Shown here: one piece after another, positions 1 through 64,000 of the stretch
How the letters are laid out: every line of letters starts with the position of its first letter
Position numbering within the stretch: position 1 is the stretch's first letter
Source: a virus
Virus record (IMG/VR): IMGVR_UViG_3300047321_000445
Coordinates: 1-64,000 of that record
DNA: 64,000 nt
Direction: 5' to 3' (one strand)
Made by a program: the position numbers and the translations under genes
The notes under the pieces: model-generated
The model's input: only the letters and a program-made list of their open reading frames with translations
What the model was told of the DNA's origin: nothing
The model's database searches: none

Positions 1-10
1 GGTGTGGAGG

Positions 11-45
11 GGGGCTCGGTGCCGTTGTCCTCGGCACCGAGCCCC
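11..45. terminator. Hairpin terminator at the end of the minus-strand operon
   Basis: Perfect 14-bp inverted repeat (arms 11-24 and 32-45) with a 7-nt loop, just beyond the last minus-strand gene. It has no clear U tract, as is common in Streptomyces terminators. Confidence 0.75.
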
Positions 46-53
46 TTCGTATG

Positions 54-98
54 TGTCCGAGGGAATGTCAAAGTAATGGGGCGGTCGAGACACCCGCC
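54..98. repeat. Left copy of a 45-bp inverted repeat
   Basis: This segment matches the reverse complement of 9512-9556 at 43 of 45 bases. The inner 33 bp (54-86) are identical. Read inward it begins TGTCCGAGGGAATGTC, and the right copy ends in the complementary ACA. It overlaps the 3' end of the last minus-strand gene. No 5-bp target duplication is visible outside the two copies. Confidence 0.85.
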
Positions 99-514
99 AA
101 CCGGTCACCCCCGGGGCGCCCGTGGCCGGGGCCGGCCTGACCGCTCGGGCCCGCCGTGGCGCGCCCCAAGTCAGCTACAGGAAGGCCTACAGGCTTTCCG
201 TCGTGTCCAGCTTCACGACGGCCAGGGCACGGCGCTACGCTGCCGCCCGTGACCCTGAAGCCGACGATGCGGCCCGGCCGGCCCCCGTGCGTGACGTCCA
301 GTTCGATCCGCAGGTCGAGGCCGTAGTAGTTCCTGATGTGCTCGCGGCTGCTTGCGATCCTGGCCCGGATGTTGGCGGCGTCCTCGCGCAGCTCCTCGAT
401 ACGGTCCTCGGCGCGCATGCGGTCCTCCCACGAGGCGTGCATGTACAGGTCGTTGGCCAGGGCGCGGGCCCGGCTCTCCATGGCTTCGGCCTCGGCGAGG
501 ATGGCGGCGCTCAC
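68..514 (-). CDS. Hypothetical protein downstream of the recombinase
   Basis: 148 aa, GTG start overlapping the previous stop as GTGA. The first 90 residues are charged and helical, rich in Glu, Arg and Ala, and look like a short coiled coil. The last 50 residues are Gly/Pro/Arg-rich and look like out-of-frame or weakly constrained sequence. The stop lies inside the 45-bp inverted repeat, so the C terminus may have been rewritten when that repeat arrived. It is the last gene of the recombinase operon. No family is recognised. Confidence 0.55.
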   Translation of the reverse strand: MSAAILAEAEAMESRARALANDLYMHASWEDRMRAEDRIEELREDAANIRARIASSREHIRNYYGLDLRIELDVTHGGRPGRIVGFRVTGGSVAPCPGRREAGHDGKPVGLPVADLGRATAGPSGQAGPGHGRPGGDRLAGVSTAPLL

Positions 515-909
515 CGGGAGATCTCGTCGGCCAGGTCGGAGTGTCCGGCCGCCGTGGCGATGGCGCGCAGAACCGCCGTGGTGTTCGTTCGGTCGAGGCT
601 GCGCAGGACGTCGCCCAGGTTGACGCCGGCGCCGTAGACCTGAATGGACAGGGCGATGTTGAGGATCGTCGTCTGGGTGGTGGAGGCGTGCAGCTCGCCA
701 CGGCCGAAGGCCTTCGCGAGTTCGATCCAGTCGAGCTGATACGGGGCGCCGTCGACCATCACGAACTGCGGGTGGAGGTAGGCGATGCGGCGTAGCCAGT
801 AGTCGTGCTCGATGAGCAGGCCGAGGGCGGCCGTCTCGGTGCCTTCGCGGGCGTACTTCTTGAGGCTGGCGGTCAGTTCGTCCGGGGCGAAGGTGTTGGC
901 AGTGGTCAC
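511..909 (-). CDS. Hypothetical protein cotranscribed with the recombinase
   Basis: 132 aa, GTG start overlapping the recombinase stop by GTGA, so translational coupling is likely. The protein is mostly helical and neutral, with an aromatic segment near residues 35-60 (YWLRRIAYLHPQF) and no recognisable catalytic motif. Its position directly after the Xer-like gene suggests an accessory role in recombination or plasmid stability, but that is inference from context only. Confidence 0.65.
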   Translation of the reverse strand: MTTANTFAPDELTASLKKYAREGTETAALGLLIEHDYWLRRIAYLHPQFVMVDGAPYQLDWIELAKAFGRGELHASTTQTTILNIALSIQVYGAGVNLGDVLRSLDRTNTTAVLRAIATAAGHSDLADEISR

Positions 910-1907
910 GAGAAGGCTCCAGCGAGCTTGTAGGCGGGGGACTTGTCGAGCTGTTCGCGGCCGAGGTCGTAGCGTTCCGTGGTGGTCGAGTGCGCGTGGC
1001 CCATGAAGATCTGCACGTCGCGCAGGGAGACCTTCATGTCGAGGAGCATGGTGGCGCAGGCGTGGCGCAGGGAGTGCGGGCTGATCTTCTTGGTGAGGCC
1101 GGCCGCGCGGGCGGCGGTCTCCACGATGTAGGCGACCTGGTGGCGGTCGATGCGTTCGCCCTCGTCGTCCAGGAACAGGGCGTTGGTCTGGTCGGTGCGG
1201 GTGGCGAGGTAGGCGTCGACCGCCGCGGCGGCGGGCGGGGCGAGCACCATGTCCTGCTCCTCGCCGCCCTTGCGGAGGACGGTGAGCACGCGGTGGCCGC
1301 GCTGGTGCGAGAGGTTGGCGACGTCGCGAGAGCAGACTTCGGAGACGCGCAGTCCGGCGTGGAGGAGGACGGACACCACGGCGCCGTCGAGCGGGGAGCG
1401 CAGGTGCGCGGCCGCCAGGAGCCGGGTGCCTTCGTCCCGGTCAGGGCCGAGGGTCTGTGACTTGCGGGAGACGGCGGGGAGGTTGAGCCGCTTGTGCCCG
1501 GGGACCGGGTTGCGGGTCAGCAGCTCCTCGTCCACGGCGTAGGTGTAGTAGCCGCGTACGGGAGAGATCTTGCGGGCGATGGTGGCCGGCCGGTGCGGGG
1601 CGTCCGGGTCGGGACGGTGGCGGCTGGCCGCAGGCGGGTTGTTGATCATCCACCGGACGTAGGCGTTCACGTGCAGGCGGCGGGCGGCGAGTGGCGGGGT
1701 GCCGTAGGAGTGGCAGAAGTCGAACCACTGGTTCAGGTCGCGCCGGTAGCCGTCGAGGGTGTTTGGGTTGTTGTAGCCGAGAAGGAACGCTTCGCGTGCT
1801 TGGTCGGATTGTCGGTCGAGCTTGGCGAGCTGCTGCCACTGGGCCGTGTCGTCGTCGTCCACGAGCTCGGCGTCGAGGACGGGAAGTTCGATGGGTGCAA
1901 GGGTCAT
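906..1907 (-). CDS. Xer-like tyrosine recombinase
   Basis: 333 aa, the length of XerC/XerD-type enzymes. These cut and rejoin DNA through a 3'-phosphotyrosine. The N-terminal half (about residues 35-140) is the SAM-like core-binding domain. The C-terminal catalytic domain shows R187 (HAGLRVSEV), K213 (LRKGG), H278-R281-H282 (HSLRH), H304 (GHAHS) and the nucleophile Y313 (ERYDLG), so it looks active. A symmetric dif-like site lies about 60-90 bp upstream of its start. Together they suggest plasmid dimer resolution rather than tRNA-site integration. ICE or prophage integration cannot be excluded, because an attP-type site would look asymmetric but could lie elsewhere. Two small genes follow in the same operon with overlapping stops and starts. 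Confidence 0.93.
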   Translation of the reverse strand: MTLAPIELPVLDAELVDDDDTAQWQQLAKLDRQSDQAREAFLLGYNNPNTLDGYRRDLNQWFDFCHSYGTPPLAARRLHVNAYVRWMINNPPAASRHRPDPDAPHRPATIARKISPVRGYYTYAVDEELLTRNPVPGHKRLNLPAVSRKSQTLGPDRDEGTRLLAAAHLRSPLDGAVVSVLLHAGLRVSEVCSRDVANLSHQRGHRVLTVLRKGGEEQDMVLAPPAAAAVDAYLATRTDQTNALFLDDEGERIDRHQVAYIVETAARAAGLTKKISPHSLRHACATMLLDMKVSLRDVQIFMGHAHSTTTERYDLGREQLDKSPAYKLAGAFS

Positions 1908-1963
1908 GATCGGGTCCGTCCAGTGAGGGGGCTGGGAACGGGTGTGCGGGGCAAGACTCCCAC

Positions 1964-2001
1964 GTCAGCGTCCGCATAACTTGCATTATGCGGACACTGA
2001 C
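1964..2001. other. dif-like recombination site
   Basis: Two 16-bp arms (1964-1979 and 1986-2001) form an inverted repeat with one mismatch around a 6-bp centre, CTTGCA. The inner 11-bp half-sites are CGTCCGCATAA and TTATGCGGACA. The CGCATAA-6 bp-TTATG layout is that of bacterial XerC/XerD dif sites. The left half matches Escherichia coli's XerC half-site at 9 of 11 positions. It sits in the promoter region of the recombinase gene. Confidence 0.75.
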
Positions 2002-2026
2002 TTGGGCGTTCAGACGTTCGATTCTT

Positions 2027-2063
2027 CGTCAGGAAGCGTTCTAAGCGCGGCCGCTTCCTGACG
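2027..2063 (-). terminator. Hairpin after the 2074-2520 gene
   Basis: Perfect 12-bp inverted repeat (CGTCAGGAAGCG at 2027-2038, complement at 2052-2063) just beyond a minus-strand stop codon. It separates the upstream regulator operon from the recombinase promoter. Confidence 0.65.
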
Positions 2064-2073
2064 CTCGGGACGG

Positions 2074-2520
2074 TCAGGGGTACCAGTGGCCCGCGTCGTT
2101 GCGGCGCCGGACGTACATCTCGGCGTACGGCTTGTCGCCGCCCGGAGGCAGCGGGCAGCGGACCACGGCTCCGCACCGGTAGGTCTCGACGACCTCGCCT
2201 TCACCGACGGAGACCTCCTGAATGGTGATCCGGTCGCCGACGCGCAAGCCGAGGAAGTCGGGCGCGTCGACCCGGGCCACGTTGTGCCACCACCAGGCCC
2301 AATCCTTGGGGTTGCCGCGCGGCGCCTGCGGCATCGGCTCGAACAGATCACCGGGCCGGTAGTCGTAGACGTACCGCTCGTCCAGAGCGAGCCGCGTGAG
2401 GTCCCGGGTGGGGCTGTAGAGGTGGCCCCGGTCGAAGGCGGCCGGCACGGACGACTGAGGCAGCACGGTCAGGTCCACGACGGGCGAGAGGTCGGCAAGG
2501 GCGAACAGCGTGTCAGGCAT
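2074..2520 (-). CDS. Hypothetical protein
   Basis: 148 aa, ATG start overlapping the end of the preceding gene by a few bases. The sequence is acidic to neutral, rich in Asp, Pro and Trp (DWAWWWH near residue 75), and probably beta-rich. Most of it could be a compact fold related to phage-encoded ASCH/PUA-like nucleic acid binding domains (a VGDRITIQEVSVGEGE stretch is reminiscent of these), but the match is too weak for a call. It is the last gene of the operon that starts at 5454. Confidence 0.7.
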   Translation of the reverse strand: MPDTLFALADLSPVVDLTVLPQSSVPAAFDRGHLYSPTRDLTRLALDERYVYDYRPGDLFEPMPQAPRGNPKDWAWWWHNVARVDAPDFLGLRVGDRITIQEVSVGEGEVVETYRCGAVVRCPLPPGGDKPYAEMYVRRRNDAGHWYP

Positions 2521-2791
2521 CGGAATCCTTCTTGGTGTCGGCCGGGGTGGTGCCGTAGATGGCCTTGTGGCATCCCCGGCAGGGGGTGATGGCGCCGAGC
2601 GGGAAGCCGCGTTCGAGGTGTCCGGTCTTGCCGCAGGCCGCGTACAGCAGCGTCCACCACTCCTCGTTCGGGGGCCGCTTGGTGCGGTGGTAGGTGCGGC
2701 CGCGGATGAAGCGGACGCTGTGGATCGGGTACTCCTCGTCCATCGTTGGCGTCGTCTCGGCGGGCGCCGGGGTGGTGTCGGCGGTGGGCAT
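2513..2791 (-). CDS. Small zinc-binding-like protein
   Basis: 92 aa. The start at 2791 is preceded by a GGAG at proper spacing. A longer reading frame upstream would cross a parS-like palindrome and has no ribosome site. After a Thr/Pro-rich N terminus, the C-terminal half has a CGKTGH...CRGCH arrangement, which could bind one zinc ion. No function is recognised. It lies between the parS-like site and the 148-aa gene of the same operon. Confidence 0.65.
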   Translation of the reverse strand: MPTADTTPAPAETTPTMDEEYPIHSVRFIRGRTYHRTKRPPNEEWWTLLYAACGKTGHLERGFPLGAITPCRGCHKAIYGTTPADTKKDSDA

Positions 2792-2825
2792 CGTGTGCTC
2801 CGTGGGGTGTGCGGGCGGGCGGAAA

Positions 2826-2841
2826 TGTCTCGCGCGAGACG
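2826..2841. promoter_or_regulatory. Isolated parS-like palindrome
   Basis: TGTCTCGCGCGAGACG matches the three parS-like sites beside parB at 15 of 16 bases. It is extended by GGAAA and TTTCC flanks into a longer palindrome. It sits in the 82-bp gap between two minus-strand genes, 10 kb from the main cluster. Confidence 0.65.
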
Positions 2842-2873
2842 TTTCCGCCGTGGCGCGTGGGCTGGCTGTGGGA

Positions 2874-3077
2874 CTACGCGGTGATGCTGATGTCGGTGAG
2901 CGGCACGCCGCGTTCAAGCTGTGCGTGCAGCTCGCGGAGACGTGCGTAAGCGCGGGCGTCGCGCTTGTTGAGGGCGCGCCGTGCGGCGCCCGGCAGGCTC
3001 TTCCAGCAGATGAGGCAGAGGTATTTGCTGGACTCCCTGGTGCGTCCGCAGGACGTCGGGCAGCGGGGGCCCGTCAT
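2874..3077 (-). CDS. Small CxxC zinc-ribbon-like protein
   Basis: 67 aa. The start at 3077 overlaps the stop of the LuxR-type gene as ATGA, which decides it against longer readings. Cysteines at residues 6, 10, 21 and 24 (CPTSC and CLIC) could form one zinc site. The rest is an Arg-rich helix (YARLRELHAQLERG). Proteins like this are frequent in actinobacterial phages and plasmids and have no assigned role. Coupling to the LuxR-type gene suggests joint expression. Confidence 0.75.
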   Translation of the reverse strand: MTGPRCPTSCGRTRESSKYLCLICWKSLPGAARRALNKRDARAYARLRELHAQLERGVPLTDISITA

Positions 3078-3511
3078 GCTGCGACCTCCCAGTCGCGTCG
3101 GAGGAGGCCGCGCTGCCAGCCGATCGCGACCGCGTGCGCCCGGTCCCTGGCGTCCAGGTCGCGCAGGATCCGCTTGACGCGGGACTTCACGGCGTCGAGG
3201 GACAGCCAGAGTTCGGCGGCAATCTCGGCGTTCGAGTATCCGTCCGCGATCAGCTTCAGCGTGTCGACCAGGTGGTCCTCCAGCTCGCCGGGCAAGCCGG
3301 GGGCCAGGGTGATCACGCCCCTGCGGATCGCGGCGCCAACGAGCGCGGAGTGCCTCCGGTGGGGGATCTGAAGCCTGCGGCACGCCAACGCGATGTCGCT
3401 GATCACCGTGGTCTCGTGGACGCCGAGGCGGTCGGCGGTGTCCAGCCTGCTGACGCCAAGGGCGATGAGTTCGATGACGCGCACCGTGCGCGGGGTCAGG
3501 TCGGCGGTCAT
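3074..3511 (-). CDS. Transcriptional regulator with two tandem LuxR-type HTH domains
   Basis: 145 aa made almost only of two LuxR/GerE-type DNA-binding domains. The first (about residues 5-65) has LTPRTVRVIELIALGVSRLDTA then a TTVISDIALACRRL recognition region. The second (about 80-140) has LIADGYSNAEIAAELWLSLDAVKSRV. There is no receiver, PAS or ligand domain, so DNA binding is probably constitutive or controlled by dose. Two head-to-tail domains in one chain could bind direct repeats as a monomer. It overlaps both neighbours by 4 nt. A likely target is its own operon or another plasmid promoter, which is inference. Confidence 0.8.
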   Translation of the reverse strand: MTADLTPRTVRVIELIALGVSRLDTADRLGVHETTVISDIALACRRLQIPHRRHSALVGAAIRRGVITLAPGLPGELEDHLVDTLKLIADGYSNAEIAAELWLSLDAVKSRVKRILRDLDARDRAHAVAIGWQRGLLRRDWEVAA

Positions 3512-3870
3512 CGGCGGGTGGTCCTTTCCTTGCGGCGGGTGGTCTCCGGGACGCGGGCGTGGCAGCGCATGCAGCGGGTACCGCTCAGGTGGCGGACGGG
3601 CGTGTGCCGGCCGTCCTCGTCGACCGGACAGCGCCGGGTGACGCGCAGGACATCCAGCGCCTCCCGAGCCGGGACGATGAGCGTGCAGTTGTGGGTCATG
3701 CCGTCGCCGGACAGGCGGCAGATGCGGCGGGCGAACTCTGCGAGGGTGTCGCGCTCGTTGCGGACGGTGGCCAGTTCGCGGGCCATCGCGCGTATGAGGA
3801 GCGCGGCCGTGGTCTCGCCGAGGTCGTCGAGGTGCTCGGCGACCTGCTGCGGGTCGAGGGGGGCGGTCAT
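3508..3870 (-). CDS. Hypothetical protein with C-terminal CxxC
   Basis: 120 aa. The start at 3870 overlaps the upstream stop as ATGA; a longer in-frame extension overlaps the neighbour out of frame and is rejected. The N-terminal 60 residues are helical (DDLGETTAALLIRAMARELATV) and the C terminus has a CMRC pair after HTPVRHLSGTR. Similar short proteins occur in Streptomyces phages and plasmids. Function is unknown. Confidence 0.7.
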   Translation of the reverse strand: MTAPLDPQQVAEHLDDLGETTAALLIRAMARELATVRNERDTLAEFARRICRLSGDGMTHNCTLIVPAREALDVLRVTRRCPVDEDGRHTPVRHLSGTRCMRCHARVPETTRRKERTTRR

Positions 3871-4364
3871 CCGGTCCACCTCTGGCCGTTGCGGACGAGG
3901 AGGGTGAGCGGGCGTACGGGCGCGTCCTCGGACCGTCCGCCTTCGGCGGCGTAGGGCATGCCGTGGGCGAAGGTGGTGTCCGCGCCGGATGCCCACGGCC
4001 AGCCCTGCGCCACGTCGTGGGGACGCGCGCGGGTGAAGATCTGCCCCCGGGCGTCGAGGACGACGTCCCCGTGCTGCCACTCCCCGGCAGGCTCCTCGGC
4101 GGTGGGGAGTTCGACGCGGGCCGTGACCGTGAGGCGGGTGCCGGGCGGGAAGTCCTTGGCGTCGGCGACGAAGCCGGGTCCGGACACCTGCCCGTCGCTG
4201 CCGGTGCGCCCGTTCGCCGGGCCCCAGTAGAGGCCGAGCAGCTTGCGGCCGTCCGGGTTGTCGCTGCTCTTGTACATCCAGGACCGGACGTACTGCGGGT
4301 GCAGAGTCAGGGCCATGGTGGTGGTCTCGGGGTGGTCGGCCGAGAGCCGACGTCGGGGGATCAT
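3867..4364 (-). CDS. Hypothetical protein, beta-rich
   Basis: 165 aa from the ATG at 4364, which overlaps the upstream stop as ATGA. A second ATG 16 codons later is also possible. The chain is rich in Gly, Asp and Trp with alternating hydrophobic residues (TRLTVTARVELP, HGDVVLDARGQIF), suggesting a beta sandwich or barrel. No motif identifies a function. It is the fourth of eight genes in a tightly overlapping operon. Confidence 0.65.
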   Translation of the reverse strand: MIPRRRLSADHPETTTMALTLHPQYVRSWMYKSSDNPDGRKLLGLYWGPANGRTGSDGQVSGPGFVADAKDFPPGTRLTVTARVELPTAEEPAGEWQHGDVVLDARGQIFTRARPHDVAQGWPWASGADTTFAHGMPYAAEGGRSEDAPVRPLTLLVRNGQRWTG

Positions 4365-4744
4365 CGGGCAGCCGTCCTCTCGATCGGCGGTGCGGTGGCG
4401 AGGGAGAAGGCCGGGGCGGTGCGCCCGTTCGGCATGACGATCTGCCACGGGCCGCTGAACAGGCCGAAGGAGACCCAGTTGCAGCCGCGCCCGGTGTACT
4501 TCCCCTTCTTCAGGGCGCCGAGGGTGCGGCCGATGCACTCCTGGCCCACCAGGTCGGAGGCGATGACGGCCTCGCCGTCCTTGCGCTCTCGGGGGTGTTC
4601 GGCGAGGGCCTGGCGGAAGTCGTTGCCGTCGGCGACGTCGCCGCAGGACGGGCAGACGAAAGCCCAGTTGAGGGGGTCGTCGCCGAACCGGGCGGACGCC
4701 TCGGCGACGAGTTCAGCCTGTGTGATCTTGCGGTAATCAGTCAC
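4361..4744 (-). CDS. VVA0879-family protein
   Basis: 127 aa with GTG start overlapping the upstream stop as GTGA. The pattern ITQAELVAEASARFG ... WAFVCPSCGDVA ... SDLVGQECIGRTLGAL ... RGCNW recalls the VVA0879 family, which is common in actinobacterial phages and plasmids and has no known biochemical role. The CPSC pair together with the later Cys residues probably binds zinc. Assignment rests on remembered family pattern. Confidence 0.7.
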   Translation of the reverse strand: MTDYRKITQAELVAEASARFGDDPLNWAFVCPSCGDVADGNDFRQALAEHPRERKDGEAVIASDLVGQECIGRTLGALKKGKYTGRGCNWVSFGLFSGPWQIVMPNGRTAPAFSLATAPPIERTAAR

Positions 4745-5454
4745 GGGGTGTTCTCCGGAAGGGGCTTCAGCGTGGTGGGCGCGGCGAGCAGCCACGGGCG
4801 CTGGTCGTGCGGGCCTCGGCGCTCGACGGTCCAGCCGGCCGCGGTGAGGGTGGCCGCGTAGGCGTCGACCTGCCGGTGCCGTTCGGCCGCCAGCTCGTCG
4901 CGGCTGGGCCGGTTGGGGTCCGACAGGTCGGGCTCGGGCATGCGGTGGTCGATGCGCGCTTTACCGTCGGGGCCTTCGTCGACCCGGTAGCCGGGGGCCG
5001 ACACCGAGCCGTAGCGGTTGTAGTAGGCCGGGGTGTGCTTGGGAAACAGGACGTGCCCGGCTGCGGCAACATTCGCGGTGGCCCGGACGGTGGCGCGGCC
5101 GTGCTGGCGGGACAGCTCCAGGGCGGCGGCGCGTACGTCCTCGGGGACGCTGGTGGCGGTGACCTGCACGATGGCCCCGCAGTCGCAGGGGGTCATGCCG
5201 TGCCACGCGGAGCCGTCACACTCGGGCTGCCACTCGACGGTGACCGGGATCGGGGCCATGACCGTGGCCTCGTTCCAGTCCCCCCAGTTGCTGGGCGGCT
5301 GCTTGCCGCAGGCGGCGTGCACGATGTGGGCCTGGCCCTCTTCGATGGTCAGGAGGTACTGGGTGTCGGCGGGCTGGCAGCCGCATTCGTCGGCGGCGAG
5401 GTCGGGTTCCTGGTCGTCGGGTTCGGCGTCGAACAGGTCGATACTCGGGGGCAT
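4741..5454 (-). CDS. Hypothetical protein, first gene of the minus-strand operon
   Basis: 237 aa. ATG at 5454 has a GAGG six bases upstream. Cysteine groups near residues 22-24 (CGC), 48 and 89-91 (CDCG) suggest one or two metal sites in the first half. The second half ends in a helical region (RDELAAERHRQVDAYAATLTAAGWTVERRG), a common alpha-beta tail in phage proteins of unknown function. It overlaps the next gene as GTGA. It diverges from the operon at 5680 across a 225-bp region that holds promoters. Confidence 0.7.
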   Translation of the reverse strand: MPPSIDLFDAEPDDQEPDLAADECGCQPADTQYLLTIEEGQAHIVHAACGKQPPSNWGDWNEATVMAPIPVTVEWQPECDGSAWHGMTPCDCGAIVQVTATSVPEDVRAAALELSRQHGRATVRATANVAAAGHVLFPKHTPAYYNRYGSVSAPGYRVDEGPDGKARIDHRMPEPDLSDPNRPSRDELAAERHRQVDAYAATLTAAGWTVERRGPHDQRPWLLAAPTTLKPLPENTP

Positions 5455-5477
5455 GTGGGCCTCTCGTGGTGTCTGTG

Positions 5478-5553
5478 TTGACGTTGTGCCGAAAGGTCGT
5501 TCTAATATGGCCTCGTACGGAGCGCGTCCCACGGTCGGGATGGCGCTCCTTTT
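5478..5553 (+). ncRNA. Possible very short RNA: promoter followed at once by an intrinsic terminator
   Basis: A plus-strand promoter-like pair, TTGACG (5478-5483) and TAATAT (5503-5508), is spaced 19 bp, somewhat long. About 12 bp later comes GGAGCGCGTCCC ... GGGATGGCGCTCC followed by TTTTTT, a textbook Rho-independent terminator and rare in this GC-rich DNA. Transcription from here would give a 35-40 nt RNA and would not reach the gene at 5680. The pair could instead insulate the divergent operons. Confidence 0.4.
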
Positions 5554-5579
5554 TTGTGTTCGCAGCACAACGTATCTCA

Positions 5580-5608
5580 TTGCGGCCGCATTGAAAACCG
5601 GTTAGGGT
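5580..5608 (+). promoter_or_regulatory. Shared operon promoter, copy 1
   Basis: TTGCGG, a 17-bp spacer containing CCGCATTGAAAA, and TAGGGT. The same arrangement occurs at 16695-16723 and 22504-22532, each upstream of a plasmid operon. The common spacer sequence suggests one regulator. Confidence 0.65.
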
Positions 5609-5646
5609 TGCCCGTGTCAGATCAACGACGCACCCGGCCTTCTGGG

Positions 5647-5661
5647 TTGCGCCCGCATTGA
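5647..5661 (+). promoter_or_regulatory. Extra half-copy of the shared promoter motif before the 5680 gene
   Basis: TTGCGCCCGCATTGA repeats the -35 and spacer part of the shared promoter but runs directly into the ribosome-binding site (AAGGAGGA), so it cannot use the usual -10. It is a candidate second operator for the same regulator. Confidence 0.4.
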
Positions 5662-5679
5662 GAAGGAGGAGACCCTGAC

Positions 5680-6192
5680 GTGGACACGAACCGCTCGCGT
5701 CCGCCCTCGGCGCGTCCTCGGGTCGGACGCCCGCCGAACCGGAGACCCACGTTGGCCCGTCCACGTACGTCCCACCTGCCCGACCTGCTCGCCAAGGCCG
5801 CCGACCGGCTGACTGACTTCGGTGAGACCGAGTTGGCCGCGGCCGTACGTGAGGCCCTGGCCAAGCTCACTGCCAGCAAGGCGAGCCCGGACAACCCCAC
5901 GCTCCCGCTGTACGTGCGCAAGGAGACGTGGGAGCGGGCGCAGGCCGCGGGCTCCACCATCGACGCTGTGGAAGCCGGCTTCGCCGCCCTGCTCTCGGGC
6001 AAGTTCACGCCCCAGCGGCTCCCGCGCGGCGGCGACAAGGGCAAGTACAGCTCTCGGTGCTCCGCCCAACGGCAAGCCCAAGTCGAGGCGCACGTCGAGG
6101 CGCACGCCGACGAGCTCGGCTGGGCGCCATCTGCGTCGCAGGTGGCCGCCGCGTGGCTGGAACACAAGTACGGCAAGCCTGCTCGTAAGTAG
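5680..6192 (+). CDS. Hypothetical protein, first gene of the 5.7-9.5 kb operon
   Basis: 170 aa, GTG start with AAGGAGGA about ten bases upstream. The N terminus is very basic (Arg/Pro-rich, about 28 residues) and could bind nucleic acid. The following helical segments (HLPDLLAKAADRLTDFGETELAAAVREAL) and a C-terminal WLEHKYGK are of no recognised family. It is transcribed from the shared TTGCGG..TAGGGT promoter, diverging from the regulator operon. It may be a small DNA-binding regulator, but no HTH is convincing. Confidence 0.65.
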   Translation: MDTNRSRPPSARPRVGRPPNRRPTLARPRTSHLPDLLAKAADRLTDFGETELAAAVREALAKLTASKASPDNPTLPLYVRKETWERAQAAGSTIDAVEAGFAALLSGKFTPQRLPRGGDKGKYSSRCSAQRQAQVEAHVEAHADELGWAPSASQVAAAWLEHKYGKPARK

Positions 6193-6274
6193 GCGCACCC
6201 TGCCGGGGGTGTAGCGCTGGAGCCGACACCAGCCGCGCCCTCGGTCTCAACGTCACAAGGAGAACAAGGTCCCC

Positions 6275-7285
6275 ATGGCAGCCCCCCAGGCGGCCGGCGT
6301 TCAGGCCGGTAGCCAGACTCAGCACACCCAGAATCAGCCCTCCAACCCCTTCCGTCCCGCGACGAAGCAGAAGGCCAAGGCCCGTATCGCCCTCGGCGGC
6401 ATCGGCGGCTCAGGCAAGACGATGACCATGCTGAAGATCGCCTCGGCGCTGGTTCAGCCCGGCGAGCGGATCGCCGTGGTGGACACCGAGTACGGCTCGG
6501 CGTCCAAGTACGCGAAGGACTTCGAGTTCGATTCCCTGGAGAAGCGCAGCTTCGACCCGAGGGACCTGATCAAGACGGTCGCGGACGCCACCCGCTACGG
6601 GTACGGAGCGCTCTGCGTGGACACCTGGTCGCGGTACTGGTCCGGCAAGGGCGGCATGCTCGCCCTGGTCGACCAGCTCAGCAAGGGCCAGTTCAGCGGC
6701 TGGAAGGAAGTCCGCCCGATCGAGGAGGACATGATGGACGCCCTCCTGTCCTTCCCCGGGCATCTCCTCGTCACCGTCCGCTCGAAGACCGAGTACGTGG
6801 TCGAGCGCAACTCCGAGGGCAAGCAGTCCCCGAAGAAGATCGGCATGAAGTACGACCAGCGCGAAAACCTGGAGTACGAGTTCGACGTCGTCGGCGACAT
6901 GCAGGACGCCACGCTGACGGTGACGAAGACCCGTTGCCCCGACCTGCACGAGCTGGTCGTGCACAAGCCGGACCTGGAGTTCGGTTACACGATCCGTCAG
7001 TGGCTGGAGGACGGCGTCGATCCCGTCGCCACCGGGGCGTTCCGGGAACGGGCGCTCGCCGAGGGCGTCACGTTCGAGGAGTTGGGCGCCCTCATGCAGG
7101 AGGTCCGGGAGATGGGCATCCAGCACCGGCCTTCCAGCGATGCCAACTTCAGGCCGATGAGCCTGGAAATGGTCATTCAGAACCGTGGCCGCGAGGTCCG
7201 TGCCCAGATGCAGCAGTCCGGGACCGGGCGCGCCGCGTACGCGGCCGGCGTCGGCCAGCAGCAGGAGGAGGGCGCGGCAGCATGA
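6275..7285 (+). CDS. RecA/Sak4-like phage-type ATPase (AAA_24)
   Basis: 336 aa. Walker A at residues 41-49 (GGIGGSGKT), a Walker B-like CVDTWSRYW near residue 110, and VVDTEYGSASKYA after the first strand match phage AAA_24/Sak4-like RecA-fold ATPases, which help single-strand annealing or replication-linked recombination together with SSB. The N-terminal 30 residues are a disordered Gln/Ala linker and the C terminus is Gln/Gly-rich. An ATG with AAGGAG upstream fixes the start. A plasmid SSB (21886) and RusA resolvase (18803) would be natural partners. A simple NTPase role cannot be excluded. Confidence 0.8.
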   Translation: MAAPQAAGVQAGSQTQHTQNQPSNPFRPATKQKAKARIALGGIGGSGKTMTMLKIASALVQPGERIAVVDTEYGSASKYAKDFEFDSLEKRSFDPRDLIKTVADATRYGYGALCVDTWSRYWSGKGGMLALVDQLSKGQFSGWKEVRPIEEDMMDALLSFPGHLLVTVRSKTEYVVERNSEGKQSPKKIGMKYDQRENLEYEFDVVGDMQDATLTVTKTRCPDLHELVVHKPDLEFGYTIRQWLEDGVDPVATGAFRERALAEGVTFEELGALMQEVREMGIQHRPSSDANFRPMSLEMVIQNRGREVRAQMQQSGTGRAAYAAGVGQQQEEGAAA

Positions 7286-7542
7286 TCGGGATCACGTGGC
7301 TCGATGTGCTCTGCGCCTGCGTGGTCGGCGTCGCCTTGAGTGTGCGCGGCTCGCTGCACCGTCGAGAGCGGGCCCGCGAGGTGGAGGCCGAGCGGCGTGA
7401 GGCGTACTGGCGCGAGGTGGAGCGGCAGGCCGCCGAGTTCGCCGCCGAGACCCTCGCCCACGACGAGGCCGAGATGGCCCGCCTGGTCGAGTGGCACCGG
7501 AAGACCTCGGGGACGGGTGACGCCCGTCCCGAGGGTTCGTGA
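7282..7542 (+). CDS. Small membrane-anchored protein with a coiled coil
   Basis: 86 aa, ATG overlapping the ATPase stop as ATGA. One N-terminal hydrophobic segment (residues 2-20, IGITWLDVLCACVVGVALS) is followed by a highly charged Glu/Arg/Ala helix up to about residue 75. It looks like a single-pass membrane protein with a cytoplasmic coiled coil. No family is recognised. Confidence 0.7.
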   Translation: MIGITWLDVLCACVVGVALSVRGSLHRRERAREVEAERREAYWREVERQAAEFAAETLAHDEAEMARLVEWHRKTSGTGDARPEGS

Positions 7543-7940
7543 GCCGTAGAGGCCAGCCGCCGAAGATCCAGCCAGGCCAGTACCCGCAGCTGCTCACGCT
7601 GCTGCGGGCTGGCCTGCGCATGGCCGAGGTGGCGGCCGAGATGGGCGTGACCCGCCAGACCTTGCACAACCTGATCAACCGGGACGAGCAAGTCCGTGAG
7701 GCACGCGACGAGGGCCGACGACGGCGCCACCAGCAGGAGCACGGCCACGAGTCGTGCTACGTGGAGCGCAAGTGTCGTCGGCCCGAGTGCGTCCAGGCCG
7801 CCACCGTCGCCCGTGCTGAGCGTCGCAGCCGCGCCGCCGAGGCAGCCGCGGCCGCCCGTCCCTCCGTGTACGAGCTGGCCGACACGGCAGGTCCCTTCCC
7901 CGAGCGTCCGGCAGAGCCGGGGCTTGCCGACACCGCCTGA
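7539..7940 (+). CDS. HTH protein, resolvase-type helix-turn-helix
   Basis: 133 aa, GTG start overlapping the previous stop as GTGA. Residues 15-50 (LLTLLRAGLRMAEVAAEMGVTRQTLHNLI) form a clear HTH of the Hin/HTH_23 type. The middle is Arg/His/Cys-rich (CYVERKCRRPEC), a possible zinc site, and the C terminus is Ala/Pro-rich. It is probably a DNA-binding protein of the same operon; the target is unknown. Confidence 0.7.
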   Translation: MSRRGQPPKIQPGQYPQLLTLLRAGLRMAEVAAEMGVTRQTLHNLINRDEQVREARDEGRRRRHQQEHGHESCYVERKCRRPECVQAATVARAERRSRAAEAAAAARPSVYELADTAGPFPERPAEPGLADTA

Positions 7941-7982
7941 CCACAACGATCCCCCCACCCATCCATCCCGCTGGAGGCGGCT

Positions 7983-8681
7983 GTGGACCCTCACGACGTG
8001 CCAGCCGGGCGGGTGTGCCTGTGCTGCACGCGCGCCCTGTACGACGACCTCGGCCGGCTCGTGTGTGACCGCTGCGAGCGGGACATCGCCGACGGCCTGA
8101 CCGAAGTGGCCCGCCTGTGGAGACAGTTGCCCGGCAAGTTGGAGAAGTCCACGGGCGGGGCGGCCGACGAGCCCCGAGTGCACACCTCGAAGATCGACGC
8201 GCCCCTGCCCGGCAACGCGGAGGCTTTGGACCTGGTCGCCGGGGGTGTCGTCGGCGCGCTGATCATCCACGAGGATGCGTGGCGGCGTGAGATGCGGCGC
8301 CTGTATCCGCGGCTGCCGCTCACCCCGTTCCGTGGCAACCAGACCCAGACCCTCGTCGGGGTGCTCGCCTTCCTGCGCGAGCGGCTGCGGTGGGCCTGCT
8401 ACTCGTACGACGGGATCGAGGACCTGAAGGCGGACCTGGACCACCTGGTCGGGCGGATGCAGGCGGTCGTCACCGGGGAGCGACCGAAGCGACCCAAGGT
8501 TCTGCCCGTGCCGTGCCCGCTGAGGCCCAGGGGCGGCCGTGTATGCGGCGGGGAGCTCGCGTTCGACCCCGTCACCAAGCTCATCACCTGCCGTACGTGC
8601 CGTGGCGACATCGGTTACGAGCACTGGGCCGACATCGGCCTGGCCGTCGGCCTCATCGCCATGGATCCCCCGGCCGCCTGA
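7983..8681 (+). CDS. Zinc-finger protein with metal sites at both ends
   Basis: 232 aa, GTG start. CLCC...CDRC at residues 13-32 and C...C...CRTC (about 180-205) give a zinc site at each end. Between them is a helical domain (residues 40-160). This layout, with CPLRPRGGRVCGGEL near the C terminus, is that of a widespread Streptomyces phage/plasmid family whose function is not known. It follows the HTH gene after 42 bp. Confidence 0.7.
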   Translation: MDPHDVPAGRVCLCCTRALYDDLGRLVCDRCERDIADGLTEVARLWRQLPGKLEKSTGGAADEPRVHTSKIDAPLPGNAEALDLVAGGVVGALIIHEDAWRREMRRLYPRLPLTPFRGNQTQTLVGVLAFLRERLRWACYSYDGIEDLKADLDHLVGRMQAVVTGERPKRPKVLPVPCPLRPRGGRVCGGELAFDPVTKLITCRTCRGDIGYEHWADIGLAVGLIAMDPPAA

Positions 8682-8719
8682 GAACCCCTCCGCTCCACCC
8701 CACTGGAAAGGAACTGCAC

Positions 8720-9277
8720 GTGATACGGAACGAGCCCAGACCGGGCGACATCCTGCTGACCACCATCGACAACCCGGTCGGCACGATGATCGCCGTCGGC
8801 GAGTGGGCGAACGGCAACGGCTTCGGCGTCTACCAGCACGCCGCGATCGTCCTCAACGCCTATCGGACGCTCGACGGTTGGGCGGGCACGGTGCTGGAAG
8901 CCCAGCCGGGCGGCGCCCGCCGTACGCCCCTGCAGACGTACCACGGCCGGCGCACGGTGTACGTGTCGCCGGTCGGGCTGAGCGACGCGCAGCGCTGGGA
9001 CATCACCCAGGAGGCTCGCCTGTACGAGGGGACCCCGTACAGCTTCCTGGACTACGGGGCGATCGCTGCGCACCGCCTGCACGTGCCGCTGCCGCGCCTG
9101 CGCGACTACATCGCCGACTCCGGTCACCTGATCTGCTCCCAGCTCTGCGACCGGGTGTACCGGGACGCCGGGATCCAGCTGTTCCGGGACGGGCGTTGGG
9201 ACGGCTACGTGACTCCGATGGATCTGTGGGACCTGCTGCGGCAGCCGGCCGACAACGTGCTCACGCTCGCGGCGTGA
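8720..9277 (+). CDS. NlpC/P60-like (YiiX-type) cysteine hydrolase
   Basis: 185 aa from the GTG, with GGAAAGGA upstream. The opening PRPGDILLTT, the H40 in YQHAAIV and the C139 in HLICSQL fit the circularly permuted NlpC/P60-like (YiiX/YaeF) papain fold, in which His precedes Cys. There is no signal peptide, so it acts in the cytoplasm or is released by another route. Substrates in this family include lipids, peptides and wall fragments. On a plasmid it could trim peptidoglycan for transfer, but that is inference. Confidence 0.65.
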   Translation: MIRNEPRPGDILLTTIDNPVGTMIAVGEWANGNGFGVYQHAAIVLNAYRTLDGWAGTVLEAQPGGARRTPLQTYHGRRTVYVSPVGLSDAQRWDITQEARLYEGTPYSFLDYGAIAAHRLHVPLPRLRDYIADSGHLICSQLCDRVYRDAGIQLFRDGRWDGYVTPMDLWDLLRQPADNVLTLAA

Positions 9278-9294
9278 GGGAAGAGGAGCGAACA

Positions 9295-9510
9295 GTGAAC
9301 GCCGAACTCATGGACGTGGAAGCCGTGGAGGCTGCGCCGTACGACGGGGCACCGCGGAGCGCGTACGAGGCCGCCGACCTGCTGCTGCACGAGGGGCACC
9401 ATGTGCACTTCGTGGCCGAGGGAGAGTCCATCTGCTACAGCTGGCACTGTCCTCCCGGCCTGCACGTGTCGGGCCGTCCGGCTGCTGCGGATCGTCCGCC
9501 CTCCTACTGA
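9295..9510 (+). CDS. Small hypothetical protein
   Basis: 71 aa, GTG start with GAGGAG at good spacing. It is acidic, with a hydrophobic middle (ADLLLHEGHHVHFVAEGESICYSWHCPPGLHV) and a possible Cys/His metal site. It ends the plus-strand operon two bases before the right copy of the 45-bp inverted repeat. Confidence 0.6.
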   Translation: MNAELMDVEAVEAAPYDGAPRSAYEAADLLLHEGHHVHFVAEGESICYSWHCPPGLHVSGRPAAADRPPSY

Positions 9511-9511
9511 G

Positions 9512-9556
9512 GGCTGGTGTCTGGACCGCCCCATTACTTTGACATTCCCTCGGACA
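9512..9556. repeat. Right copy of the 45-bp inverted repeat
   Basis: Reverse complement of 54-98 with two mismatches; 33 bp (9524-9556) are identical. It starts directly after a stop codon. Unlike the left copy it also forms a local palindrome, CCGCCCCA at 9526-9533 against TGGGGCGG at 9557-9564. Confidence 0.85.
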
Positions 9557-9702
9557 TGGGGCGGTATCCAAGCAGATCAGCGTGCTTTAGGCTGCGCATG
9601 AATGCTGGTCAGGAGCTGTCTCGTCGTCACCCGGGCGTGTACCTTGCGCGGTTGCCGGGACGTATGGGAGTAGGCTGCTGCCGAAACAACATCAAATAGC
9701 AA

Positions 9703-9765
9703 ACCGGGGCCCTTCCCCCTCGCGGCGCCTAGGAACGCCGTGTGCGAGGAAGTGGGACCCCGGGT
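9703..9765 (+). other. Long imperfect hairpin upstream of the Rep candidate
   Basis: Nested pairings ACCGGGG/CCCCGGGT (9703-9709 with 9758-9765), CCTCGC/GCGAGG (9718-9723 with 9744-9749) and GGCG/CGCC at the tip suggest a folded RNA or an origin structure. A second 9-bp stem (9858-9866 with 9898-9906) follows. The 720-bp region between 9511 and 10230 otherwise holds only the inverted repeat and one weak open frame. Confidence 0.35.
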
Positions 9766-9818
9766 GCGGGAGCGCCGCCTGGAAGCGGCCTACCGCGTGA
9801 CGACAAAAAGGGTGTCGC

Positions 9819-10004
9819 ATGAACCATGGTACTGGCGTTCCCGAGTACGCCAACCGCAAGACCCGCCACTCCGCCGCGCACTGGCCGGCGTCGAGTAGCG
9901 GGTCTTCCCATGTCCCCGGCCGTTTGAGCCGGATTGAGACTCCCTCGGGCCGTTCGGCCGCGCAGGGCACCAACGCACTCCTGGGGAGGCTGTTGAAGGA
10001 GTAG
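9819..10004 (+). CDS. Doubtful 61-aa open frame in the Rep leader
   Basis: 61 aa from an ATG with AAAAAGGG about 10 bases upstream. Composition is Ser/Arg/Gly-rich and no motif is seen. The frame contains both arms of a 9-bp stem, so the region may be structured RNA or replication origin rather than coding. Confidence 0.25.
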   Translation: MNHGTGVPEYANRKTRHSAAHWPASSSGSSHVPGRLSRIETPSGRSAAQGTNALLGRLLKE

Positions 10005-10230
10005 TCATTCGGGGGCGGCCCCGGCGTTGTCAGCGCCTCCTACCGCCCCGGCCGGTCCGGGTGTTGTCAGCACCCTCTCCCCGGCCCTCATGCCACCGCT
10101 CCGATCGGGCGTCACCCCGGTCGAGCGAAGAACCCGGTGTCAGCCGGGCCCCAGTTGGTTCGCCAGAACCCGAAGCCCTTGTCACGGGGCTTCGTACTTC
10201 CTCACCGATACAAAGAGGAGTGGGTCCATA

Positions 10231-11439
10231 GTGCCCGAGAGCACTGTCACTTGTCACTCTGCGCACCCCCAGGGTGCCGATTCGCCCCAGAATGTCACTC
10301 TCGCGAGTGTCGATTCATCGACAAAAGACGTCCCGTTTGGCCTGGTTCGGGGCGCTGCCGCGCAGTGCCTCGAACACACCCGCTCTCGCCGTACCGGACC
10401 GCGTATCTGGCTGCGTGTCGTGGAGTGGCTCGTCGCGGCCGGCCTGCACCCGAAGGCCAACCAGACGACCCTGGCCATCGCCCGGGACCTGGCCGACCGG
10501 ATGGACTACACCACCGGACACGTCAGGTACGGCCTGGAGGACATGCCCGCACGGCTCGGGGTGTCCCGTGCCACCGTCGCCCGCCACGTCTCCTACCTGC
10601 GCGAGCTGGGCGCCCTGGCCTGGGTGCAGCACGGCAGCAAGGCCAACATCCGGCGCGTCCTTGGCCAGAAGGGCTATGCCGGGACCGCCACCGTGTACGC
10701 CGCGGTGATCCCGGCCGTCTACGACCACGCCATGGGCCACACCCTGATCGGTTCCGGATACGGGGCCCGCATCGTGGTTGACCAGCGCGAACAGGCTGTT
10801 GAGACCCCTTCCCTGACCTTGGTTAATGAAGTGGTTCAGGTTCAGGTAGACAGTGGAAAAAACAACTACATCCCGCGCCAGGGCGCGAGCCGCTCAACCG
10901 ACTCGTCCCCCGGTGAGCAGATCAAAAAGCGCAGCAACAGGCGGGGGGCGAACAAGGGTTCGACGGGACGCAGCGCCTTGCAGGTGGTCGAGGACATCCG
11001 CATCGCCCGCCAGGTGCGGCCCCGGGTGCCGTGGACGCAGCGGGAAGGCCTGCGCCGTCTGGCGTTCGCCCTGCGCCCGCTGATCGATGAGGGCATGGAC
11101 GCCCACGAGGTCGCCGCCTACCTGACCGGCATGTGCCTGACCTGGCGCCCGGCCGCCCCGGCCGCCTACATCCGCACAGAGCTGCTCCGCCGTCAGGAAG
11201 CCCACCACGAGGCCGTGGAGGCCGCCGAGCGGTGGGAGCGCGATCACGGCCCGGAGGGCGCGTTCCGGCTCAACTCCGAGTCCACCCCGTCCCTGATCGC
11301 GGCTGCCCTGGCCGCCAACGCCCAGGGCATGGCCCGCCTGTCCGCCGCCCAGCGGGCACGGGGCCTGGACGACCCGTTCGCCAACCACGACGCAGCCGCC
11401 GCGGCCGACATCGCCGCCTTCCTCGGGAGTCCCGCATGA
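10231..11439 (+). CDS. Candidate replication initiator (HTH protein)
   Basis: 402 aa from a GTG with GAGGAG upstream. Frames starting further left have no ribosome site and atypical composition. Residues about 50-170 hold a winged-helix region (LADRMDYTTGHVRYGLEDMP, ARLGVSRATVARHVSYLRELGAL) like DnaD/Rep-type plasmid initiators. The C-terminal third is helical (LRRLAFALRPLIDEGMDAHEVAAYLTG). It overlaps a DciA-like gene by ATGA, which fits an initiator with its helicase loader. TGTCACT occurs three times at 10245-10299, inside the start of the coding region, and could be iterons. A plain transcription regulator remains possible. Confidence 0.6.
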   Translation: MPESTVTCHSAHPQGADSPQNVTLASVDSSTKDVPFGLVRGAAAQCLEHTRSRRTGPRIWLRVVEWLVAAGLHPKANQTTLAIARDLADRMDYTTGHVRYGLEDMPARLGVSRATVARHVSYLRELGALAWVQHGSKANIRRVLGQKGYAGTATVYAAVIPAVYDHAMGHTLIGSGYGARIVVDQREQAVETPSLTLVNEVVQVQVDSGKNNYIPRQGASRSTDSSPGEQIKKRSNRRGANKGSTGRSALQVVEDIRIARQVRPRVPWTQREGLRRLAFALRPLIDEGMDAHEVAAYLTGMCLTWRPAAPAAYIRTELLRRQEAHHEAVEAAERWERDHGPEGAFRLNSESTPSLIAAALAANAQGMARLSAAQRARGLDDPFANHDAAAAADIAAFLGSPA

Positions 11440-12137
11440 CCGAACAGGAGCCCTCGGGCGTCGACCTGGCCCGCGTGGCGCTCGCCCGCGCCAAGGCCGC
11501 CGCCAAGACTGCCCCGCCCACCGCCCCCAAGACGCGCCGCACCACGTCCAGCCGACGGGGTGGTCCCACCGGCCGCGATCCGATGGCCTTCGGCGCCGCT
11601 ATCGAACGCCTCATGAACGAGCGGGGATGGGAGGTGGCGGCCGAGGGCGGCAGCATCATCGACCGGTGGGCGACCATCGCCCCGGAACTCGTGGGGAAGG
11701 TGTCTGCCGAGCGCTACGACCCGGAGACCGGGACGCTGCACCTGAGGCCGCATGTGGACGCCTACGGCACGCACCTACGGCTGCGGGAGCGGGAGGTCGT
11801 GTACCGCATCAACGCCGCGGCGGGCGGCTCCCCGGTCCGCGCCCTGCGGATCCTGCCCACCGGTGCAGCCGGCCGCGCCCCCGAGCCCGAGACGACCCCG
11901 ACCCGGGCCCCGGCCGCCCCGGCCGCGCCGGTGCCCGTCGAACCCGAGGAGCACGAGGAACGTGAGGAGCGCATGGCGCGCCGCGCGCTCCGGGCCGAAG
12001 AAGCCCGCGCAGCCCACCGTGAGGCCGTCGCCGGACCGCGCCCCGAGGCACCCCCGACCCGCACGCGCGAGAACGCCAGCGACGGCTTCAAGCGCGTCCG
12101 TGCCGTCTACCTCGCCACCCGCAAGCGCCCCACCTGA
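11436..12137 (+). CDS. DciA-like (DUF721) helicase-loading protein
   Basis: 233 aa, ATG overlapping the upstream stop as ATGA. Residues about 55-135 (FGAAIERLMNERGWEVAAEGGSII, WATIAPELVGKVSAERYDPETGTLHLR, LRLREREVVYRINAA) follow the DUF721/DciA domain pattern, whose members load the replicative helicase DnaB. The N terminus is Arg/Ala-rich and the C terminus is a charged Glu/Ala/Arg helix. Chromosomal dciA sits between recF and gyrB; a plasmid copy directly after a Rep candidate suggests a dedicated replication pair. Confidence 0.75.
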   Translation: MTEQEPSGVDLARVALARAKAAAKTAPPTAPKTRRTTSSRRGGPTGRDPMAFGAAIERLMNERGWEVAAEGGSIIDRWATIAPELVGKVSAERYDPETGTLHLRPHVDAYGTHLRLREREVVYRINAAAGGSPVRALRILPTGAAGRAPEPETTPTRAPAAPAAPVPVEPEEHEEREERMARRALRAEEARAAHREAVAGPRPEAPPTRTRENASDGFKRVRAVYLATRKRPT

Positions 12138-12158
12138 TCCCGCCGAAGGAACCGCCCC

Positions 12159-12512
12159 GTGAGCCTGCTCCTGGACATCCCCACAGCCGTGCCCCCATGG
12201 TCGCGACCCACTCGAATCGCCCCGCCGCCCACCAAGGCGGGCCGCCGCCGCTGCGAGATCTTCGCGTGGATCGGCCAGCCGTTCCACTCCTGCGACAACT
12301 GCGGCGAACCGTACTGGGACCACCTGTACGAGCCGCCGCACGGCGGAGCGAAGCCGCTGTTCCACGTCGCGCAGTACGACGAGCACCTGCGCGCCTGGGT
12401 CTGGGAACCGGTCGGCAAAGTCATCAGTCGCCCCGCCGCGTGGGCGACCCGCTACCGATGGGGCGGCTACGACGACACAGCCCGCCGCATGGACACGATG
12501 GAGTCAAAGTGA
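12159..12512 (+). CDS. Hypothetical protein with CxxC
   Basis: 117 aa, GTG start. A conserved-looking core FAWIGQPFHSCDNCGEPYWDHL (residues about 35-57) contains CDNC with nearby Cys and His, probably binding zinc. Proteins with this core are common in Streptomyces phages and plasmids but unassigned. It follows the DciA-like gene by 21 bp and is likely cotranscribed. Confidence 0.65.
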   Translation: MSLLLDIPTAVPPWSRPTRIAPPPTKAGRRRCEIFAWIGQPFHSCDNCGEPYWDHLYEPPHGGAKPLFHVAQYDEHLRAWVWEPVGKVISRPAAWATRYRWGGYDDTARRMDTMESK

Positions 12513-12676
12513 CCACACAGCACCGACCCCGCACGGCTCGCCGCGAACCGCGCCCGATACCGCCAGCCGTCTTCGAAGAGGCGCGCTACATGGACGGCTT
12601 GCCGTACGAGACGACCCGCGGCCTGCCCGACCGGGACGGCTTCGACGAGCCGGCCGACGACGGCGAGGGCGCCTGA
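12509..12676 (+). CDS. Small hypothetical protein
   Basis: 55 aa, GTG overlapping the previous stop as GTGA. Basic N terminus (HRPRTARREPRPIPP), acidic C terminus (DGFDEPADDGEGA). No family is recognised. Its stop codon lies three bases before the first parS-like palindrome. Confidence 0.5.
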   Translation: MTTQHRPRTARREPRPIPPAVFEEARYMDGLPYETTRGLPDRDGFDEPADDGEGA

Positions 12677-12678
12677 AG

Positions 12679-12694
12679 TGTCTCGCGCGAGACA
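12679..12694. promoter_or_regulatory. parS-like palindrome 1
   Basis: TGTCTCGCGCGAGACA, extended by AAG and CTT flanks. The layout resembles chromosomal parS (TGTTTCACGTGAAACA) with different inner bases, as expected for a plasmid-specific partner. First of three within 140 bp beside parB. Confidence 0.75.
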
Positions 12695-12732
12695 CTTTCA
12701 CGCCCACCCTGTCCGGTTATCTCCAGGAAAAG

Positions 12733-12748
12733 TGTCTCGCGCGAGACA
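12733..12748. promoter_or_regulatory. parS-like palindrome 2
   Basis: Identical 16-mer TGTCTCGCGCGAGACA, 54 bp after the first copy and preceded by AAAAG. Confidence 0.75.
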
Positions 12749-12757
12749 GAAACGACT

Positions 12758-12795
12758 GCGGCCCGGCACCCCCCACCATCAGGGGGCCGGGCCGC
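12758..12795 (+). terminator. Strong hairpin between the parS-like sites
   Basis: GCGGCCCGGC at 12758-12767 pairs with 12786-12795, and the stem continues through CCCCCC/GGGGG. It lies between convergent transcription units and probably terminates both. Confidence 0.75.
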
Positions 12796-12799
12796 AAAG

Positions 12800-12815
12800 T
12801 GTCTCGCGCGAGACA
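12800..12815. promoter_or_regulatory. parS-like palindrome 3
   Basis: Third identical TGTCTCGCGCGAGACA, four bases from the parB stop codon. Confidence 0.75.
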
Positions 12816-12818
12816 GTT

Positions 12819-13781
12819 CTACATGCTGGGCTCGTCCAGCTCAGCGAGCACCGACTGAAGGTCGGACGCCAACTTCAACGCCGCCATCATCGTCTGCCTG
12901 GCAGCGTCTGGAGACACCGCCGCAGCTTCCTTCAGCGTCGTGCGGTCGGACGCGACGATCGCCTTCTGCGCGTTCGCGAGGACCACGGTAGGCGTCACCA
13001 CGGACAGTTCCCGTGTCGGCTCGTAGTCCTCCAGACCGGCCGCCAGCCCCAGCACGTCGCGCTTCACTTCGAGTTGCTTCGCGCTCGTGCCACCAGTCGA
13101 CTCGGCCGCCGACCACACCCGCCGCACCGCTTCCTCGCCGTGTTGCCGCAGGATCGGCGCGAGCACGTCGACCTGCCGAGTCGTCAGCGGACCGGTGTAG
13201 AGAGGAGCGAGCGCTTGCGCCACCGGCCCCTCGTTCACCATGCGGTAGGCATGCGGCCCGGAGACTCCGCACCGCTCCTGTGCCCATCGCCGGAAGCTGC
13301 GGTACTTCTTGCCAGACGCATCCAGCCTGGCCTTGTACGCCTTCGTACGGTGCGCCTGCCGGATCGCTGGCCCGGCCGCAGACAACCACTTCGATTCGAC
13401 CTCGCGCATCTCCTCCTCAGCCTCGACCCGCGCGGCAAGGATGATCTGCTCGCACCGCGTCAGGATCTCGGCAGGGTCCGCCGTGTCAGGCAGCAGGCCC
13501 TCGGACGGTTCCGGCGCGACGACCACCGGGGCCGGGGCGGCGGGCTCAGGCTGTGCAGGCACCGCCGCGGCCGGCTCGGGCGCCGGGCGCGGGCGGCGAG
13601 TTGCAGGCTCCTGCGCCGCCTCCTGGACGGGAGCGGCCTCGGGCTGCCGGGTGGCGGCAGCCCGCTCGGCTTCCAAGACTTCCCGGGTGACCTCGATCGG
13701 CGCGCCGCCCGAGGGCGGCAGCATCCCGCCGCGCCGCTGCTGCCCGGCTCCTGCTCCGATGGGCTGGCCCTTGGCGGCCAT
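12819..13781 (-). CDS. ParB-like centromere-binding partner of ParA
   Basis: 320 aa; the ATG overlaps the parA stop as TGATG. Residues about 1-110 are a disordered Ala/Pro/Glu linker. The middle (about 145-230) is helical with an HTH-like region FRRWAQERCGVSGPHAYRMV and then TTRQVDVLAPILRQHGEEAV. The canonical ParB N-terminal CTPase/nuclease box (GERR) is not seen, so this is not a standard ParB. The three identical palindromes at its 3' end and one at 2826 are the obvious binding sites. With ParA it would move plasmid copies apart at cell division. A KorB-like repressor role is also possible. Confidence 0.65.
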   Translation of the reverse strand: MAAKGQPIGAGAGQQRRGGMLPPSGGAPIEVTREVLEAERAAATRQPEAAPVQEAAQEPATRRPRPAPEPAAAVPAQPEPAAPAPVVVAPEPSEGLLPDTADPAEILTRCEQIILAARVEAEEEMREVESKWLSAAGPAIRQAHRTKAYKARLDASGKKYRSFRRWAQERCGVSGPHAYRMVNEGPVAQALAPLYTGPLTTRQVDVLAPILRQHGEEAVRRVWSAAESTGGTSAKQLEVKRDVLGLAAGLEDYEPTRELSVVTPTVVLANAQKAIVASDRTTLKEAAAVSPDAARQTMMAALKLASDLQSVLAELDEPSM

Positions 13782-14578
13782 CAGACGATCACCTTCTCCG
13801 CCTCGCGCAGCGTGATGACGCCCGCACCGGTCGCCTCGTCCTTGGTGATGATGCCGGTCTCGATGAGCAGCGGCACGAAACCGACGAGGTCTTTCCACCG
13901 GGGGCAGTCCGGATCGTCGCTGCTGCCCTTCAGCTGCGGGACACGGCCGAACGCGCGCTTGTAGGCGACGAGCATGGGGATGTCGGTGTCCAGCAGTGGG
14001 TACGCGCCGTCGGCCTGGTCCTCGTACAGCAGGGCGGCCCGAGCCTCGGTCTTGTCACGGCTCGGCTCGCACCGAGACAGGACGTAGAACATGATCGCGC
14101 CGCCGACAGTGTTCCGGGAGGCCGCCATCAACGCGGCCTCCCGCGTCTGCGGGGCCTGCTCAAGGTCGCCCTCGTCCGGGCACAACGGCACGATCAGCTT
14201 GTGCGACCGGCGTACGGCTGCCAGGAACGCGCCGATGTTGCCGCCGCCGACGTCCACCACGATGTCGTCCACGTCGCCCCGGGCACGGACTGCGTCGATC
14301 TCCGCGTCCAGCGTCTCGAACGGGTGCCTGATCACCTCCACCGGCCAGTCGTAGCCGCGCAGTCGGGCCTTGTCCGGCCACTTGCTGGCGGTCTGGCTGG
14401 CGGAGTCCGCGTCGAACAGGACTACGCGCCGGCCAAGGACGGTGGCCTTGAAGAGGGCGGTAAGGACGGCCAGTCGGGTCTTGCCGGTGCCACCCTTGAG
14501 GGCTCCGACCGAGGTCACCTCGGTTTCAACCTGCTCGGGCTGGGCTTCGGGCGAGCCGCTAGGCTCAGGAATGGTCAT
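13781..14578 (-). CDS. parA: ParA-type partition ATPase
   Basis: 265 aa. The ATG at 14578 has GAGG upstream; longer readings extend into the leader without a ribosome site. A deviant Walker A, LKGGTGKTR (residues about 27-35), is followed by VVLFDADSASQ and DDIVVDVGGG, the ParA/MinD fold. The N terminus is short, with no extra DNA-binding domain, so regulation would come from the partner or the operator region. Members of this group form ATP-dependent gradients on the nucleoid to position plasmids. It is translationally coupled to the parB-like gene. Confidence 0.85.
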   Translation of the reverse strand: MTIPEPSGSPEAQPEQVETEVTSVGALKGGTGKTRLAVLTALFKATVLGRRVVLFDADSASQTASKWPDKARLRGYDWPVEVIRHPFETLDAEIDAVRARGDVDDIVVDVGGGNIGAFLAAVRRSHKLIVPLCPDEGDLEQAPQTREAALMAASRNTVGGAIMFYVLSRCEPSRDKTEARAALLYEDQADGAYPLLDTDIPMLVAYKRAFGRVPQLKGSSDDPDCPRWKDLVGFVPLLIETGIITKDEATGAGVITLREAEKVIV

Positions 14579-14602
14579 GCATACCTCGCGTGATGCGTTG
14601 CG

Positions 14603-14627
14603 GTGGCCCCGCCTATGGGGGGCGGGG
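14603..14627. terminator. GC-rich hairpin in the parA leader
   Basis: GGCCCCGCC at 14603-14611 pairs with 14619-14627. It lies 25 bp before the parA start on the minus strand, so it may act on parA leader RNA rather than end a transcript. Confidence 0.5.
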
Positions 14628-14711
14628 CCCCGACGGTTTGGGGCTTGAGCGTATCGGGGCCGCCCCGGTGAGCACGGTCCGACCAGGCGGCGAGCATGAT
14701 TTCCGGCACAG

Positions 14712-14735
14712 AAAAGTGAGAGGCCCTCACGTTTT
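14712..14735. promoter_or_regulatory. Inverted repeat in the parA / 14922 divergent region
   Basis: AAAAGTGAG and CTCACGTTTT flank AGGCC. Its place between two divergent genes makes it a candidate operator. Apart from this and the hairpin at 14603, nothing else stands out in the 343-bp gap. Confidence 0.4.
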
Positions 14736-14921
14736 GCTCGTTCAGCTCGTAGGGTTCTAACCCGAGGCTTGCACTTCCAACGCAATGCGGGGAGTACCGT
14801 TTTGCCGAAACATGCCTCTACAATCCCCCTGACACCAGGGCTGCACCCAAGGGGACCTTGGTCTTGTGGCGCCTCTCTTCACTTCCTTGTCGGCAACTTG
14901 GGTCGGTGAAGGGAGGGCGCC

Positions 14922-15353
14922 ATGCAGCAGGATCAGCCCCCACGAAGCGGAGACCCCCTCATGCCTGCCAGCGAGGTCGGATCCACAGCGCACGCCCCTG
15001 GGCCAGAAGACGAGGCCATGGCATCGGTCGTGTCGCTTCATACCCGCCGCCGCCTCCTCCCGCCGTCCGAGGTCGTCGGGGACGCGAGGGCGGCGGAGTT
15101 CTGGAAGGGCGTGTTCGCCGAGCACGGCTTGAGCCTTGACGGCTCCGCTCCCGTCGAGGACGTCCTGAAGATCGTCGCCGAGCGCATGGAAGCTATGGTC
15201 ACCGGCCTGCTGTACCTGCGGGAAGGCGGTGGACCACGCGAGCTGGAGGCCGACCAGCAGGCTGGCATCGACTACACCGGAGCCACCGAAGTGGTGGGCT
15301 TGCTGCGCGAGATGGCCGCCGCCCCGAAGACGGTGCGCGGCTCGACCAGATAA
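14922..15353 (+). CDS. Hypothetical protein
   Basis: 143 aa, ATG with GGGAGG seven bases upstream. Acidic, helical C-terminal two thirds (VEDVLKIVAERMEAMVTGLLYLREG, TGATEVVGLLREMAA). It stands alone between the partition promoter region and a strong terminator. No family is recognised. Confidence 0.7.
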   Translation: MQQDQPPRSGDPLMPASEVGSTAHAPGPEDEAMASVVSLHTRRRLLPPSEVVGDARAAEFWKGVFAEHGLSLDGSAPVEDVLKIVAERMEAMVTGLLYLREGGGPRELEADQQAGIDYTGATEVVGLLREMAAAPKTVRGSTR

Positions 15354-15368
15354 CCAGCGACACCAGAC

Positions 15369-15395
15369 GAAGGGGGCCCATCGCGGGCCCCCTTC
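15369..15395 (+). terminator. Intrinsic terminator after the 14922 gene
   Basis: Perfect 11-bp stem GAAGGGGGCCC (15369-15379, 15385-15395) with a 5-nt loop, followed by TTC. Confidence 0.85.
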
Positions 15396-15404
15396 TTCAT
15401 GTTC

Positions 15405-15510
15405 GCGTCATATGCCAGCTACAGTTTTTTCATTCATATGACATAAGACGAGTAGCCACACGATTACAAATTCGTACGCTAGTGCCAAGATAGGAACGCG
15501 CGGGTCCGGC
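15405..15510. other. AT-rich intergenic stretch
   Basis: Well over half A and T in a 70% GC replicon, with TTTTTT and two CATATG palindromes (15409-15414, 15435-15440). It may hold the promoter of the 15600 gene or an unwinding element. Confidence 0.4.
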
Positions 15511-15599
15511 TTCTGCCGTCTCCCGTCTGCTTGGGCGCTCGCCCCCACGTCGCCCGTAAGTACACCGCATGTCCGCACCCGCACTTTGGGGGGATACCC

Positions 15600-16217
15600 A
15601 TGTCTGACGCTTCGGGCGCCGAGAGACGAACGTACGGCCGAGACCTGGCCTACGAGGCGGCCTCCGACCGCCATTGGATGGCCTCCGGATCGACCGCGCC
15701 CGACCTGGCCGACATGGCTCACCGGCGCGCCACCCGGGTCCACCCGGGTCAGCCGCTGAACCTGACGGTCTACGACCTGGCGCTTGACCACGAGCACTCG
15801 TTGGCCGAGTTCGCCCGCGAGCACGGCCACCCCGAGGAGATCCCTTCGGGCCGGACCGCGCTCGCCGCCTACGCGGCCGCCATCTCCATCGACCACCCGG
15901 AGACCGCCGCCGAGTACGAGGCCAGGCAACTCGCCTCCTCCCTCACTGTCGCCCTCACCCTCGGCGACAGCGACGACGCCCTCGGCAGCATCACCTGCCC
16001 GAAGTGTCTGTGTTGGAGCCTGGTGCCCGTGAACGCTCTCGGTCGGTGGTGGGCCAGGTGCTGGGTCCAGTTCTGTTCCCACGACCCGGACCCTGTGCAC
16101 GACCGGGAGGGCACCCAGTCGCCTGTCCCCGGTGGCCGGCCGCGGCTGTGGTCGCTCCAGCGGATCGCGGCCCACCACCTTGCCGAGCTCGGCGAGGGCT
16201 ACGCCCGGTCTGCCTAG
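15600..16217 (+). CDS. Hypothetical protein with a zinc-ribbon-like motif
   Basis: 205 aa; ATG with GGGGGG upstream. Residues about 1-120 are helical and neutral. ITCPKCLCW then C...CSHD at about 135-165 may bind a metal. It recalls Streptomyces plasmid proteins of unknown function. An independent gene with its own AT-rich leader. Confidence 0.6.
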   Translation: MSDASGAERRTYGRDLAYEAASDRHWMASGSTAPDLADMAHRRATRVHPGQPLNLTVYDLALDHEHSLAEFAREHGHPEEIPSGRTALAAYAAAISIDHPETAAEYEARQLASSLTVALTLGDSDDALGSITCPKCLCWSLVPVNALGRWWARCWVQFCSHDPDPVHDREGTQSPVPGGRPRLWSLQRIAAHHLAELGEGYARSA

Positions 16218-16255
16218 CTCGTCCCGTTGTTACGTCGAACGGATCACGTCTCTCC

Positions 16256-16609
16256 ATGTACCCGATCCCCACCCAGCGCCCGGCGACTCCCTGCGAGGGG
16301 CCTGCCGAAGGCGCCGACGAACCGTGCTGCTGTCCCACCCGCTTGTTCATCTCCTCCCCGCCCACTGACCTGGTGACGTGGGCGAAGGCCGCCGCAGCCA
16401 CCCAGCGCACCCCGTACGCATGGAGTGAACGCAGGTTGCGGGACATCGCGCGGCAGGCCCGCCTGACCACGTATCCGGCCCCGCGCGAGCGCGGCCGCAC
16501 GGGGCGCCCGGCCCAGGCGCTCGTCTCGCTCTCGGCAGTCCTGGAGCTGCACCGCGACGTCAACCGAGGCTGGCACCCCACCATCCCGCCGCCGCGCGGG
16601 AAGCGCTGA
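16256..16609 (+). CDS. Hypothetical HTH-like protein
   Basis: 117 aa, ATG start without a strong ribosome site. The second half (WSERRLRDIARQARLTTYPAPRERGRTGRPAQALVSL) resembles a DNA-binding helix region with a basic hinge. A terminator follows 22 bp after the stop. No family name can be given. Confidence 0.5.
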   Translation: MYPIPTQRPATPCEGPAEGADEPCCCPTRLFISSPPTDLVTWAKAAAATQRTPYAWSERRLRDIARQARLTTYPAPRERGRTGRPAQALVSLSAVLELHRDVNRGWHPTIPPPRGKR

Positions 16610-16630
16610 CCTTCACCGAACCGTCCCTCA

Positions 16631-16663
16631 AGCCCCGGCCGCATATCCCCAGCGGCCGGGGCT
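16631..16663 (+). terminator. Hairpin terminator after the 16256 gene
   Basis: AGCCCCGGCCGC (16631-16642) pairs with 16652-16663, loop of nine bases, followed by TCTTG. Confidence 0.8.
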
Positions 16664-16694
16664 TCTTGCTGTCCGGATACCCGCCACTTTGTCA

Positions 16695-16723
16695 TTGCGC
16701 CCGCATTGAAAAAGGGTTATGCT
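16695..16723 (+). promoter_or_regulatory. Shared operon promoter, copy 2
   Basis: TTGCGC, 17-bp spacer CCGCATTGAAAAAGGGT, TATGCT. It drives the 16.8-22.4 kb DNA-processing operon. The best -10 match of the three copies. Confidence 0.75.
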
Positions 16724-16801
16724 CGGCCACGCCGACAAGGCGCCTGACCTGGGAAGACACCGTTCTCCCGGGTCGGGCGCGCCAACCCAAGTGGAGCGTC
16801 A

Positions 16802-17113
16802 ATGAGCATCACGCACGAAGTCCCCGTCCTCGCCCGCCACACGATCCCCCTGGCCCACCTGACCCCCGCTCAGCGCACGATCGCCGATGAGGCCCTCGCC
16901 CGCCTCGGCGTCGCCCACGGCCTCATCGAGGACGAGCCCGCCGAGACCGACGCCGCCACCCGCGCCCTCATCACGTGGACGGCCGCCGCAGCCCTCGGCA
17001 TCACCGTCAGCCCCGGCCACGAACTCGCCCAGTGCCACACCTGCCGCGACGTCCTCGACGGCGCCCACGTCACCGAGACGGCCGGACGCCTCCACTGCAC
17101 CCACTGCGACTAG
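16802..17113 (+). CDS. Small zinc-ribbon protein, first gene of the DNA-processing operon
   Basis: 103 aa, ATG start about 80 bp after the shared promoter. The C terminus has CHTC and CTHC pairs (residues about 78-102), a zinc ribbon. The N-terminal part is helical. Unknown function; it may be a regulator or adaptor of the operon. Confidence 0.7.
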   Translation: MSITHEVPVLARHTIPLAHLTPAQRTIADEALARLGVAHGLIEDEPAETDAATRALITWTAAAALGITVSPGHELAQCHTCRDVLDGAHVTETAGRLHCTHCD

Positions 17114-17125
17114 CAGCCCCCGACT

Positions 17126-17168
17126 CCCCGGACTCCCGGCCACCCCCCCAGGCCGGTCGAGTCCGGGG
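17126..17168 (+). terminator. Hairpin after the 16802 gene
   Basis: CCCCGGACTC (17126-17135) pairs with 17159-17168 around an inner CCGGCC/GGCCGG. It may reduce, not end, transcription into the following operon genes. Confidence 0.6.
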
Positions 17169-17275
17169 CCCCCGGCCGGGCGGGGCCCGGTCGAGCACGC
17201 CCCCAACGCTCCGTGCTCCCGCCCGCCCGGCCACCCCACAACGCCACCACGCCCGATCCGCGAGGAGAGACCGCC

Positions 17276-17851
17276 ATGCCCGACACCCCCGTCAACCGGC
17301 GCAGAGCCCGCATCCTGCGCCTGCTGTGGGACCAGTGGGACCAGGACCGCGCCGCCCACCGCCCCAGCCGGGACATCACCACCAGCACCGTCTGGGAGGC
17401 CTGGTACCACAGCCCCAACGGCCTCGGCCCGTCCCGCGCCACCGCCCGCGACGACCTGGCCCACCTCGCCCGCACCGGCCACCTGGTCGCCAAGACCAAC
17501 CCCAGCGACGGCCACCGCTACTACCGGCTCAACACCGAGTCCGTGGACCGCGCCGGCCTGTGGCTCATGGCCCTGCCCGACGAACACCCCGCGTTCGCCA
17601 CGCTCAACCAGACCTGCGCCTGGCTCGACAACGCCAGCGAGCGCATGTTCCGCGCCGCCTTCCAGCGCGCCTACAACACCGCGGCCTGCGGCTACCCGCT
17701 GCCCGCCCTCGACGCGCACGCCGAACGCCTCTACAACCAGGCCCGCACCGAAGACGACCGGACCGAAGCCGAGGCATTCGACCTCGGAGTGACCGCCGCC
17801 CGCACCGCCCTCGCCCACGGCCAGCCCCAGCACACCGCCGCCGCCGCATGA
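17276..17851 (+). CDS. Winged-helix-like DNA-binding protein
   Basis: 191 aa; ATG with GAGGAG upstream. Residues 10-90 (RRRARILRLLWDQWDQD, SRATARDDLAHLARTGHLVAK, GHRYYRLN) match a winged helix with an explicit wing, as in MarR/PadR-like regulators. The C-terminal half is helical and Ala-rich. Targets are unknown; a role in controlling this operon is inference. Confidence 0.65.
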   Translation: MPDTPVNRRRARILRLLWDQWDQDRAAHRPSRDITTSTVWEAWYHSPNGLGPSRATARDDLAHLARTGHLVAKTNPSDGHRYYRLNTESVDRAGLWLMALPDEHPAFATLNQTCAWLDNASERMFRAAFQRAYNTAACGYPLPALDAHAERLYNQARTEDDRTEAEAFDLGVTAARTALAHGQPQHTAAAA

Positions 17852-17919
17852 CCCGCCCGCGCCGTGCCGCCACCTCGACTGTGGCGGCCCGGCCCGAACC
17901 CCGAGAGGACCCCAGCGAC

Positions 17920-18621
17920 ATGAGCATCCCGGCCACCGAACGCAGCCCGCTCAGCGCCGAACAGCGCGACCGCCTCGCCGCTCTCCTGCCCGCCGACACC
18001 AGCTCCGCCACCGACCAGCTCCTGATGGACTTCGGCCAGGTCATCCACGACCGCCGCACCCACCAGCACCCGAAGTCGGAAGACCTCTTCTGCCACAACC
18101 TCGCGGGCTGGATGGGCGAGCGCGCGGCCTACCTGCTCCGCCGACTCGTGGACCTCGAAGAGGACAACGCCCGGCTGCGTGGCGAGTCCACCGACCTGAC
18201 CCCGATCCCCGTCCACTGGGACCGGCTCGTCATGCACCCCACCGGCGAGGACACCGACACGATCGTCTGCTGCCAGACCGAGTCCGGGCATCCCGTCGCC
18301 CTGTTCCTGAGCGAGGAATACCGCGAAGCCCTCGGCCTCCAGCTCGTCGACCCCGACCCCGACGCCGAGGCCGACGGACCCGAGTTCTTCCAGCCGGGAT
18401 GGACCTACACCCAGACCTCCAACGCATCCAGTTCGTTGCCGCCGCGCGTGACCTGGACGTTCGATGTCCGCTCGGTCGAGGAGGCGCCCGACGGCCAGCT
18501 CACCGCCCTCGGCTTCCTGCGCGGCGACCACTACGGCACCGGTGTGTGGACCCCGCACGGTGAGTACGACCTCGACGGCTGGACCGTGGTTGCCGACGAG
18601 CCGGAAGGCGACCAGGACTGA
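17920..18621 (+). CDS. Hypothetical protein
   Basis: 233 aa from an ATG with GAGAGGA upstream; an ATG 24 codons earlier overlaps the previous stop as ATGA and is an alternative. A helical first half (residues 1-90) is followed by an acidic beta-rich second half with WTFDVRSVEEAPDGQLTALGFL. It resembles Streptomyces phage/plasmid proteins of unknown role. Confidence 0.65.
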   Translation: MSIPATERSPLSAEQRDRLAALLPADTSSATDQLLMDFGQVIHDRRTHQHPKSEDLFCHNLAGWMGERAAYLLRRLVDLEEDNARLRGESTDLTPIPVHWDRLVMHPTGEDTDTIVCCQTESGHPVALFLSEEYREALGLQLVDPDPDAEADGPEFFQPGWTYTQTSNASSSLPPRVTWTFDVRSVEEAPDGQLTALGFLRGDHYGTGVWTPHGEYDLDGWTVVADEPEGDQD

Positions 18622-18806
18622 TGGGCGCGCTCCCCAAGTTGCTCACCCTCGGCCGCGAGCCCGAGCCGCACGAGCGCAGGCACACCGGCCGCATCGCCCT
18701 CGGCAAGGCCCGCGGCCGCGAGGACGCCGAAGAGCTGCTGGCCGCCCTCGGCATCCAGCCCACCGAATGCCGCAAGCCGGCCGAGCCCGCGCAGGAGACA
18801 TCGTGA
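18621..18806 (+). CDS. Small hypothetical protein
   Basis: 61 aa; the A of its ATG is the last base of the previous stop (TGATG). Basic and helical (RRHTGRIALGKARGREDAEELLAALGI). Directly before the RusA gene with a 4-nt overlap. Confidence 0.6.
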   Translation: MGALPKLLTLGREPEPHERRHTGRIALGKARGREDAEELLAALGIQPTECRKPAEPAQETS

Positions 18807-19324
18807 CCGAGCCCGCCTACCCGACCGGCGCCTACGACTGGGACCCGGTCCCGGCCGTCAACCTCGCCGTCTACGCCCGCCCCGCGCCGAAGGGCAGCAA
18901 GGACCCCGTCGGCTTCCGGCGCGGCAAGAAGGGCCAGCAGGTCCCCATCCTCAAAGAGTCCTCCCCGTACCTCGAAGCGTGGTCGGGGGCGGTGACGCTC
19001 GCCGTGCGCAGCGCGATTGCCCGCCGCCGCGCCCGCAAGGCCCTCGGACCCGTGTACGCGCACCTCGTCTTCACGATGCCCAAGCCGAAGTCGGCGCTCA
19101 AGCGCACGCGAACCTTCCCGGACAGCTTCCCGGACATCGACAAGTTGGAGCGCGCCACCTACGACGCGATCACCAAGGCCCTGGCCTGGGAGGACGACGG
19201 CCGCGTCCTGGAGAACCACAACGTCAAGGCGTACCCGCTCGAACACCCCGACGCGCTCGACAAGCCCGGCGCCCTCATCCGCCTCTACACCCTCGCCAAG
19301 CCCGAGGAAGGAGACGACCAGTGA
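18803..19324 (+). CDS. RusA-family Holliday junction resolvase
   Basis: 173 aa, GTG overlapping the previous stop as GTGA. RusA enzymes cut four-way junctions symmetrically as dimers using Asp-bound Mg2+. The C-terminal half shows the family acidic cluster: FPDIDKLERATYDAITKALAWEDDGRV, matching the Asp pair (DID) and the later EDD of Escherichia coli RusA. The length is longer than RusA (about 120 aa) because of an N-terminal extension. It probably resolves recombination or replication intermediates with the Sak4-like ATPase and SSB. Confidence 0.85.
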   Translation: MTEPAYPTGAYDWDPVPAVNLAVYARPAPKGSKDPVGFRRGKKGQQVPILKESSPYLEAWSGAVTLAVRSAIARRRARKALGPVYAHLVFTMPKPKSALKRTRTFPDSFPDIDKLERATYDAITKALAWEDDGRVLENHNVKAYPLEHPDALDKPGALIRLYTLAKPEEGDDQ

Positions 19325-19758
19325 TCCAGCTCCCCGACGACGTCCGCGCGCGCATCGAGACTCTGCTGCGCGACGGCGACGGCGACCAGAGCATCGCCCG
19401 CGAGACCGGGGTGTCCACCCGCCAGGTCCGCAACATCCGCGATGCCCTCCGCATCGCGCGCCTGCCGCGCGGCTCGCTGCCGTCCCCCTCCCTCGAAGCC
19501 CTCTTCTACAGACGGGTCGCACCCACCCCCGACGGCCACATGCTCTGGCCCGACAACCCGTCCCAGCACCGCGCCATCAGGCGAGCCGGCCGCAACTACA
19601 GCGTGAACCAGGTCGCCTTCCGCATCGGCCGAGGCCGCGAGCCCGAAGGCATGGTCCTCACCGGCTGCGACGTCCCCCGCTGCGTCCACCCCAAGCACGT
19701 CGAAGACGAGAACGACCGCGCCCTGTACCGGGCCCTCACCGGAGAAGTCGCCTCATGA
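19321..19758 (+). CDS. HTH protein with degenerate HNH-like C terminus
   Basis: 145 aa, GTG overlapping the previous stop. The N terminus (DDVRARIETLL, DQSIARETGVSTRQVRNIRDAL) is a homeodomain-like HTH. The C terminus, MVLTGCDVPRCVHPKHVEDENDRAL, has the C..C.HP.H pattern of the HNH_3 zinc/catalytic site, found in phage homing-like endonucleases; the first catalytic His is not seen, so activity is doubtful. Between RusA and the methyltransferase genes, it may act on the same DNA. Confidence 0.65.
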   Translation: MIQLPDDVRARIETLLRDGDGDQSIARETGVSTRQVRNIRDALRIARLPRGSLPSPSLEALFYRRVAPTPDGHMLWPDNPSQHRAIRRAGRNYSVNQVAFRIGRGREPEGMVLTGCDVPRCVHPKHVEDENDRALYRALTGEVAS

Positions 19759-21440
19759 GCACGCCGACACTCGCCTACAAGACGGTCTCTCAGGAGGCCG
19801 AGGAGTACCTGCGGCTGCACCTGCGGAAGAAGACGGTCGCCCAGCAGGCCGAGGCCTTCCTGCGCCGGTCCGAGCAGGCACGCATGCGCCCCCGCCCCCG
19901 TACCTCGGGCGGCCTGCGGTGGATGGATTGGTTCTGTGGCGCAGGAGGCTCCTCCCAGGGCATCGACGCCGTGCCCGGCGCGGAAGTCACCCTCGCGGCG
20001 AACCACTGGACGTTGGCGATCGCCACGCACGCCGCGAACTTCCCCCACGCCCAGCACGAGCGCGGCGACATCCGCGACCTGCCCGTGCACAACTGGCCCG
20101 TCGCTGAAGCCTTCTGGGCCAGCCCCGAGTGCAAGAAGTGGACCCTGGCGCGCGGCAAGTCCCTCGACTACGCCTCCACGGACGTCCCGCTGCCCGGCTT
20201 TGAGCCTGAGGTCAAGGAGGAAGAGGAACGCTCCCGCGCCCTGATGTGGGACGTCCCGAAGTACCTGGAGGGCGTCCAGCGGCGCGGCAAGCTCGTCCTC
20301 GTCGGCGTCATCGAGAACGTCGTGGAAGCCCGCGGCGGCCGCGACTGGAACCGGCTGCTGCGCGACATCCACAACCTCGGCTACAAGACCAGGCTGATCG
20401 CCTTCAACTCGATGCACGCCCAGCACACCCGCACCGGCCGCCCGCCGCAGTCGAGGGACCGCCTGTACCTGGCGTACTGGCACGTCTCCCTCGGCCGTGA
20501 CCCCGACTGGGACAAGTGGCTGCGCCCCGAGGCGTACTGCCCGAAGTGCGACAAGATCGTGTCGGCGGTGCAGCGGTTCAAGAACCCGTCGAAGGACATG
20601 GGCCGCTACCGGCAGTCGTACCTGTACCGGTGCCCGTCGACCGCCTGCGGCAACACCATCGTGGAGCCCGACACACTGCCCGCCCTGTCCGTCATAGACC
20701 CGACGATCGAAGCCACGCGGATCGGGGACCGGCCGAAGTCGGAGAAGCGCCCCGAGGGTCTCTCCCCGGCGACGATGGCCCGCGTCCAGGCGGGGATCCG
20801 CGACTACTGGATGCCGCTCCTCGAGGCGGCCGCCGACGGCGACCAGGTGAACAGGGACACCCTGGCGCCGCTGATCGTGCCGTGCGAGGGACGCGAAGGG
20901 AAGAAGGTCACCAGCGGGGCCGTGCCGATTCGGGCGCAGACCACCCGCCGCGAGACCGGCATCGTCCTGCCCCCGTTCGTCATACCGATGCGCGGCGGCG
21001 GCGACAAGGAGAAAGCCCGGCTCGCCGAGACCAACCCGCTGCACACCGTCAGCGCCGGGGGCAACCACCACGGCTACATCCCCCCGCACACGCTCCTCGT
21101 GCCGTACTACGGCACCGGCAAGGCCACGACCGTCAGTCAGCCCGTCGGCGCGCTGACCACCCGCGACCGGTACGCCATCGCCGCGGTGGGCTGCACCATC
21201 GACATCGCCGACGTCCTGTTCCGCATGTTGGAGCCCGAAGAAGTCGGCCTGGCGATGGCCTTCGCCAACGACTTCCTCGTCCTCGGCGCCAAGCGCCAGC
21301 GGGTCACGCAGTACGGCAACGCCGTCACCCCGCCCATCGCCGAGCTGATCGCCAGCGCCCTCATGGAAGCCGTCACCGGCGAGGAGCTGGACCGCTACCC
21401 CGACCTTGACCCCCGGTACGCACTGGAGATGGCGGCATGA
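19755..21440 (+). CDS. DNA cytosine-5 methyltransferase
   Basis: 561 aa, ATG overlapping the previous stop. Motif I WFCGAGGSSQG is at residues about 59-69, the catalytic loop SPECKKW near 122 (Cys nucleophile, with Glu in place of the usual Pro-Cys spacing), IENVVEARG near 184 (motif VI ENV) and QSRDRLYLAYW (motif VIII). The final QYGNAVTPPIAELIASAL is near 518. A Cys-rich insert (YCPKCDK ... CPSTACGN) lies between motif VIII and the target recognition region. It methylates cytosine C5 with SAM, probably protecting plasmid DNA from restriction. No partner nuclease is next to it, so it looks like an orphan anti-restriction enzyme. Confidence 0.9.
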   Translation: MSTPTLAYKTVSQEAEEYLRLHLRKKTVAQQAEAFLRRSEQARMRPRPRTSGGLRWMDWFCGAGGSSQGIDAVPGAEVTLAANHWTLAIATHAANFPHAQHERGDIRDLPVHNWPVAEAFWASPECKKWTLARGKSLDYASTDVPLPGFEPEVKEEEERSRALMWDVPKYLEGVQRRGKLVLVGVIENVVEARGGRDWNRLLRDIHNLGYKTRLIAFNSMHAQHTRTGRPPQSRDRLYLAYWHVSLGRDPDWDKWLRPEAYCPKCDKIVSAVQRFKNPSKDMGRYRQSYLYRCPSTACGNTIVEPDTLPALSVIDPTIEATRIGDRPKSEKRPEGLSPATMARVQAGIRDYWMPLLEAAADGDQVNRDTLAPLIVPCEGREGKKVTSGAVPIRAQTTRRETGIVLPPFVIPMRGGGDKEKARLAETNPLHTVSAGGNHHGYIPPHTLLVPYYGTGKATTVSQPVGALTTRDRYAIAAVGCTIDIADVLFRMLEPEEVGLAMAFANDFLVLGAKRQRVTQYGNAVTPPIAELIASALMEAVTGEELDRYPDLDPRYALEMAA

Positions 21441-21886
21441 GCACTGAATGGCTGCTACGCGCCGCCTGCGGAGGCGGTCACGACGACCCCGAGACGTACT
21501 TCCCGCGCGGCCAGGGCTACCCCCTCGCCTCGCGGGAGCAGGAAGCCAAGCGGGTCTGCGCCCGGTGCCCGGTGCGCGAGGAATGCCTGGCGTACGCGAT
21601 CGACAACGACCTCCGCGAGGGCATATGGGGCGGCCTGACCGACAACGAGCGCCGTCCGCTCGACGGCCGGCTCGTGGTCGCACCCGGCCAGACCCCGACG
21701 CAGGCCGTACTCGCCGTCCGCGACCGGCTGGAGGCGTACACCGCCGACGGCCTCGGCCCCAAGGACATCGGCTACCTGCTGGGTGTCTCCACTCAGGCCG
21801 TCGCCGCCGCCCTGGACCACCTGCACAAGACCGAGAACGACCCCGAGCCCGGCCCCACGGCCGGCATAGGAAAGGCAGCAGCCTGA
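21437..21886 (+). CDS. WhiB-like iron-sulfur regulator
   Basis: 149 aa. Cysteines C11, C41, C44 and C50 (C-X29-CxxC-X5-C) bind a 4Fe-4S cluster, and [12 protein letters not shown] is the family's conserved turn that contacts sigma factor. The C-terminal 70 residues hold an extra HTH-like segment ([17 protein letters not shown]), longer than typical Wbl proteins. Wbl proteins on plasmids and phages bind the primary sigma factor and change host transcription. It overlaps both the methyltransferase and ssb. Confidence 0.92.
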
Positions 21887-22431
21887 TGGCAGGCGAGACC
21901 GTAATCACCCTCGTTGGCAACCTCGTTGACGACCCCGAACTCCGCTTCACCCCCTCTGGGGCGGCCGTCGCGAAGTTCCGTGTCGCGTCCACCCCGCGCA
22001 CCTTCGACCGCGACACCACGGAGTGGAAGGACGGCGAGAGCCTGTTCCTCACCTGCTCCGTGTGGCGGCAGACCGCCGAGAACGTCGCTGAGTCCCTCCA
22101 GCGGGGCATGCGCGTCATCGTGCAGGGACGGCTCAAGCAGCGGTCGTACGAGGACCGTGAGGGCGTCAAGCGGACCGTGTACGAGCTCGACGTCGATGAG
22201 GTCGGCGCGTCCCTGAAGAGCGCCACCGCGAAGGTCACCAAGGCCACGCGCAACGGCGGCCAGCAGGGCGGCGGCCAGGGCGGCCGCGGCGGCTGGAACA
22301 ACGGCCAGCCTGCGCAGTCCTCCGCGCCCCCGGCCGATGACCCGTGGGCCACCGGCCAGGGAGCCGCGCAGGGCGGCGCCGGATGGGGTGACCAGCAGGC
22401 GGGCGGCTACTCGGACGAGCCTCCGTTCTAG
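21886..22431 (+). CDS. ssb: Single-stranded DNA-binding protein
   Basis: 181 aa, ATG sharing its A with the whiB-like stop (TGATG). The N-terminal OB fold ([46 protein letters not shown]) is typical. A Gly/Gln-rich linker leads to the acidic tip DEPPF, which recruits repair and replication proteins. It protects ssDNA during plasmid replication or recombination and probably works with the Sak4-like ATPase. Confidence 0.95.
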
Positions 22432-22447
22432 GCCGGATGACGGATAC

Positions 22448-22482
22448 GGCCCAACGTCGGGGACCTCGCCCGGTGTTGGGCC
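22448..22482 (+). terminator. Terminator after ssb
   Basis: GGCCCAAC (22448-22455) pairs with 22475-22482, followed by GTTTTC. Confidence 0.8.
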
Positions 22483-22503
22483 GTTTTCATCACCTCATTG
22501 TCA

Positions 22504-22532
22504 TTGCGCCCGCATTGAAAATCGGTTAGCGT
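22504..22532 (+). promoter_or_regulatory. Shared operon promoter, copy 3
   Basis: TTGCGC, 17-bp spacer CCGCATTGAAAATCGGT, TAGCGT. The sequence TCATTGCGCCCGCATTGAAAA is identical to copy 2 over 21 bases. Confidence 0.75.
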
Positions 22533-22572
22533 GGCGTAGCCAGAAACCGCCCCTGACTAGGGAGAACACCGC

Positions 22573-23154
22573 ATGAGCGACCACACGTACGAGGAACCGG
22601 AGCGGGACGACACCGACCTCCCGGACTGGCTCGCCAAGGCCGAAGCGGCCCGCGACGATGAGGCACTCGTCGAGATCGGCAAGAGGGCTCTCACCAGCAA
22701 GGGCCACGCTGCCGAGGTCAACCGCAAGCTCGCGGCACTCGGTATCGAGCCCATCAGCCCCGCCACCGTCGGCAGGAACGGTGAACTCGTCCCGGCCAAG
22801 CTGACGAACCCCGACTACGAGGCGTACGAAGTCCACGCCACCTGGGACGCCAACGCCCAGCTGGTGCGCCTCCTCGTCGGCGACTGGGAGGACTCGTTCA
22901 CCGGCCTGGAGCCCAGCCAGACCCTGTGGACGCTCGCCGACGTCGCGCACGCCCGCAACGACGGCCCCACCCGCCACCCCGCCAGCATCCGGGTACGGCA
23001 CCCCGACCTGCGCGGGGCCGCCATGAAGGGCGTCAAGCCGGGTCCCGGCAACACCTCCGAGGACACCGCCGCGATCCTGGCCGGCCTCGGCTCGCTCACC
23101 GCGGCGGTCCTGCACCTCGCGGACACCGTCGCCCGCACCAACGCCCAGATCTGA
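22573..23154 (+). CDS. Hypothetical protein, first gene of the 22.6-28.3 kb operon
   Basis: 193 aa, ATG start with GGGAGAA upstream. An acidic N terminus is followed by helices (DWLAKAEAARDDEALVEIGKRAL, GHAAEVNRKLAALGIEP) and a Gly/Pro-rich centre. The last 40 residues are helical (AAILAGLGSLTAAVLHLADTV). No function is recognised. A CTCGACT-loop hairpin follows its stop. Confidence 0.7.
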   Translation: MSDHTYEEPERDDTDLPDWLAKAEAARDDEALVEIGKRALTSKGHAAEVNRKLAALGIEPISPATVGRNGELVPAKLTNPDYEAYEVHATWDANAQLVRLLVGDWEDSFTGLEPSQTLWTLADVAHARNDGPTRHPASIRVRHPDLRGAAMKGVKPGPGNTSEDTAAILAGLGSLTAAVLHLADTVARTNAQI

Positions 23155-23164
23155 CCCGCCCTTC

Positions 23165-23197
23165 GGGGGTCCGGCCGCTCGACTCGGCCGGGCCCCC
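23165..23197 (+). terminator. CTCGACT-loop hairpin outside the main array
   Basis: Arms 23165-23177 and 23185-23197 (13 bp, one G-U) around the loop CTCGACT. It is the same element as the hairpins of the 28-43 kb array and shows the motif is not confined to it. Confidence 0.8.
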
Positions 23198-23227
23198 GCC
23201 CCACGCACATCCCGGAGCAGCCACACC

Positions 23228-23806
23228 GTGAGCACCACCGAACCCGACCCCGACGCCCTCGCCCTCCTCGCCGACGCCGTGGTCCGCCTGCCGGACACCG
23301 TCCTCGAAGAGGCCCTGTACGCGGCCCTCGGCACCGCCATCAAGCAGCGCCGCGACGTGGTCACCGTGGACCGCAAGCAGCACATGGCCGCGATCCACGC
23401 GACCTCGCTCGACATCAAACTCCCGGACGGCACGAAGCTCGCCAGCGTCAGCGCCCCCGGCAGCACGGACGTCGCCAAGGTCACCAACCAGGGCCTGTTC
23501 GTCCGCTGGGTCGCCGAGCACTTCCCCGCCGAGATCATGCAGGCCGTCCGGCCCGCCTGGGAGAAGAAGTTCCTCGGCGGCCTGAGGGAGGGCGAGACCG
23601 GCGCCGAGTGGGCCGACGACACGGGCGAGATCCACGAAGTGCCCGGCGTCGAGTTCGAGACCGTCGAAGGCCGCTCCTCCCTCCGCTTCATCTCGGGCGG
23701 ACACGAGCTCCTCGCCGCCGCCTACCGGGCCGGACTCCTCGACCACCTGAACCTGCCGCCCATCCTCGCCATCGGCCCCGGCCCCAGCGCCGACACGGCC
23801 GCCTGA
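23228..23806 (+). CDS. Hypothetical phage-type protein
   Basis: 192 aa, GTG start. Helical N terminus with KQRRDVVTVDRKQHMAAIHATSLDIKLPDGTKLASVS, then a helical and beta-mixed region (TNQGLFVRWVAEHFPAEIM, WEKKFLGGL). The pattern is shared by uncharacterised Streptomyces phage proteins. It follows a hairpin and precedes the HU-like gene. Confidence 0.7.
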   Translation: MSTTEPDPDALALLADAVVRLPDTVLEEALYAALGTAIKQRRDVVTVDRKQHMAAIHATSLDIKLPDGTKLASVSAPGSTDVAKVTNQGLFVRWVAEHFPAEIMQAVRPAWEKKFLGGLREGETGAEWADDTGEIHEVPGVEFETVEGRSSLRFISGGHELLAAAYRAGLLDHLNLPPILAIGPGPSADTAA

Positions 23807-23848
23807 CACCCCCTCACCACCCGTACCGACCAGCAGAAAGACACCACC

Positions 23849-24220
23849 ATGAGCAGCGCTCCCACCCGCCTGAACGCCACCGCCTTCGAGCAGGCCGTCG
23901 CCGAGGAAGCAGGCGTCACCGCGGCTGCCGTCCACCGCGTCCTGGACGCCGTCCGTGACGTCGTCGCCCGCGAGATAGCGGCCGGTAACTCCATCGCGAT
24001 CACCAACTTCGGCACCTGGCTGGCCATCGAGCACCCCGCCCGCTACGCCCGCAACCCGCAGACCGGCGGTCGGGTCCTCGTCCCCGGCAAGCAGGGCGTG
24101 AAGTGGCGCACCTCCCCGCGCCTCGCCGAGATCGTCGCCGCCCGCGACACCGAGGCGACCACCCGCAAGCGCCCCAGCGGCCGCCGCAAGCCCGCCGCCA
24201 GCGAGCAGCAGGACGCCTGA
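23849..24220 (+). CDS. HU-like DNA-bending protein
   Basis: 123 aa; ATG start. FEQAVAEEAGVTAAAVHRVLDAVRDVV then ISI-like IAITNFGTW and ARYARNPQTGGRVLVPG (residues about 60-80) match HU/IHF dimers, whose beta arms hold DNA bends. The C terminus is Lys/Arg-rich like actinobacterial HupS but shorter. It may compact plasmid DNA or help replication and recombination complexes. Confidence 0.8.
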   Translation: MSSAPTRLNATAFEQAVAEEAGVTAAAVHRVLDAVRDVVAREIAAGNSIAITNFGTWLAIEHPARYARNPQTGGRVLVPGKQGVKWRTSPRLAEIVAARDTEATTRKRPSGRRKPAASEQQDA

Positions 24221-24280
24221 CCCCATCCCGCCCGGCCCGGGGACGCCACACCGTCCCCGGGCCCTCCCGCCAGGAGCACC

Positions 24281-24733
24281 ATGACCACGCACGAAACGGT
24301 CCGCCTGTGGCACGGCGGAATCCCCGACCTGAAGCCCGGCGACCTGATCACCCCCCACCCGCCCAACGTGGTGGACGGCTGCGCCATCTGCGCCGCCAAA
24401 GCACGCGGCGAGCAGCCCCGTATCCCCGGCATCCCCGGCATCGTGGACCCGCTCACCGAACGCCCTGACCGCGTCTACATCACCCCCGACCGCGAGTACG
24501 CGCGCTTCTACGCCTCCAAGTACCCGACCGGCGACCTGTACGTGGTCGAGCCCGTCGGCGACGTGGAGCCCTCCACCGAGGACCCGTTCCCCACCTTCGT
24601 GGCCCCCGCCGCCCGCGTCATCACGGTCTACTCCCGCGCCGTACGCCTCAGCGACCGGCAGCGCACCACCCTCCGCAACCGGTGGGACCGCGCCGACCAG
24701 GCGCGCGCCTTCGGCCGACTCGCAGGCAGGTAG
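24281..24733 (+). CDS. Arr-like ADP-ribosyltransferase-fold protein
   Basis: 150 aa, ATG with CAGGAG upstream. LWHGGIPDLKPGDLITP at residues 9-25 and DRVYITPDREYARFYASKYPTGDLYVVEPVGDVE at 62-95 match the pattern of rifampin ADP-ribosyltransferase Arr (HG..LKPGD, then VY...A, then LY.VEP). Those enzymes use NAD+ to modify a substrate hydroxyl. A CAIC pair at residues 35-38 is not in Arr. The substrate is unknown; rifampin resistance is only one possibility. Distant homology, moderate confidence. Confidence 0.55.
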   Translation: MTTHETVRLWHGGIPDLKPGDLITPHPPNVVDGCAICAAKARGEQPRIPGIPGIVDPLTERPDRVYITPDREYARFYASKYPTGDLYVVEPVGDVEPSTEDPFPTFVAPAARVITVYSRAVRLSDRQRTTLRNRWDRADQARAFGRLAGR

Positions 24734-24735
24734 CC

Positions 24736-25038
24736 GTGAGCGCCGACGAACTCACCCCGTACGAGCGGCTGATGGCCGAAGCCCTCCCCACCGGAACGTT
24801 CGGAGGCGCCCGGCCCCCCAAACCCCAGCGCCGCACCACCGCGGCCCCCGCCGCCCGGTCGTGGACACCCGAGGCGCAGGCCGCCCACGTCGAAACCCTC
24901 CTCAACGGCCTCGACGGCTTCGAGCTGCACGACGAATACGCCGAACACAAGCGCGACCGCCACCGCGAGAAGCGCGCCGAGCAGCGCCCCCGCCTTCGCC
25001 TCATCACCACCGAGCCGGCCGACGAAACGGCCGCCTGA
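24736..25038 (+). CDS. Small basic helical protein
   Basis: 100 aa, GTG start two bases after the Arr-like stop. A Pro/Arg-rich middle and a charged C-terminal helix (DEYAEHKRDRHREKRAEQRP). No family is seen; probably cotranscribed. Confidence 0.6.
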   Translation: MSADELTPYERLMAEALPTGTFGGARPPKPQRRTTAAPAARSWTPEAQAAHVETLLNGLDGFELHDEYAEHKRDRHREKRAEQRPRLRLITTEPADETAA

Positions 25039-25059
25039 CCACCCGGAGCAGCGCCACCC

Positions 25060-25491
25060 ATGGACCACATCGAACGCCGCAACCTGGCCGAGACCGCCTT
25101 CCGTCACGCCCTCGCCAACGACCTCGGCGACGCCGCCATAGTCGTCGACCGCATCGCCTCCAACAGCACCCCGATACAGATGTACGCCGTCTGCTGCGCG
25201 TTCGCCTCGGCCGGTGCCGACGCCCTGCGCCGCCAGTACTCGGCCCGCGACCAGGCCCCGGTCGACTTCATGTACATCAACCCCGAGCCCGACAACACCG
25301 CCGCCAGCCCGGCCCGCGCGTTCGCCCGCCGCTTCATCGTCGCCTTCGCCAACCGTGACAACGACATGGCGAAGGCCCTGTTCCTGGTCGCCCTGGAGGC
25401 GCCGGGAGACGGCTTCGAGCACTCCGTCGCAGCGCTCCTCACCGAGGCCGCCAGCATGCACGCCGAAGTCTGCAAGGCACACGAGAGATGA
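25060..25491 (+). CDS. Paralogue family A, member 1
   Basis: 143 aa. It shares a layout with the 25787 gene: FRHALANDLGDAAIVVDRIASNSTPIQMYAVCC, then a FMYINPEP-like centre, then FARRFIVAFANRDNDMAKALFLVALEAPGDGF. The paralogue has MDAMAFTVLKDADRAIEALDQI, MYVACC, then FSMRFMIAYANDDKDTTPALYRAALEAGPDQF. These are all-helical proteins of no known role. The two paralogues bracket a 99-aa gene. Confidence 0.7.
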   Translation: MDHIERRNLAETAFRHALANDLGDAAIVVDRIASNSTPIQMYAVCCAFASAGADALRRQYSARDQAPVDFMYINPEPDNTAASPARAFARRFIVAFANRDNDMAKALFLVALEAPGDGFEHSVAALLTEAASMHAEVCKAHER

Positions 25492-25787
25492 CGCGCGATC
25501 CGCACGCCTGCGGCCTCCTCGCCACCGAGCGCCCCCACAGCCCGACCCTCACCCGCCTCTACCCGTGCGGCTGGCGCTGCGACAACCACGCCCCGTGGGC
25601 CCTCGCAGGCCAGCCCGAACCGCAGGCCGGCCCCGGCTGGCCCTCCCGGGCGTGGACCACCCCCAGCCCGATCAACGACTCCCGCGTCCACGACCAGCGG
25701 GCCATCGCCTCTGGCAAACGCCGCTCCAACCCGCAGGCCTACCGGGCCGCGCAGGCCGCCGTCGCCCCTCCGAAGGAAGCCCAGTGA
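25488..25787 (+). CDS. Small hypothetical protein between paralogues
   Basis: 99 aa, ATG overlapping the previous stop as ATGA and sharing its stop with the next start. It has CGLL ... CGWRCDNH, a Cys/His group at about residues 8-32, then a Pro/Arg-rich tail. Function unknown. Confidence 0.6.
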   Translation: MTRDPHACGLLATERPHSPTLTRLYPCGWRCDNHAPWALAGQPEPQAGPGWPSRAWTTPSPINDSRVHDQRAIASGKRRSNPQAYRAAQAAVAPPKEAQ

Positions 25788-26221
25788 TGGACCGAGACCT
25801 GTTCACCCGACTCACCATGGACGCCATGGCGTTCACCGTCCTCAAAGACGCAGACCGCGCCATCGAAGCCCTGGACCAGATCTCCGAGAGCGGCGACCCG
25901 TTCGACATGTACGTCGCCTGCTGCGGCTTCGCCGAGGTCGCCAAGCGCGCCATGCAGACAGTCCTCGGGGAGACGCCGGACCTGTCTGCCGGTGACATGT
26001 GGATCCTTCAGGAAATCGAACCCGGCGCCATGGACGCCGACCCGGTCAAAACGTTCTCCATGCGCTTCATGATCGCCTACGCCAACGACGACAAGGACAC
26101 CACCCCCGCCCTGTACCGGGCAGCGCTGGAAGCCGGACCCGACCAGTTCGCCGAGTCCGTGTGCCAGCTCCTGATCGACGCCGCAGACCTGCACCGCCTG
26201 GCCACCGGACGGCAGTCGTGA
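25787..26221 (+). CDS. Paralogue family A, member 2
   Basis: 144 aa, ATG sharing its A with the previous stop (TGATG). Similar to the 25060 product along most of its length, with MYVACCGFAEVAKRAM and FSMRFMIAYAND as the best-matching segments. It is probably a tandem duplication that has diverged. Confidence 0.7.
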   Translation: MDRDLFTRLTMDAMAFTVLKDADRAIEALDQISESGDPFDMYVACCGFAEVAKRAMQTVLGETPDLSAGDMWILQEIEPGAMDADPVKTFSMRFMIAYANDDKDTTPALYRAALEAGPDQFAESVCQLLIDAADLHRLATGRQS

Positions 26222-26493
26222 CCAAGCCGTACGTCGTGCCCCCCGAGCCCGGCACGGTGCCGCCCGAGACCGTCTCCGCGATCATGCGCGACCCCGACAG
26301 CCCCTATTTCCCGTGCCAGATCACCGTCTTCTGCGACCACTGCGGCCTCAAGGCCACCGGCGACTACCTCGTCCGCGAAGACATGAACAGCCTTGAGCGC
26401 CTGGACGTCGCCCGCCAGTACCTCGTCCAGCACAAGGGCTGGGAGCACACCGACGACGGAGACGACTTCTGCCCCGCCCACGCCTCCCAGTGA
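26218..26493 (+). CDS. Small zinc-binding-like protein
   Basis: 91 aa, GTG overlapping the previous stop. Residues about 33-90 have FPCQITVFCDHCGLKATGDYLV and end CPAH, a Cys/His set typical of a small zinc fold. The family occurs widely in Streptomyces plasmids and is unassigned. Confidence 0.65.
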   Translation: MTKPYVVPPEPGTVPPETVSAIMRDPDSPYFPCQITVFCDHCGLKATGDYLVREDMNSLERLDVARQYLVQHKGWEHTDDGDDFCPAHASQ

Positions 26494-26552
26494 CGCACCA
26501 GCCGCCACCGGCCCCCGCCTCCGCGCGGGGGCCCTCCCATGCAAGGACCCAC

Positions 26553-27047
26553 ATGACCACCAACCCTGACGGCCTGGCCGGCGCCTTCGGCGCCGCCCAC
26601 CGCATACCCGCCACCAACTTCCCCGACAACAAGACCACCCTGGACGCCTGGATCATCACCGCCCCCTACTGGCATCCCCTCTGGTCCCAGTACGTCCTGG
26701 CCGTCATCACCCTCGCCGACCTCCCCGGCGTCCCCCCGGCCCACAAAGAGCGGCCCGACGTCACCCACCAGGTCCTCGTCATGACGCTCGACCCGAACTC
26801 CGGTCCCTACGACGCCGCCACCGTCACCGAGCTGCACTTCCTCCAGCCCGGCAACATCGCCGCACAGTTCACCACCACCGACGACCAGGCCCGCGACCTC
26901 GCCCCGCTGTGCGTCCGCGCCGTCGTCGACGGACTTCTCACCCCCGAGACCGCAGACGCCCCCGCCAAAACCCGCGCAGCCTGGCGACAGGTCATCCACC
27001 AGACCCTCGAACACCACCGAGACCCGCACCACGGACGCCTCAACTAG
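26553..27047 (+). CDS. Hypothetical protein
   Basis: 164 aa from the ATG with AAGGA upstream; a GTG 21 codons earlier overlaps the previous stop and is an alternative. Beta-rich first half (WIITAPYWHPLWSQYVLAVITL), helical C terminus. No recognised domain. Confidence 0.6.
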   Translation: MTTNPDGLAGAFGAAHRIPATNFPDNKTTLDAWIITAPYWHPLWSQYVLAVITLADLPGVPPAHKERPDVTHQVLVMTLDPNSGPYDAATVTELHFLQPGNIAAQFTTTDDQARDLAPLCVRAVVDGLLTPETADAPAKTRAAWRQVIHQTLEHHRDPHHGRLN

Positions 27048-27068
27048 CCCCACAGAAAGACCCCGCCC

Positions 27069-27464
27069 ATGCCCGGACGCAAAACCACCCCCACCCGGGC
27101 CAGCGGACCCCTCCCAGCCCTCACCGACATAGAGCACACCGTCCTCGAGGGCCGCGCCAACGGCCTCACCTACACCGAGCTCGCCGACCGCGAGAGCTAC
27201 GCCTACATCAGCATCAAGAAAGCCGCCGCGCGCGCCCTCACCAAACTGGGCGCGCGCGACATGGCCCACGCCATCCTCATCGCCTGCCACGCCGGAATCC
27301 TCGACGGCCGCCCCCAACGCCACGGCGACCACGCCGCATTCGCCGCCCACCAACGCCGCGGCGAAGACCCCTGGGCCTGCACACAAGGCTGCCCCGAAGG
27401 CGAACGCGCCTACCGACGAGACCTCAAAGCCGCCCGCAAAGCCGCCCAACACGACACGACGTAA
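27069..27464 (+). CDS. LuxR-type HTH protein
   Basis: 131 aa; ATG start. Residues about 16-80 (LTDIEHTVLEGRANGLTYTELADRESYAYISIKKAAARALTKLGARDMAHAI) form a single LuxR/GerE-type domain. The C-terminal tail is Arg/His/Ala-rich with CTQGC. It may regulate its operon or the shared promoters. Compare the two-domain protein at 3074. Confidence 0.7.
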   Translation: MPGRKTTPTRASGPLPALTDIEHTVLEGRANGLTYTELADRESYAYISIKKAAARALTKLGARDMAHAILIACHAGILDGRPQRHGDHAAFAAHQRRGEDPWACTQGCPEGERAYRRDLKAARKAAQHDTT

Positions 27465-27475
27465 GGAAAGACAGC

Positions 27476-28036
27476 ATGCTCGGCTTCACCCGGTGCGCGT
27501 CCACAGCGTGCTTCACGCAGGCTGCGGAGTTCATAGTCGGAGTCCCCTTGTGCGACGAGCACATTGAAGCGCTCCGCGAACACTTCGTCCCCCCGAAGAA
27601 TCGCCCGAAGATCGACATGGCAGAGATCTTCCGGATCCGGGCCGAGAACGACGCCTCCCGGACGGTCATCACCGAGCGGGTCAGGCTGACCCCGGAGCAG
27701 AGCGGCACCGATCCGGGGTCAGCGGAAGCGCTGGGCTGCGTCTACTACATCACCTGGCGCAAAGACGACGAGTACATCAAGATCGGCACCTCCCAGAAGG
27801 CCAGCGCCAGATTCAAGCAGCTGACCACCTACACCGGAGACCGCCCTCGACTCCTGGTCGCAGAGCCCGGCGGACGCTCCCAGGAAGCGCTGCGGCACGA
27901 CCAGTTCGCGCACCTGCGGAAGCCCGGCACAGAGCTGTTCCAGTACACCAGCAAGATCGTCGACCACATCGCCGAGCTGCGCGAACGATTCCCGTACTAC
28001 CGCGACTTGACGGACGTCGGCCGCACCTACGACTGA
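27476..28036 (+). CDS. T5orf172/GIY-YIG-like protein
   Basis: 186 aa; ATG with AAGGAAA upstream. Residues about 82-150 (GCVYYITWRKDDEYIKIGTSQKASARFKQL, EALRHDQFAHLR, GTELFQYTSKIVDHI) match the T5orf172 variant of the GIY-YIG nuclease fold: a Y..K.G core, an Arg and a late Glu. The N-terminal 60 residues carry C/H pairs for a zinc site. Such phage proteins may be nucleases or only DNA-binding. The catalytic Glu is present (TELF), so nuclease activity is possible. Confidence 0.7.
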   Translation: MLGFTRCASTACFTQAAEFIVGVPLCDEHIEALREHFVPPKNRPKIDMAEIFRIRAENDASRTVITERVRLTPEQSGTDPGSAEALGCVYYITWRKDDEYIKIGTSQKASARFKQLTTYTGDRPRLLVAEPGGRSQEALRHDQFAHLRKPGTELFQYTSKIVDHIAELRERFPYYRDLTDVGRTYD

Positions 28037-28050
28037 CGAAAGGCCCAGCC

Positions 28051-28290
28051 ATGATCCCCGGCACCATCGGCGCAGCCGCCGCCTTCACCGCCCTCATCGT
28101 CCTCTGGGCAGGCATCCCCGCAGGCCTCTGGACACGCCCCAAGCGCCGCCCCACACGCCCCAGATGGGCACGAGGACGCCTCCGCGCCCGACTCCACACC
28201 CACCGCCACACCAGAACCCACCGCGCCACCACACGCCCCCGAACCCCCCGCCACCGCACCACACGCCCACACAACCGCACACCCCACTGA
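28051..28290 (+). CDS. Small basic membrane protein, tentative
   Basis: 79 aa with one hydrophobic segment (AAAAFTALIVLWAGIPAGLW) then a low-complexity Arg/Thr/His/Pro tail. It ends the operon. The tail composition could be noncoding, so confidence is limited. Confidence 0.4.
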   Translation: MIPGTIGAAAAFTALIVLWAGIPAGLWTRPKRRPTRPRWARGRLRARLHTHRHTRTHRATTRPRTPRHRTTRPHNRTPH

Positions 28291-28384
28291 CCCCGACCAC
28301 CAGGACCCCAGGTCATGAGGGTGGTGGCCGGCCCGGTAGGCCATGACGGTCCTCGCGCGTGAGTCGGCTCGGGACATGCGGATG

Positions 28385-28411
28385 CCCCCGGCCAAGTCGA
28401 GTGGCCGGGGG
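28385..28411 (-). terminator. CTCGACT-loop hairpin a
   Basis: Perfect 9-bp arms CCCCCGGCC/GGCCGGGGG around ACTCGACTT (read on the minus strand). It follows the stop of the minus-strand gene that ends at 28429. Confidence 0.85.
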
Positions 28412-28428
28412 GAGTCCAGGGGGGACCG

Positions 28429-29034
28429 TCACGCGGCCAGGGCGACCGCCTCAACCGCGGCGGCGAGAGCCGCGCGCCCGGCCTCGTTCACGGTGAAGGT
28501 CAGACCCTCTCCACGGGCGACCAGGCCCCGCTTGGCGAGGGAGGCGACGGTCCGCCCGTCCGTGGTCTCGCCGCGCTCCAGCGCCGCCGCCATGGCCGGG
28601 CCGACGATCCGCTCAGCCGGGTTCTTCGCGTTGGTCCGCTTCTTGTAGATCTCCAGGCGGTGGGCCCACTCGGCCTCGGCGTTCGCACGGACCGTCTCGT
28701 CGTCGGCCTTCAGCTGGGCCATCACCTCGGCGAAGGAGGTGACGACGATCGTCATCTCGCGGACCGTGACGGCCGCCGCGTCGTCCTCGGCGGCCTCGGC
28801 GATGACCTCGGCGATGACGTCGTGAAAGTCCAGGGCCTGGACGTCCTCGGCCGGGGCCGGCTCGACGACCTCGGTCTCCAGGCGGAGCTTGCCGGTCGGG
28901 GTGTAGACCCGGTGGACCAGGCCGGTCTCGGCGGTCAGCTTCGCGGCGAGCTTGTCGGCCGCCTTGCCCTCGGTGCGGGCGTCCACCTGGACGTCGTCGG
29001 CGGTGGTGATCGTGTAGGCCGGGGTCTTCGCCAT
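28429..29034 (-). CDS. wHTH-like protein, edge paralogue of the array (left)
   Basis: 201 aa. MAKTPAYTITT opens both this and the 42042 gene, which lies near the other edge in opposite orientation. The shared N-terminal 60 residues (EGKAADKLA, TAETGLVHRVYTPTGKLRLETEVVEPAPA) and C-terminal 70 (ERIVGPAMAAALERGETTDGR, SLAKRGLVARGEGLTFTVNEAGRAALAAA) are near identical. The C terminus looks like a winged-helix domain. The middle differs between the two. DNA-binding and control of the array are inference. It is read from a P-box promoter at 29090-29118. Confidence 0.75.
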   Translation of the reverse strand: MAKTPAYTITTADDVQVDARTEGKAADKLAAKLTAETGLVHRVYTPTGKLRLETEVVEPAPAEDVQALDFHDVIAEVIAEAAEDDAAAVTVREMTIVVTSFAEVMAQLKADDETVRANAEAEWAHRLEIYKKRTNAKNPAERIVGPAMAAALERGETTDGRTVASLAKRGLVARGEGLTFTVNEAGRAALAAAVEAVALAA

Positions 29035-29089
29035 GGTGAGCTCCTCAGGTTGGTGGGGCCGGTCTTCCCGTGCCCCGTTCGCAAGACCT

Positions 29090-29118
29090 ACTGTACATAC
29101 GTCCCGACGTGAAAACAA
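29090..29118 (-). promoter_or_regulatory. P-box promoter 1
   Basis: Minus strand: TTGTTT, 17-bp spacer TCACGTCGGGACGTATG, TACAGT, then the conserved AGGTCTTGCGAACGGGG leader. Belongs to a set of 15 near-identical promoters in 29-49 kb. Confidence 0.8.
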
Positions 29119-29147
29119 GTAGGTGGGGGAAACTCCCCGAACACGAC

Positions 29148-29182
29148 TGCGCCCCCGGCCGAGTCGAGCGGCCGGGGGCGCA
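29148..29182 (-). terminator. CTCGACT-loop hairpin b
   Basis: 13-bp arms TGCGCCCCCGGCC/GGCCGGGGGCGCA, loop GCTCGACTC on the minus strand, after the 29196-29531 gene. Confidence 0.85.
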
Positions 29183-29195
29183 GCGGGGGCGAGGG

Positions 29196-29531
29196 TCAGG
29201 CGGTGCGCTGGGGGTCGGCGTAGAAGGCGCGGATGGCCTGCCACTGCTCCCGGGGGAGCTCGCTTGCGCGGGCGGTCCACCAGGCGCCGGGGCTGCCGGT
29301 GGGGGCGAAGCCGACGGGGAACTCCGTCAGCTCCCCGGTGTGGCTGTACGCGATCTGGGAGTGGCCGTTCGGGCTCTGCAGGGTGGGGCGCGGCACGAGG
29401 AGGCCCACGCGGCGGCGACCCTCCTGCGCGCCGCCGTGGGGCGAGCCCTCGTACAGGGCGACCCAGCGGGGCCGGCTGCCGTAGCGGATGGAGCTGTTGC
29501 GGATGCGGCGGGTGTCGGCGGGCTCGGTCAT
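29196..29531 (-). CDS. Array gene, hypothetical
   Basis: 111 aa; ATG with GAGAGGA upstream. Central beta-rich segment (RYGSRPRWVALYEGSPHG, RRVGLLVPRPTLQS) and a final WQAIRAFYADPQRT. No domain is recognised. It starts just beyond hairpin c and may be cotranscribed with the 29603 gene when read-through occurs. Confidence 0.65.
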   Translation of the reverse strand: MTEPADTRRIRNSSIRYGSRPRWVALYEGSPHGGAQEGRRRVGLLVPRPTLQSPNGHSQIAYSHTGELTEFPVGFAPTGSPGAWWTARASELPREQWQAIRAFYADPQRTA

Positions 29532-29555
29532 GAGAGTCCTCTCGTGGTGCGAGTG

Positions 29556-29590
29556 CTGCGCCCCGGCCAAGTCGAGTGACCGGGGCGCAG
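29556..29590 (-). terminator. CTCGACT-loop hairpin c
   Basis: 13-bp arms (CTGCGCCCCGGTC/GGCCGGGGCGCAG on the minus strand, one G-U), loop ACTCGACTT, between two minus-strand genes. Confidence 0.8.
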
Positions 29591-29602
29591 CGGGCGTGAG
29601 GG

Positions 29603-29896
29603 TCAGGCGGTGAAGTTGACGTCGGGCCAGTAGACGATCAGGTCCTTGCCCATGGCGTCGGTCCGGACGCGGTCGGCGAGGTCCATGGCCTCCTCGTGGC
29701 GGTCCTCGTCGGCGAGGGTCAGGGCGAGGGCGGTGAGGAACGGGGCGAGGGCGCCCGGGGGGATGACGACGGCCGCGCAGGTGGCGTTGAAGCCGTGCCC
29801 GTAGGCGGGCCGGATCAGGGACTCCTCCTCGTTGATGCTGGCGCGGTCCAGGGCGTCGGTGACGTCCTGGCGGGTGAGGGAGGCGGTGAGGTACAT
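29603..29896 (-). CDS. Array gene, paralogue family B member 1
   Basis: 97 aa; ATG with AAAGGA upstream. LTRQDVTDALDRASI, FLTALALTLADEDRHEEAMDLADRVRT and a final IVYWPDV match the 31365 product (LSRKDFTEACERAQ, FLAAMALIMADGGRSSDAVHLVARVRT, MAFWPDA). A small alpha/beta protein of unknown role transcribed from P-box 2. Confidence 0.7.
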   Translation of the reverse strand: MYLTASLTRQDVTDALDRASINEEESLIRPAYGHGFNATCAAVVIPPGALAPFLTALALTLADEDRHEEAMDLADRVRTDAMGKDLIVYWPDVNFTA

Positions 29897-29953
29897 GCGG
29901 TGGTCCTTTCGGATCGGGCGGGGCCGGTGGTGTCCGGCCCCGCTGTAAGACTT

Positions 29954-29982
29954 AGAGTACGCCCGTCCCGACCGTTTAGCAA
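29954..29982 (-). promoter_or_regulatory. P-box promoter 2
   Basis: Minus strand: TTGCTA, 17-bp spacer AACGGTCGGGACGGGCG, TACTCT, AAGTCTTA leader. The inverted CCGAC arms are present. Confidence 0.75.
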
Positions 29983-30004
29983 GTCGGGACGGGAGGACAG
30001 CGGG

Positions 30005-30412
30005 TCAGGACACGCGGTGCCCGCCCTCGTACACCCAGTGGATCACCGCGTACGTCGCGTCCACCCGGCGCTCCTGGATCCGCCTGATCGCCGCGTCCCG
30101 CAGCTCCCGGGCGTACGCGTAGGACTGCGCGCCCTCCGTGTACACGATGTCCGTGAAGCGCACGCCCGTGTCGGACAGGTGGCTGTACGCCACCACGTAG
30201 CCGATGACGTCGTGCAGACCGTGCTGGCAGCCCGCGCAGCCCTCCAGCGGGGTCAGCGGCGGGATGGCCGCGCTGGTCACGTACCCGGGAGTGACGCCGG
30301 GCGCAGCGTCCTCGGGCCGCGCCAGCGCCCAGTTGGCACGGAAGGTGACCGACACCCCGTCGGCCTGGTCCGCGCCCAGGTTGAGCATGTCCGGCTTCGG
30401 CTGCTGGTCCAT
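30005..30412 (-). CDS. Array gene, hypothetical
   Basis: 135 aa; ATG with GAGAGGA upstream. A helical/beta mixture with CAGCQHGLHDVIGYVVAYSHL, QSYAYARELRDAAIRRIQERRVDATYAVIHWVYEG. The CxxCxxH could bind metal. Family unknown. No hairpin separates it from promoter 2. Confidence 0.65.
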   Translation of the reverse strand: MDQQPKPDMLNLGADQADGVSVTFRANWALARPEDAAPGVTPGYVTSAAIPPLTPLEGCAGCQHGLHDVIGYVVAYSHLSDTGVRFTDIVYTEGAQSYAYARELRDAAIRRIQERRVDATYAVIHWVYEGGHRVS

Positions 30413-30465
30413 CTGGCGTCCTCTCGCTCTCGGGGCCGGTGGTTCCGGTCCCGCTTGATAGAAGA

Positions 30466-30494
30466 AGAGTACCCCCGTCCCAACCATTACGCAA
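30466..30494 (-). promoter_or_regulatory. P-box promoter 3
   Basis: Minus strand: TTGCGT, 17-bp spacer AATGGTTGGGACGGGGG, TACTCT. One of the more diverged copies; the second arm of the operator is degenerate. Confidence 0.7.
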
Positions 30495-30518
30495 GTCGGG
30501 ACGGGAGGAATGTGCAGG

Positions 30519-30842
30519 TCAGGCCACAGACAAGACCACGCCATCCCACCACGGCGCCACCACCGCGAACACGTCGCCGTTGACCAGCGCCACCGACTCG
30601 GCCGTCCGCAACGGGTCCGCCCCGTCCTGTATCGCGGCCGTCAGCAGCCCCAGCGCACCCACCCGGCTGATCGCCGCGGACTGCTCGCCCACGGACATGC
30701 GGAACGAGTCGCCAGCCGGGAGCAGCACGAGCGCGTGCTCGATCGCGGTTGCAGTGACCGGCCGGAAGCCGGCCCGACGACGTCCCGGCTTGTCACTCGG
30801 GGGGAAGTCCATCCAGCGGGGCAGGGTGATCGGTTCGGCCAT
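30519..30842 (-). CDS. Array gene, hypothetical
   Basis: 107 aa; ATG start with GAGAGGA upstream. Starts MAEPITLPRWMDFPPSD, and has helical ISRVGALGLLTAAIQDGADPLRT. Function unknown. Possibly read with the 30903 gene from P-box 4, with a hairpin between them. Confidence 0.6.
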   Translation of the reverse strand: MAEPITLPRWMDFPPSDKPGRRRAGFRPVTATAIEHALVLLPAGDSFRMSVGEQSAAISRVGALGLLTAAIQDGADPLRTAESVALVNGDVFAVVAPWWDGVVLSVA

Positions 30843-30867
30843 GGCCGTCGTCCTCTCTGGGGGTCGA

Positions 30868-30894
30868 CTGGGGGCCGGCCGATCCGGCCCCCAG
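30868..30894 (-). terminator. Hairpin between array genes, loop variant
   Basis: 11-bp arms CTGGGGGCCGG/CCGGCCCCCAG. GTCGACT stands just outside the stem rather than in the loop. Confidence 0.7.
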
Positions 30895-30902
30895 GGAATA
30901 CG

Positions 30903-31190
30903 TCAGGCGGCGTCCGGAACGGTCCGCAGCGCGCTCATGGCGGCGTCCGTGACGTCCATCGTCTGGCCCCAGGTCGCCTCGACGTCCAGGAACTCGCTGC
31001 CGCCGAAGCCGTCGCGGCCGACGATGCGGGCCTTGACCGGGTCGCTGCCGCTCGCTGCGGGGACCAGGACCGTCCAGGTGTAGGAGCCGTAGGTGACCTC
31101 GGCGGTCGCGCCGAGGTTCGTGCGCTTCCACGAGCCGCGTGCGGCTGCGATGGAGAAGACCAGCTCGGCGGTCGCGGGCGTGATGTCCAT
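30903..31190 (-). CDS. Array gene, hypothetical
   Basis: 95 aa; ATG start, GGAAGGAA upstream. Beta-rich, with TYGSYTWTVLVPAAS and KARIVGRDGFGGSEF; a small globular protein with no recognised family, read from P-box 4. Confidence 0.65.
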   Translation of the reverse strand: MDITPATAELVFSIAAARGSWKRTNLGATAEVTYGSYTWTVLVPAASGSDPVKARIVGRDGFGGSEFLDVEATWGQTMDVTDAAMSALRTVPDAA

Positions 31191-31244
31191 GGGGTTCCTT
31201 CCGGCTGGGGAGGGGCGGTTGTTCCGGTCCCTTCAACACGCCTA

Positions 31245-31273
31245 AGAGTACAGGGGTCCCGACGTGAAAACAA
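31245..31273 (-). promoter_or_regulatory. P-box promoter 4
   Basis: Minus strand: TTGTTT, spacer TCACGTCGGGACCCCTG (17), TACTCT, TAGG leader. It diverges from P-box 5 over 20 bp. Confidence 0.8.
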
Positions 31274-31286
31274 GTAGGGATGAGAC

Positions 31287-31315
31287 TGGATTTACCGTCG
31301 GGACACGTGTACTAT
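31287..31315 (+). promoter_or_regulatory. P-box promoter 5 (variant -35)
   Basis: TGGATT, 17-bp spacer TACCGTCGGGACACGTG, TACTAT. The right half of the box is conserved and the -35 side is diverged. This is the point where array transcription changes direction. Confidence 0.65.
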
Positions 31316-31364
31316 AGGGATCACCGGGGCGGGAACGACCCGCCCCACCAGCGAAAGGACGACA

Positions 31365-31640
31365 GTGCTCGAACTCTCCCGCAAGGACTTCACCGAGGCC
31401 TGCGAGCGGGCCCAGGTCTGGGGCTCCGTCACCGTCGACCCCCACCAGGGGCGCGGCGCCACCGGCCCCGGCCTGACTCTCCCGGTCGCCAAGGTGAACG
31501 ACTTCCTCGCCGCCATGGCCCTGATCATGGCTGACGGGGGTCGCAGCTCCGACGCGGTGCACCTCGTCGCCCGGGTCCGTACCGAGCCCCAGGGGCGCGG
31601 CGTGATGGCCTTCTGGCCGGACGCGGTCCTGGTCGACTGA
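31365..31640 (+). CDS. Array gene, paralogue family B member 2
   Basis: 91 aa, GTG with AAAGGA upstream. Paralogue of the 29603 product on the other side of the divergent promoters. GRGVMAFWPDAVLVD ends it. Function unknown. Confidence 0.7.
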   Translation: MLELSRKDFTEACERAQVWGSVTVDPHQGRGATGPGLTLPVAKVNDFLAAMALIMADGGRSSDAVHLVARVRTEPQGRGVMAFWPDAVLVD

Positions 31641-31645
31641 TGAGC

Positions 31646-31678
31646 CTGCCCCCGGTCGCTCGACTCGACCGGGGGCAG
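31646..31678 (+). terminator. CTCGACT-loop hairpin d
   Basis: 13-bp arms CTGCCCCCGGTCG/CGACCGGGGGCAG around CTCGACT, six bases after a stop codon. Confidence 0.85.
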
Positions 31679-31693
31679 TGTCGTAGTCCAGAC

Positions 31694-31722
31694 TTGTTTT
31701 CACGTCCGGACACGTGTACTGT
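31694..31722 (+). promoter_or_regulatory. P-box promoter 6
   Basis: TTGTTT, spacer TCACGTCCGGACACGTG (17), TACTGT, CTGTCTTGTGA leader; one base of the GTCGGG arm differs. Confidence 0.8.
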
Positions 31723-31768
31723 CTGTCTTGTGAGGCCGGAACAGACCGGCCCCCACGGAAGGAGCCCC

Positions 31769-32332
31769 ATGGACACCCTCCCCGCCTTCACCCCGCTGCC
31801 CGTCTGGACCCCCCAGCTCCGCATGACCGCCCTCGGCTTCACGGCCGAACAGCACGCCATCGTCGACTCCGAGACCGCCAACCGCCGCATCGCCATGGTC
31901 ACCGAGCTCCGCGACCGCGCCGAGACCGCCGAGCGCGACGGCAGCCCGACGGCCGGCATGCTGCGCACCATGCTGGAGCGCGCCGTCGCCTCCGCCCAGC
32001 GCGCACAGACCCGCTGCACCAACAGCGGGGCGCTGCGCACCGACTGCACCACCTGCGACCACAGCCGTCAGCTGGAGCTGCTCGCCCAGGCCGGCGCCTG
32101 GAAGGAGGGGGACTACATCACCTGGCCCGGCGTCGAGCCGGACTGCTACCTCCTCACAGGCGTCAACCGCTTCTACATCACGTACGAGGCCCGCGACGGC
32201 TACCGCGCGACCGTCGACGACACGATCGGCATGTCCCTCGCCGACAAGATCAAGGACTGGCAGCCCGCCACGCCCGAGCAGATCGCCCGCTTCGAGCGCC
32301 TCTACCAGCCCGCCCCCTCCAACTGGGACTGA
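31769..32332 (+). CDS. Array gene, hypothetical with CxxC
   Basis: 187 aa; ATG with GGAAGGAG upstream. A helical N-terminal half (VDSETANRRIAMVTELRDRAETAERDG) and a middle CTTCDHSRQLELL. The C-terminal part is ITYEARDGYRATVDDTIGMSL. Unknown role. Confidence 0.7.
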   Translation: MDTLPAFTPLPVWTPQLRMTALGFTAEQHAIVDSETANRRIAMVTELRDRAETAERDGSPTAGMLRTMLERAVASAQRAQTRCTNSGALRTDCTTCDHSRQLELLAQAGAWKEGDYITWPGVEPDCYLLTGVNRFYITYEARDGYRATVDDTIGMSLADKIKDWQPATPEQIARFERLYQPAPSNWD

Positions 32333-32340
32333 CCCGCCCC

Positions 32341-32371
32341 TGCGCCCGGCTACTCGACTGAGCCGGGCGCA
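32341..32371 (+). terminator. CTCGACT-loop hairpin e
   Basis: Arms TGCGCCCGGCT/AGCCGGGCGCA, loop ACTCGACTG. Confidence 0.85.
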
Positions 32372-32439
32372 GCCGCTCCACCCGCCCATCCCCGAGGACC
32401 GGACCGGCCGGCCCCGACCCGCTGAGGGAGGAACCACCA

Positions 32440-32847
32440 ATGATCACCACCGCTGTCACCGACACGGCCGCCGCCCAGACCATCACGCTGCGCACCATCA
32501 CCGGCGACGAGCTGTTCACCGCCACCCGCATGACGGCCGAGGGGCTGCGCGCCTGGCGTTGGGTGCTGCACGGCCTGGAGACCGAGCACGTGCTGTGCAG
32601 CAAGGTGAGCGGGTGGCACCCCCGCGGCTACGTCGTCGCCGACCAGGACGGCCGCCACGTCGGCGTCGTCATCGAAGGCGGCGGGCGCGTCCACGCCGAG
32701 TGGTACGACCCCAGCCGCGAGGACTACTTCTACGCCGGGGCCGGCTCGCGCCTCGCGCACGGTGTCAACGCCGTCCGTGGTCAGCAGGTCTGGGCGCAGC
32801 GTCACCCGTGGAACCCCGCCCCCGTGGCGCGCACCCTCGCCGCATAG
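32440..32847 (+). CDS. Array gene, hypothetical
   Basis: 135 aa; ATG with GAGGGAGGA upstream. Beta-rich with ETEHVLCSKVSGWHPRGYVVADQDGRHVGVVIEGGGRV and a WNPAP tail. It has no promoter of its own, so it is probably reached by read-through of hairpin e or an unseen promoter. Confidence 0.65.
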   Translation: MITTAVTDTAAAQTITLRTITGDELFTATRMTAEGLRAWRWVLHGLETEHVLCSKVSGWHPRGYVVADQDGRHVGVVIEGGGRVHAEWYDPSREDYFYAGAGSRLAHGVNAVRGQQVWAQRHPWNPAPVARTLAA

Positions 32848-32862
32848 ATTCTCCGTCCCGAC

Positions 32863-32891
32863 TTGTCATCATGTCGGGACGGGAGTAATGT
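32863..32891 (+). promoter_or_regulatory. P-box promoter 7
   Basis: TTGTCA, spacer TCATGTCGGGACGGGAG (17), TAATGT. Perfect operator arms GTCCCGAC (32856-32863 side) and GTCGGGAC flank the -35. A hairpin follows directly. Confidence 0.75.
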
Positions 32892-32898
32892 CAGTGCT

Positions 32899-32932
32899 GC
32901 GGCGGCGACCACTCGACTTGGCCGCCCGCCGC
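32899..32932 (+). promoter_or_regulatory. CTCGACT-loop hairpin f, between promoter and gene
   Basis: GCGGCGGCGACC (32899-32910) pairs with 32920-32932 (one bulge) around ACTCGACTT. It begins near the expected start of transcription of P-box 7 and lies before the TTG start of the DUF3560 gene, so it is part of that leader. Confidence 0.75.
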
Positions 32933-32962
32933 ACCACCCACCCGAGATACGGAGACACTCCC

Positions 32963-34384
32963 TTGACCGAGACCACCACCACCCCGACGGCCACCGACGA
33001 GCCCGAGACCCCCGAGTGCCGCCAGCACGGCCCCATGGTGCTGCGCACCAACATCCAGGCCCCCGCCACGGCCACCTGGTACTGCCCTGACGAGGTCTGC
33101 ACCAACACGGTGCTGCACCCGGCGAAGGACACCCCGCGCAAGGGCGAGATCGCCATCGTCCACACCCGCGCCGACGGCACCCTCCTGGAGGGCTCCCGCA
33201 AGGGCGACGGCGTATGGGAGATCGTCCGCGAGCACGGCTTCCGGTCCTCCCGCAACATCGGCCTGTACATCCAGCAGTCCCGCGACAAGGCCGCCAAGCG
33301 CTGGTACATAGACCGTGCCGCCGAGGCCCTGCGCGCGGCCGGCTGGACCGTCGTCATCGACATCGACGAGGACACCCGGCGCAGCTTCGCCGAGGCCGAG
33401 GCGGACCGCGTGGAGCGCGCAGGGAACCGCGCCGACCGGTTCGACGGGTACGCCGACAACGCCGCCTCGCGCTCCGACGCCGCCTATGCCGGGGTCAAGC
33501 GGATCGCCGACGGGATACCGATGGGCCAGCCGATCCTGGTCGGCCACCACAGCGAGGCCGGGGCGCGCCGGGACGTCGCGCGTATGGACGCCGGGATGCG
33601 CCGCAGCATCGACGAGGGCGACAAGGCCGCGCACTGGGCCAGCCGCGCCAAGGCCGCAGGCTCGTACGAGGAGTTCCGGAAGGCTCCGGGGCGCACGCTG
33701 CGCCGCATCGCCAAGCTGGAGGCCGACCTGCGCCGTGTCGAGAAGTGGCTGCGCGGCGAGAGCGCGGGCGGCTTCACCCGGGACCTCACGCCCGCCACGG
33801 TCGCCGAGTTGAACCGGCGCAAGGAGGAGCTGGAGGAAGAGATCGGGTTCTGGCGGCACGTCATTGCCAAGGCCGAGGAAGGCGGCTTCAAGGTCTGGGG
33901 CAAGGCCGACTTCAAGCGCGGCGACTTCGTCCTGTACGGCGGCACCTGGTACGAGGTGCTGCGCGTCAACGCCAAGTCCGTGTCGATCCCGCACATCCAC
34001 AACGGCACCGGCCGCAGGGTCGTGCGCAAGGGCGACGGCCACGTGGCGGACTGGACCTGGTTGGCCCCGTACGACGACGTGCGCGGCCGCAGGACGGCCG
34101 AGGAGCAGGCGGCTGTGGAATCGCCCGCCGAACCGGTCGCCGAGGCCGCTGTGGAGGACGAGAGGCCCGCGCGCTTCGCCGTGGCGATCGAGACCGACGA
34201 GCGGGAGTGGATGCGGTTCCACGAGCGGGACCGCGCGGTCGCCTGCGCGGCGGGCTACGGGCTCGGTGAGGAGTACGTCAAGGACACCCACGAGCCGGCT
34301 GCCGAGGCCGCTGAGGGCGCGGAGAAGCCCGCCGCCGCGGTGCCCGTGATGCACGAGGACCGGTTCCTGCCGCTGGACCGCTGA
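32963..34384 (+). CDS. DUF3560 protein
   Basis: 473 aa from a TTG with ACGGAGA upstream; no earlier start has a ribosome site. Residues about 150-245 (RADRFDGYADNAASRSDAAYAGVKRI, PMGQPILVGHHSEAGARRDVARMDAGMRRSIDEG, AAHWASRAKAA) are the DUF3560 domain found on many conjugative plasmids. A CRQHG..CPDEVC zinc-like site lies near residues 20-50. The C-terminal 100 residues are acidic. Function of DUF3560 is unknown; plasmid leading regions often carry it, which suggests establishment or anti-defence roles. The largest gene of the array. Confidence 0.8.
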   Translation: MTETTTTPTATDEPETPECRQHGPMVLRTNIQAPATATWYCPDEVCTNTVLHPAKDTPRKGEIAIVHTRADGTLLEGSRKGDGVWEIVREHGFRSSRNIGLYIQQSRDKAAKRWYIDRAAEALRAAGWTVVIDIDEDTRRSFAEAEADRVERAGNRADRFDGYADNAASRSDAAYAGVKRIADGIPMGQPILVGHHSEAGARRDVARMDAGMRRSIDEGDKAAHWASRAKAAGSYEEFRKAPGRTLRRIAKLEADLRRVEKWLRGESAGGFTRDLTPATVAELNRRKEELEEEIGFWRHVIAKAEEGGFKVWGKADFKRGDFVLYGGTWYEVLRVNAKSVSIPHIHNGTGRRVVRKGDGHVADWTWLAPYDDVRGRRTAEEQAAVESPAEPVAEAAVEDERPARFAVAIETDEREWMRFHERDRAVACAAGYGLGEEYVKDTHEPAAEAAEGAEKPAAAVPVMHEDRFLPLDR

Positions 34385-34397
34385 GCCCCTGGAGTTG

Positions 34398-34434
34398 CTG
34401 CGCCCCTGACCCGGTCGAGTGGTCGGGGGCGCAG
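34398..34434 (+). terminator. CTCGACT-type hairpin g, loop in reverse orientation
   Basis: 14-bp arms CTGCGCCCCTGACC/GGTCGGGGGCGCAG with loop CGGTCGAGT, the reverse complement of the usual motif. Transcribed with the + strand gene before it, the RNA loop would differ, so a DNA-level role or a different direction of use should be considered. Confidence 0.75.
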
Positions 34435-34485
34435 TCGCGTCCGGGGTCGGCTGCGCCCTGACCAGCAAGGTTTCCAGGAAGGGAC

Positions 34486-34514
34486 TTGCTTTCACGTCGG
34501 GACGGGTGTACCTT
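34486..34514 (+). promoter_or_regulatory. P-box promoter 8
   Basis: TTGCTT, spacer TCACGTCGGGACGGGTG (17), TACCTT, AAGTCTTGTGAACGGGG leader. Confidence 0.8.
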
Positions 34515-34556
34515 AAGTCTTGTGAACGGGGCACACCGCCCCCGAAGGGAGAGACG

Positions 34557-35396
34557 ATGATCGCCCACAAGCCCACCCTCGCCACGGTCCTCGCAGTCAG
34601 GCCGGCCCAGCTCACCAGCCTCACCCCGGTCGAGATCGACCGCATGAACCTGGTCCTCTGGACAGAGGTCGACCGCCGAGAGGCCGCCGTCGACCGGGCC
34701 GAGGACCGTCTCTTCAGCGCCCTGCTGATCGACAAGGAGAGCGTCCGCCACGGGCGCGGCTGGCGCCAGGTCTGGCCGGTCAGCGTGACCGAGGCGGAGC
34801 GGCTCGCCCGCGAACACCTCGACACGGGTTACGAGATCAGCGACCGCGACAAGCTGATGCGCGGCCTGCACGGCAACCGCTACGCCGAGCAGCTGGCCGC
34901 AGCAGTCGACACGCTGGTGGCCGGCCGGGCCGCGGTGAAGGAGCTCACCGGCGGTCCCGTCGAAGTCCTGGACGACGAGTACCGCCGTCGGGGCGGCTGG
35001 TCGCGCATGCACCTCTGCCTCACTGACGGAGGCCACATCCACACCGGCCGCGAGTGCCCGAGCATCGGCCCCTCCACCCAGCTGGCATGGCTGCCCGAGG
35101 TCTCTGGCATGGACTGGCGCGAGGCGTTCGAGACGGTGATCGCCAAGAGCATGGCGGGGAGCACCCAGGTGATCATGTGCACCAAGTGCTACCGGGACGC
35201 GCCCACCGAGTGGACCGAGAAGCAGGCCGACCCCAACGAGTGCCCCATGTCCCGCAAGGACGCGTTCGAGCACATGACGCCCAAGCAGCGCCGCCTGCAC
35301 CGCAAGTACGCCACCTGCCCGGGGTGCCAGGAGGGCGTGAGCGTGACGAGCGCCTGGAAGTTCCGCAAGCACGGCAAGCCGCAGCGCGCGGTCTGA
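34557..35396 (+). CDS. Array gene, hypothetical with zinc-like C terminus
   Basis: 279 aa; ATG with GGGAGAG upstream. Helical first 150 residues. The C-terminal 100 have RMHLCLTDGGHIHTGRECPSIG and MCTKCYRD, CPMSRKD, CPGCQEG, probably two zinc sites. Similar proteins occur in Streptomyces phages. Function unknown. Confidence 0.7.
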   Translation: MIAHKPTLATVLAVRPAQLTSLTPVEIDRMNLVLWTEVDRREAAVDRAEDRLFSALLIDKESVRHGRGWRQVWPVSVTEAERLAREHLDTGYEISDRDKLMRGLHGNRYAEQLAAAVDTLVAGRAAVKELTGGPVEVLDDEYRRRGGWSRMHLCLTDGGHIHTGRECPSIGPSTQLAWLPEVSGMDWREAFETVIAKSMAGSTQVIMCTKCYRDAPTEWTEKQADPNECPMSRKDAFEHMTPKQRRLHRKYATCPGCQEGVSVTSAWKFRKHGKPQRAV

Positions 35397-35407
35397 CCGG
35401 CAGCTGG

Positions 35408-35440
35408 CTGGGGCCTGGCACTCGACTTGCCAGGCCCCAG
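35408..35440 (+). terminator. CTCGACT-loop hairpin h
   Basis: 13-bp arms CTGGGGCCTGGCA/TGCCAGGCCCCAG around CTCGACT. The stem sequence is unlike its neighbours while the loop is unchanged. Confidence 0.85.
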
Positions 35441-35484
35441 CCCCGGGCTCGGCCCCGGTCTGCGCGGGAGTCTTGGCGTCCGAC

Positions 35485-35513
35485 TTGTTTTCACGTCGGG
35501 ACGTATGTACTCT
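35485..35513 (+). promoter_or_regulatory. P-box promoter 9
   Basis: TTGTTT, spacer TCACGTCGGGACGTATG (17), TACTCT, AGGTCTTGTCAACGG leader; identical spacer to P-box 1. Confidence 0.8.
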
Positions 35514-35551
35514 AGGTCTTGTCAACGGAACACCGACCCACGGAGGACCCC

Positions 35552-35893
35552 ATGATGATCACCCTCGACCTCCCCGAGGCCCTGAGCTACGAGATCGTCT
35601 ACACGGCCGCGACGACCTGCCTGGCCAACCGTCGCTCGGGCATCTTCGAGTCCATCTCCATCCCTGCCGCCGAGAACCCCGCCGACGGCTGGAACCTGCG
35701 CCTCGTGGCCCTGAACAAGAAGGACGGCAGCACGCTCCTGGTGGACCTGCTGCGCCCCGTGGACGAGCGCTCCCCGTTCGCCGCCAGCGCCCGCGAGCGC
35801 CTGGCCGGAGGCGAGCGCCTGGCCATGCTGCTGGACCTGCTGCCCGAGCAGGCGCGCGGCGAGGTCATCCGCATCCCGCTCACCCGGGACTGA
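35552..35893 (+). CDS. Array gene, hypothetical
   Basis: 113 aa; ATG with GGAGGA upstream. Beta-rich (ITLDLPEALSYEIVYTAATTCL, NLRLVALNKKDGSTLLVDLLRP), ending in a helical RLAGGERLAMLLDLLPEQ. Family unknown. Confidence 0.7.
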   Translation: MMITLDLPEALSYEIVYTAATTCLANRRSGIFESISIPAAENPADGWNLRLVALNKKDGSTLLVDLLRPVDERSPFAASARERLAGGERLAMLLDLLPEQARGEVIRIPLTRD

Positions 35894-35910
35894 CCCACCC
35901 CCCCCAGCTC

Positions 35911-35941
35911 CGCCCCCGGCTACTCGACTTGGCCGGGGGCG
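35911..35941 (+). terminator. CTCGACT-loop hairpin i
   Basis: 11-bp arms CGCCCCCGGCT/GGCCGGGGGCG with a G-U pair, loop ACTCGACTT. Confidence 0.85.
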
Positions 35942-35973
35942 GCCGCCCACCCACCCACCGGAAGGACCCCAGC

Positions 35974-36555
35974 ATGACGACCGCAGCCGCAGGCCTCGGC
36001 GGGCTCATCGCCCGCGCAGCCCCGTTCACCTCGTACCGCACGTACACGTACAACACAGACCCGAACGTCCCGGGCATCCAGGGGCTTGCCACGGTCGCCG
36101 AAGCCACGGAGCTGGTGCGCGCCCACGTGGCTGCTGACAGCCGGCTGCGCAGCACGGCGGCGACCCCCTACGGCGCGGTCATCCTGCACCAGGGCGACAC
36201 GCATATCCGGCTGGAGCCGGGCATCGACGCTCGCCCCCAGCGGCTGACCGGGCGCCAGGCCGACGACCTGCTGCTGATCGGCCGTGTTCAGGACCGGGCG
36301 AAGGTCGTGTGGGAGCCGGCCAAGGGGTGGGCGACGGTCCAGGGCGGGGTGTGGCGCATCCCCGCGGTTTCCACGGAGCGGCTGGTCAGGCGTGGATGGA
36401 TCGCCACGGAGGGCGCCGACGGGGCCCTGGTGACCGTCTCCCTGGCTGGGGTGGTCGCCCTGCAGTGGCGCTACCTCAAGGGCGAGCGGGTGTCGTCGAC
36501 TGCGCGCTGGGCGGAGGACGTGGCCGAGCATGTCGTGGACGTATTCTCCTCGTGA
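35974..36555 (+). CDS. Array gene, hypothetical
   Basis: 193 aa; ATG with GGAAGGA upstream. Helical and beta segments (QGLATVAEATELVRAHVAADSRL, YGAVILHQGDTHIRLEPG) and a C-terminal wHTH-like stretch (WRIPAVSTERLVRRGWIATEGADGALVTVSLAGVVAL). It may be a DNA-binding protein; not proven. No promoter between it and the previous gene. Confidence 0.65.
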   Translation: MTTAAAGLGGLIARAAPFTSYRTYTYNTDPNVPGIQGLATVAEATELVRAHVAADSRLRSTAATPYGAVILHQGDTHIRLEPGIDARPQRLTGRQADDLLLIGRVQDRAKVVWEPAKGWATVQGGVWRIPAVSTERLVRRGWIATEGADGALVTVSLAGVVALQWRYLKGERVSSTARWAEDVAEHVVDVFSS

Positions 36556-36561
36556 CCCGAC

Positions 36562-36590
36562 TTGCTTTAACGTCGGGACGCCTGTACCTT
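36562..36590 (+). promoter_or_regulatory. P-box promoter 10
   Basis: TTGCTT, spacer TAACGTCGGGACGCCTG (17), TACCTT, AGGTCTTGTGAACGGGG leader. No hairpin lies between the previous stop and this promoter. Confidence 0.8.
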
Positions 36591-36638
36591 AGGTCTTGTG
36601 AACGGGGCACACCGCCCCGACCGACCGAGGAGGACCCC

Positions 36639-37157
36639 ATGGCCATCACCACCGCGACCGCCACCGGCCAGGCCGAAGCCGACCGCCTGCGCGCCTCGGC
36701 CCGCCAGCACGAAGCGGACGTGATCGAGTCCCGCGACCGCTGCGACACCGACGGCTTCCTCTCCCAGTGGGCGTCCGGCCGCATGGCCGGCCTGGACTAC
36801 CTCGCGGCCGAGATCGCCGAGGCGGGCGGCAAGTGGGACTTCGGCGGCCTCTTCGACCTGGAGGGCAACCTGGTCCCGGCCATCCGGCTCCAGAACCGCT
36901 ACGACGGCTGGTCCTGGAAGCTCCTGGACGAGCGCGGCCGGTGCGCTGGCTGGTTCAACGAGTCCAAGGCCAAGACCGAGGAGCGGCGCGTGGCCGCCCA
37001 CGCCAAGCAGGGCTTCTACGTCGGCCGCGTCCGCGTCCCGGCCAAGGCCGAGATGCAGGGCGGCAACTACTTCTCGGTGCGGGCGGTCCCGGTCCGCCTG
37101 GACGAGGGCTGGGACCCGGAGGCCGAGATCCTCGACAACGGCCAGCCCACGGCCTGA
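36639..37157 (+). CDS. Array gene, hypothetical
   Basis: 172 aa; ATG with GGAGGA upstream. Helical N terminus (QAEADRLRASARQHEADVIESRDR) and a beta-rich C-terminal half (LEGNLVPAIRLQNRYDGWSWKLLDERGR, GFYVGRVRVPAKAEM). No family identified. Confidence 0.7.
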   Translation: MAITTATATGQAEADRLRASARQHEADVIESRDRCDTDGFLSQWASGRMAGLDYLAAEIAEAGGKWDFGGLFDLEGNLVPAIRLQNRYDGWSWKLLDERGRCAGWFNESKAKTEERRVAAHAKQGFYVGRVRVPAKAEMQGGNYFSVRAVPVRLDEGWDPEAEILDNGQPTA

Positions 37158-37174
37158 CACCCCGCCCCTTGGCT

Positions 37175-37203
37175 GCGCCCGGCCACTCGACTTGGCCGGG
37201 CGT
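37175..37203 (+). terminator. CTCGACT-loop hairpin j
   Basis: 10-bp arms GCGCCCGGCC/GGCCGGGCGT, loop ACTCGACTT. Confidence 0.85.
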
Positions 37204-37239
37204 GGCCGCCCCCGCCACAAGCCCCAGGAGTAGAGCCCC

Positions 37240-37554
37240 ATGAGCAACCCGCCCACCTCCATCGCCGACCAGCGGCAGGCCTGGAAGAGACTTCGCCCCG
37301 AGGCTCTCGCCCAGCTCGCCACGACCATGAACGCCGCCGAGATAGCCGACGCCTTCGGCGTGGCCCGCCCGGCCGTGGAGCAGCGTCTCGCGTACCACGG
37401 TCTCGTCGCCTGCGTCGGTGGCCCCACGCCCCGCCGCAAGCTCGTCCACAACCGGCTCATCCACTGCCCCGCCACCACGACGCTCGGCACCGTCTGCGGC
37501 GCGCCCCAGGAGCCTGACGGCACCTGCCGGTGGGCCCACCAGCACACGGCCTGA
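37240..37554 (+). CDS. Array gene, HTH-like protein with CxC end
   Basis: 104 aa; ATG with CCAGGAG upstream. TTMNAAEIADAFGVARPAVEQRLAYHGLV is a helix-turn-helix. The C terminus (CPATTTLGTVCGAPQEPDGTC) carries three Cys and a His, perhaps zinc-binding. A possible regulator of nearby units. Confidence 0.65.
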   Translation: MSNPPTSIADQRQAWKRLRPEALAQLATTMNAAEIADAFGVARPAVEQRLAYHGLVACVGGPTPRRKLVHNRLIHCPATTTLGTVCGAPQEPDGTCRWAHQHTA

Positions 37555-37570
37555 CACCCCCCTCCCTGGT

Positions 37571-37601
37571 TGCGCCCGGCCACTCGACTTGGCCGGGCGC
37601 A
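37571..37601 (+). terminator. CTCGACT-loop hairpin k
   Basis: 11-bp arms TGCGCCCGGCC/GGCCGGGCGCA, loop ACTCGACTT. Confidence 0.85.
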
Positions 37602-37651
37602 GCCGCCCCGCTCATCCATCCCCGCTCCATCACCCTCCCGAGGAGAGATCC

Positions 37652-37942
37652 ATGGACACCACCGCTGCATCCACGGCCGGCGCCGAGGACACCCGCCGCG
37701 ACTGGGCCATCGTCGCCATCACCTCCCAGTCCATCCACTGCGCCGACAGGCAGGCCGCCGAGGAGGTGGCTGAAGACCGCCCGCACCTCACGGTCGTCTC
37801 GCGGCCGCTCGGGGGCGAGTGGGAGCCGCTGTCGCAGCCGGTCGTCCCGGTCGACCTGGGGCCGCTGAGCGACGAGCAGCTGGCGGCGCTCCAGTTCGAG
37901 GCCGCGCGGCTGTTGGCGCGCCGTCAGGGCCGCGCGCTGTAG
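37652..37942 (+). CDS. Array gene, hypothetical
   Basis: 96 aa; ATG with GGAGAGA upstream. Short helices (RQAAEEVAEDRPHL) and a Pro/Leu segment; the C terminus is helical (DEQLAALQFEAARLLARRQG). Unknown. No own promoter. Confidence 0.6.
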   Translation: MDTTAASTAGAEDTRRDWAIVAITSQSIHCADRQAAEEVAEDRPHLTVVSRPLGGEWEPLSQPVVPVDLGPLSDEQLAALQFEAARLLARRQGRAL

Positions 37943-37958
37943 TTCCTGCTGAGTCCTG

Positions 37959-37989
37959 CTGCGCCCCGGTCGACATGGCCGGGGCGCAG
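37959..37989 (+). terminator. Hairpin l, degenerate loop
   Basis: 11-bp arms CTGCGCCCCGG/CCGGGGCGCAG. The loop TCGACATGG keeps only TCGAC. Confidence 0.75.
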
Positions 37990-38040
37990 TCGCGTTCGGG
38001 GGTGGGCTGTGCCCTGACCAGCGGGTTTTCACCCCTAGGC

Positions 38041-38069
38041 TTGCATGCACGTCGGGACACGTGTACTCT
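38041..38069 (+). promoter_or_regulatory. P-box promoter 11
   Basis: TTGCAT, spacer GCACGTCGGGACACGTG (17), TACTCT, AGGTCTTGTGAACGGGG leader. Confidence 0.8.
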
Positions 38070-38115
38070 AGGTCTTGTGAACGGGGCAACGCCCCACCCG
38101 ACCGAGGAGGACCCC

Positions 38116-38376
38116 ATGGACACCATCGCCGCCGACAACCTGACCGGCACCTACTACCCCGCCGCCCCCGGCGCCCGCACCTGGCGCGAGGCCCGCCCCC
38201 TCTACATCGGCCGCGACCGCGTCTCGGCCGAGATCACGGCCGACCGCCAGGGCTACGTCTTCGTCGGCCTGCACATGGTCTTCGCCGGGGCCATCCCCGC
38301 CGACGTCCAGGGCAGCGCCGACGTGACCCGCTGGGCCCGCGAGGTGGCCCTGTCCACGCTCACGCTCGCCGCCTGA
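38116..38376 (+). CDS. Array gene, hypothetical
   Basis: 86 aa; ATG with GGAGGA upstream. An N-terminal GTYYPAAPGARTWREARPL and a beta stretch DRQGYVFVGLHMVFAGAIP. Unknown. Confidence 0.65.
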   Translation: MDTIAADNLTGTYYPAAPGARTWREARPLYIGRDRVSAEITADRQGYVFVGLHMVFAGAIPADVQGSADVTRWAREVALSTLTLAA

Positions 38377-38390
38377 CCCACCATCCGCCC

Positions 38391-38427
38391 GCCGCGCCCC
38401 GGCCGCTCGACTAGCCCGGGGCGCGGC
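38391..38427 (+). terminator. CTCGACT-loop hairpin m
   Basis: 14-bp arms GCCGCGCCCCGGCC/GCCCGGGGCGCGGC with one mismatch, loop GCTCGACTA. Confidence 0.85.
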
Positions 38428-38448
38428 ACCCACCCCGAGAGGAACCCC

Positions 38449-38970
38449 ATGGCCATCGCAGACCTGAAGCTGCTGCCCGCCGTCGCCTTCGACCGCCCCA
38501 CCCAGGACGGCATGAAGCCGCTCCCCGAGGGCTACGACCCGAGCCGGCTGACGATCGTCCGCGCCGACCAGGTGCGCACTGGGGACCTGGTCGTCGGCAG
38601 CGTCGACCAGCCCCTGAAGCGCGGCAGCCTGCTCCGCTGGGCGACGTACCTGGCGGCCGCGTACGTCGCGCAGCCGGGCCCGTACGAGGCCGACTGCGCG
38701 TCCTGCCGGGCCTGGACGTCCACGCCCGTGCCGGATGCCGAGTGGGTGTCCCTGGCCCCGCACGTCCCGCAGCTCGCGGACGAGCTGATCTCCATCGTCC
38801 CGGCGCCCGAGCCGGTGGAGGCCGCACCGCGGCCGTGCGTGCACACCTGCACCTGCGAGAACGGCCGCCTGCGGCAGACGACCCGCAGCTTCTACCCGGC
38901 CGCCATCTGCGGCGACTGTCACCGCCGTCCGTGCGGCGCCTGCCGTGACGCGGCCCGCTCGACCCACTGA
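38449..38970 (+). CDS. Array gene, hypothetical with Cys clusters
   Basis: 173 aa; ATG with GAGAGGA upstream. CASCRAW at about residue 83 and CVHTCTCEN, CGDC, CGACRD near 130-170 suggest zinc sites. The N terminus is beta-rich (VRTGDLVVGSVDQPLKRGSLLRW). Unknown function. Confidence 0.65.
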   Translation: MAIADLKLLPAVAFDRPTQDGMKPLPEGYDPSRLTIVRADQVRTGDLVVGSVDQPLKRGSLLRWATYLAAAYVAQPGPYEADCASCRAWTSTPVPDAEWVSLAPHVPQLADELISIVPAPEPVEAAPRPCVHTCTCENGRLRQTTRSFYPAAICGDCHRRPCGACRDAARSTH

Positions 38971-38983
38971 TCCCACCTCACGG

Positions 38984-39018
38984 CTGCGCCCCGGCCACTC
39001 GACTTGGCCGGGGCGCAG
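38984..39018 (+). terminator. CTCGACT-loop hairpin n
   Basis: 13-bp arms CTGCGCCCCGGCC/GGCCGGGGCGCAG, loop ACTCGACTT. Confidence 0.85.
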
Positions 39019-39039
39019 CACCCACACCGAGAGGACACC

Positions 39040-39615
39040 ATGCCCACCTTCACCTTCCCCAGCGGCGCGACCGTCGAGGCGCCCGACGGACTGCCCCTGT
39101 GTGAGCGGCCCGAGACCGTCACGGAGGACGTCGGCCGTTCCATCCTGGTCGGCCTGACCCGCAGCGACCGACCGGTCTTCTCCACCTTCTCCTGTGCCGC
39201 TTACGCCGCCCTCGGTCGCCTGTTCACCATGCGGGGGGACGTTGCCTACGACCGCCGTCGGGCCGAGCGGCTGGAGGCCCGCGGCCGGACCTGGCAGGCG
39301 GGGAACGTGCGCCGCCATGCCGACGAGCGGGAGGCGCGCAACGAACGGCTCCTGGCGCGCATGGTGGCCGACCCGGCGCCGTGCACGTGCGTGATCCCTT
39401 ACGTGCCCGCTGTCGAGCTGGCTGAAGAGGTCGGGGTTCTCAAGGCTGACGTCCTGGAGAAGATCCGCGATCGTGCCGACCGGATGAGGGCGCTCGGGGG
39501 GCGGGACGTGGAGCAGCTCGTTTTCCGCCTGGGCCCCGACGGTGAGGTGCTGGTGGCGCCGATTACGGCTCTGTCGCTGCGGATGCACTTCGCCCAGCCT
39601 GCGCACCTGCGCTGA
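39040..39615 (+). CDS. Array gene, hypothetical
   Basis: 191 aa; ATG with GAGAGGA upstream. FTFPSGATVEAPDG opens it, then a basic helical region (YDRRRAERLEARGRTWQAGNVRRHADE) and PCTCVIPYVPAVELAEE. Unknown. Confidence 0.65.
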   Translation: MPTFTFPSGATVEAPDGLPLCERPETVTEDVGRSILVGLTRSDRPVFSTFSCAAYAALGRLFTMRGDVAYDRRRAERLEARGRTWQAGNVRRHADEREARNERLLARMVADPAPCTCVIPYVPAVELAEEVGVLKADVLEKIRDRADRMRALGGRDVEQLVFRLGPDGEVLVAPITALSLRMHFAQPAHLR

Positions 39616-39637
39616 CGCCTGACCCCGGACGCAATAC

Positions 39638-39674
39638 GGCCGTCTGCTGCTTCTCGACTAAGCGGCAGACGGCC
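39638..39674 (+). terminator. CTCGACT-loop hairpin o
   Basis: 15-bp arms GGCCGTCTGCTGCTT/AAGCGGCAGACGGCC with one mismatch around CTCGACT. The stem differs completely from the others; strong evidence that the loop is what is conserved. Confidence 0.85.
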
Positions 39675-39717
39675 GGCCCCCACCGTAGCAAGACTGAACC
39701 CCCGGAAGGAACCGTTC

Positions 39718-40362
39718 ATGAGCACGACTACGCCCGCCAGACCGGACGTGCCCGCTCTCGCCCACGAGACCGCGCGCATCCTCGGCACTGACTGGCACGC
39801 CCAGCCGGACACGGACTGGGTCAGCGCCTGGGCGCTGCACCACCGGGACGGGCGCCGCGTCCGCCTGTACGGCCCGGAGTACGGCAACGAGGGCCGGCTG
39901 TACATGGAGGGACTGCTGCCGAACGCGCCCGAGGACGAGCGGCCGGACCGGACCGGCCTGGACTCCGGGAACATCTCCGTCGCTGCGTCCTCCCCGGCCC
40001 GCCGTGTGGCCGGGGAGATCACCCGGCGCCTGCTGCCCAAGCTGACCCCGGCGTGCGAGGAGTACCGCCGTCGGCTGGAGGAGCTGCGTACGGCGGAGCG
40101 AGCCCGCGTGGCGGCTGCCCGCAGCCTGGCGGAACTGCCGGGCCTGTCGGAGCCGCGCCGGAACTACCACGACCGGAGGGTGACGGCGTATCACCTGGCC
40201 TGGGACGGGCCGAGGCGCGGCGAGTGGCACGGGGCGAAGCCGTCCGCGCGGATCGACGTGGACGCAGACCGGGAGACGGCTGAGCCGCACGTGTGCATGG
40301 AGCTGCGGGGGCTGTCGCCCGAGCAGGCCGAGCGGGTGCTGCGGGCGCTCATCGAGCCGTAG
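39718..40362 (+). CDS. Array gene, hypothetical
   Basis: 214 aa; ATG with GGAAGGA upstream. A beta-rich N-terminal half (DWVSAWALHHRDGRRVRLYGPEYGNEGRLYMEG) and a helical C-terminal half (CEEYRRRLEELRTAERARVAAARSLAEL). Similar proteins occur in Streptomyces phage genomes without a role. Confidence 0.65.
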   Translation: MSTTTPARPDVPALAHETARILGTDWHAQPDTDWVSAWALHHRDGRRVRLYGPEYGNEGRLYMEGLLPNAPEDERPDRTGLDSGNISVAASSPARRVAGEITRRLLPKLTPACEEYRRRLEELRTAERARVAAARSLAELPGLSEPRRNYHDRRVTAYHLAWDGPRRGEWHGAKPSARIDVDADRETAEPHVCMELRGLSPEQAERVLRALIEP

Positions 40363-40375
40363 GTCTGAGCGTCGT

Positions 40376-40410
40376 GGGTGTGCCCCGGCCGGGTTGGTCG
40401 GGGCACACCC
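40376..40410 (+). terminator. Hairpin p without the CTCGACT loop
   Basis: GGGTGTGCCCCGGCC pairs with GGTCGGGGCACACCC, loop GGGTT; a hairpin at the usual position but lacking the motif. Confidence 0.75.
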
Positions 40411-40431
40411 ATATCTGCCTCACGTCCCGAC

Positions 40432-40460
40432 TTGCTTTCACGTCGGGACTCATGCATGCT
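40432..40460 (+). promoter_or_regulatory. P-box promoter 12
   Basis: TTGCTT, spacer TCACGTCGGGACTCATG (17), CATGCT. Perfect operator arms GTCCCGAC and GTCGGGAC, ten bases apart, flank the -35. Confidence 0.8.
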
Positions 40461-40501
40461 TGGTCTTGCGAACGACACCAGCGACCAGGGATCGGAGATC
40501 C

Positions 40502-41206
40502 ATGCCTCACGCACGCGCTCAGCTCATCGGCGGCCGCGACCGCCAGTGCGACGCCACCGCCGTCTACACGAAGCACAACAAGGTCCGCGCCTACGTCCTC
40601 CTGGACGGCATCGGCGACACCACCGACGTCCACCTCTGGACCCTGCTCACCGCCCGCCGCCTGGCCTACCAGGCGGCAAACGACGCCGACGCCGAGGCCG
40701 GACTGCGCACAGTCCACGCCCGGATCGCCGAGGAGCGCGCCCCGCTCGGCTTGGCCGCAGACTTCGAGCCGTCCGCGGTTGCCGTCGTCGCGGTCGCCAT
40801 CCCCGGCGAGCTGCTCCAGGTCGCATGGTGCGGCGACGCCCGCGCCTACGTCCTGCCCGAAGGCGGCGAGTTGCGGCGGCTGACGACCGACCACAACAAG
40901 CGCCAGTGGCTGATCGACCAGGACCTCCCGTTCGGCCCGTACGACCGTAACCAGGTCCTCTCGTACCTCGGCGACACCGCCGAGGACGCGTCGCAGCGGA
41001 TCGGGACGGCACTCGGTCCCGCCTCGGGCCGCCTGCTGCTGGCCTCGGACGGCGCGTACGAGCCCCTGGAGGACTCGTGCATGGACCTGTCGGCCTACCT
41101 CGTGGGAAGCCCGCGTAAGGCCGCCAGGGACTTCACGCAGGCCGCCATCGACCGCGGCTCGGCCCGCCCGGACAACGCCACGGCCCTGGTCGTCGACTTC
41201 GGCTGA
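40502..41206 (+). CDS. PP2C-like Ser/Thr protein phosphatase
   Basis: 234 aa; ATG with CGGAGAT upstream. LLDGIGDT (residues about 32-39), WCGDARAYVLPEGGELRRLTTDHN (about 110-133), LLLASDGAYEPL (about 178-190) and PDNATALVVDF at the end follow the PP2C motif order with D-G pairs for the metal site. Motif 1 is DGIGD in place of DGxGG. Such enzymes remove phosphate from Ser/Thr. A PP2C on a plasmid array might counter a kinase-based host response, which is inference. Confidence 0.8.
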   Translation: MPHARAQLIGGRDRQCDATAVYTKHNKVRAYVLLDGIGDTTDVHLWTLLTARRLAYQAANDADAEAGLRTVHARIAEERAPLGLAADFEPSAVAVVAVAIPGELLQVAWCGDARAYVLPEGGELRRLTTDHNKRQWLIDQDLPFGPYDRNQVLSYLGDTAEDASQRIGTALGPASGRLLLASDGAYEPLEDSCMDLSAYLVGSPRKAARDFTQAAIDRGSARPDNATALVVDFG

Positions 41207-41220
41207 TCCCCGCTCACCGT

Positions 41221-41251
41221 CCGCCCCGGCTACTCGACTTGGCCGGGGCGG
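41221..41251 (+). terminator. CTCGACT-loop hairpin q
   Basis: 11-bp arms CCGCCCCGGCT/GGCCGGGGCGG, loop ACTCGACTT, 12 bases after the PP2C stop. Confidence 0.85.
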
Positions 41252-41289
41252 GCCGCCTCTTCCCACCACACCCACTTGAACGGAGAACC

Positions 41290-41859
41290 ATGGACGCTCA
41301 CGAGTCCCGCAACTTCCTGGCCGGCCTGGCCAAGAGACTCCCCGCCGAGGTCACCGTCGAAGACCGCGAAGGGCCGGTCACCCGCGAGGCACTGCTGCGG
41401 GTCATCCGTAACGACCTGCTGCCGGTCCTGGTCCGCAACCCGCTGCACCGCCACCCGCGCAGGCAGCTCCCCGCCCTCTACGGCCCGGTCGCGGCCGGCC
41501 TGCGTCAGGCCCTGGTCGCCTACAGCTCGGGCCGTGGAGAGGACTTCCTGCCCCGGCTGGAGCAGGCTCTCGAGGCCGCGGCGGCCGCCCGCAAGGCGGA
41601 CGACTACGACCCCGCCACGAAGTACGTGACCGCGACGTCCTGGGCAGTCTCGTGCACCCTGGGCGCGCACATCGACGGCGCGATCCTCAACGTCCACGAC
41701 CTGGACCACGAGGCGGTCAACGGCCACGGCGGCTGGGGCGTGGTCGTCTGGCACCCGGTCCACGACAAGCGGCAGTTCCCCAGCCAGGACGCAGCTCGCG
41801 CCTACGCCCTGCGGATGGGGCTGCTGCAGCGCTTCGTGCCGAGCCGCGTGCTGGTCTGA
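41290..41859 (+). CDS. Array gene, hypothetical
   Basis: 189 aa; ATG with ACGGAGA upstream. Helical (NFLAGLAKRLPAEVTVEDREG, REALLRVIRNDLLPVLVRNPLHR) with a C-terminal GWGVVVWHPVHDKRQFPSQDAARAYALRMGLL. Unknown. Confidence 0.65.
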   Translation: MDAHESRNFLAGLAKRLPAEVTVEDREGPVTREALLRVIRNDLLPVLVRNPLHRHPRRQLPALYGPVAAGLRQALVAYSSGRGEDFLPRLEQALEAAAAARKADDYDPATKYVTATSWAVSCTLGAHIDGAILNVHDLDHEAVNGHGGWGVVVWHPVHDKRQFPSQDAARAYALRMGLLQRFVPSRVLV

Positions 41860-41869
41860 CGGTCCCTCG

Positions 41870-41904
41870 CTGCGCCCCGGTCACTCGACTTGACCGGGGC
41901 GCAG
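41870..41904 (+). terminator. CTCGACT-loop hairpin r
   Basis: 13-bp arms CTGCGCCCCGGTC/GACCGGGGCGCAG, loop ACTCGACTT. Confidence 0.85.
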
Positions 41905-41956
41905 CCGTGTTCGGGGACGGGCAGGCAGCACTCTCCATCTTTCTTGGGGAACCGAC

Positions 41957-41985
41957 TTGCTTTCACGTCGGGACACGTGCATACT
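41957..41985 (+). promoter_or_regulatory. P-box promoter 13
   Basis: TTGCTT, spacer TCACGTCGGGACACGTG (17), CATACT, AGGTCTTGCGAACGGGG leader. Confidence 0.8.
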
Positions 41986-42041
41986 AGGTCTTGCGAACGG
42001 GGAACGGAAAGTCCGGCCCCACCAACACCGAGGAGCACACC

Positions 42042-42719
42042 ATGGCTAAGACCCCCGCCTACACGATCACCACCACCGACGACACCAAGGTGGACGAGCG
42101 GACCGAGGGCAAGGCGGCCGACAAGCTGGCCCAGAAGCTCACCGCCGAGACCGGCCTGGTCCACCGGGTCTACACCCCGACCGGCAAGCTCCGCCTGGAG
42201 ACCGAGGTCGTCGAGCCGGCCCCGGCCGATGAGGTCCCCTCGGTCGACATCAGCGAGGTCCCCGAGGCCGCGCCGGTCGAGGCCGAGGCCGAGGCGGAGG
42301 TCGAGGAGGTCGTGGAGGCCGAGGTCGAGGCCGAGGAGGTCGAGGAGGCCCCCGAGACGGCCCCGGTCGAGGTCCGCGAGATGAACATCGTGGTGCCCAG
42401 GGACTTCGTCTCCTACGCGACGCTGATGGACCTGCTCAAGAACGACGACGACGCGGTCCGCGAGGACGCCGCGTCCGAGTGGGCCTTCCGCCTGGAGGTC
42501 TACAAGCGGCGCACGAACGCCAAGGACGCCTCGAAGCGGATCGTCGGCCCGGCCATGGCGGCGGCGCTGGAGCGCGGCGAGACCACCGACGGGCGGACCA
42601 TCGCCTCCCTGGCCAAGCGGGGCCTGGTGGAGCGCGGGGAGGGTCTGGCCTTCACGGTGAACGAGGCCGGGCGCGCGGCCCTGGCCGCTGCGGTCGCCGC
42701 GGTGACCGACACCGAGTGA
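42042..42719 (+). CDS. wHTH-like protein, edge paralogue of the array (right)
   Basis: 225 aa; ATG with CGAGGAG upstream. Paralogue of the 28429 product in opposite orientation, with the same MAKTPAYTITT start and ERIVGPAMAAALERGETTDGR-type C terminus. Between them is an insertion of about 25 residues rich in Glu, Ala and Val, a repetitive acidic linker. The two copies at the edges of the array suggest duplication or gene exchange. Confidence 0.75.
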   Translation: MAKTPAYTITTTDDTKVDERTEGKAADKLAQKLTAETGLVHRVYTPTGKLRLETEVVEPAPADEVPSVDISEVPEAAPVEAEAEAEVEEVVEAEVEAEEVEEAPETAPVEVREMNIVVPRDFVSYATLMDLLKNDDDAVREDAASEWAFRLEVYKRRTNAKDASKRIVGPAMAAALERGETTDGRTIASLAKRGLVERGEGLAFTVNEAGRAALAAAVAAVTDTE

Positions 42720-42733
42720 TCGTCCCTGAGGTT

Positions 42734-42764
42734 GCGCCCCGGCCACTCGACTTGGCCGGGGCGC
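42734..42764 (+). terminator. CTCGACT-loop hairpin s
   Basis: 11-bp arms GCGCCCCGGCC/GGCCGGGGCGC, loop ACTCGACTT. Confidence 0.85.
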
Positions 42765-42783
42765 GACTGCTTCCCTGGCCGAC

Positions 42784-42812
42784 TTGCTTTCACGTCGGGA
42801 CGTGTGTACTCT
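42784..42812 (+). promoter_or_regulatory. P-box promoter 14
   Basis: TTGCTT, spacer TCACGTCGGGACGTGTG (17), TACTCT, AAGTCTTGTGAGGGACC leader; only 19 bp after hairpin s. Confidence 0.8.
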
Positions 42813-42864
42813 AAGTCTTGTGAGGGACCGGAACGACCGGCCCACCAACCACCAGGAGGACGCC

Positions 42865-43242
42865 ATGACCGCCACCGCCACCGAGACCCTGGCCCCCGGC
42901 ACCGTCGTGCGCGCCCCCCTCTACCGCAACGGCCAGCCCGTCGGCCGACCCCGCCGCGGCATCGTCCTGCGCACCTTCGCCAGCGACGGCAACCCCAAGT
43001 CCGGCTACCTCGTGTGGTTCTACACGCTCGGGGCGGCCCACAAGGACGGCCAGGGCGACACCAGCACGGTCGGCCTGGTCTTCCCGCGCGAGGCCGAGCG
43101 CGTCGGCACCGTCGCCGACATGGGCGACCGGGTGCTGGCCAACGCCGGTAAGGGCCTGCGCGACTGGCCCACCGGCCGCCAGGCCTGGAACGAGATCTAC
43201 CGCGTCTACGTCGCCCGGAAGCGCGCGGCCGCGCAGGCCTGA
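42865..43242 (+). CDS. Array gene, hypothetical
   Basis: 125 aa; ATG with CCAGGAGGA upstream. Beta-rich N-terminal half (GTVVRAPLYRNGQPVGRPRRGIVLRTFASDG), helical C terminus. Unknown. Confidence 0.65.
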   Translation: MTATATETLAPGTVVRAPLYRNGQPVGRPRRGIVLRTFASDGNPKSGYLVWFYTLGAAHKDGQGDTSTVGLVFPREAERVGTVADMGDRVLANAGKGLRDWPTGRQAWNEIYRVYVARKRAAAQA

Positions 43243-43253
43243 CGGCCCCCCTC

Positions 43254-43290
43254 GCCGGGCCCCGGCCACTCGACTTGGCCGGGGCCCGGC
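43254..43290 (+). terminator. CTCGACT-loop hairpin t
   Basis: 14-bp arms GCCGGGCCCCGGCC/GGCCGGGGCCCGGC, perfect, loop ACTCGACTT. Confidence 0.85.
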
Positions 43291-43324
43291 ACCCCACCAC
43301 CCTCCGGAAGGAACTGAACCGACC

Positions 43325-43846
43325 ATGAACGTCACCGTCTCGCTCCCGTGCGAGTCCACCGCCGAGGCGAACCTGATCCGCAACGCCGTCAACCGCTACC
43401 GGCACGTCCTCAAGGACCAGGGCGTCGACCCGCGCGACTTCGCCCCGCCCAGCGACGAGGGCGCCGGGTTCGGCTGGGACGCCGTGCAGCGCACCGCAGG
43501 CGACATGAGCGCGGGGAGCGTGACCCACATGTCCCCGCGCATGGCGCGCGCCATCCACCTCGCGTTGCAGGACAAGGCGGCCTGGACCCGCGACCCGGAC
43601 GCGCAGCGCATCGCGGCCGTCCTGATGTCCCGGATCAACCGCCTGATCATCCCGCCGAAGGACGGATGGGTCTGCCCCTACATGCCGTTCGGCCACGCCT
43701 GGACGGGCGACACCGTGTGCCGGTTGTGCGGCGAGACCCGCACCGTCTCCGAGGTCATCACGTCGCTGCTCGCCGGACTGCCCGGCTTCAGCGAGGAGCG
43801 TGCAGCCGCCCTGGTGGCCCGGCACGTCGCCGAGGCCACGGCCTGA
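43325..43846 (+). CDS. Array gene, hypothetical with zinc site
   Basis: 173 aa; ATG start after AAGGAA. Helical N-terminal half (EANLIRNAVNRYRHVLKDQGVDP) and CPYMPFGHAWTGDTVCRLCGETRT near residues 117-140, a zinc-ribbon. Last plus-strand gene of the array before the GntR gene. Confidence 0.7.
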   Translation: MNVTVSLPCESTAEANLIRNAVNRYRHVLKDQGVDPRDFAPPSDEGAGFGWDAVQRTAGDMSAGSVTHMSPRMARAIHLALQDKAAWTRDPDAQRIAAVLMSRINRLIIPPKDGWVCPYMPFGHAWTGDTVCRLCGETRTVSEVITSLLAGLPGFSEERAAALVARHVAEATA

Positions 43847-43867
43847 CGCGCCCCGTCGGGGCATGAG

Positions 43868-43911
43868 GAAGCCCGCTGCACCGGCCGGGAGTGGCCTGTG
43901 CAGCGGGCTTC
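43868..43911. terminator. Bidirectional terminator between the array and gntR
   Basis: 14-bp perfect arms GAAGCCCGCTGCAC/GTGCAGCGGGCTTC (43868-43881, 43898-43911) between convergent genes. Confidence 0.85.
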
Positions 43912-43924
43912 TTCGTGTCTCCAG

Positions 43925-44674
43925 TCAGGCGCCGGGAGCCGCCTCGAACGTGTACTCGTAGCCGACGACCATGCGGCGGGGCAGGCACCATTCCCCGTAC
44001 TCGATGACCCCCTGCCCGTCCCACAGCCGGTGCGCGCCGGCCAGGATGGGCGCCCCGATCGGCAGGGCGAGGAAATTCGCTTCACGGGCGTCGGCGTCCC
44101 GGCCGTGGACGTCGTCGCGGCCGTTGGTGATGCGGCGTCCGGTGGCCTGCTGGATCCTCAGCAGCAGTCCGGGCGACGTGTGCGGGGACGTCGACAGCAG
44201 CTCGGGAACGCTCCCGGCGAGGTGCGCCGGGTACCAGGTGACGAAGAGCCCGGTTCGCTGCTTGCCCTTGCCGGTGTGCCACTGACGGCGCACCACCTGG
44301 TCGCCCTCGCCGAGGTCGAGGAGCTCGGCCACGTACTGCGGGGGTTTGACCATCTCGGCCGCTGTGACGATCATCGTCTCGCCCTCGGCGAGGACGCTGC
44401 CGGTGCGCAGGACGCGGGTGATCCGCTCGTAGGAGCTGGGGACGACCTCGGGTGCGTTCGCAACGAACGTGCCGCGGCGGCTGGTGGTGATGTAGCCCTC
44501 CACCTGGAGCTGGTCGATTGCCCGCCCGAGGGTGGCGATCGAGACGCCGTGCGACTCGGCCAGCTCTCGCTGTCCGGGCAGCTTGGCGCCCTCCTGATAA
44601 CCGTCCTCGCCGTCGAGGATGCTGCGTCGGATGTCGGCCGCTACGCGCATGTACGGGTGTTCGGTCTCGGGCAT
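43925..44674 (-). CDS. GntR-family Kor-type repressor
   Basis: 249 aa. N-terminal winged helix (YMRVAADIRRSIL, QEGAKLPGQRELAESHGVSIATLGRAIDQLQVEGYITTSRRGTFVA) and a C-terminal UTRA/HutC-type effector domain (residues about 95-240). Streptomyces plasmid repressors KorSA, KorA and TraR of this type silence transfer genes. Four TGTCCTAGGACA-like boxes lie before its start and three more precede the transfer genes at 52.5-52.9 kb. It is probably autoregulated and released by an unknown ligand. Confidence 0.85.
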   Translation of the reverse strand: MPETEHPYMRVAADIRRSILDGEDGYQEGAKLPGQRELAESHGVSIATLGRAIDQLQVEGYITTSRRGTFVANAPEVVPSSYERITRVLRTGSVLAEGETMIVTAAEMVKPPQYVAELLDLGEGDQVVRRQWHTGKGKQRTGLFVTWYPAHLAGSVPELLSTSPHTSPGLLLRIQQATGRRITNGRDDVHGRDADAREANFLALPIGAPILAGAHRLWDGQGVIEYGEWCLPRRMVVGYEYTFEAAPGA

Positions 44675-44689
44675 GGTCCTTCTCCTGTA

Positions 44690-44722
44690 TGTCCTAGGGC
44701 ACTGACGAGCGTACTAGGACAC
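44690..44722. promoter_or_regulatory. Kor boxes 1 and 2
   Basis: TGTCCTAGGGCA at 44690-44701 and GTACTAGGACAC at 44711-44722, next to the gntR start. Near matches to the palindrome TGTCCTAGGACA. Confidence 0.7.
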
Positions 44723-44765
44723 GCGTAATCCTGGGAGGGGGGAATGCGGGTGCACCCTGGTGAAG

Positions 44766-44799
44766 TGTCCTAGGTCACGCTATGGTCTGTCCTAGGACA
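44766..44799. promoter_or_regulatory. Kor boxes 3 and 4
   Basis: TGTCCTAGGTCA at 44766-44777 and the perfect TGTCCTAGGACA at 44788-44799, with TATGGT between them as a possible -10 for the rightward operon. Confidence 0.75.
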
Positions 44800-44858
44800 C
44801 ACCGCGTAAGCGCCCGACGACTCGACTGCGCCGGGACGCGCTGCTTCAGGAGCGTCAA

Positions 44859-45227
44859 ATGACGAAGACCGTAGACACAGCGAGTGAGACCGCGCCCGTA
44901 GACGTCGCCACGATGCGCGAGGCCATCAGCCGGCTGCTCTTGGCTGAGGCTGAACTGCCCGCCAGCGAGGAGCTGGCGACACTGACCGTACAGCTGCGCG
45001 GGCACATGCAGCTGCTCATCCCGGAAGTCGAGGCAGCCGCCGCGAAGCTGCACAGGGACGACGTGGCCCGGTACTGCGCGCTCGCCTGCCTCGGCACGGC
45101 CCGCAACCGGCTCCAGGAGCGGCCGAACCCGAACCCCGGTGGAGACGTCGCGTACGCCCGGCGTCTGGCCCGCGCGCTCAACGCCCTCGTGGACCACAGC
45201 GAGAACCTGACCGCCCCGAGCTGCTGA
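44859..45227 (+). CDS. DUF6415-family protein
   Basis: 122 aa; ATG with CAGGAG upstream. Helical (ATMREAISRLLLAEAELPAS, ELATLTVQLRGHMQLLIPEVEAAAAKL, YCALACLGTARNRLQERPN). The pattern, and location next to radical SAM and methyltransferase genes, matches the DUF6415 'natural product biosynthesis' family of Streptomyces, whose role is unknown. First gene of a Kor-box-controlled operon. Confidence 0.65.
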   Translation: MTKTVDTASETAPVDVATMREAISRLLLAEAELPASEELATLTVQLRGHMQLLIPEVEAAAAKLHRDDVARYCALACLGTARNRLQERPNPNPGGDVAYARRLARALNALVDHSENLTAPSC

Positions 45228-45329
45228 CACCCACAGACCCCCGCCCTCGGGCCCCAGTCCATGGACAGGTCGAGCCCGGGGGCGGGTCGCACCATCGGAA
45301 GTCACCTGACACCCGAGGAGAAACACGCC

Positions 45330-46253
45330 ATGACGATCGCTCCCGAGGTTCCCGTCCGGCAGACAGTGCCGGAGTTCCTGGAGCTTGAGATCACCGGCCG
45401 CTGTCAGCTCAGCTGCGGCCACTGCTACGCGGAGTCGGGGCCGACCAACGGCCACGGCACCATGACCGGCGACGACTGGCGGCGGGTCATCACCGAGGCC
45501 GCCGCCCTCGGCACGAAGATCGTGCAGTTCATCGGTGGTGAGCCCACACTGTCGCCCGAATTCGCCGGGCTCGTCTGGCACGCCCTGGAAGCCGGCCTGC
45601 GGGTGCAGGTGTACAGCAACCTGTACCGGGTGCGCGCCGAGCACTGGGACCTGTTCGCGCACCCGCGCGTGAGCCTGGGGACGTCGTACTACTCCGACGT
45701 CCCGGACGAGCACGACGCGATCACCGGCCGGAAGGGCTCTCACGAGTCGACCAGGGCGAACATCGTGGAGGCCATGCGCCGGAACATCCCGGTGAAGGTC
45801 GGCATCGTCCACATGCGTGACGGGCAGCGCTCCGAGGAAGCCCGCGCCGAGATGGCCGCGCTCGGTGTGGCCCGGGTGCACATCGACCGGGTCCGTGCCG
45901 TCGGCAACGCCTCGACGGCGAAGACGCTGATCCCGTCCACGTCGGAGCTGTGCGGGCGGTGCGCGGACGGGAAGGCGGCAATCCTCCCTGACGGGAAGGT
46001 CGCCCCGTGTGTGCTGGGCCGGTTCCTGCCCGCCGGGGACGTCAAGTCTGGTTCCCTGGAGCAGGTGTTCACCGGGCAGCTGTGGGCGCAGGTCGCGGCG
46101 AGCATCCCGCGACAGCAGCGGACCGCCGGGTGCCTGCCGGACGAGGACTCGTGCCAGCCCGCGCCGCGGAACACCGCCCAGGGCTGCAACCCTGACAGCG
46201 ACGGTTCGGACTGCTCGCCGGCCGAGACCCCGGCCTGCGACCCCTCGTACTAG
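45330..46253 (+). CDS. Radical SAM/SPASM protein
   Basis: 307 aa; ATG with GAGGAGA upstream. C25-x3-C29-x2-C32 (GRCQLSCGHCYAESG) binds the SAM-cleaving 4Fe-4S cluster, and IQFIGGEPTLSPEF is the GGEP motif. The C-terminal SPASM-type half has CGRCADGKAAILPDGKVAPCVLGRF. The extra C-terminal 45 residues are Cys-rich (six Cys, Asp/Pro/Ser). SPASM enzymes usually modify a peptide; no short precursor gene is visible next to it. Cotranscribed with a PCMT-like methyltransferase. Confidence 0.88.
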   Translation: MTIAPEVPVRQTVPEFLELEITGRCQLSCGHCYAESGPTNGHGTMTGDDWRRVITEAAALGTKIVQFIGGEPTLSPEFAGLVWHALEAGLRVQVYSNLYRVRAEHWDLFAHPRVSLGTSYYSDVPDEHDAITGRKGSHESTRANIVEAMRRNIPVKVGIVHMRDGQRSEEARAEMAALGVARVHIDRVRAVGNASTAKTLIPSTSELCGRCADGKAAILPDGKVAPCVLGRFLPAGDVKSGSLEQVFTGQLWAQVAASIPRQQRTAGCLPDEDSCQPAPRNTAQGCNPDSDGSDCSPAETPACDPSY

Positions 46254-46264
46254 GAGACGCCCGG

Positions 46265-47395
46265 ATGGATTGGCAGACGCACGCACGGCGCCTCGCGGCC
46301 GATGTGGTCCGGCCCGAATCACGCTGGTACGAACCGCTCGCCAGCACGCCCCGGCATGTGTTCGTGCCGCGCTGGTGGGCGAACCGCGACGGAAGTTGGG
46401 AGCTGCGCGACGGTAGCGCCGACCCCGGCGCGTGGATGCGGGCCGCCTACGCGGACCGGACACTCGTGACCCGCATCGGCCCCGTGCACGCCGACCACGC
46501 CGAACCCGGCGCCACGGTCACGGAGGGGAAACCCACGTCCTCATCCACGCTGCCGGGCCTGGTGGTCACCATGTACCGGCACGCGGCCATAGCCGACGAC
46601 TCCCGGGTCCTGGTGACGACCGGCACCGGCTACGGCACGGCACTGCTGTGCCGACGACTGGGCGATGAGCGGGTGACGAGTGTGGACGTCGACCCGCATC
46701 TGGTGAAGGTCGCAGCGGAACGCCTCGATTCCATCGGGGTGCACCCGTACACAGCTGTCGTCGACATCACCCGGCACGATCTGGGGCGGCACGACCGGAT
46801 CGTGTCCACCGTGTCCGTACGAGCCGTGCCGGCCTCGTGGCTGGCCGCTCTGCGGCCCGGTGGGCGGCTCGTGACGACCATCGCGGGAACCGGGTTGATC
46901 CTCATTGCGGACAAGACCGAGGACGGCGGGGCTGTGGGCCGCATCGCCCCCGACGCGGCGGGGTTCATGCGCACTCGCCACGGCGACGACTATGACGACG
47001 CGACAGCGGAGGTGTGGAGGAAGGCGCAGTGGATCGACGGTGAGGAAGTGAGCACCAGCCGGTATCCGCTGTTGTACGTGCCGGACTCGTGGGAGGTGAT
47101 GTCGATGCTGGAGCTGAAGGTCCCGGGCATCGACCACCGGATCGTGCAGAACGGCAGCGAGCGGACGGTGTGGATGCTGCACGCCGACGGCTCCTGGGCC
47201 CGAGCGTACGCAGCGGAGTCCCTCGACTCGCCGACGGTGTATCAGGGCGGTCCCCGCCGCCTGTGGGACGAACTGGAGCGTGTCCGGAACCGGCTCAACC
47301 GTGAGGGCGGGCTCCCCTTGTACGGTGCCCGGGTCACCATCACCCCGGATGGCGTGACCACGCTGTCGCGAGGTTCCTGGTCCCTCACCCTGTAG
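46265..47395 (+). CDS. PCMT-like O-methyltransferase
   Basis: 376 aa; ATG start 12 bp after the previous stop. LVTTGTGYGTALLCRRLGDERVTSVDVDPHLVKVAAERLDSIG at about residues 118-160 is the SAM-binding motif, as in protein L-isoaspartate O-methyltransferase relatives used in RiPP pathways. The N-terminal region (YEPLASTPRHVFVPRWW) and a C-terminal extension of 140 residues fit this Streptomyces type. It may methylate Asp/isoAsp or the product of the radical SAM enzyme. Confidence 0.75.
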   Translation: MDWQTHARRLAADVVRPESRWYEPLASTPRHVFVPRWWANRDGSWELRDGSADPGAWMRAAYADRTLVTRIGPVHADHAEPGATVTEGKPTSSSTLPGLVVTMYRHAAIADDSRVLVTTGTGYGTALLCRRLGDERVTSVDVDPHLVKVAAERLDSIGVHPYTAVVDITRHDLGRHDRIVSTVSVRAVPASWLAALRPGGRLVTTIAGTGLILIADKTEDGGAVGRIAPDAAGFMRTRHGDDYDDATAEVWRKAQWIDGEEVSTSRYPLLYVPDSWEVMSMLELKVPGIDHRIVQNGSERTVWMLHADGSWARAYAAESLDSPTVYQGGPRRLWDELERVRNRLNREGGLPLYGARVTITPDGVTTLSRGSWSLTL

Positions 47396-47406
47396 GGCCC
47401 CTCGAC

Positions 47407-47449
47407 GGCCCCGTCTGTCCGCTCCCCCCCGTGGCGGATGGGCGGGGCC
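47407..47449 (+). terminator. Terminator after the methyltransferase
   Basis: 16-bp arms with G-U pairs, GGCCCCGTCTGTCCGC/GCGGATGGGCGGGGCC, then TTTCC. Confidence 0.8.
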
Positions 47450-47527
47450 TTTCCGTGCGCTGGGACGGCTGCGGGTGGGCTAGTGTCGTCGGGCTGCGAC
47501 ACCTCCACAGTTTTCCCACGGTCCCGA

Positions 47528-47557
47528 TTGACATGCACGTTGGGTGGGGTGTACGGT
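47528..47557 (+). promoter_or_regulatory. Promoter of a leaderless gene
   Basis: TTGACA (47528-47533), 18 bp, TACGGT (47552-47557), and an ATG seven bases later. The spacer TGCACGTTGGGTGGGGTG resembles a decayed P-box. Confidence 0.6.
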
Positions 47558-47563
47558 CATGGC

Positions 47564-47570
47564 ATGAAGA
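47564..47570 (+). promoter_or_regulatory. Leaderless start of the 47564 gene
   Basis: The ATG lies about seven bases after the -10, where transcription should start, so no ribosome site precedes it. Leaderless mRNAs are common in Streptomyces. Confidence 0.5.
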
Positions 47571-48406
47571 CGCCGCCCGAGACACCACAGCTGCCCGAAA
47601 TCTTCGCCGAACCCTTCGGCCACCTGACCGCGCTCACACCCGGCCTGGACGAAACGGGCCAGCTCGTGGACCGGGTCAAGCGCCTCGGCCCCGCCCTCGA
47701 CGCATGGCCCCAGCTCCAGAAGGCCATCAAGGCCCTGCGCGCCCTCGACGTCCTCGCCGTCCACGAGGCCGGCCGGACCGTCCCCGACCTGGTCAACGAC
47801 CTCGGCATCACACGCGGCCGCGTCTACAGCCTGATCAAGGCCGCCCGCGAGGACCGAGACATCGAGACGAAGGCACAACTGCCCGCCCCGTTCGACACGC
47901 TGCTCGCCCCGCTCCTCGAGGACGCCGGAACGCTGGAGCGCGCGCAGCGGCTCGGACGCATCCTCGCCGACGGCGTCCTCAACGACGGCTCCCGCTACCT
48001 GGCCTGGACCCGCTCGCACGACGTGCTCACGCTGCACCGCAGCCACGGCATCAAGTACGAGACCCTGGCCCCGCTGATCGGCCTGACCAGCGACCGGACC
48101 GCGCACCTCGCCGACATGGCCAAGGGCACCTACAGCCGCAAGCTGCCAGCCGAACGGCGCGAGCGCGACCCCAACGCCCCCCAGCGGAACAAGCCCGGCG
48201 AGAGCGCGCAGGCCGTCGAGGACGCCATGCGCGCACTGGAAAGCCCCTTCAGCATGGCCGAGGTGACCGAGGCGTCCGGCTTCAAGCCGGGCCAGGTGCA
48301 GCGTGTGCTGAAGACGCTCCGGGCCCAAGGCAAGCTGCGCGACGCCGGCCCCCTCCCGAAGGGGGTCGGTGGCCGCAACGTGGCCACGTTCGAGCTGATC
48401 GGCTAG
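47564..48406 (+). CDS. Multi-HTH DNA-binding protein
   Basis: 280 aa. AGRTVPDLVNDLGITRGRVYSLIKAA (residues about 67-92), IKYETLAPLIGLTSDRTAHLADMAKG (about 165-190) and FSMAEVTEASGFKPGQVQRVLKTLRAQGKLRD (about 228-260) are three HTH-like segments. It resembles plasmid-encoded HTH regulators or replication factors; no catalytic motif. Transcribed from its own leaderless promoter. Confidence 0.7.
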   Translation: MKTPPETPQLPEIFAEPFGHLTALTPGLDETGQLVDRVKRLGPALDAWPQLQKAIKALRALDVLAVHEAGRTVPDLVNDLGITRGRVYSLIKAAREDRDIETKAQLPAPFDTLLAPLLEDAGTLERAQRLGRILADGVLNDGSRYLAWTRSHDVLTLHRSHGIKYETLAPLIGLTSDRTAHLADMAKGTYSRKLPAERRERDPNAPQRNKPGESAQAVEDAMRALESPFSMAEVTEASGFKPGQVQRVLKTLRAQGKLRDAGPLPKGVGGRNVATFELIG

Positions 48407-48470
48407 GACCGGCTGACGGGCGGGCAGTTCACAATGGATGCACCACCCTCGCCGTACCGGGAGACCCGCC

Positions 48471-48632
48471 GTGTCCAACACCCCGATCGACCCGATAACC
48501 GAACTCGCCGCAGGCGCGGCCGCGACGCACGAGCTGTTCACCGCGTACGTCGAAGCCGGGTTCAGCAGGACCGAGGCGTTGCAGCTCACGGTCAGCATCC
48601 TCACCGCTGGCATCGGCGGCTCCGCCCAGTAG
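48471..48632 (+). CDS. Small hypothetical protein
   Basis: 53 aa; GTG with CGGGAGA upstream. Helical (ITELAAGAAATHELFTAYVEAGFSRTEALQL). Members of this short family are common in Streptomyces plasmids; unknown function. Confidence 0.55.
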   Translation: MSNTPIDPITELAAGAAATHELFTAYVEAGFSRTEALQLTVSILTAGIGGSAQ

Positions 48633-48651
48633 GCGCACGCAGACGCGAGAC

Positions 48652-48684
48652 GGCCCCGCACCCCATGCAGGGGGGTGCGGGGCC
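48652..48684 (+). terminator. Terminator, first copy of a 33-bp identical pair
   Basis: GGCCCCGCACCCC/GGGGTGCGGGGCC with loop ATGCAGG; identical over 33 bp to 49089-49121. TTTCCC follows. Confidence 0.85.
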
Positions 48685-48716
48685 TTTCCCTTCTCCGTGA
48701 TTACTGGTGACCAGAC

Positions 48717-48745
48717 TTGCAAATACGCTAGGACGTGTGTACTTT
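48717..48745 (+). promoter_or_regulatory. P-box promoter 15 (diverged)
   Basis: TTGCAA, spacer ATACGCTAGGACGTGTG (17), TACTTT. The position and half of the box match the array promoters; the GTCGGG arm is lost (GCTAGG). Confidence 0.65.
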
Positions 48746-48792
48746 CGTGGTGAGGGGGCGGGTCCACCGCCCCCGACGCCGAGGGAGGACAC

Positions 48793-49068
48793 ATGGAGTC
48801 GATTCACATCCCCACCGAGGAGCGCCCTCGCGTGGGCGAGGACGTCACGTACAAGGTCGGCCGCCACACCGTGAGGGCCGTTGTCACCCGCCAGTTCGTG
48901 AACGAGGCGGAAGACGTGGGCGTCGTCGTCTACGGCGACCAGGTGGGGAGCGTCCACCCCGTGGCGCCCGCGCTGCTCAACGTGCAGGCGCCGGACCTCG
49001 ACAAGCTGCACGCCGACGCCCTCGTAGAGGACGAGCTGCGCGCCCTCCTCGACGAGATCGACCACTGA
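48793..49068 (+). CDS. Hypothetical protein in a duplicated-terminator cassette
   Basis: 91 aa; ATG with GGGAGGA upstream. VGEDVTYKVGRHTVRAVVTRQFVNEAEDVGVVVYGDQVGSVHP is a small SH3/beta-barrel-like region, then an acidic helix (LDKLHADALVEDELRALLDEIDH). Its promoter and both flanking terminators form a unit that looks inserted. Confidence 0.65.
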   Translation: MESIHIPTEERPRVGEDVTYKVGRHTVRAVVTRQFVNEAEDVGVVVYGDQVGSVHPVAPALLNVQAPDLDKLHADALVEDELRALLDEIDH

Positions 49069-49088
49069 CACCGCCAACGAACGACTGC

Positions 49089-49121
49089 GGCCCCGCACCC
49101 CATGCAGGGGGGTGCGGGGCC
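49089..49121. terminator. Terminator, second copy of the 33-bp identical pair
   Basis: Same 33 bp as 48652-48684. Between convergent genes, so it ends both the 48793 gene and the minus-strand exonuclease gene. Confidence 0.85.
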
Positions 49122-49135
49122 GTTCCCATTGTCGG

Positions 49136-50377
49136 CTACTCGTCGTCGGCCGCCGCCATGCCGCGCAGCAGGTCCACCACGGCCCGGCAGTCGCCCAACG
49201 CGCGGTGCTCGCCCCCGGCCAAGGGCTGCCATGCGTAGTCCCCGTGGTAGTCGGACCAGTCGCCGACCCATTCCGAGTACGGCAGCATCACGTCCTCCGA
49301 CCGCACCTCGGCGAGCCAGGCCGCGGCGGCCGCTGCCGGGTCCGGGTGGCCGGCCTGCCGGTAGTGGACCGTCAGCTCGTGCCGCAGCCGGCCGACGTCG
49401 AACGGCTCGTTGTAGATCAGGCAGCGGCGACCGTCCAACGCTGCGGTGAGCTGCGGCAGGAGAGTCGTGAACGACGGCGCCCCGGCCACCTTGTCGTCGG
49501 TGATGCCGTGCAGGTCGGACACGTCCGGGGGGATCGGCTCGCCCGGGTTGACGAGCGTGTCCAGCAGCACCTTCCCGCCCGTGCTGTAGACCCCGAGCTC
49601 TACGATCCGCGCCTCGTCGTGCAGGCCGGTGGTCTCGCAGTCCAGCACGGCCACGTCCGGGTCGTCGACCAGGGCCCGCGCCCAGTCCACGAGCTCGGCC
49701 ACACGCCGACGCCGCTCCTCGACCGCGCGCTCCTCGGCCTCCTCGTACTGCCGCTGCCGCTCGGCCCGCTCCAGCTCGTCGCGTACCTTGCACGGCGGAC
49801 ACCACACTGGCGTCCAATACCCGCGCTCGGCCCTCCCCGCGGCGATCTCCTCATCGGTGGCCGTGACCACCTCACAGTCCCGACCCGGGCACGTACGCCG
49901 CCATGCGGCCTCGGCTTCCTGCTCTGCCTGCTGGCGTAGCGCTTTGCGGATGCGGCAGTGCTCGCACGCCCCCCAGCCGTGCACGTCCTTCGCCAACGCC
50001 GAACCGGACTCACGGCGGCACCAATGGCAGGTCCGGGCCCGCCGCTCCTGCGCCTCCTGCTGCGCCCGCCTACGGCAGTCCTCGCAGCGCTGGTACACCA
50101 CATAGCCGCGGACCTCCCGGCACTCGGGGCAGGTACGCCGGGCCGTCATCGCCTGCTGCTGCTTCGCCGACAACGGCCGCATCGCCTCCGCCCCGGCCGG
50201 GTCGTACAGCGGGAACTCGCCCCACCCGTGACCGCGCCGGTACATCCGCAGGAAGCCCACGGGCTGTTGCCCCTCGGCCGGCTTGAGCCGCTGCGCCTTC
50301 AGCTGCGTCGTGGTCCGCAGATGGTCCGGGACGTCGCCGGACTTGTAGACGGGCAGGGCTTCCGATTCCGTGGTCAA
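49136..50377 (-). CDS. DnaQ-fold 3'-5' exonuclease with N-terminal zinc ribbons
   Basis: 413 aa from a TTG with GGAGGTG upstream. The C-terminal half has the exonuclease motifs: AVLDCETTGL (Exo I D-E), HGITDDKV, YNEPFDVGRLRHEL (Exo II) and HRALGDCRAVVDLL (Exo III H..D). The N-terminal half carries Cys groups CPECRE, CEDCRR, CHWC, CEHC, CPGRDC and CPPC, for up to three zinc sites. This layout is frequent on Streptomyces plasmids. It may degrade or proofread DNA or RNA ends. Confidence 0.8.
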   Translation of the reverse strand: MTTESEALPVYKSGDVPDHLRTTTQLKAQRLKPAEGQQPVGFLRMYRRGHGWGEFPLYDPAGAEAMRPLSAKQQQAMTARRTCPECREVRGYVVYQRCEDCRRRAQQEAQERRARTCHWCRRESGSALAKDVHGWGACEHCRIRKALRQQAEQEAEAAWRRTCPGRDCEVVTATDEEIAAGRAERGYWTPVWCPPCKVRDELERAERQRQYEEAEERAVEERRRRVAELVDWARALVDDPDVAVLDCETTGLHDEARIVELGVYSTGGKVLLDTLVNPGEPIPPDVSDLHGITDDKVAGAPSFTTLLPQLTAALDGRRCLIYNEPFDVGRLRHELTVHYRQAGHPDPAAAAAAWLAEVRSEDVMLPYSEWVGDWSDYHGDYAWQPLAGGEHRALGDCRAVVDLLRGMAAADDE

Positions 50378-50483
50378 CGGGCACCTCCGAGCAGACTGAG
50401 GGGGGTCAGGGACCAAGCACAGCGCACGCCACTGACAACGCGCGGCAGGTCCCGCCCGGCTCGGGCGGGACCTGCCGGGATGC

Positions 50484-50861
50484 TCAGGGCTGCACGTGCA
50501 AGCCCGGTCCCATCGCCGAGAGCCGCACCCATCCCCGGGCCTTCTCCTCGTAGATGTCGACCAGGCCCGCGAACGCAGGCTTCGTGCGCCGCAGCTCGGC
50601 AGCCCATCCGGCCGTCAGCTCCCGGCCGTCGACCAGGACCTGCCCGTCCAGGCCGATCGCCGTGGAGAGGACCCCGCCACCCTTCGGCAGCTTGTGATAG
50701 CTGACGTCGTTGCCGTCCTCCATCAGCCCGGCGCGCACGGCCTCATCCCACGCCGGCTTCAGCCGCTCCAGCTCACTGACCGGGCCGAAGCTGTCCGGCG
50801 CCTCCGACCGCTTGCGCTTGTCGCGTCGCTGCTGCTTGGCGCGCTTCGCGTCACGTCCCAT
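50484..50861 (-). CDS. Small basic hypothetical protein
   Basis: 125 aa; ATG at 50861 with GGAG upstream. A Lys/Arg-rich N terminus (RDAKRAKQQRRDKRKRS) could bind nucleic acid; then KPAWDEAVRAGLMEDG, and GWAAELRRTKPAFAGLVDIYEEKARGWVRL. No family recognised. A basic start suggests DNA or RNA binding. Confidence 0.65.
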   Translation of the reverse strand: MGRDAKRAKQQRRDKRKRSEAPDSFGPVSELERLKPAWDEAVRAGLMEDGNDVSYHKLPKGGGVLSTAIGLDGQVLVDGRELTAGWAAELRRTKPAFAGLVDIYEEKARGWVRLSAMGPGLHVQP

Positions 50862-50886
50862 CAGAACTCCTTTGTCCGGGGGAAAT

Positions 50887-51837
50887 CTACTGGTTGTTCC
50901 GGGGACGGCAGTCACGACACCGGCCCGGCGCCGCCGCCCGAAACGCCCGCTCGCAGCCGTCACACGTCTGCAACGGCAACACCGGCGCGCGCTCCGTCTT
51001 AGGCACGCACGCGGCGGGAGCAGCAGGCAGGAAGTCCGGATGCAGCCGGTGCAGGTATACCGCCGCGAGTGACCGCGCAGTGCTCGTTTCCGCCGTCAGC
51101 TGCTGCTGCAGCGACGTCTCGGACCACCCGGCAGCGAGCGCATCAGCCGCCAGTCCGACCAGCACAGCCCGCTGCTTGCGGCCCGGTCGACGGCCCGCGT
51201 ACGGCAGTGCGTCCACGAACACCGCAGCGGGCGTTTCGTGCTGTGGCGTAGCGCCGCCCCCTCCGCCTCCTCCCTGGACGTCAGCGGCCGCGGGCTGCGG
51301 CTGCTCACCAGGGGGAAGGGGGGAGGTAGGGATCACTTCGGGATCTATAAGGGATTGAGCGTCAACCTGGGGCGGGGTCGGCGTCACATTGACTCCGGGT
51401 CGGCTCCAATTTGACTCGGGGTAGGCGTCATTCTGATGTATCAGCAGGTCAGAGGGCTCCGGGGCGTCCGGGGTGCCAGCCAGCGAGCCGGCCGGGTCGC
51501 CCTGGCTGTCGTCCTCGAAGGTGATGGCTTCGATCAGGTTGTCCCGGTACTGCCGCGGCTCCTGCCGCATGGTCGCCAGTAGCGGCAGGTTCACCCGGGT
51601 CAGGTTCGAAATCGGCTCGCCCGTCCTCGGGTTCACCCGGCGCACTGACTTGACCAGACCGCGCGTGGCCAGCTTGCGCTTCACCCGCTGCACCGTGCTG
51701 CGGGACGTGCCGCAGTCGGCCGCGAGCCGGGCCTCACTCGGCCAGCAGTAGCCGTGCATGTCGGTGTAGTTCGTCAGCGCGAGCAGCAGCAGCTTTTCAC
51801 TGCCGTCCAAGCCGTCGGCCTCGAACACGAGGCTCAT
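50887..51837 (-). CDS. wHTH replication/regulatory protein
   Basis: 316 aa from the ATG at 51837; an ATG at 52032 next to the iteron-like repeat is an alternative that adds 65 residues. SEKLLLLALTNYTDMHGYCWPSEARLAADCGTSRSTVQRVKRKLATRGLVKSVRRVNPRTGEP (about residues 10-75) is a winged helix of the type in plasmid Rep proteins. The middle is Pro/Gly-rich and the C terminus ends with two CxxC zinc pairs (CDGCERAF, CRDCRPRNNQ). Iteron-like repeats at 52.05 and 52.5 kb are candidate targets. Rep or regulator: undecided. Confidence 0.65.
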   Translation of the reverse strand: MSLVFEADGLDGSEKLLLLALTNYTDMHGYCWPSEARLAADCGTSRSTVQRVKRKLATRGLVKSVRRVNPRTGEPISNLTRVNLPLLATMRQEPRQYRDNLIEAITFEDDSQGDPAGSLAGTPDAPEPSDLLIHQNDAYPESNWSRPGVNVTPTPPQVDAQSLIDPEVIPTSPLPPGEQPQPAAADVQGGGGGGGATPQHETPAAVFVDALPYAGRRPGRKQRAVLVGLAADALAAGWSETSLQQQLTAETSTARSLAAVYLHRLHPDFLPAAPAACVPKTERAPVLPLQTCDGCERAFRAAAPGRCRDCRPRNNQ

Positions 51838-51953
51838 GTGGGCAACGCTCACCGCGCAGTCCTCACAGCGCAGTTCGCACGCCGGGCGTGCTTGTGTACC
51901 ATCGCTGGTGCCTTTCACGTGCGGCGGGTTGCGCCCCGCCGTGATGGTTCTTC

Positions 51954-51989
51954 GAGCGGCCACCGGATCCGACCCCGGTGGCCGCTCTT
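51954..51989. terminator. Hairpin with T-tract upstream of the wHTH gene
   Basis: GCGGCCACCGG pairs with CCGGTGGCCGC, followed on the plus strand by TCTTGTTTTT. On the plus strand it looks like an intrinsic terminator; on the minus strand it would sit in the leader of the wHTH gene. Confidence 0.65.
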
Positions 51990-52049
51990 GTTTTTGGCCG
52001 ACGCTCGCAAGCTCCTGACCAGCGCTGATCATGCCGCCCCTTGCATTGT

Positions 52050-52071
52050 TGTGCAAGTGTCTTGTACAACC
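52050..52071 (-). repeat. Iteron-like 22-bp repeat, inverted copy
   Basis: Minus strand: GGTTGTACAAG then ACACTTGCACA. It matches the two plus-strand copies at 52491 and 52513 at 17 of 22 bases, all 11 of the first half. Between divergent genes. Confidence 0.6.
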
Positions 52072-52112
52072 TACCCAGAGCGACAACCCCCGAAGTGGAG
52101 AGGAGGTAACCC

Positions 52113-52451
52113 GTGAATGTCGCCTCCCTCTTGGTAGACGGCTACACACCGCTACCGTTGTCACATTCGGATGGACAACACGGAGGATGCGCAGTGGCCG
52201 ACGAGACCGACCCGCTTCTCAACATGGATGAGGTCGCGGCTCTCATCGGCGTGCGTCCCATGACCATGCGCACGTACCACAACCGTGCGAAGAGGGCGCG
52301 AGACGACGGCTACGCCACCGAGGCGCACCTGCCCGAGCCTGACCGCATGTGGGGCCGTACCCCGAGCTGGCGCCGCTCCACGATCGAGCGGTGGCGGTTG
52401 GCGCGCGCCAACCGGCCCAACGTGATTGACGTCCCGCCAGCCGAGGACTGA
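52113..52451 (+). CDS. Excisionase/MerR-like HTH protein
   Basis: 112 aa; GTG with GAGAGGAGG upstream. MDEVAALIGVRPMTMRTYHNRAKRARDDGYATEAHLPEPDRMWGRTPSW (residues about 38-90) is an HTH_17 domain, as in excisionases and MerR-like regulators. It could bind the neighbouring GGTTGTACAAG repeats or act as a recombination directionality factor for the 906-1907 recombinase. The wide spacing between them makes regulation more likely. Confidence 0.7.
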   Translation: MNVASLLVDGYTPLPLSHSDGQHGGCAVADETDPLLNMDEVAALIGVRPMTMRTYHNRAKRARDDGYATEAHLPEPDRMWGRTPSWRRSTIERWRLARANRPNVIDVPPAED

Positions 52452-52472
52452 TCTCCCGAGCAACAGATGACT

Positions 52473-52484
52473 TGACCTAGGACA
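52473..52484. promoter_or_regulatory. Kor box 5
   Basis: TGACCTAGGACA, one base from the palindrome, upstream of the 52560 gene and the transfer genes. Confidence 0.65.
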
Positions 52485-52490
52485 CCGCAG

Positions 52491-52534
52491 GGTTGTACAA
52501 GTGTATTGAACAGGTTGTACAAGTCTCTTGAACA
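52491..52534 (+). repeat. Two tandem iteron-like 22-bp repeats
   Basis: 52491-52512 and 52513-52534 both begin GGTTGTACAAGT and end TTGAACA, differing at 2 of 22 bases. Tandem spacing equals two helical turns, as for Rep or repressor binding arrays. It lies just before the start of the 52560 gene. Confidence 0.7.
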
Positions 52535-52559
52535 ACCCTCCCGGAAGGAGCGGTGCGCG

Positions 52560-52790
52560 ATGACCACCAAGCACACGCACCAGGTCGTGTTCGGTCGCCG
52601 GGTCGACGGGTGCCCGCGCTGCGCGGAGCTCGCAGCGGGCGCCGAGCCGGTCCGCTGGAGGGGCTGGACGCGCGAGCGTGAGCTCACCGGTGGCTACCCG
52701 ACCAGCCGTGAGATTGACGCCCACTTCGCCCCGGGTGGACCGCACACCCGAGGCGACTGCGGCCCCGTCTGCACGTTCGGGGACTGGTGA
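52560..52790 (+). CDS. Small zinc-binding-like protein
   Basis: 76 aa; ATG with GGAAGGAG upstream. HQVVFGRRVDGCPRCAELAAG near residue 15 and CGPVC at the end give four Cys. A family of short Streptomyces plasmid proteins with no role known. It is controlled by the Kor box and repeats just upstream. Confidence 0.65.
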   Translation: MTTKHTHQVVFGRRVDGCPRCAELAAGAEPVRWRGWTRERELTGGYPTSREIDAHFAPGGPHTRGDCGPVCTFGDW

Positions 52791-52853
52791 CCGCAATCGG
52801 CGGCAGTCCGCGCCGAGTTCGGATGGATCAGTTCCGGAAACGTCTTCCCATCG

Positions 52854-52887
52854 TGTCCTAGGACAAGATACGTTCCGTCCTAGGACA
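52854..52887. promoter_or_regulatory. Kor boxes 6 and 7
   Basis: TGTCCTAGGACA at 52854-52865 (perfect) and CGTCCTAGGACA at 52876-52887, in the leader of the spread/transfer operon, 22 bp apart. Confidence 0.75.
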
Positions 52888-52928
52888 TGCGTTCCCCTCT
52901 CGCACGTCTCCTCGAAAGGACCCCTCAC

Positions 52929-54515
52929 GTGACCGCCGCAGTCTCGGCCCGTCTGCTGAGCACCGCCACGGCCGCTCCCGTTCCGGGACCGCCGACCGCC
53001 GTTCCGGGCACGGCGGCTGCCACTTCGGTTCCGTCCCGCTCGGTTCCCGACGCGGTCTCCGTCGTTCCGGACACGGCGCCTGCCGTTCCCGACGCGGCCC
53101 CCGCCGTTCCGGGCGCGGCCTCCGAGCGTTCCGGACGCGCCCTGTCCGCCGTCGCCATCGTCGGCGGTGCCATCCTCGCCGGGATCGGTTTCACCGGCTC
53201 CTACAACGCGTTGAGGGACCTGGCTTTCAAGCACGGCTTGGGCACCTTCTCCTACGCCTTCCCGGTCGGTATCGACGCCGGGATCGTGGTCCTGTACGTG
53301 CTGGACCTGTACCTGATCCGTCGTCGCTCTCCGTGGCCGCTGCTGCGGTCGCTGGCCCACCTGCTGACCGTCGCCACCATCGTCTTCAACGCGGCCTCAG
53401 CTGACGGGCCGGCCAGTGCCGACCCGATCGGCACCGCGATGCACGCGGTCATCCCCGTCATGTTCGTCGCCTCCGTGGAGGCCGCCCGCAGGCTCGTCGT
53501 GCGGGTGTCTGACTTTGAGGACGGCCGTGACAGTCAGGGCATCCCGCTGACCCGCTGGGCGCTCTCCCCGGCCCCCACGTACGCCCTGTGGCGCCGCATG
53601 AAGCTGTGGGACAAGCAGTCCTACCAGGAGGTTGTGGCGCTGGAGCAGGAGCGCACCGTGTACAAGGCCATGCTCCAGCGCCGGTACGGCAGGCGCTGGA
53701 AGAGGCGCGCCCCGAAGGACGAAATGCTGCCCCTGACTATGGCCCGCTACGGCCTGACAGTTGACGAAGCCCTCGCCCTGCCCCGGCAGGCGCTGGAAGC
53801 CGAGCAGCTGCGCAAGGAGCAGAACGAGGCCCTGGAGCTGGAGGCGCAGCAGCGCGCCGAGGAGCGCGCCGCCGCAGCCCGCATCCACAGCATCAACACG
53901 CAAGGTGACGTCGAGGCGGCCACGCACGCGACCGCGGCGAGGGTCGACGCGGCGAAGTCGGCCGCGAACGCGACCCGCACAGAGGCCGAGCTCGCCGCCG
54001 AGACGCAGTCCCGCATCGCCCAGGAGACCGCGCAGGCGGTCGAGTCGGCGGAGGCCGCCGAAGCTCGACGGCGCGCAGCCGAAGCCGAGCGGGCCGCAGC
54101 CGAAGCGCGAGCCGTCGCAGCCGAAACGAACCAGGCCGCTGCCGGAATGGAAGAGGCCGCGTCCGAAGCGCGCGCCCGTGCCGCCGAGAACGCCCGGCGC
54201 GAGGCCGTAGCACGGGCGGAACTTGAGACCGCTGAGCGGACCGCAGCCGAAGCCAGGCAGCGTGCAGCCGAAGCCAGGGAGCGTGCGGCCGGAATCGAAC
54301 TCCGTGCAACCGAAGCGGAGGATGCCGCCCGCCTCACGCCCCGGGAACGGACCGTCCGCAAGGTCGCCCGCATGGCACTGGTCGAGCACGACGGCCGCCT
54401 CACACAGCTCCCGCTCGAAGCCATCACCGAAGCGTTCGGGGTGTCTTCCACGACCGCCTCGGAGTACCGCAAGGAAGCCGGCGCGCTGATCGCCGACGGA
54501 TACCGGATCCACTGA
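52929..54515 (+). CDS. SpdB-like spread protein (DUF2637)
   Basis: 528 aa; GTG with AAAGGA upstream, chosen over an ATG 14 codons earlier that overlaps a Kor box. Four membrane segments (starting about residues 71, 110, 145 and 185) form the DUF2637 domain. A long Ala/Glu/Arg coiled coil (about 285-465) follows, and the last 45 residues hold an HTH (LPLEAITEAFGVSSTTASEYRKEAG). Streptomyces Spd proteins move plasmids between mycelial compartments. The Ala/Val/Pro-rich N terminus (residues 10-70) is low complexity. Confidence 0.85.
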   Translation: MTAAVSARLLSTATAAPVPGPPTAVPGTAAATSVPSRSVPDAVSVVPDTAPAVPDAAPAVPGAASERSGRALSAVAIVGGAILAGIGFTGSYNALRDLAFKHGLGTFSYAFPVGIDAGIVVLYVLDLYLIRRRSPWPLLRSLAHLLTVATIVFNAASADGPASADPIGTAMHAVIPVMFVASVEAARRLVVRVSDFEDGRDSQGIPLTRWALSPAPTYALWRRMKLWDKQSYQEVVALEQERTVYKAMLQRRYGRRWKRRAPKDEMLPLTMARYGLTVDEALALPRQALEAEQLRKEQNEALELEAQQRAEERAAAARIHSINTQGDVEAATHATAARVDAAKSAANATRTEAELAAETQSRIAQETAQAVESAEAAEARRRAAEAERAAAEARAVAAETNQAAAGMEEAASEARARAAENARREAVARAELETAERTAAEARQRAAEARERAAGIELRATEAEDAARLTPRERTVRKVARMALVEHDGRLTQLPLEAITEAFGVSSTTASEYRKEAGALIADGYRIH

Positions 54516-54533
54516 CCAGAGAAGGGACCAGCC

Positions 54534-54809
54534 GTGTACGGCTCCCGTCGCTCCACCCTCATTGAGGCCGCGGCTGCCATCGGCCAGCGTGTCGTCGCCG
54601 CCGCCCGCCTGTTCTTCAACCTCGCGACCAGCTTCTCCGACTGGTCCCCGACCGGCTTGTACGCGGCGGCCGCCACCGCCCGCTACATGGCCGCGCACCA
54701 GCTGATCGACCAGGCAGAACGCCAGGTCGACGGCGACCCCGACGTCACCTTGGACCAGGTCCGCCAGCCGCTGTGGTTCGGCGCTACGACGCTTCACGAG
54801 GAGCAGTGA
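54534..54809 (+). CDS. Small transfer-operon protein
   Basis: 91 aa; GTG with GAAGGGA upstream. Helical, Ala-rich (LIEAAAAIGQRVVAAARLFFNLATSFSDW), possibly membrane-associated. SpdA-like by position; no motif proves it. Confidence 0.65.
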   Translation: MYGSRRSTLIEAAAAIGQRVVAAARLFFNLATSFSDWSPTGLYAAAATARYMAAHQLIDQAERQVDGDPDVTLDQVRQPLWFGATTLHEEQ

Positions 54810-55474
54810 TGACGACTCCCACCGGTTCCGGTGCCCGGACGACCCCGTACGACTGGAAAGACGACGCTGGCTCTGGGTGGGCCGGGAGCGACCCGAACGC
54901 GACGCGGCCGACGCGACAGGCCCCGCCCCGGCCCCGTCCCGAGGCGAACGGCGGGGCCACGGCCGGCCCGCGCGTGTCCAAGGAGCGCAACATCCACGTG
55001 CACATCGGCGAGGGTGGCGACGGCAAGGACGGCGGCAAGGGCGGCGGCAAGGGTGGTAACGGTGCAGGTCAGGCCGCTTCCGGCGCGCCCGGCAACCACC
55101 AGGGCGACGGCATGATCGCGACTATCGAGCGCATCGAGTTCAAGTCGGAGAAAGACATCCTGGCCCTGGCCAAGGCCGTCAACCGGCTGGGCCGCGAGCT
55201 GCACTTCATCCTCGGCATGCGCGCCGAGGAGATCCAGGCCGTCCTGTCCACCTACAAGGGCAAGTGGTACACGTTCGGCGCCTCTTCGAGGGTCAAGGCC
55301 CGCCTGGTCGCCATGCACCTCAAGGTCAGCGCGGAGGCCGCGAAGGCCCTCGGTGTCGGCGCCCTGAAGATGGCGTACGCCTTTGACCGGCACTTCGTGA
55401 AGCCCGAGCAGGAAGCCAAGAAGCGGCGCAACGGCCAGAAGGCCCGCCGCGAGTTCACGATCGGAGAGGAGTAG
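54809..55474 (+). CDS. Transfer-operon hypothetical protein
   Basis: 221 aa; ATG overlapping the previous stop (TGATG). N-terminal 100 residues are disordered with a Gly/Lys repeat (GGKGGGKGG). The C-terminal 120 are helical (EKDILALAKAVNRLGRELHFILGMRAEEIQAVLS, KARLVAMHLKVSAEAAKAL). Family not recognised; position just before traB is like small tra genes of pSAM2-type plasmids. Confidence 0.65.
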   Translation: MTTPTGSGARTTPYDWKDDAGSGWAGSDPNATRPTRQAPPRPRPEANGGATAGPRVSKERNIHVHIGEGGDGKDGGKGGGKGGNGAGQAASGAPGNHQGDGMIATIERIEFKSEKDILALAKAVNRLGRELHFILGMRAEEIQAVLSTYKGKWYTFGASSRVKARLVAMHLKVSAEAAKALGVGALKMAYAFDRHFVKPEQEAKKRRNGQKARREFTIGEE

Positions 55475-55479
55475 CGGCC

Positions 55480-57603
55480 ATGGCCCGCGTCACCAGCACC
55501 ACCAACGGCAAGACCGAGCAGGTCAACACGGCGCAGGCCACGGACCTCGTGCCGGTCGGCAAGGGGGGTGTCGTCTCCCACCTGCTCGGCAAGGCACTGC
55601 CGTACGCCTCTCCGTGGCTCGGCGCCGGTGCACTCCCGCCGCTCGCCGGGCTCGCCACGAACACCATGTGGGGCGACACCGCCGTCCACGCCGGGTTCGC
55701 CTCCGCAGGGCTCGGGATCGGCGGAGCCGTCCTCTCCGCTGTGACCTGGCAGGTTGCCGGGGGGAACAACAAGTTCCGTCGCTTCCGGCGCGCCCAGGCC
55801 ACCGCGAGCGTGGCGGCGGGGATGGGCTGGCTGACGGCCGCGACCTCGGCCGGCCCGTTCGGCCACCCCATGATCGACCTGTGGCTGATGGGGGGCGGCC
55901 TGTTCGCCGCCTCCTGGAACATCCGGTCGGTCATGCGGAACGCCCACGACGAGACTGAGCAGGTCGAGGGCAAGAGCGGACTGGGCAAGATCGCTGAGGC
56001 GATCGGGCTGGAGAAGGTGAAGGTCAGGGACGCCAAGGGCAACGGCAAGGGCATGGTGAAGGCGGCCATCGAGGTCGCTCCCGGGGCGACCCTGGACGAC
56101 GTGCAGGCGGCTCTCCCGAAGCTGACCGCGGCCCTGCACGTCCCCGGCTCCGGTGCCACCGTCACCAAGGACCTGGAAAACGCTGGTGAGGGCGTCATCA
56201 ACCTGCGTGTCGCAGACCTGCTGAAGGACGGAGTCGAGTTCATACCGCCCATCCGGCTGGGCATGCTGCCGAACGAACCGCTGCCGCTCGGCCTGTACGC
56301 GGACGGCGAAGAGTTCATCATCAACCCGTTCGACGCCGAGATCCTCCAGCACCTGCTGGTCATGGGCGTCACCGGCGCAGGCAAGAGCGAGTTCGCCCGC
56401 GGCCTGCTCGCCCACCTGATGACCCGCCGCAAGATGACCGTGATGGTCGTCGACACCGCCAAGGGCCGTCAGTCCATGGGGCACATTGCCCACGGGGTGG
56501 ACTGGTTCGTCACCACCACCCGCGAGGCAAAGCACCTGCTCAAGGCCCTGCCCGGGGCCATCCAGGCACGCGGCGACGTCCTCGCGGAAGAGGGCCTGGA
56601 CCAGTGGACACCCAAGTCCAGGCTGAACGCCATGGTGGTCTGGGTCGAAGAGGCCGCCGACCTCGCCGACTTCGCCGAGCTGGACGAGATCGCCCGCAAG
56701 GCGCGCTCGGTCGGCATCTGGCTGGTGATCTCGCTCCAGCGCGCGACCTGGACGAACGTGTCCACCGACGTCCGCGCCAACCTCCAGGCGTCCGCGTGCT
56801 TCGGCGTGGACACCGCAGGGGACGCCGGATTCGGCCTGCCCGCCCGCGTGACCGACGCAGGCGCCATCCCGGACTGGGGCGCCACCCGACCCGGCTACGC
56901 CTTCGCCACCGGCATGGGAATCCCCGATAACCGCTGGACGATGGAGTGGCGCTCGGGCCTGACCGACCGGGAGTTCCTGTCCGCGCTGGTCACGGCCGCA
57001 ACACCGTTCCGTGACCCGCTGGACGACACGACCGCGAAGGCCCTGGGTTTGGCGTACGCGCAGCGCACCCGCCCGGGCACGAACCGGATGAACATGCAGG
57101 CCAGCGAGGCGCAGGAGGCCAGCTCCGCTCAGCAGCTGCTGGCCGCCGCGCACGTGCTGGGCGAGGCACTGGAGGACGCCGGAGTGGACCTGAACAGTCT
57201 GCCCACGGGCAGCGACGACGAGCGCATCGAGGTGGAGATGGAGGACGCATACGCCGAGGTCATGGGCATGATCCCGGACGATCCGGAGCCGGGCGCGCCG
57301 TACGCGAACCTGGATCTGGACGACGACATGCCCGAAGACACCGACACCGGGATGGAGTTCGCGGAGCCCGAGAAGCTTCCGCCTGCGGACGCCCGGCGCC
57401 TGCTGCACGAGCAGCTGCACGAGTGGGCGCAGCGGGACCGGCTCACGTTCCAGCCTGCGGACCTGGCCCCGGTCACGGTCGCAGCCGGCCGGAAGCGGCC
57501 GTGGCTCCAGGGCGAGTTGAAGCGGCTGGTGGAGGCGGGTGTGCTGCGGCACGACTCGCACGGCGAGTACGACATCGTCCAGTCGCCGCTTGTGCCCGCA
57601 TAG
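55480..57603 (+). CDS. traB: TraB-type FtsK/SpoIIIE DNA translocase
   Basis: 707 aa; ATG five bases after the previous stop. Two or three membrane segments in residues about 35-150, then a RecA-like motor: Walker A GVTGAGKSE near 297 and Walker B MVVWVEEAAD near 385. The C-terminal 50 residues (RLTFQPADLAPVTV, LKRLVEAGVLRHDSHGEYDIV) form a winged helix like FtsK-gamma, which reads 8-bp clt repeats. TraB hexamers pump double-stranded plasmid DNA into the recipient, the hallmark of Streptomyces conjugation. Full length. Confidence 0.92.
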   Translation: MARVTSTTNGKTEQVNTAQATDLVPVGKGGVVSHLLGKALPYASPWLGAGALPPLAGLATNTMWGDTAVHAGFASAGLGIGGAVLSAVTWQVAGGNNKFRRFRRAQATASVAAGMGWLTAATSAGPFGHPMIDLWLMGGGLFAASWNIRSVMRNAHDETEQVEGKSGLGKIAEAIGLEKVKVRDAKGNGKGMVKAAIEVAPGATLDDVQAALPKLTAALHVPGSGATVTKDLENAGEGVINLRVADLLKDGVEFIPPIRLGMLPNEPLPLGLYADGEEFIINPFDAEILQHLLVMGVTGAGKSEFARGLLAHLMTRRKMTVMVVDTAKGRQSMGHIAHGVDWFVTTTREAKHLLKALPGAIQARGDVLAEEGLDQWTPKSRLNAMVVWVEEAADLADFAELDEIARKARSVGIWLVISLQRATWTNVSTDVRANLQASACFGVDTAGDAGFGLPARVTDAGAIPDWGATRPGYAFATGMGIPDNRWTMEWRSGLTDREFLSALVTAATPFRDPLDDTTAKALGLAYAQRTRPGTNRMNMQASEAQEASSAQQLLAAAHVLGEALEDAGVDLNSLPTGSDDERIEVEMEDAYAEVMGMIPDDPEPGAPYANLDLDDDMPEDTDTGMEFAEPEKLPPADARRLLHEQLHEWAQRDRLTFQPADLAPVTVAAGRKRPWLQGELKRLVEAGVLRHDSHGEYDIVQSPLVPA

Positions 57604-57637
57604 CAGTAACCCACCGTGATCACCTCACTGTCACGGT

Positions 57638-57666
57638 CCCGGCCTGACTTTGACTGTCAGGCCGGG
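57638..57666 (+). terminator. Hairpin after traB
   Basis: CCCGGCCTGAC/GTCAGGCCGGG, 11-bp perfect arms, 35 bp after the traB stop. Confidence 0.8.
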
Positions 57667-57689
57667 AGGGGGCCCTAAGGAAAGTCACC

Positions 57690-57775
57690 TGACAACGGGC
57701 CTAAAAACGGCTCTGACAGCCCGTCTGACTGTCAAAACAGCCCTCCCCGGCACCCGCCTGACAGCCACCCGCTGT
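57690..57775. repeat. Clustered CTGAC repeats, candidate clt region
   Basis: CTGACA or CTGACT occurs four times in about 85 bp (CCTGACAACGG, CTCTGACAGCC, GTCTGACTGTC, GCCTGACAGCC), between traB and the next gene. TraB proteins act on short repeats near their own gene; this is the most repetitive DNA there. The link is inference. Confidence 0.35.
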
Positions 57776-57805
57776 AACCGAACGCCTGAACAGGAGCTCC
57801 ATCCC

Positions 57806-58330
57806 ATGAACCGTCTGCCCGAGCCCGAGCTGCGGCAGCCCCCCGCCAAGCAGGCCGGGCAGCCTGACGTCGACCGCACGGTCGACCAGCTCGTGAACGC
57901 CGTCGACCAGGCCCTCCTGGCGCGAGCCCCGTACGTCGTTCCGACGTCCTTCCGCGACGAGACGAAGACGCCCAAGATCGGCAACGCGATGCCCGTGGCG
58001 CAGCCCGGCCGGCCGCCCATGAGCCAGCGGGCCGTCGACCTCAACACGACCATGCTCGCCGGGGGAGCCACCTTCACCATGGTCGGCGGAACGGTATCGG
58101 TCGTCATGTACGTGTCCCAGTGGGCCGACCCGGCGGTCTGCGGCATCGTCTTCGGGTCGCTTGTGGCCCTGCCCCTCGCCCTGGGCCGCCTCATGAGACG
58201 CACCAAGGAGGTTGTGGAGGCCGCCCCGGCCACCCACAACCACTTCTACGAGGCGCCCGTCACGAACGTGACCGTGGAGAACCACACCAAGGGGATCATC
58301 GCCACGAACCGCAACGAGCTGCCCAAGTAG
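57806..58330 (+). CDS. Two-TM transfer-operon protein
   Basis: 174 aa; ATG with CAGGAG upstream. Two hydrophobic stretches (GATFTMVGGTVSVVMYVSQWA, CGIVFGSLVALPLALGRLM) near residues 90-130 and a short soluble C terminus (NHFYEAPVTNVTVENHTK). Membrane spread/transfer protein by position; family not recognised. Confidence 0.65.
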   Translation: MNRLPEPELRQPPAKQAGQPDVDRTVDQLVNAVDQALLARAPYVVPTSFRDETKTPKIGNAMPVAQPGRPPMSQRAVDLNTTMLAGGATFTMVGGTVSVVMYVSQWADPAVCGIVFGSLVALPLALGRLMRRTKEVVEAAPATHNHFYEAPVTNVTVENHTKGIIATNRNELPK

Positions 58331-58340
58331 CCTCCCGTCC

Positions 58341-58379
58341 ACGGCCCCGGCCCCGAACTCCCTCGGGTGCCGGGGCCGT
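58341..58379 (+). terminator. Terminator of the transfer operon
   Basis: ACGGCCCCGG/CCGGGGCCGT with a second inner pairing CCCGA..TCGGG, followed by TGACG. Confidence 0.8.
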
Positions 58380-58427
58380 TGACGTGTGTCACACTGCGCG
58401 GTGGCTAACACACGTCCAGGGGGGACC

Positions 58428-58757
58428 ATGCGCCACATCACCACCGCGGCGGCCGCCGTCTGCGCGGCCGCCGTGCTCGCGCTCACCGGCTGCTCCAGCT
58501 CCGACACCAGCAAGCCCGCCAAGCCTTCGCCGGCTGCGTCCTCGAGCGCCCCGGCGAAGCCGAAGCTGTCGGCGGCCGAGCAGATCAAGGCGTGCACCGA
58601 TGCGATCGCCGCAGGGCAGGACAAGGGGGACGGCGCACCGGAGTGCACGGACCTGTCGGCGGACGACTACATGAAGGCGCTCCAAGACGCGAACGAGCAA
58701 GGCCGGGGCGGGTTGCAGAAGCTCATCGATGAGGCGTCGAAGTCGGCGCAGCCGTGA
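58428..58757 (+). CDS. Small lipoprotein
   Basis: 109 aa; ATG with GGGGGGA upstream. Signal peptide MRHITTAAAAVCAAAVLA then the lipobox LTGC, so it is exported and lipid-anchored. A Ser/Pro/Lys linker and a helical C terminus (EQIKACTDAIAAGQ ... DYMKALQDANEQ) with two Cys. Surface lipoproteins of plasmids can act in entry exclusion; this is inference. Confidence 0.8.
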   Translation: MRHITTAAAAVCAAAVLALTGCSSSDTSKPAKPSPAASSSAPAKPKLSAAEQIKACTDAIAAGQDKGDGAPECTDLSADDYMKALQDANEQGRGGLQKLIDEASKSAQP

Positions 58758-58831
58758 TCTCGGTGGAACTCTGCTTGACAGAAAGATCGCACCGAGGCGA
58801 CTATCTGCTTCGCTAGGTTCAATGCGCGTCA

Positions 58832-58859
58832 GGGTCACCCCTTCCACCCGGGGTGGCCC
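58832..58859 (+). terminator. Intrinsic terminator upstream of the 58883 gene
   Basis: GGGTCACCCC/GGGGTGGCCC (one mismatch) then CTTTTG, directly before an HTH gene. It ends transcription from the lipoprotein side. Confidence 0.75.
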
Positions 58860-58882
58860 TTTTGCATGTCCCGGGAGCATCC

Positions 58883-59077
58883 ATGGCGTATACCCCCGTC
58901 CTCCTCGCCCCCGGCGATGTCGCCCACCTGATCCGGCGCCCTGTCGGCACGGTCACCCGCTGGGCGTCCGAGGGGCGGCTCACCTCCTACGACGGCATGT
59001 ACGACTGGCTGGAGCTGCAAGACGTGGTCGCCGGACGCCTTCGCGTCCCGCCTGTCCGCCACGCTGCCGCGGCCTGA
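58883..59077 (+). CDS. MerR/excisionase-like HTH protein
   Basis: 64 aa; ATG start with CGGGAG upstream. LAPGDVAHLIRRPVGTVTRWASEGRLTSYDGMYDWLELQDVVAGRL (residues about 7-53) is an HTH_17 domain, as in excisionases. Short proteins like this act as DNA-binding regulators. Possibly coupled to the 59100 gene. Confidence 0.7.
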   Translation: MAYTPVLLAPGDVAHLIRRPVGTVTRWASEGRLTSYDGMYDWLELQDVVAGRLRVPPVRHAAAA

Positions 59078-59099
59078 ACCGACACCTGGGAGGCGCCTG

Positions 59100-59282
59100 G
59101 TGGCTAACGCTGCCCCCAACCCCACACCCGCCCCCGTCACCCGTGATGTAGCCCTCCAGCACGCTGCCCGTCTGCTCCTGGCCGCCGAGATGCTGACCGA
59201 CCAGGCGCTCATGGCCCGGTACGAGTCGCTTGCGGACTCGTGGATCGTGATGGCCCACACCCTCGGCGGCGACAGCGAGTAG
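59100..59282 (+). CDS. Small hypothetical protein
   Basis: 60 aa; GTG start. Helical (RDVALQHAARLLLAAEMLTDQALMARYESLAD). No family recognised; ends just before a terminator. Confidence 0.6.
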   Translation: MANAAPNPTPAPVTRDVALQHAARLLLAAEMLTDQALMARYESLADSWIVMAHTLGGDSE

Positions 59283-59297
59283 ACCGCCCCATAGACC

Positions 59298-59332
59298 GGC
59301 CCCCTTCGCCTAGTGCTCGGGCGAAGGGGGCC
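59298..59332 (+). terminator. Intrinsic terminator
   Basis: GGCCCCCTTCGCC/GGCGAAGGGGGCC, 13-bp perfect arms, then TTTCC. Confidence 0.85.
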
Positions 59333-59460
59333 TTTCCACGCCTGCCGTCGCGTATTGAGGGGTGCGCGACGGCAGGCCCCCTCTTGCCCGGTCCCGGCCG
59401 CCGACTCCACGGCCGGGACCGGTGCCCTCCTTCTCCGACGACTTCACGGGAGGCCGCCTC

Positions 59461-60195
59461 ATGCCGTGGCTCTTGGGCCGGGGAAACAGCGAGCTGGGCG
59501 CCGAAGGCATCTACCACTGGTCGCTGCCCGCGTGGGTGGTCGAACTCCCGTGGGGTGGCCACTTCAACGTGTGTCCGTCCGCTTCGGCGTGCGCCCCCCT
59601 CTGTTACGCCAGGAAGGGCACTTACCAGTTCTCCAACGTCAAGGCCGCCCACATGCGGAACCTGCTGCTGACCTTGCAGGACCTGCCCGAGTTCGAGCGG
59701 CAGATGACTGAAGAGGTCCAGCACCCCCGCTACCAGGGCGGATACGTCCGCATTCACGACAGTGGGGACTTCCATAGCCAGGACTACCTGGAGGCGTGGC
59801 TGCGGATCATCCGCTCCGCTAAGGGCGTTCGTTTTTACTGCTATACGAAGGAAGTCGCCCTCTTTCAGGACGTGGTGGAACCCGACCCGCCCGCCAACTT
59901 CGGCTGGGTCTACAGCCTCGGCGGCAAGCAGGACCAGGCCATCGACCTGGCCACCATGCGGCACGCCGACGTGTTCCCCAGCGAGGAAGCGATCGCCTAC
60001 CACGGCTACGCCTCGCAAGACGCCTCCGACCTCCTCGCCGTCTACGGCGAAGACCTGCGGGTCGGCATCCCGGCGAACAACATCCCCCAACTGCGCCGCG
60101 AGCAAGGCATGCAGTCCTTCGGCTCGCTCCAGCGCATCCGCGACAACCAGGCACAGGCCAAGTCCGGCCGGCGCCGCCCTTCCGACCCTGAGTGA
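59461..60195 (+). CDS. GP88-like phage protein
   Basis: 244 aa; ATG with GGGAGG upstream. FNVCPSASACAPLCYARKGTYQF near residues 40-62, then YVRIHDSGDFHSQDYLEAWLRII and VRFYCYTKE, match GP88-type proteins of mycobacteriophages. The Cys set may hold a metal or Fe-S cluster. GP88 biochemistry is unknown; relatives are common in phage loci near DNA-modification genes. First gene of a possible modification cassette. Confidence 0.7.
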   Translation: MPWLLGRGNSELGAEGIYHWSLPAWVVELPWGGHFNVCPSASACAPLCYARKGTYQFSNVKAAHMRNLLLTLQDLPEFERQMTEEVQHPRYQGGYVRIHDSGDFHSQDYLEAWLRIIRSAKGVRFYCYTKEVALFQDVVEPDPPANFGWVYSLGGKQDQAIDLATMRHADVFPSEEAIAYHGYASQDASDLLAVYGEDLRVGIPANNIPQLRREQGMQSFGSLQRIRDNQAQAKSGRRRPSDPE

Positions 60196-60207
60196 TGAGG
60201 ACCCCTC

Positions 60208-61011
60208 ATGCCTGCTGGCTACCTCGAAACCCGCGACGTCCCGATCGCCGACCTCACCCCCTACCCGGGCAACGCGAAGCGGGGCGACGTCGAGGCGATT
60301 CGCCGGTCCCTGACCCGTAACGGCCAGTACCGGTCCCTGATCGTGAGGCAGACCAGCGACGGCGCGCTGATCGTGCTCGCCGGAAACCACACGATGCAGG
60401 CCCTCGCCGCCAACGGCGAACAGACGGCGCGCTGCGAGGTCATCAGCTGCGACGACGCCGAGGCCAAGCGGATCAACCTCGCGGACAACCGGCTGTCGGA
60501 GCTGGGCACGTGGGATGACGGCGCGCTCACCGCGCTGCTGAAGGACGTGCAGGACGACCTGGAAGGCACCGGGTACGGGGCCGACGACCTGGACGAGCTG
60601 CTGCAAGCCACGGGCGAACTCGCGGCCGGTGCGACGGAGTTCCTGACGGACTTCCTCACCCCGCCCCCGGCTGTGCCCGCCCCCGCGGCCCCGGTCCCTT
60701 CGGTCCCTTCGGCTCCGGGTACTCCCGGCCAGGAGGCGCCGGCTGCGGACACGGCGTCGGACGACACGGGCACCGTCCCGCCCCCGGCCCCGATCACCCC
60801 GGCGCAGCCGTACGAGCCGCCCCCGGCCGTGCCCGCGCCGACCGGGCCACTGGTGACGCCTATCCAGTGGATCGTCACCGTCGAGCAGCGCGACATCATC
60901 CGGGCCGCCCTCAAGCACGCCCAGGAGACGAACGGCCTGGACAACTCCTCCGCCGCCCTCACCGCCGTGTGCGCGGCCTACCTCGAAACCCAGGAGAGCA
61001 ACCCCTCATGA
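60208..61011 (+). CDS. ParB-like nuclease-domain protein
   Basis: 267 aa; ATG start. VPIADLTPYPGNAKRGDVEAIRRSLTRNGQYRSLIVRQ and IVLAGNHTMQALAANGEQTARCEVI (residues about 9-75) are the ParB/Sulfiredoxin-like N-terminal domain. The middle is Pro/Ala-rich, the C terminus helical. Phage proteins of this type occur beside PP-loop/PAPS-reductase-like genes, as in the IbrB-IbrA pair. Unlike partition ParB it has no HTH. It may be a nucleotide- or DNA-modification partner. Confidence 0.75.
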   Translation: MPAGYLETRDVPIADLTPYPGNAKRGDVEAIRRSLTRNGQYRSLIVRQTSDGALIVLAGNHTMQALAANGEQTARCEVISCDDAEAKRINLADNRLSELGTWDDGALTALLKDVQDDLEGTGYGADDLDELLQATGELAAGATEFLTDFLTPPPAVPAPAAPVPSVPSAPGTPGQEAPAADTASDDTGTVPPPAPITPAQPYEPPPAVPAPTGPLVTPIQWIVTVEQRDIIRAALKHAQETNGLDNSSAALTAVCAAYLETQESNPS

Positions 61012-61505
61012 GCGAAACCCACGCCTACGGCCACAACCCCATCGACTATGGCCACGACGGTCCCAGCCTGAACATCGTTAACCTGGTCGACGCCATGGAG
61101 GCCATCAAGGTGGACGGTGTCCCCGTCCACGGCGCGGACGCGACCGGGCTGCCGCTGCACTCGAACGGCCACCTGGGTGTCGACATGCTGTCCGTGCCGC
61201 CGAACGCGCAGTTCCCGATCCATACCCACCCGGGCGACCACCTGCTGCTGTGCCTGGAAGGCGAGGGCACCATCACCATCGGCGACGTCACCTACGAGGT
61301 GGAGCCGGGCGACATCTACATGGTGCCCGGCGAGATCCCGCACGCCGTCGGCGCCGGGGGCGCCGGGCACGTCCTGATCGCGACCGGCTCGCCGCACAAG
61401 CCCGTCGACTCCCCGGAACGGATGACGTACACGGACTGGGCGGGCAACCCGACCGGTCGGCCCCTGTTCGTCGACATCGAGGCCGAGCCCGGGTCGGAGT
61501 CGTGA
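61008..61505 (+). CDS. Cupin-fold protein
   Basis: 165 aa; ATG overlapping the previous stop as ATGA. FPIHTHPGDHLLLCLEGEGTITIGDVTYEVEPGDIYMVPGEIPHAVGAG (residues about 65-115) contains the two cupin motifs with H-x-H...E and H as metal ligands. Cupins are oxygenases, isomerases or sugar-binding. Its substrate is unknown; it is coupled to the PP-loop gene that follows. Confidence 0.8.
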   Translation: MSETHAYGHNPIDYGHDGPSLNIVNLVDAMEAIKVDGVPVHGADATGLPLHSNGHLGVDMLSVPPNAQFPIHTHPGDHLLLCLEGEGTITIGDVTYEVEPGDIYMVPGEIPHAVGAGGAGHVLIATGSPHKPVDSPERMTYTDWAGNPTGRPLFVDIEAEPGSES

Positions 61506-62287
61506 ACCAGCGCAAGCAGACACTGCGCGAACAGGACGACTGGGGCAAGCTGCGGGCCCGCGCCCGCGCCGAGTGGCCGGACGACAAGCTCGACAACCTG
61601 ATCGACCGCACGGTGGAGCAGATCAAGGACAGCGTCGGCGGCCGCCGTGCCGCGTACGCCTGGTCCGGTGGCAAGGACTCCATCGCCCTCGGCCACGTCG
61701 CCGAGCTCGCCGGGATCCACGACTGCGTCCTTGGCATCTCGAACCTCGAGTTCCCGGCGTTCCTTCAGTGGGTCACCGACCACATGCCGGACGGGCTGAC
61801 CGTGGTCAACACCAGCCAGGATCTGCGCTGGCTGGCGAAGAACCCGAACATGCTGTTCCCGCAAGGCGCGTGGGGCCCGAAGTGGTTCACGGCCATCAAC
61901 CACCGGTCGCAGGCCCGCTACTACCGGGACGAGAAGCTGGACGTGCTGCTGCTCGGACGGCGCCACTCGGACGGCAACTACACCGGCCCGGCTGGCGCGA
62001 CCGAGTACACCAACGCTCAGGGCATCACCCGCTCCTCGCCGATCGCGCACTGGTCCCACACGGCCGTGTTCGCGCTGATCGACCGGGAGAACCTGCCGAT
62101 GCCGCCTTGCTACGACTGGCCGCGCGGCTACCAGGTCGGCACCGGCTCGTGGCCGGCCCGCCAGTGGACCAACAGCATCGACCACGGCTTCGAGGAAGTG
62201 TGGGCGATCGATCCGGACGTGGTCCGTCAGGCCGCGCCCGTGCTGCCGCAGGCTGCGGACTGGATGGCACGCACCGGCCACGCCTGA
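61502..62287 (+). CDS. PP-loop ATPase (PAPS reductase-like), first copy
   Basis: 261 aa; GTG overlapping the cupin stop as GTGA. SGGKDSIAL at residues 55-63 is the PP-loop for ATP, followed by LVNTSQDLRW and YRDEKLDVLLLGRRHSDGNYT. PP-loop enzymes adenylate a substrate to attach S or N; no CxxC shows it is a thiol transferase. A glutamine amidotransferase follows, so an asparagine-synthetase-like or QueC-like reaction is plausible. Substrate unknown. Confidence 0.75.
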   Translation: MNQRKQTLREQDDWGKLRARARAEWPDDKLDNLIDRTVEQIKDSVGGRRAAYAWSGGKDSIALGHVAELAGIHDCVLGISNLEFPAFLQWVTDHMPDGLTVVNTSQDLRWLAKNPNMLFPQGAWGPKWFTAINHRSQARYYRDEKLDVLLLGRRHSDGNYTGPAGATEYTNAQGITRSSPIAHWSHTAVFALIDRENLPMPPCYDWPRGYQVGTGSWPARQWTNSIDHGFEEVWAIDPDVVRQAAPVLPQAADWMARTGHA

Positions 62288-62304
62288 GAAGGGAGCAACA
62301 ACCC

Positions 62305-62901
62305 GTGTGCGGGATTTTCGCCTACACCGGGGACGGCGCTCCTGACCGCGAGTTGCTGACCGCCATCACCCGCGCCGCCGCCACCCGAGGGCCGCATGCC
62401 CACGGCTGGACGGCCGGCGACCAGACACACCGGGCGCTCGGTCCGATGGACGCGGCCGCGGCCGCCCTCGCGTGCCAGGACGCCAGCCGGTGTCTGGGGC
62501 ACGCGAGGCTGGCCACCTTCGGCCGGTACGACGACGAGGACGCCATCCAGCCCATCACCGTGAACGGCCACCATGTGGCGTTCAACGGCAACATCTACAA
62601 CCCGGGCGACGTCTACCCGGGCGAGTGGCCTGCCGACACGCACCACCTGGCGCACGCCTACGCCCGCCATCGGGCCGAGCACCCGCCCGGAGCAGCCCTC
62701 TCCCTGGCCTTGCGCCAGGCCGACATGGACGCGGGTGCCGTGGTGGTCCTCGACTCCTCCGGAACCCTCGTCTACTTCCGGCACCGGCTGCCGCTGTTCA
62801 CCTACCGCACCGGCAGCGGCTTCTACCTGGCATCCCGGCGCTTCCACCCCGACGCCGAAGCGGTGCCCGAAAACACTTACGTCCGCGAGGAGCCGCAGTG
62901 A
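62305..62901 (+). CDS. Class II glutamine amidotransferase
   Basis: 198 aa; GTG then Cys-Gly-Ile-Phe, so the nucleophile Cys2 is exposed after Met removal. RGPHAHGW near 29, LGHARLAT near 57 and AFNGNIYN near 90 are the family's conserved R, N and G positions (as in GATase_7, asparagine synthetase and Glu-tRNA relatives). It supplies ammonia from glutamine to a partner; the neighbouring PP-loop proteins are the obvious acceptors. Lacks a synthetase domain of its own. Confidence 0.8.
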   Translation: MCGIFAYTGDGAPDRELLTAITRAAATRGPHAHGWTAGDQTHRALGPMDAAAAALACQDASRCLGHARLATFGRYDDEDAIQPITVNGHHVAFNGNIYNPGDVYPGEWPADTHHLAHAYARHRAEHPPGAALSLALRQADMDAGAVVVLDSSGTLVYFRHRLPLFTYRTGSGFYLASRRFHPDAEAVPENTYVREEPQ

Positions 62902-64000
62902 GACAGTCGTCCGCGCCGTATGTCCACAAGAAAGTGACCCTCGACCGGGTGGACGTGGCCACCGACGTCTACACCCTCGCCTGCGAGCGCATGGCGTACG
63001 TGATGGACAACTTCGACCGGGTACAGGTGCTGTTCTCGGGCGGCAAGGACTCGACTGCCGTCCTGAACGTCGCTCTCGCGGTCGCCCACTCCGATCCGCG
63101 GTTCGCCCGGCACCTGCCGCTGCGGGTGATCTTCTGGGACGAGGAGGCCATCCCGCAGGAGACCGCCGACTACGTGGCCCGCGTCGCAGCCCGCGACGAC
63201 GTGGCGATGGAGTGGCTGTGCCTGCCGGTCCAGCACCGCAACGCGTGCTCTCGCGAACACCCGTACTGGTGGCCGTGGGCCCCGGAGGACGAAGCGAAGT
63301 GGTGCCGTCCGCTCCCGGAGCAGGCCATCACCCACGTGGACGGCTTCGAGACGTGGCCGCCCGAGAAGCGCATGTCCATCCCGGACATGTCGGGGCTGAT
63401 GGCCCCGGCGCCGTACACCACGGCCGCCCTGATGGGCATCCGTGCGCAGGAGTCCCTGATCCGTACCCGGGCGGTCACCCGCCGCGCGGTCGACAACTAC
63501 ATCGTCTACCACTCCGGGTCAAAGACGAACCAGGGCAACCTGTACAAGGCGTACCCGGTCTACGACTGGCGCACCGAGGACGTGTGGGCTGCGACCCGCA
63601 AGTTCGGCTGGGACTACAACAAGGCGTACGACCTGCTGGAGATGGCGGGTGTCGGCCCGAGTCTCCAGCGCTGTTCGCCCGCGTTCGGCGAGGAACCCCT
63701 CCAGAAGATCCACACGTACGCGCAGTGCTTCCCCGAGGTGTGGGGAAAGATGGCCGAACGCGTCCCCGGCATCGGCGCCGCCCAGCGCTACGCGCTCACC
63801 GAGCTGTACGCCTACCGGGACCGGCCCGACAAGCCCGCAGGCATGCCCTGGCCGGACTTCGTGACGCACTACGTGGCCAAGTTCCGGCCGGAAGACCAGC
63901 GGATGATCGCCGCTCGCCTCCGTGAGGAGATGACGAGCCACTACAAGAAGACCCGCGACCCGATCGTCTACAAGATGCCGCACCCGAACACGGGCATCTG
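62898..64000 (+). CDS. PP-loop protein, DUF3440/IbrA-like, truncated by the window
   Basis: At least 367 aa with no stop before the end; GTG start overlapping the previous stop as GTGA. FSGGKDSTAVLNV (residues 46-58) is the PP-loop. CSREHPYWWPWAPEDEAKWCRPLP near 115 and MGIRAQESLIRTRAV near 180 match the PAPS-reductase family, DUF3440/IbrA type. With the ParB-like gene at 60208 it forms an IbrB/IbrA-like pair. Such pairs occur in phages and regulate or modify nucleic acids in ways not settled. Confidence 0.8.
   Translation, partial: MRQSSAPYVHKKVTLDRVDVATDVYTLACERMAYVMDNFDRVQVLFSGGKDSTAVLNVALAVAHSDPRFARHLPLRVIFWDEEAIPQETADYVARVAARDDVAMEWLCLPVQHRNACSREHPYWWPWAPEDEAKWCRPLPEQAITHVDGFETWPPEKRMSIPDMSGLMAPAPYTTAALMGIRAQESLIRTRAVTRRAVDNYIVYHSGSKTNQGNLYKAYPVYDWRTEDVWAATRKFGWDYNKAYDLLEMAGVGPSLQRCSPAFGEEPLQKIHTYAQCFPEVWGKMAERVPGIGAAQRYALTELYAYRDRPDKPAGMPWPDFVTHYVAKFRPEDQRMIAARLREEMTSHYKKTRDPIVYKMPHPNTGI

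Follow-up and report, generated by a model that had tools for sequence, protein, structure and literature searches.

How an unintegrated Streptomyces phage-plasmid is kept monomeric is the question raised by the first 2 kb of this window (the whole stretch of 64,000 nucleotides analysed, from an IMG/VR virus record of 97,310 bp and 70% GC), where a tyrosine recombinase gene lies beside a dif-like palindrome. A preliminary description read the two as a Xer-like recombinase and a replicon-borne site for dimer resolution on a circular plasmid, and the pairing for dimer resolution is the reading best supported here, through matches of the enzyme to Xer proteins, the linkage of gene and site, and 23 sites of the same form at related loci. 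The Streptomyces chromosome is usually linear and has less need of a dif site; for a phage-plasmid resident in such a host, this reading predicts a means of staying monomeric.

The recombinase gene (906-1907, minus strand) is complete and encodes 333 amino acids, with a Phage_integrase domain (PF00589, 1.5e-26) and a SAM-like core-binding domain (Phage_int_SAM_1) at residues 47-126. The catalytic set of tyrosine recombinases is intact (R187, K213, H278, R281, H304 and Y313, unchanged in 16 relatives), the protein is the sole PF00589 member of the record, and a search of the record for a serine recombinase (PF00239) found none. Its nearest NCBIfam models are XerD (E 3.5e-41) and XerC, at scores far below the curated cut-offs (141 bits vs. 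329.6 for XerD, 134 vs. 335 for XerC), and its PDB sequence matches are led by XerA (3.7e-17) and XerD (4.5e-17), with Cre not among them. The top fold matches of an AlphaFold2 model (mean pLDDT 86) are XerA, XerD and XerH bound to difH; against Xer structures without DNA, the TM-scores are modest and the rmsd is high, which a different arrangement of the domains would probably explain. Core-binding helices start at about residue 18 in this model, too near the N terminus for an arm-binding domain of the lambda type to fit. At its 3′ end, the gene shares 4 bp with an ORF of 132 amino acids (511-909, minus strand), a probable operon partner with no match in Pfam, PHROG or NCBIfam and no homologue at the related loci searched.

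In front of the recombinase gene, at 1969-1996 on the minus strand, is the candidate dif-like recombination site, TGTCCGCATAA-TGCAAG-TTATGCGGACG (plus-strand reading CGTCCGCATAA-CTTGCA-TTATGCGGACA), composed of two 11-bp arms (1986-1996 and 1969-1979) around a 6-bp spacer (1980-1985). The 11-6-11 layout first described is confirmed, with 10 of 11 arm positions complementary and the recombinase ATG (minus strand) 61 bp downstream, and the palindrome is longer than these 28 bp, reaching from 1965 to 2000 with 15-bp arms and one mismatch. The site is intergenic and has the make-up expected of a dif-like site (~28 bp, two inverted 11-bp arms, a central hexamer and a low-GC ATAA/TTAT core). Its core takes the same form as that of E. 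coli dif, ATAA-TGTATA-TTAT (whole site GGTGCGCATAATGTATATTATGTTAAAT; PMC2731167), the two sites having CGCATAATG...TTATG in common. The unequal arms of XerCD/dif are not seen, the arms being identical at 10/11 positions and the record holding one recombinase gene. Across the 97,310-bp record, ATAA-N6-TTAT occurs only at this site; the palindrome pattern has no second match in window or record, and the exact palindrome is absent from the viral contig collection. Perfect 10-6-10 palindromes number three in the record including the dif-like site, vs. 0.15 expected from simulation; the remaining two are GC-rich, and 20 simulated records yielded no such palindrome with at least 40% AT or with an ATAA/TTAT core.

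The site was then sought in the 3-kb flanks of 76 related recombinase genes (214 kb on one side and 195 kb on the other, ~409 kb). ATAA-N6-TTAT occurs there 23 times, always upstream of the gene once the loci L185 and L186 are oriented (both lie on the minus strand and, being unoriented, were first scored as downstream; their sites are 0.4-0.6 kb upstream), for a chance expectation of 0.12 in 524 kb under an order-1 Markov model. These occurrences are not independent, as they represent about twelve lineages, and the one at L021 lacks outer symmetry and may have arisen by chance. With near-duplicates removed, AT-rich palindromes are commoner upstream of the related genes (p 3e-4). Bearers of the site include the S. 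platensis and S. decoyicus phage-plasmids, pSLE1 and pSAM1, as well as loci of Micromonospora, Pseudonocardia, Nonomuraea, Arenivirga and Actinoallomurus; the plasmids among them are mostly annotated as circular (the exception is a linear record, L017), and those nearest to the window recombinase are complete circular plasmids. The nearest relative of all, from a Catenulispora MAG contig (L100; 58% identity in the search, 52% in the alignment), shows no ATAA-N6-TTAT-type site in 8.9 kb. Fifty-odd of the 76 relatives, notably a clade of Gordonia and Arthrobacter phages, are without the site and annotated as integrases, so that homology alone cannot choose between resolution and integration. Alignment queries were needed for these searches, single-protein scans of viral and genome contig collections having returned no relatives of the recombinase.

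Within this set, the ATAA-N6-TTAT core is constant and the spacers variable, and the arms vary among lineages and are kept within each, as in GGGGAACATAA-TCCAAG-TTATGTTCCCC (L049) and CAGGAACATAA-TTCAGG-TTATGTTCCGC (L032); Arenivirga and Actinoallomurus have the same CACACGATAA arms around unlike spacers. At position 12, 16 of 18 sites have T, and at position 17 every one of them has G or C. Sites lie 30 to 1900 bp upstream of the gene, often with another gene intervening. Two overlapping palindromes are present at the S. platensis and S. decoyicus loci (L005:29631-29667 and L006:11797-11832), CTCCATAA-CAGCGA-TTATGGAG and TAACAGCGATT-ATGGAG-AATCGCTGTTA, the arm of one running into the spacer of the other; the S. 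platensis site had been taken as TAACAGCGATT-6-AATCGCTGTTA and was replaced by the former, which fits the ATAA-N6-TTAT rule. In Arenivirga flava (L207-L216), an element of ~64 kb with recombinase and site stands in tandem across chromosome-contig ends and again as a 60-kb contig, which reflects tandem integration or else an artefact of the assembly; integration at the site was considered for this case and dropped, as the site is inside the tandem element and not at its ends.

The replicon that carries the window pair combines phage and plasmid genes. Terminase, portal, maturation protease and tape-measure genes (67-85 kb of the record) occur together with a DUF2637-type protein of 542 amino acids as on pFP4 and SCP2 (52887-54515, plus strand), TraA-like (54773-55474, plus) and FtsK/SpoIIIE-type TraB-like (55480-57603, plus; E 1.5e-129) plasmid transfer proteins, both below curated cut-offs, and a GntR/UTRA regulator (43925-44674, minus) that resembles regulators of Streptomyces conjugative plasmids and has a counterpart at the corresponding position of the S. 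platensis phage-plasmid. The stretch from DUF2637 to FtsK has 75% DNA identity over 5.3 kb to the module of pFP4, a circular Streptomyces plasmid-phage of 41 kb that is not among the 40 best recombinase matches listed; pZL12 is another described Streptomyces plasmid-phage, according to a citation in PMC7157519. Judged by this gene content, the element is a Streptomyces phage-plasmid and not a plain large plasmid, which refines the first description.

The S. platensis phage-plasmid NZ_CP108975 is a circular record of 92,975 bp and has a circular gene order in common with the window record (recombinase, HTH, DciA-like, RusA, ssb, GntR, terminase, tail-end genes), on which the break of the latter falls between the tail genes and the recombinase. 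From this agreement around the whole circle, the map is likely to be circular and the record close to complete, although the 97,310-bp record has no terminal repeats, and support for circularity is for that reason indirect. A physically circular replicon is predicted from the colinearity with a circular relative, and the phage probably lives as a circular plasmid. A ParA gene was sought in the record and not found (the ATPase at 6275-7285 was dropped as a candidate, its best match being AAA_24), nor was any convincing partition gene; the record's single ParB_N match, at 64319, is probably not one, as its neighbour is PAPS-reductase-like. The latter lies in a group of two PAPS-reductase-like genes followed by the ParB_N-domain protein (window 61250-62287 and record 62472-64594), which recalls ibrA/ibrB or DNA-modification modules.

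Other features of the element are set down here in their own right. Some twenty intergenic hairpins with GC-rich 9-11-bp stems and a near-constant loop, A-CTCGACT-T, are spread over window positions 28,000-43,300 and ~95.4 kb of the record; they occur in either orientation between consecutive genes and resemble a terminator or regulatory element present in many copies. Palindromes at 44767-44798 (beside the GntR gene) and 52855-52886 (just before the DUF2637 gene) have the form GTCCTAGG(A/T)CA with a 10-bp centre and are candidate GntR operators, and recurrent palindromes of the CCCGTCCCGAC...GTCGGGACGGG type at 29962, 30474, 32852 and 40424 are possible sites of another regulator. At 45261-47395, a Radical SAM/SPASM gene adjoins a PCMT-type methyltransferase gene, a possible peptide-modification cassette on a phage.

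We propose, with a probability of roughly 0.8, that 906-1907 and 1969-1996 form a self-sufficient dif-like system in which a single recombinase resolves dimers of the phage-plasmid. The prophage would be kept as a circular plasmid in Streptomyces, where fusion of two copies by homologous recombination would yield a dimer bearing a pair of directly repeated sites. On each of these sites, the near-identical arms would be occupied by two recombinase protomers, which would cut the DNA on either edge of the 6-bp spacer TGCAAG. Strand exchange between the paired sites would then free the monomers, and the asymmetry of the spacer would give the site its direction. Binding, cleavage positions and dimer resolution in vivo are, for the window recombinase, predictions from sequence.

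Once a cell is infected, the same reaction could also serve to circularise the phage DNA or reduce it to monomers. That this is the main role, with resolution of plasmid dimers secondary, would accord with the packaging and tail genes of the element and with phage P1, in which Cre-lox serves both purposes; the gene-site pair is also found, however, on circular plasmids of Verrucosispora and Micromonospora not known here as phages, and we consider such a ranking of the two roles rather unlikely.

A quite unlikely reading takes the recombinase for a phage integrase of the usual kind, with 1969-1996 as an attP that recombines with a chromosomal attB. In its favour, the Gordonia and Arthrobacter phage homologues (34-36% identity) are annotated as integrases and the PHROG matches of the recombinase are so called, and the authors of the pSLE1 study proposed insertion for their putative integrases (PMC4487206). 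The lambda-type arm-binding domain is nevertheless absent from the predicted structure, the nearest site-bearing relatives are the complete circular plasmids mentioned above, and two chromosomal relatives have the site once per surrounding 120 kb, without an attL/attR pair. Insertion at a tRNA or other host site, which the preliminary description had itself set against dimer resolution, could be checked in part: the window contains no tRNA, and the full site at up to one mismatch occurs in 0 of 393 Streptomyces genomes, a search that would miss an att core shared over a short length. Sites with 2-3 mismatches were found in 20 of these genomes, and a control pattern gave no fewer.

The palindrome could also be an operator through which the recombinase gene is autoregulated, and its place, 61 bp ahead of the start codon, is where one would expect it. 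We regard this as very improbable: among relatives the motif ranges widely in distance and often lies past another gene, its invariant part is the dif-like core around variable spacers, and no sigma-70-type promoter was found around the site. Scarcely credible, finally, is a mimic of host dif used by host XerC/XerD and unrelated to the phage enzyme, since despite the core match to E. coli dif the near-identical arms are better suited to a single protein than to a pair, a phage-type recombinase gene accompanies the site in many lineages, and no gene in 61 Streptomyces genomes passes the curated XerC/XerD cut-off (a weak point, as these cut-offs miss most control genomes too).

Dimer resolution by the window pair may be one case of a broader pattern. 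We would give even odds to the view that a broad set of actinobacterial Xer-like recombinases act at ATAA-N6-TTAT sites of their own, with arms that have diverged from lineage to lineage, and that plasmids and phage-plasmids of several families are served in this way by a natural collection of mutually orthogonal pairs, comparable to Cre-lox and suitable for GC-rich hosts. An upstream ATAA-N6-TTAT may provide a rule by which actinobacterial tyrosine recombinases can be sorted into probable resolvases and probable integrases, and the survey yields a list of divergent enzyme-site pairs for orthogonality testing.

By analogy with known systems, the best explanation of the window pair is a functional likeness to MrpA/mrpS of SCP2, XerH/difH and Cre/lox. 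SCP2, a circular plasmid of S. coelicolor, likewise has a single tyrosine recombinase, MrpA, to which the resolution of plasmid multimers is ascribed (PMC3218068). MrpA is only 24% identical to the window recombinase (E 7e-4) and sits on a long branch of the tree, but the N-terminal motif AELVDD is common to MrpA, the window protein, S. platensis and L020 (GELVDD in S. decoyicus). About 50 bp upstream of the SCP2 recombinase gene is a dif-like palindrome, CTTGATAA-CGTTCC-TTCTCTAG, a candidate for mrpS; its core, GATAA-CGTTCC-TTCTC, is one position off ATAA-N6-TTAT, unlike the window site. The linkage of gene and palindromic site on a circular actinobacterial plasmid is thus of the MrpA/mrpS type, with the circle of the window replicon read from its relative. 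Closer at hand, the phage-plasmids of S. platensis (NZ_CP108975) and S. decoyicus (NZ_CP109340) have recombinases 38-42% identical to that of the window, ATAA-N6-TTAT upstream and a colinear gene order around the circle, whereas the arms differ, two palindromes overlap there and the downstream genes are different.

XerH/difH and XerS/difSL similarly pair one Xer-like enzyme with a dif-like site, sometimes beside the gene (PMC2731167). Both are chromosomal dimer-resolution systems, in contrast to the phage-plasmid pair described here, and identity to XerH is 14-16% in the fold alignment. Phage-plasmid P1 likewise has a single tyrosine recombinase, Cre, with an adjacent symmetric site, but loxP has an 8-bp spacer and 13-bp arms, vs. 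6 bp between ATAA and TTAT in the window and its relatives, and the window recombinase is closer in sequence to Xer than to Cre. Overall, the window pair is of a kind already known, and it is the recurring, diversified gene-site pairs that are most worth pursuing.
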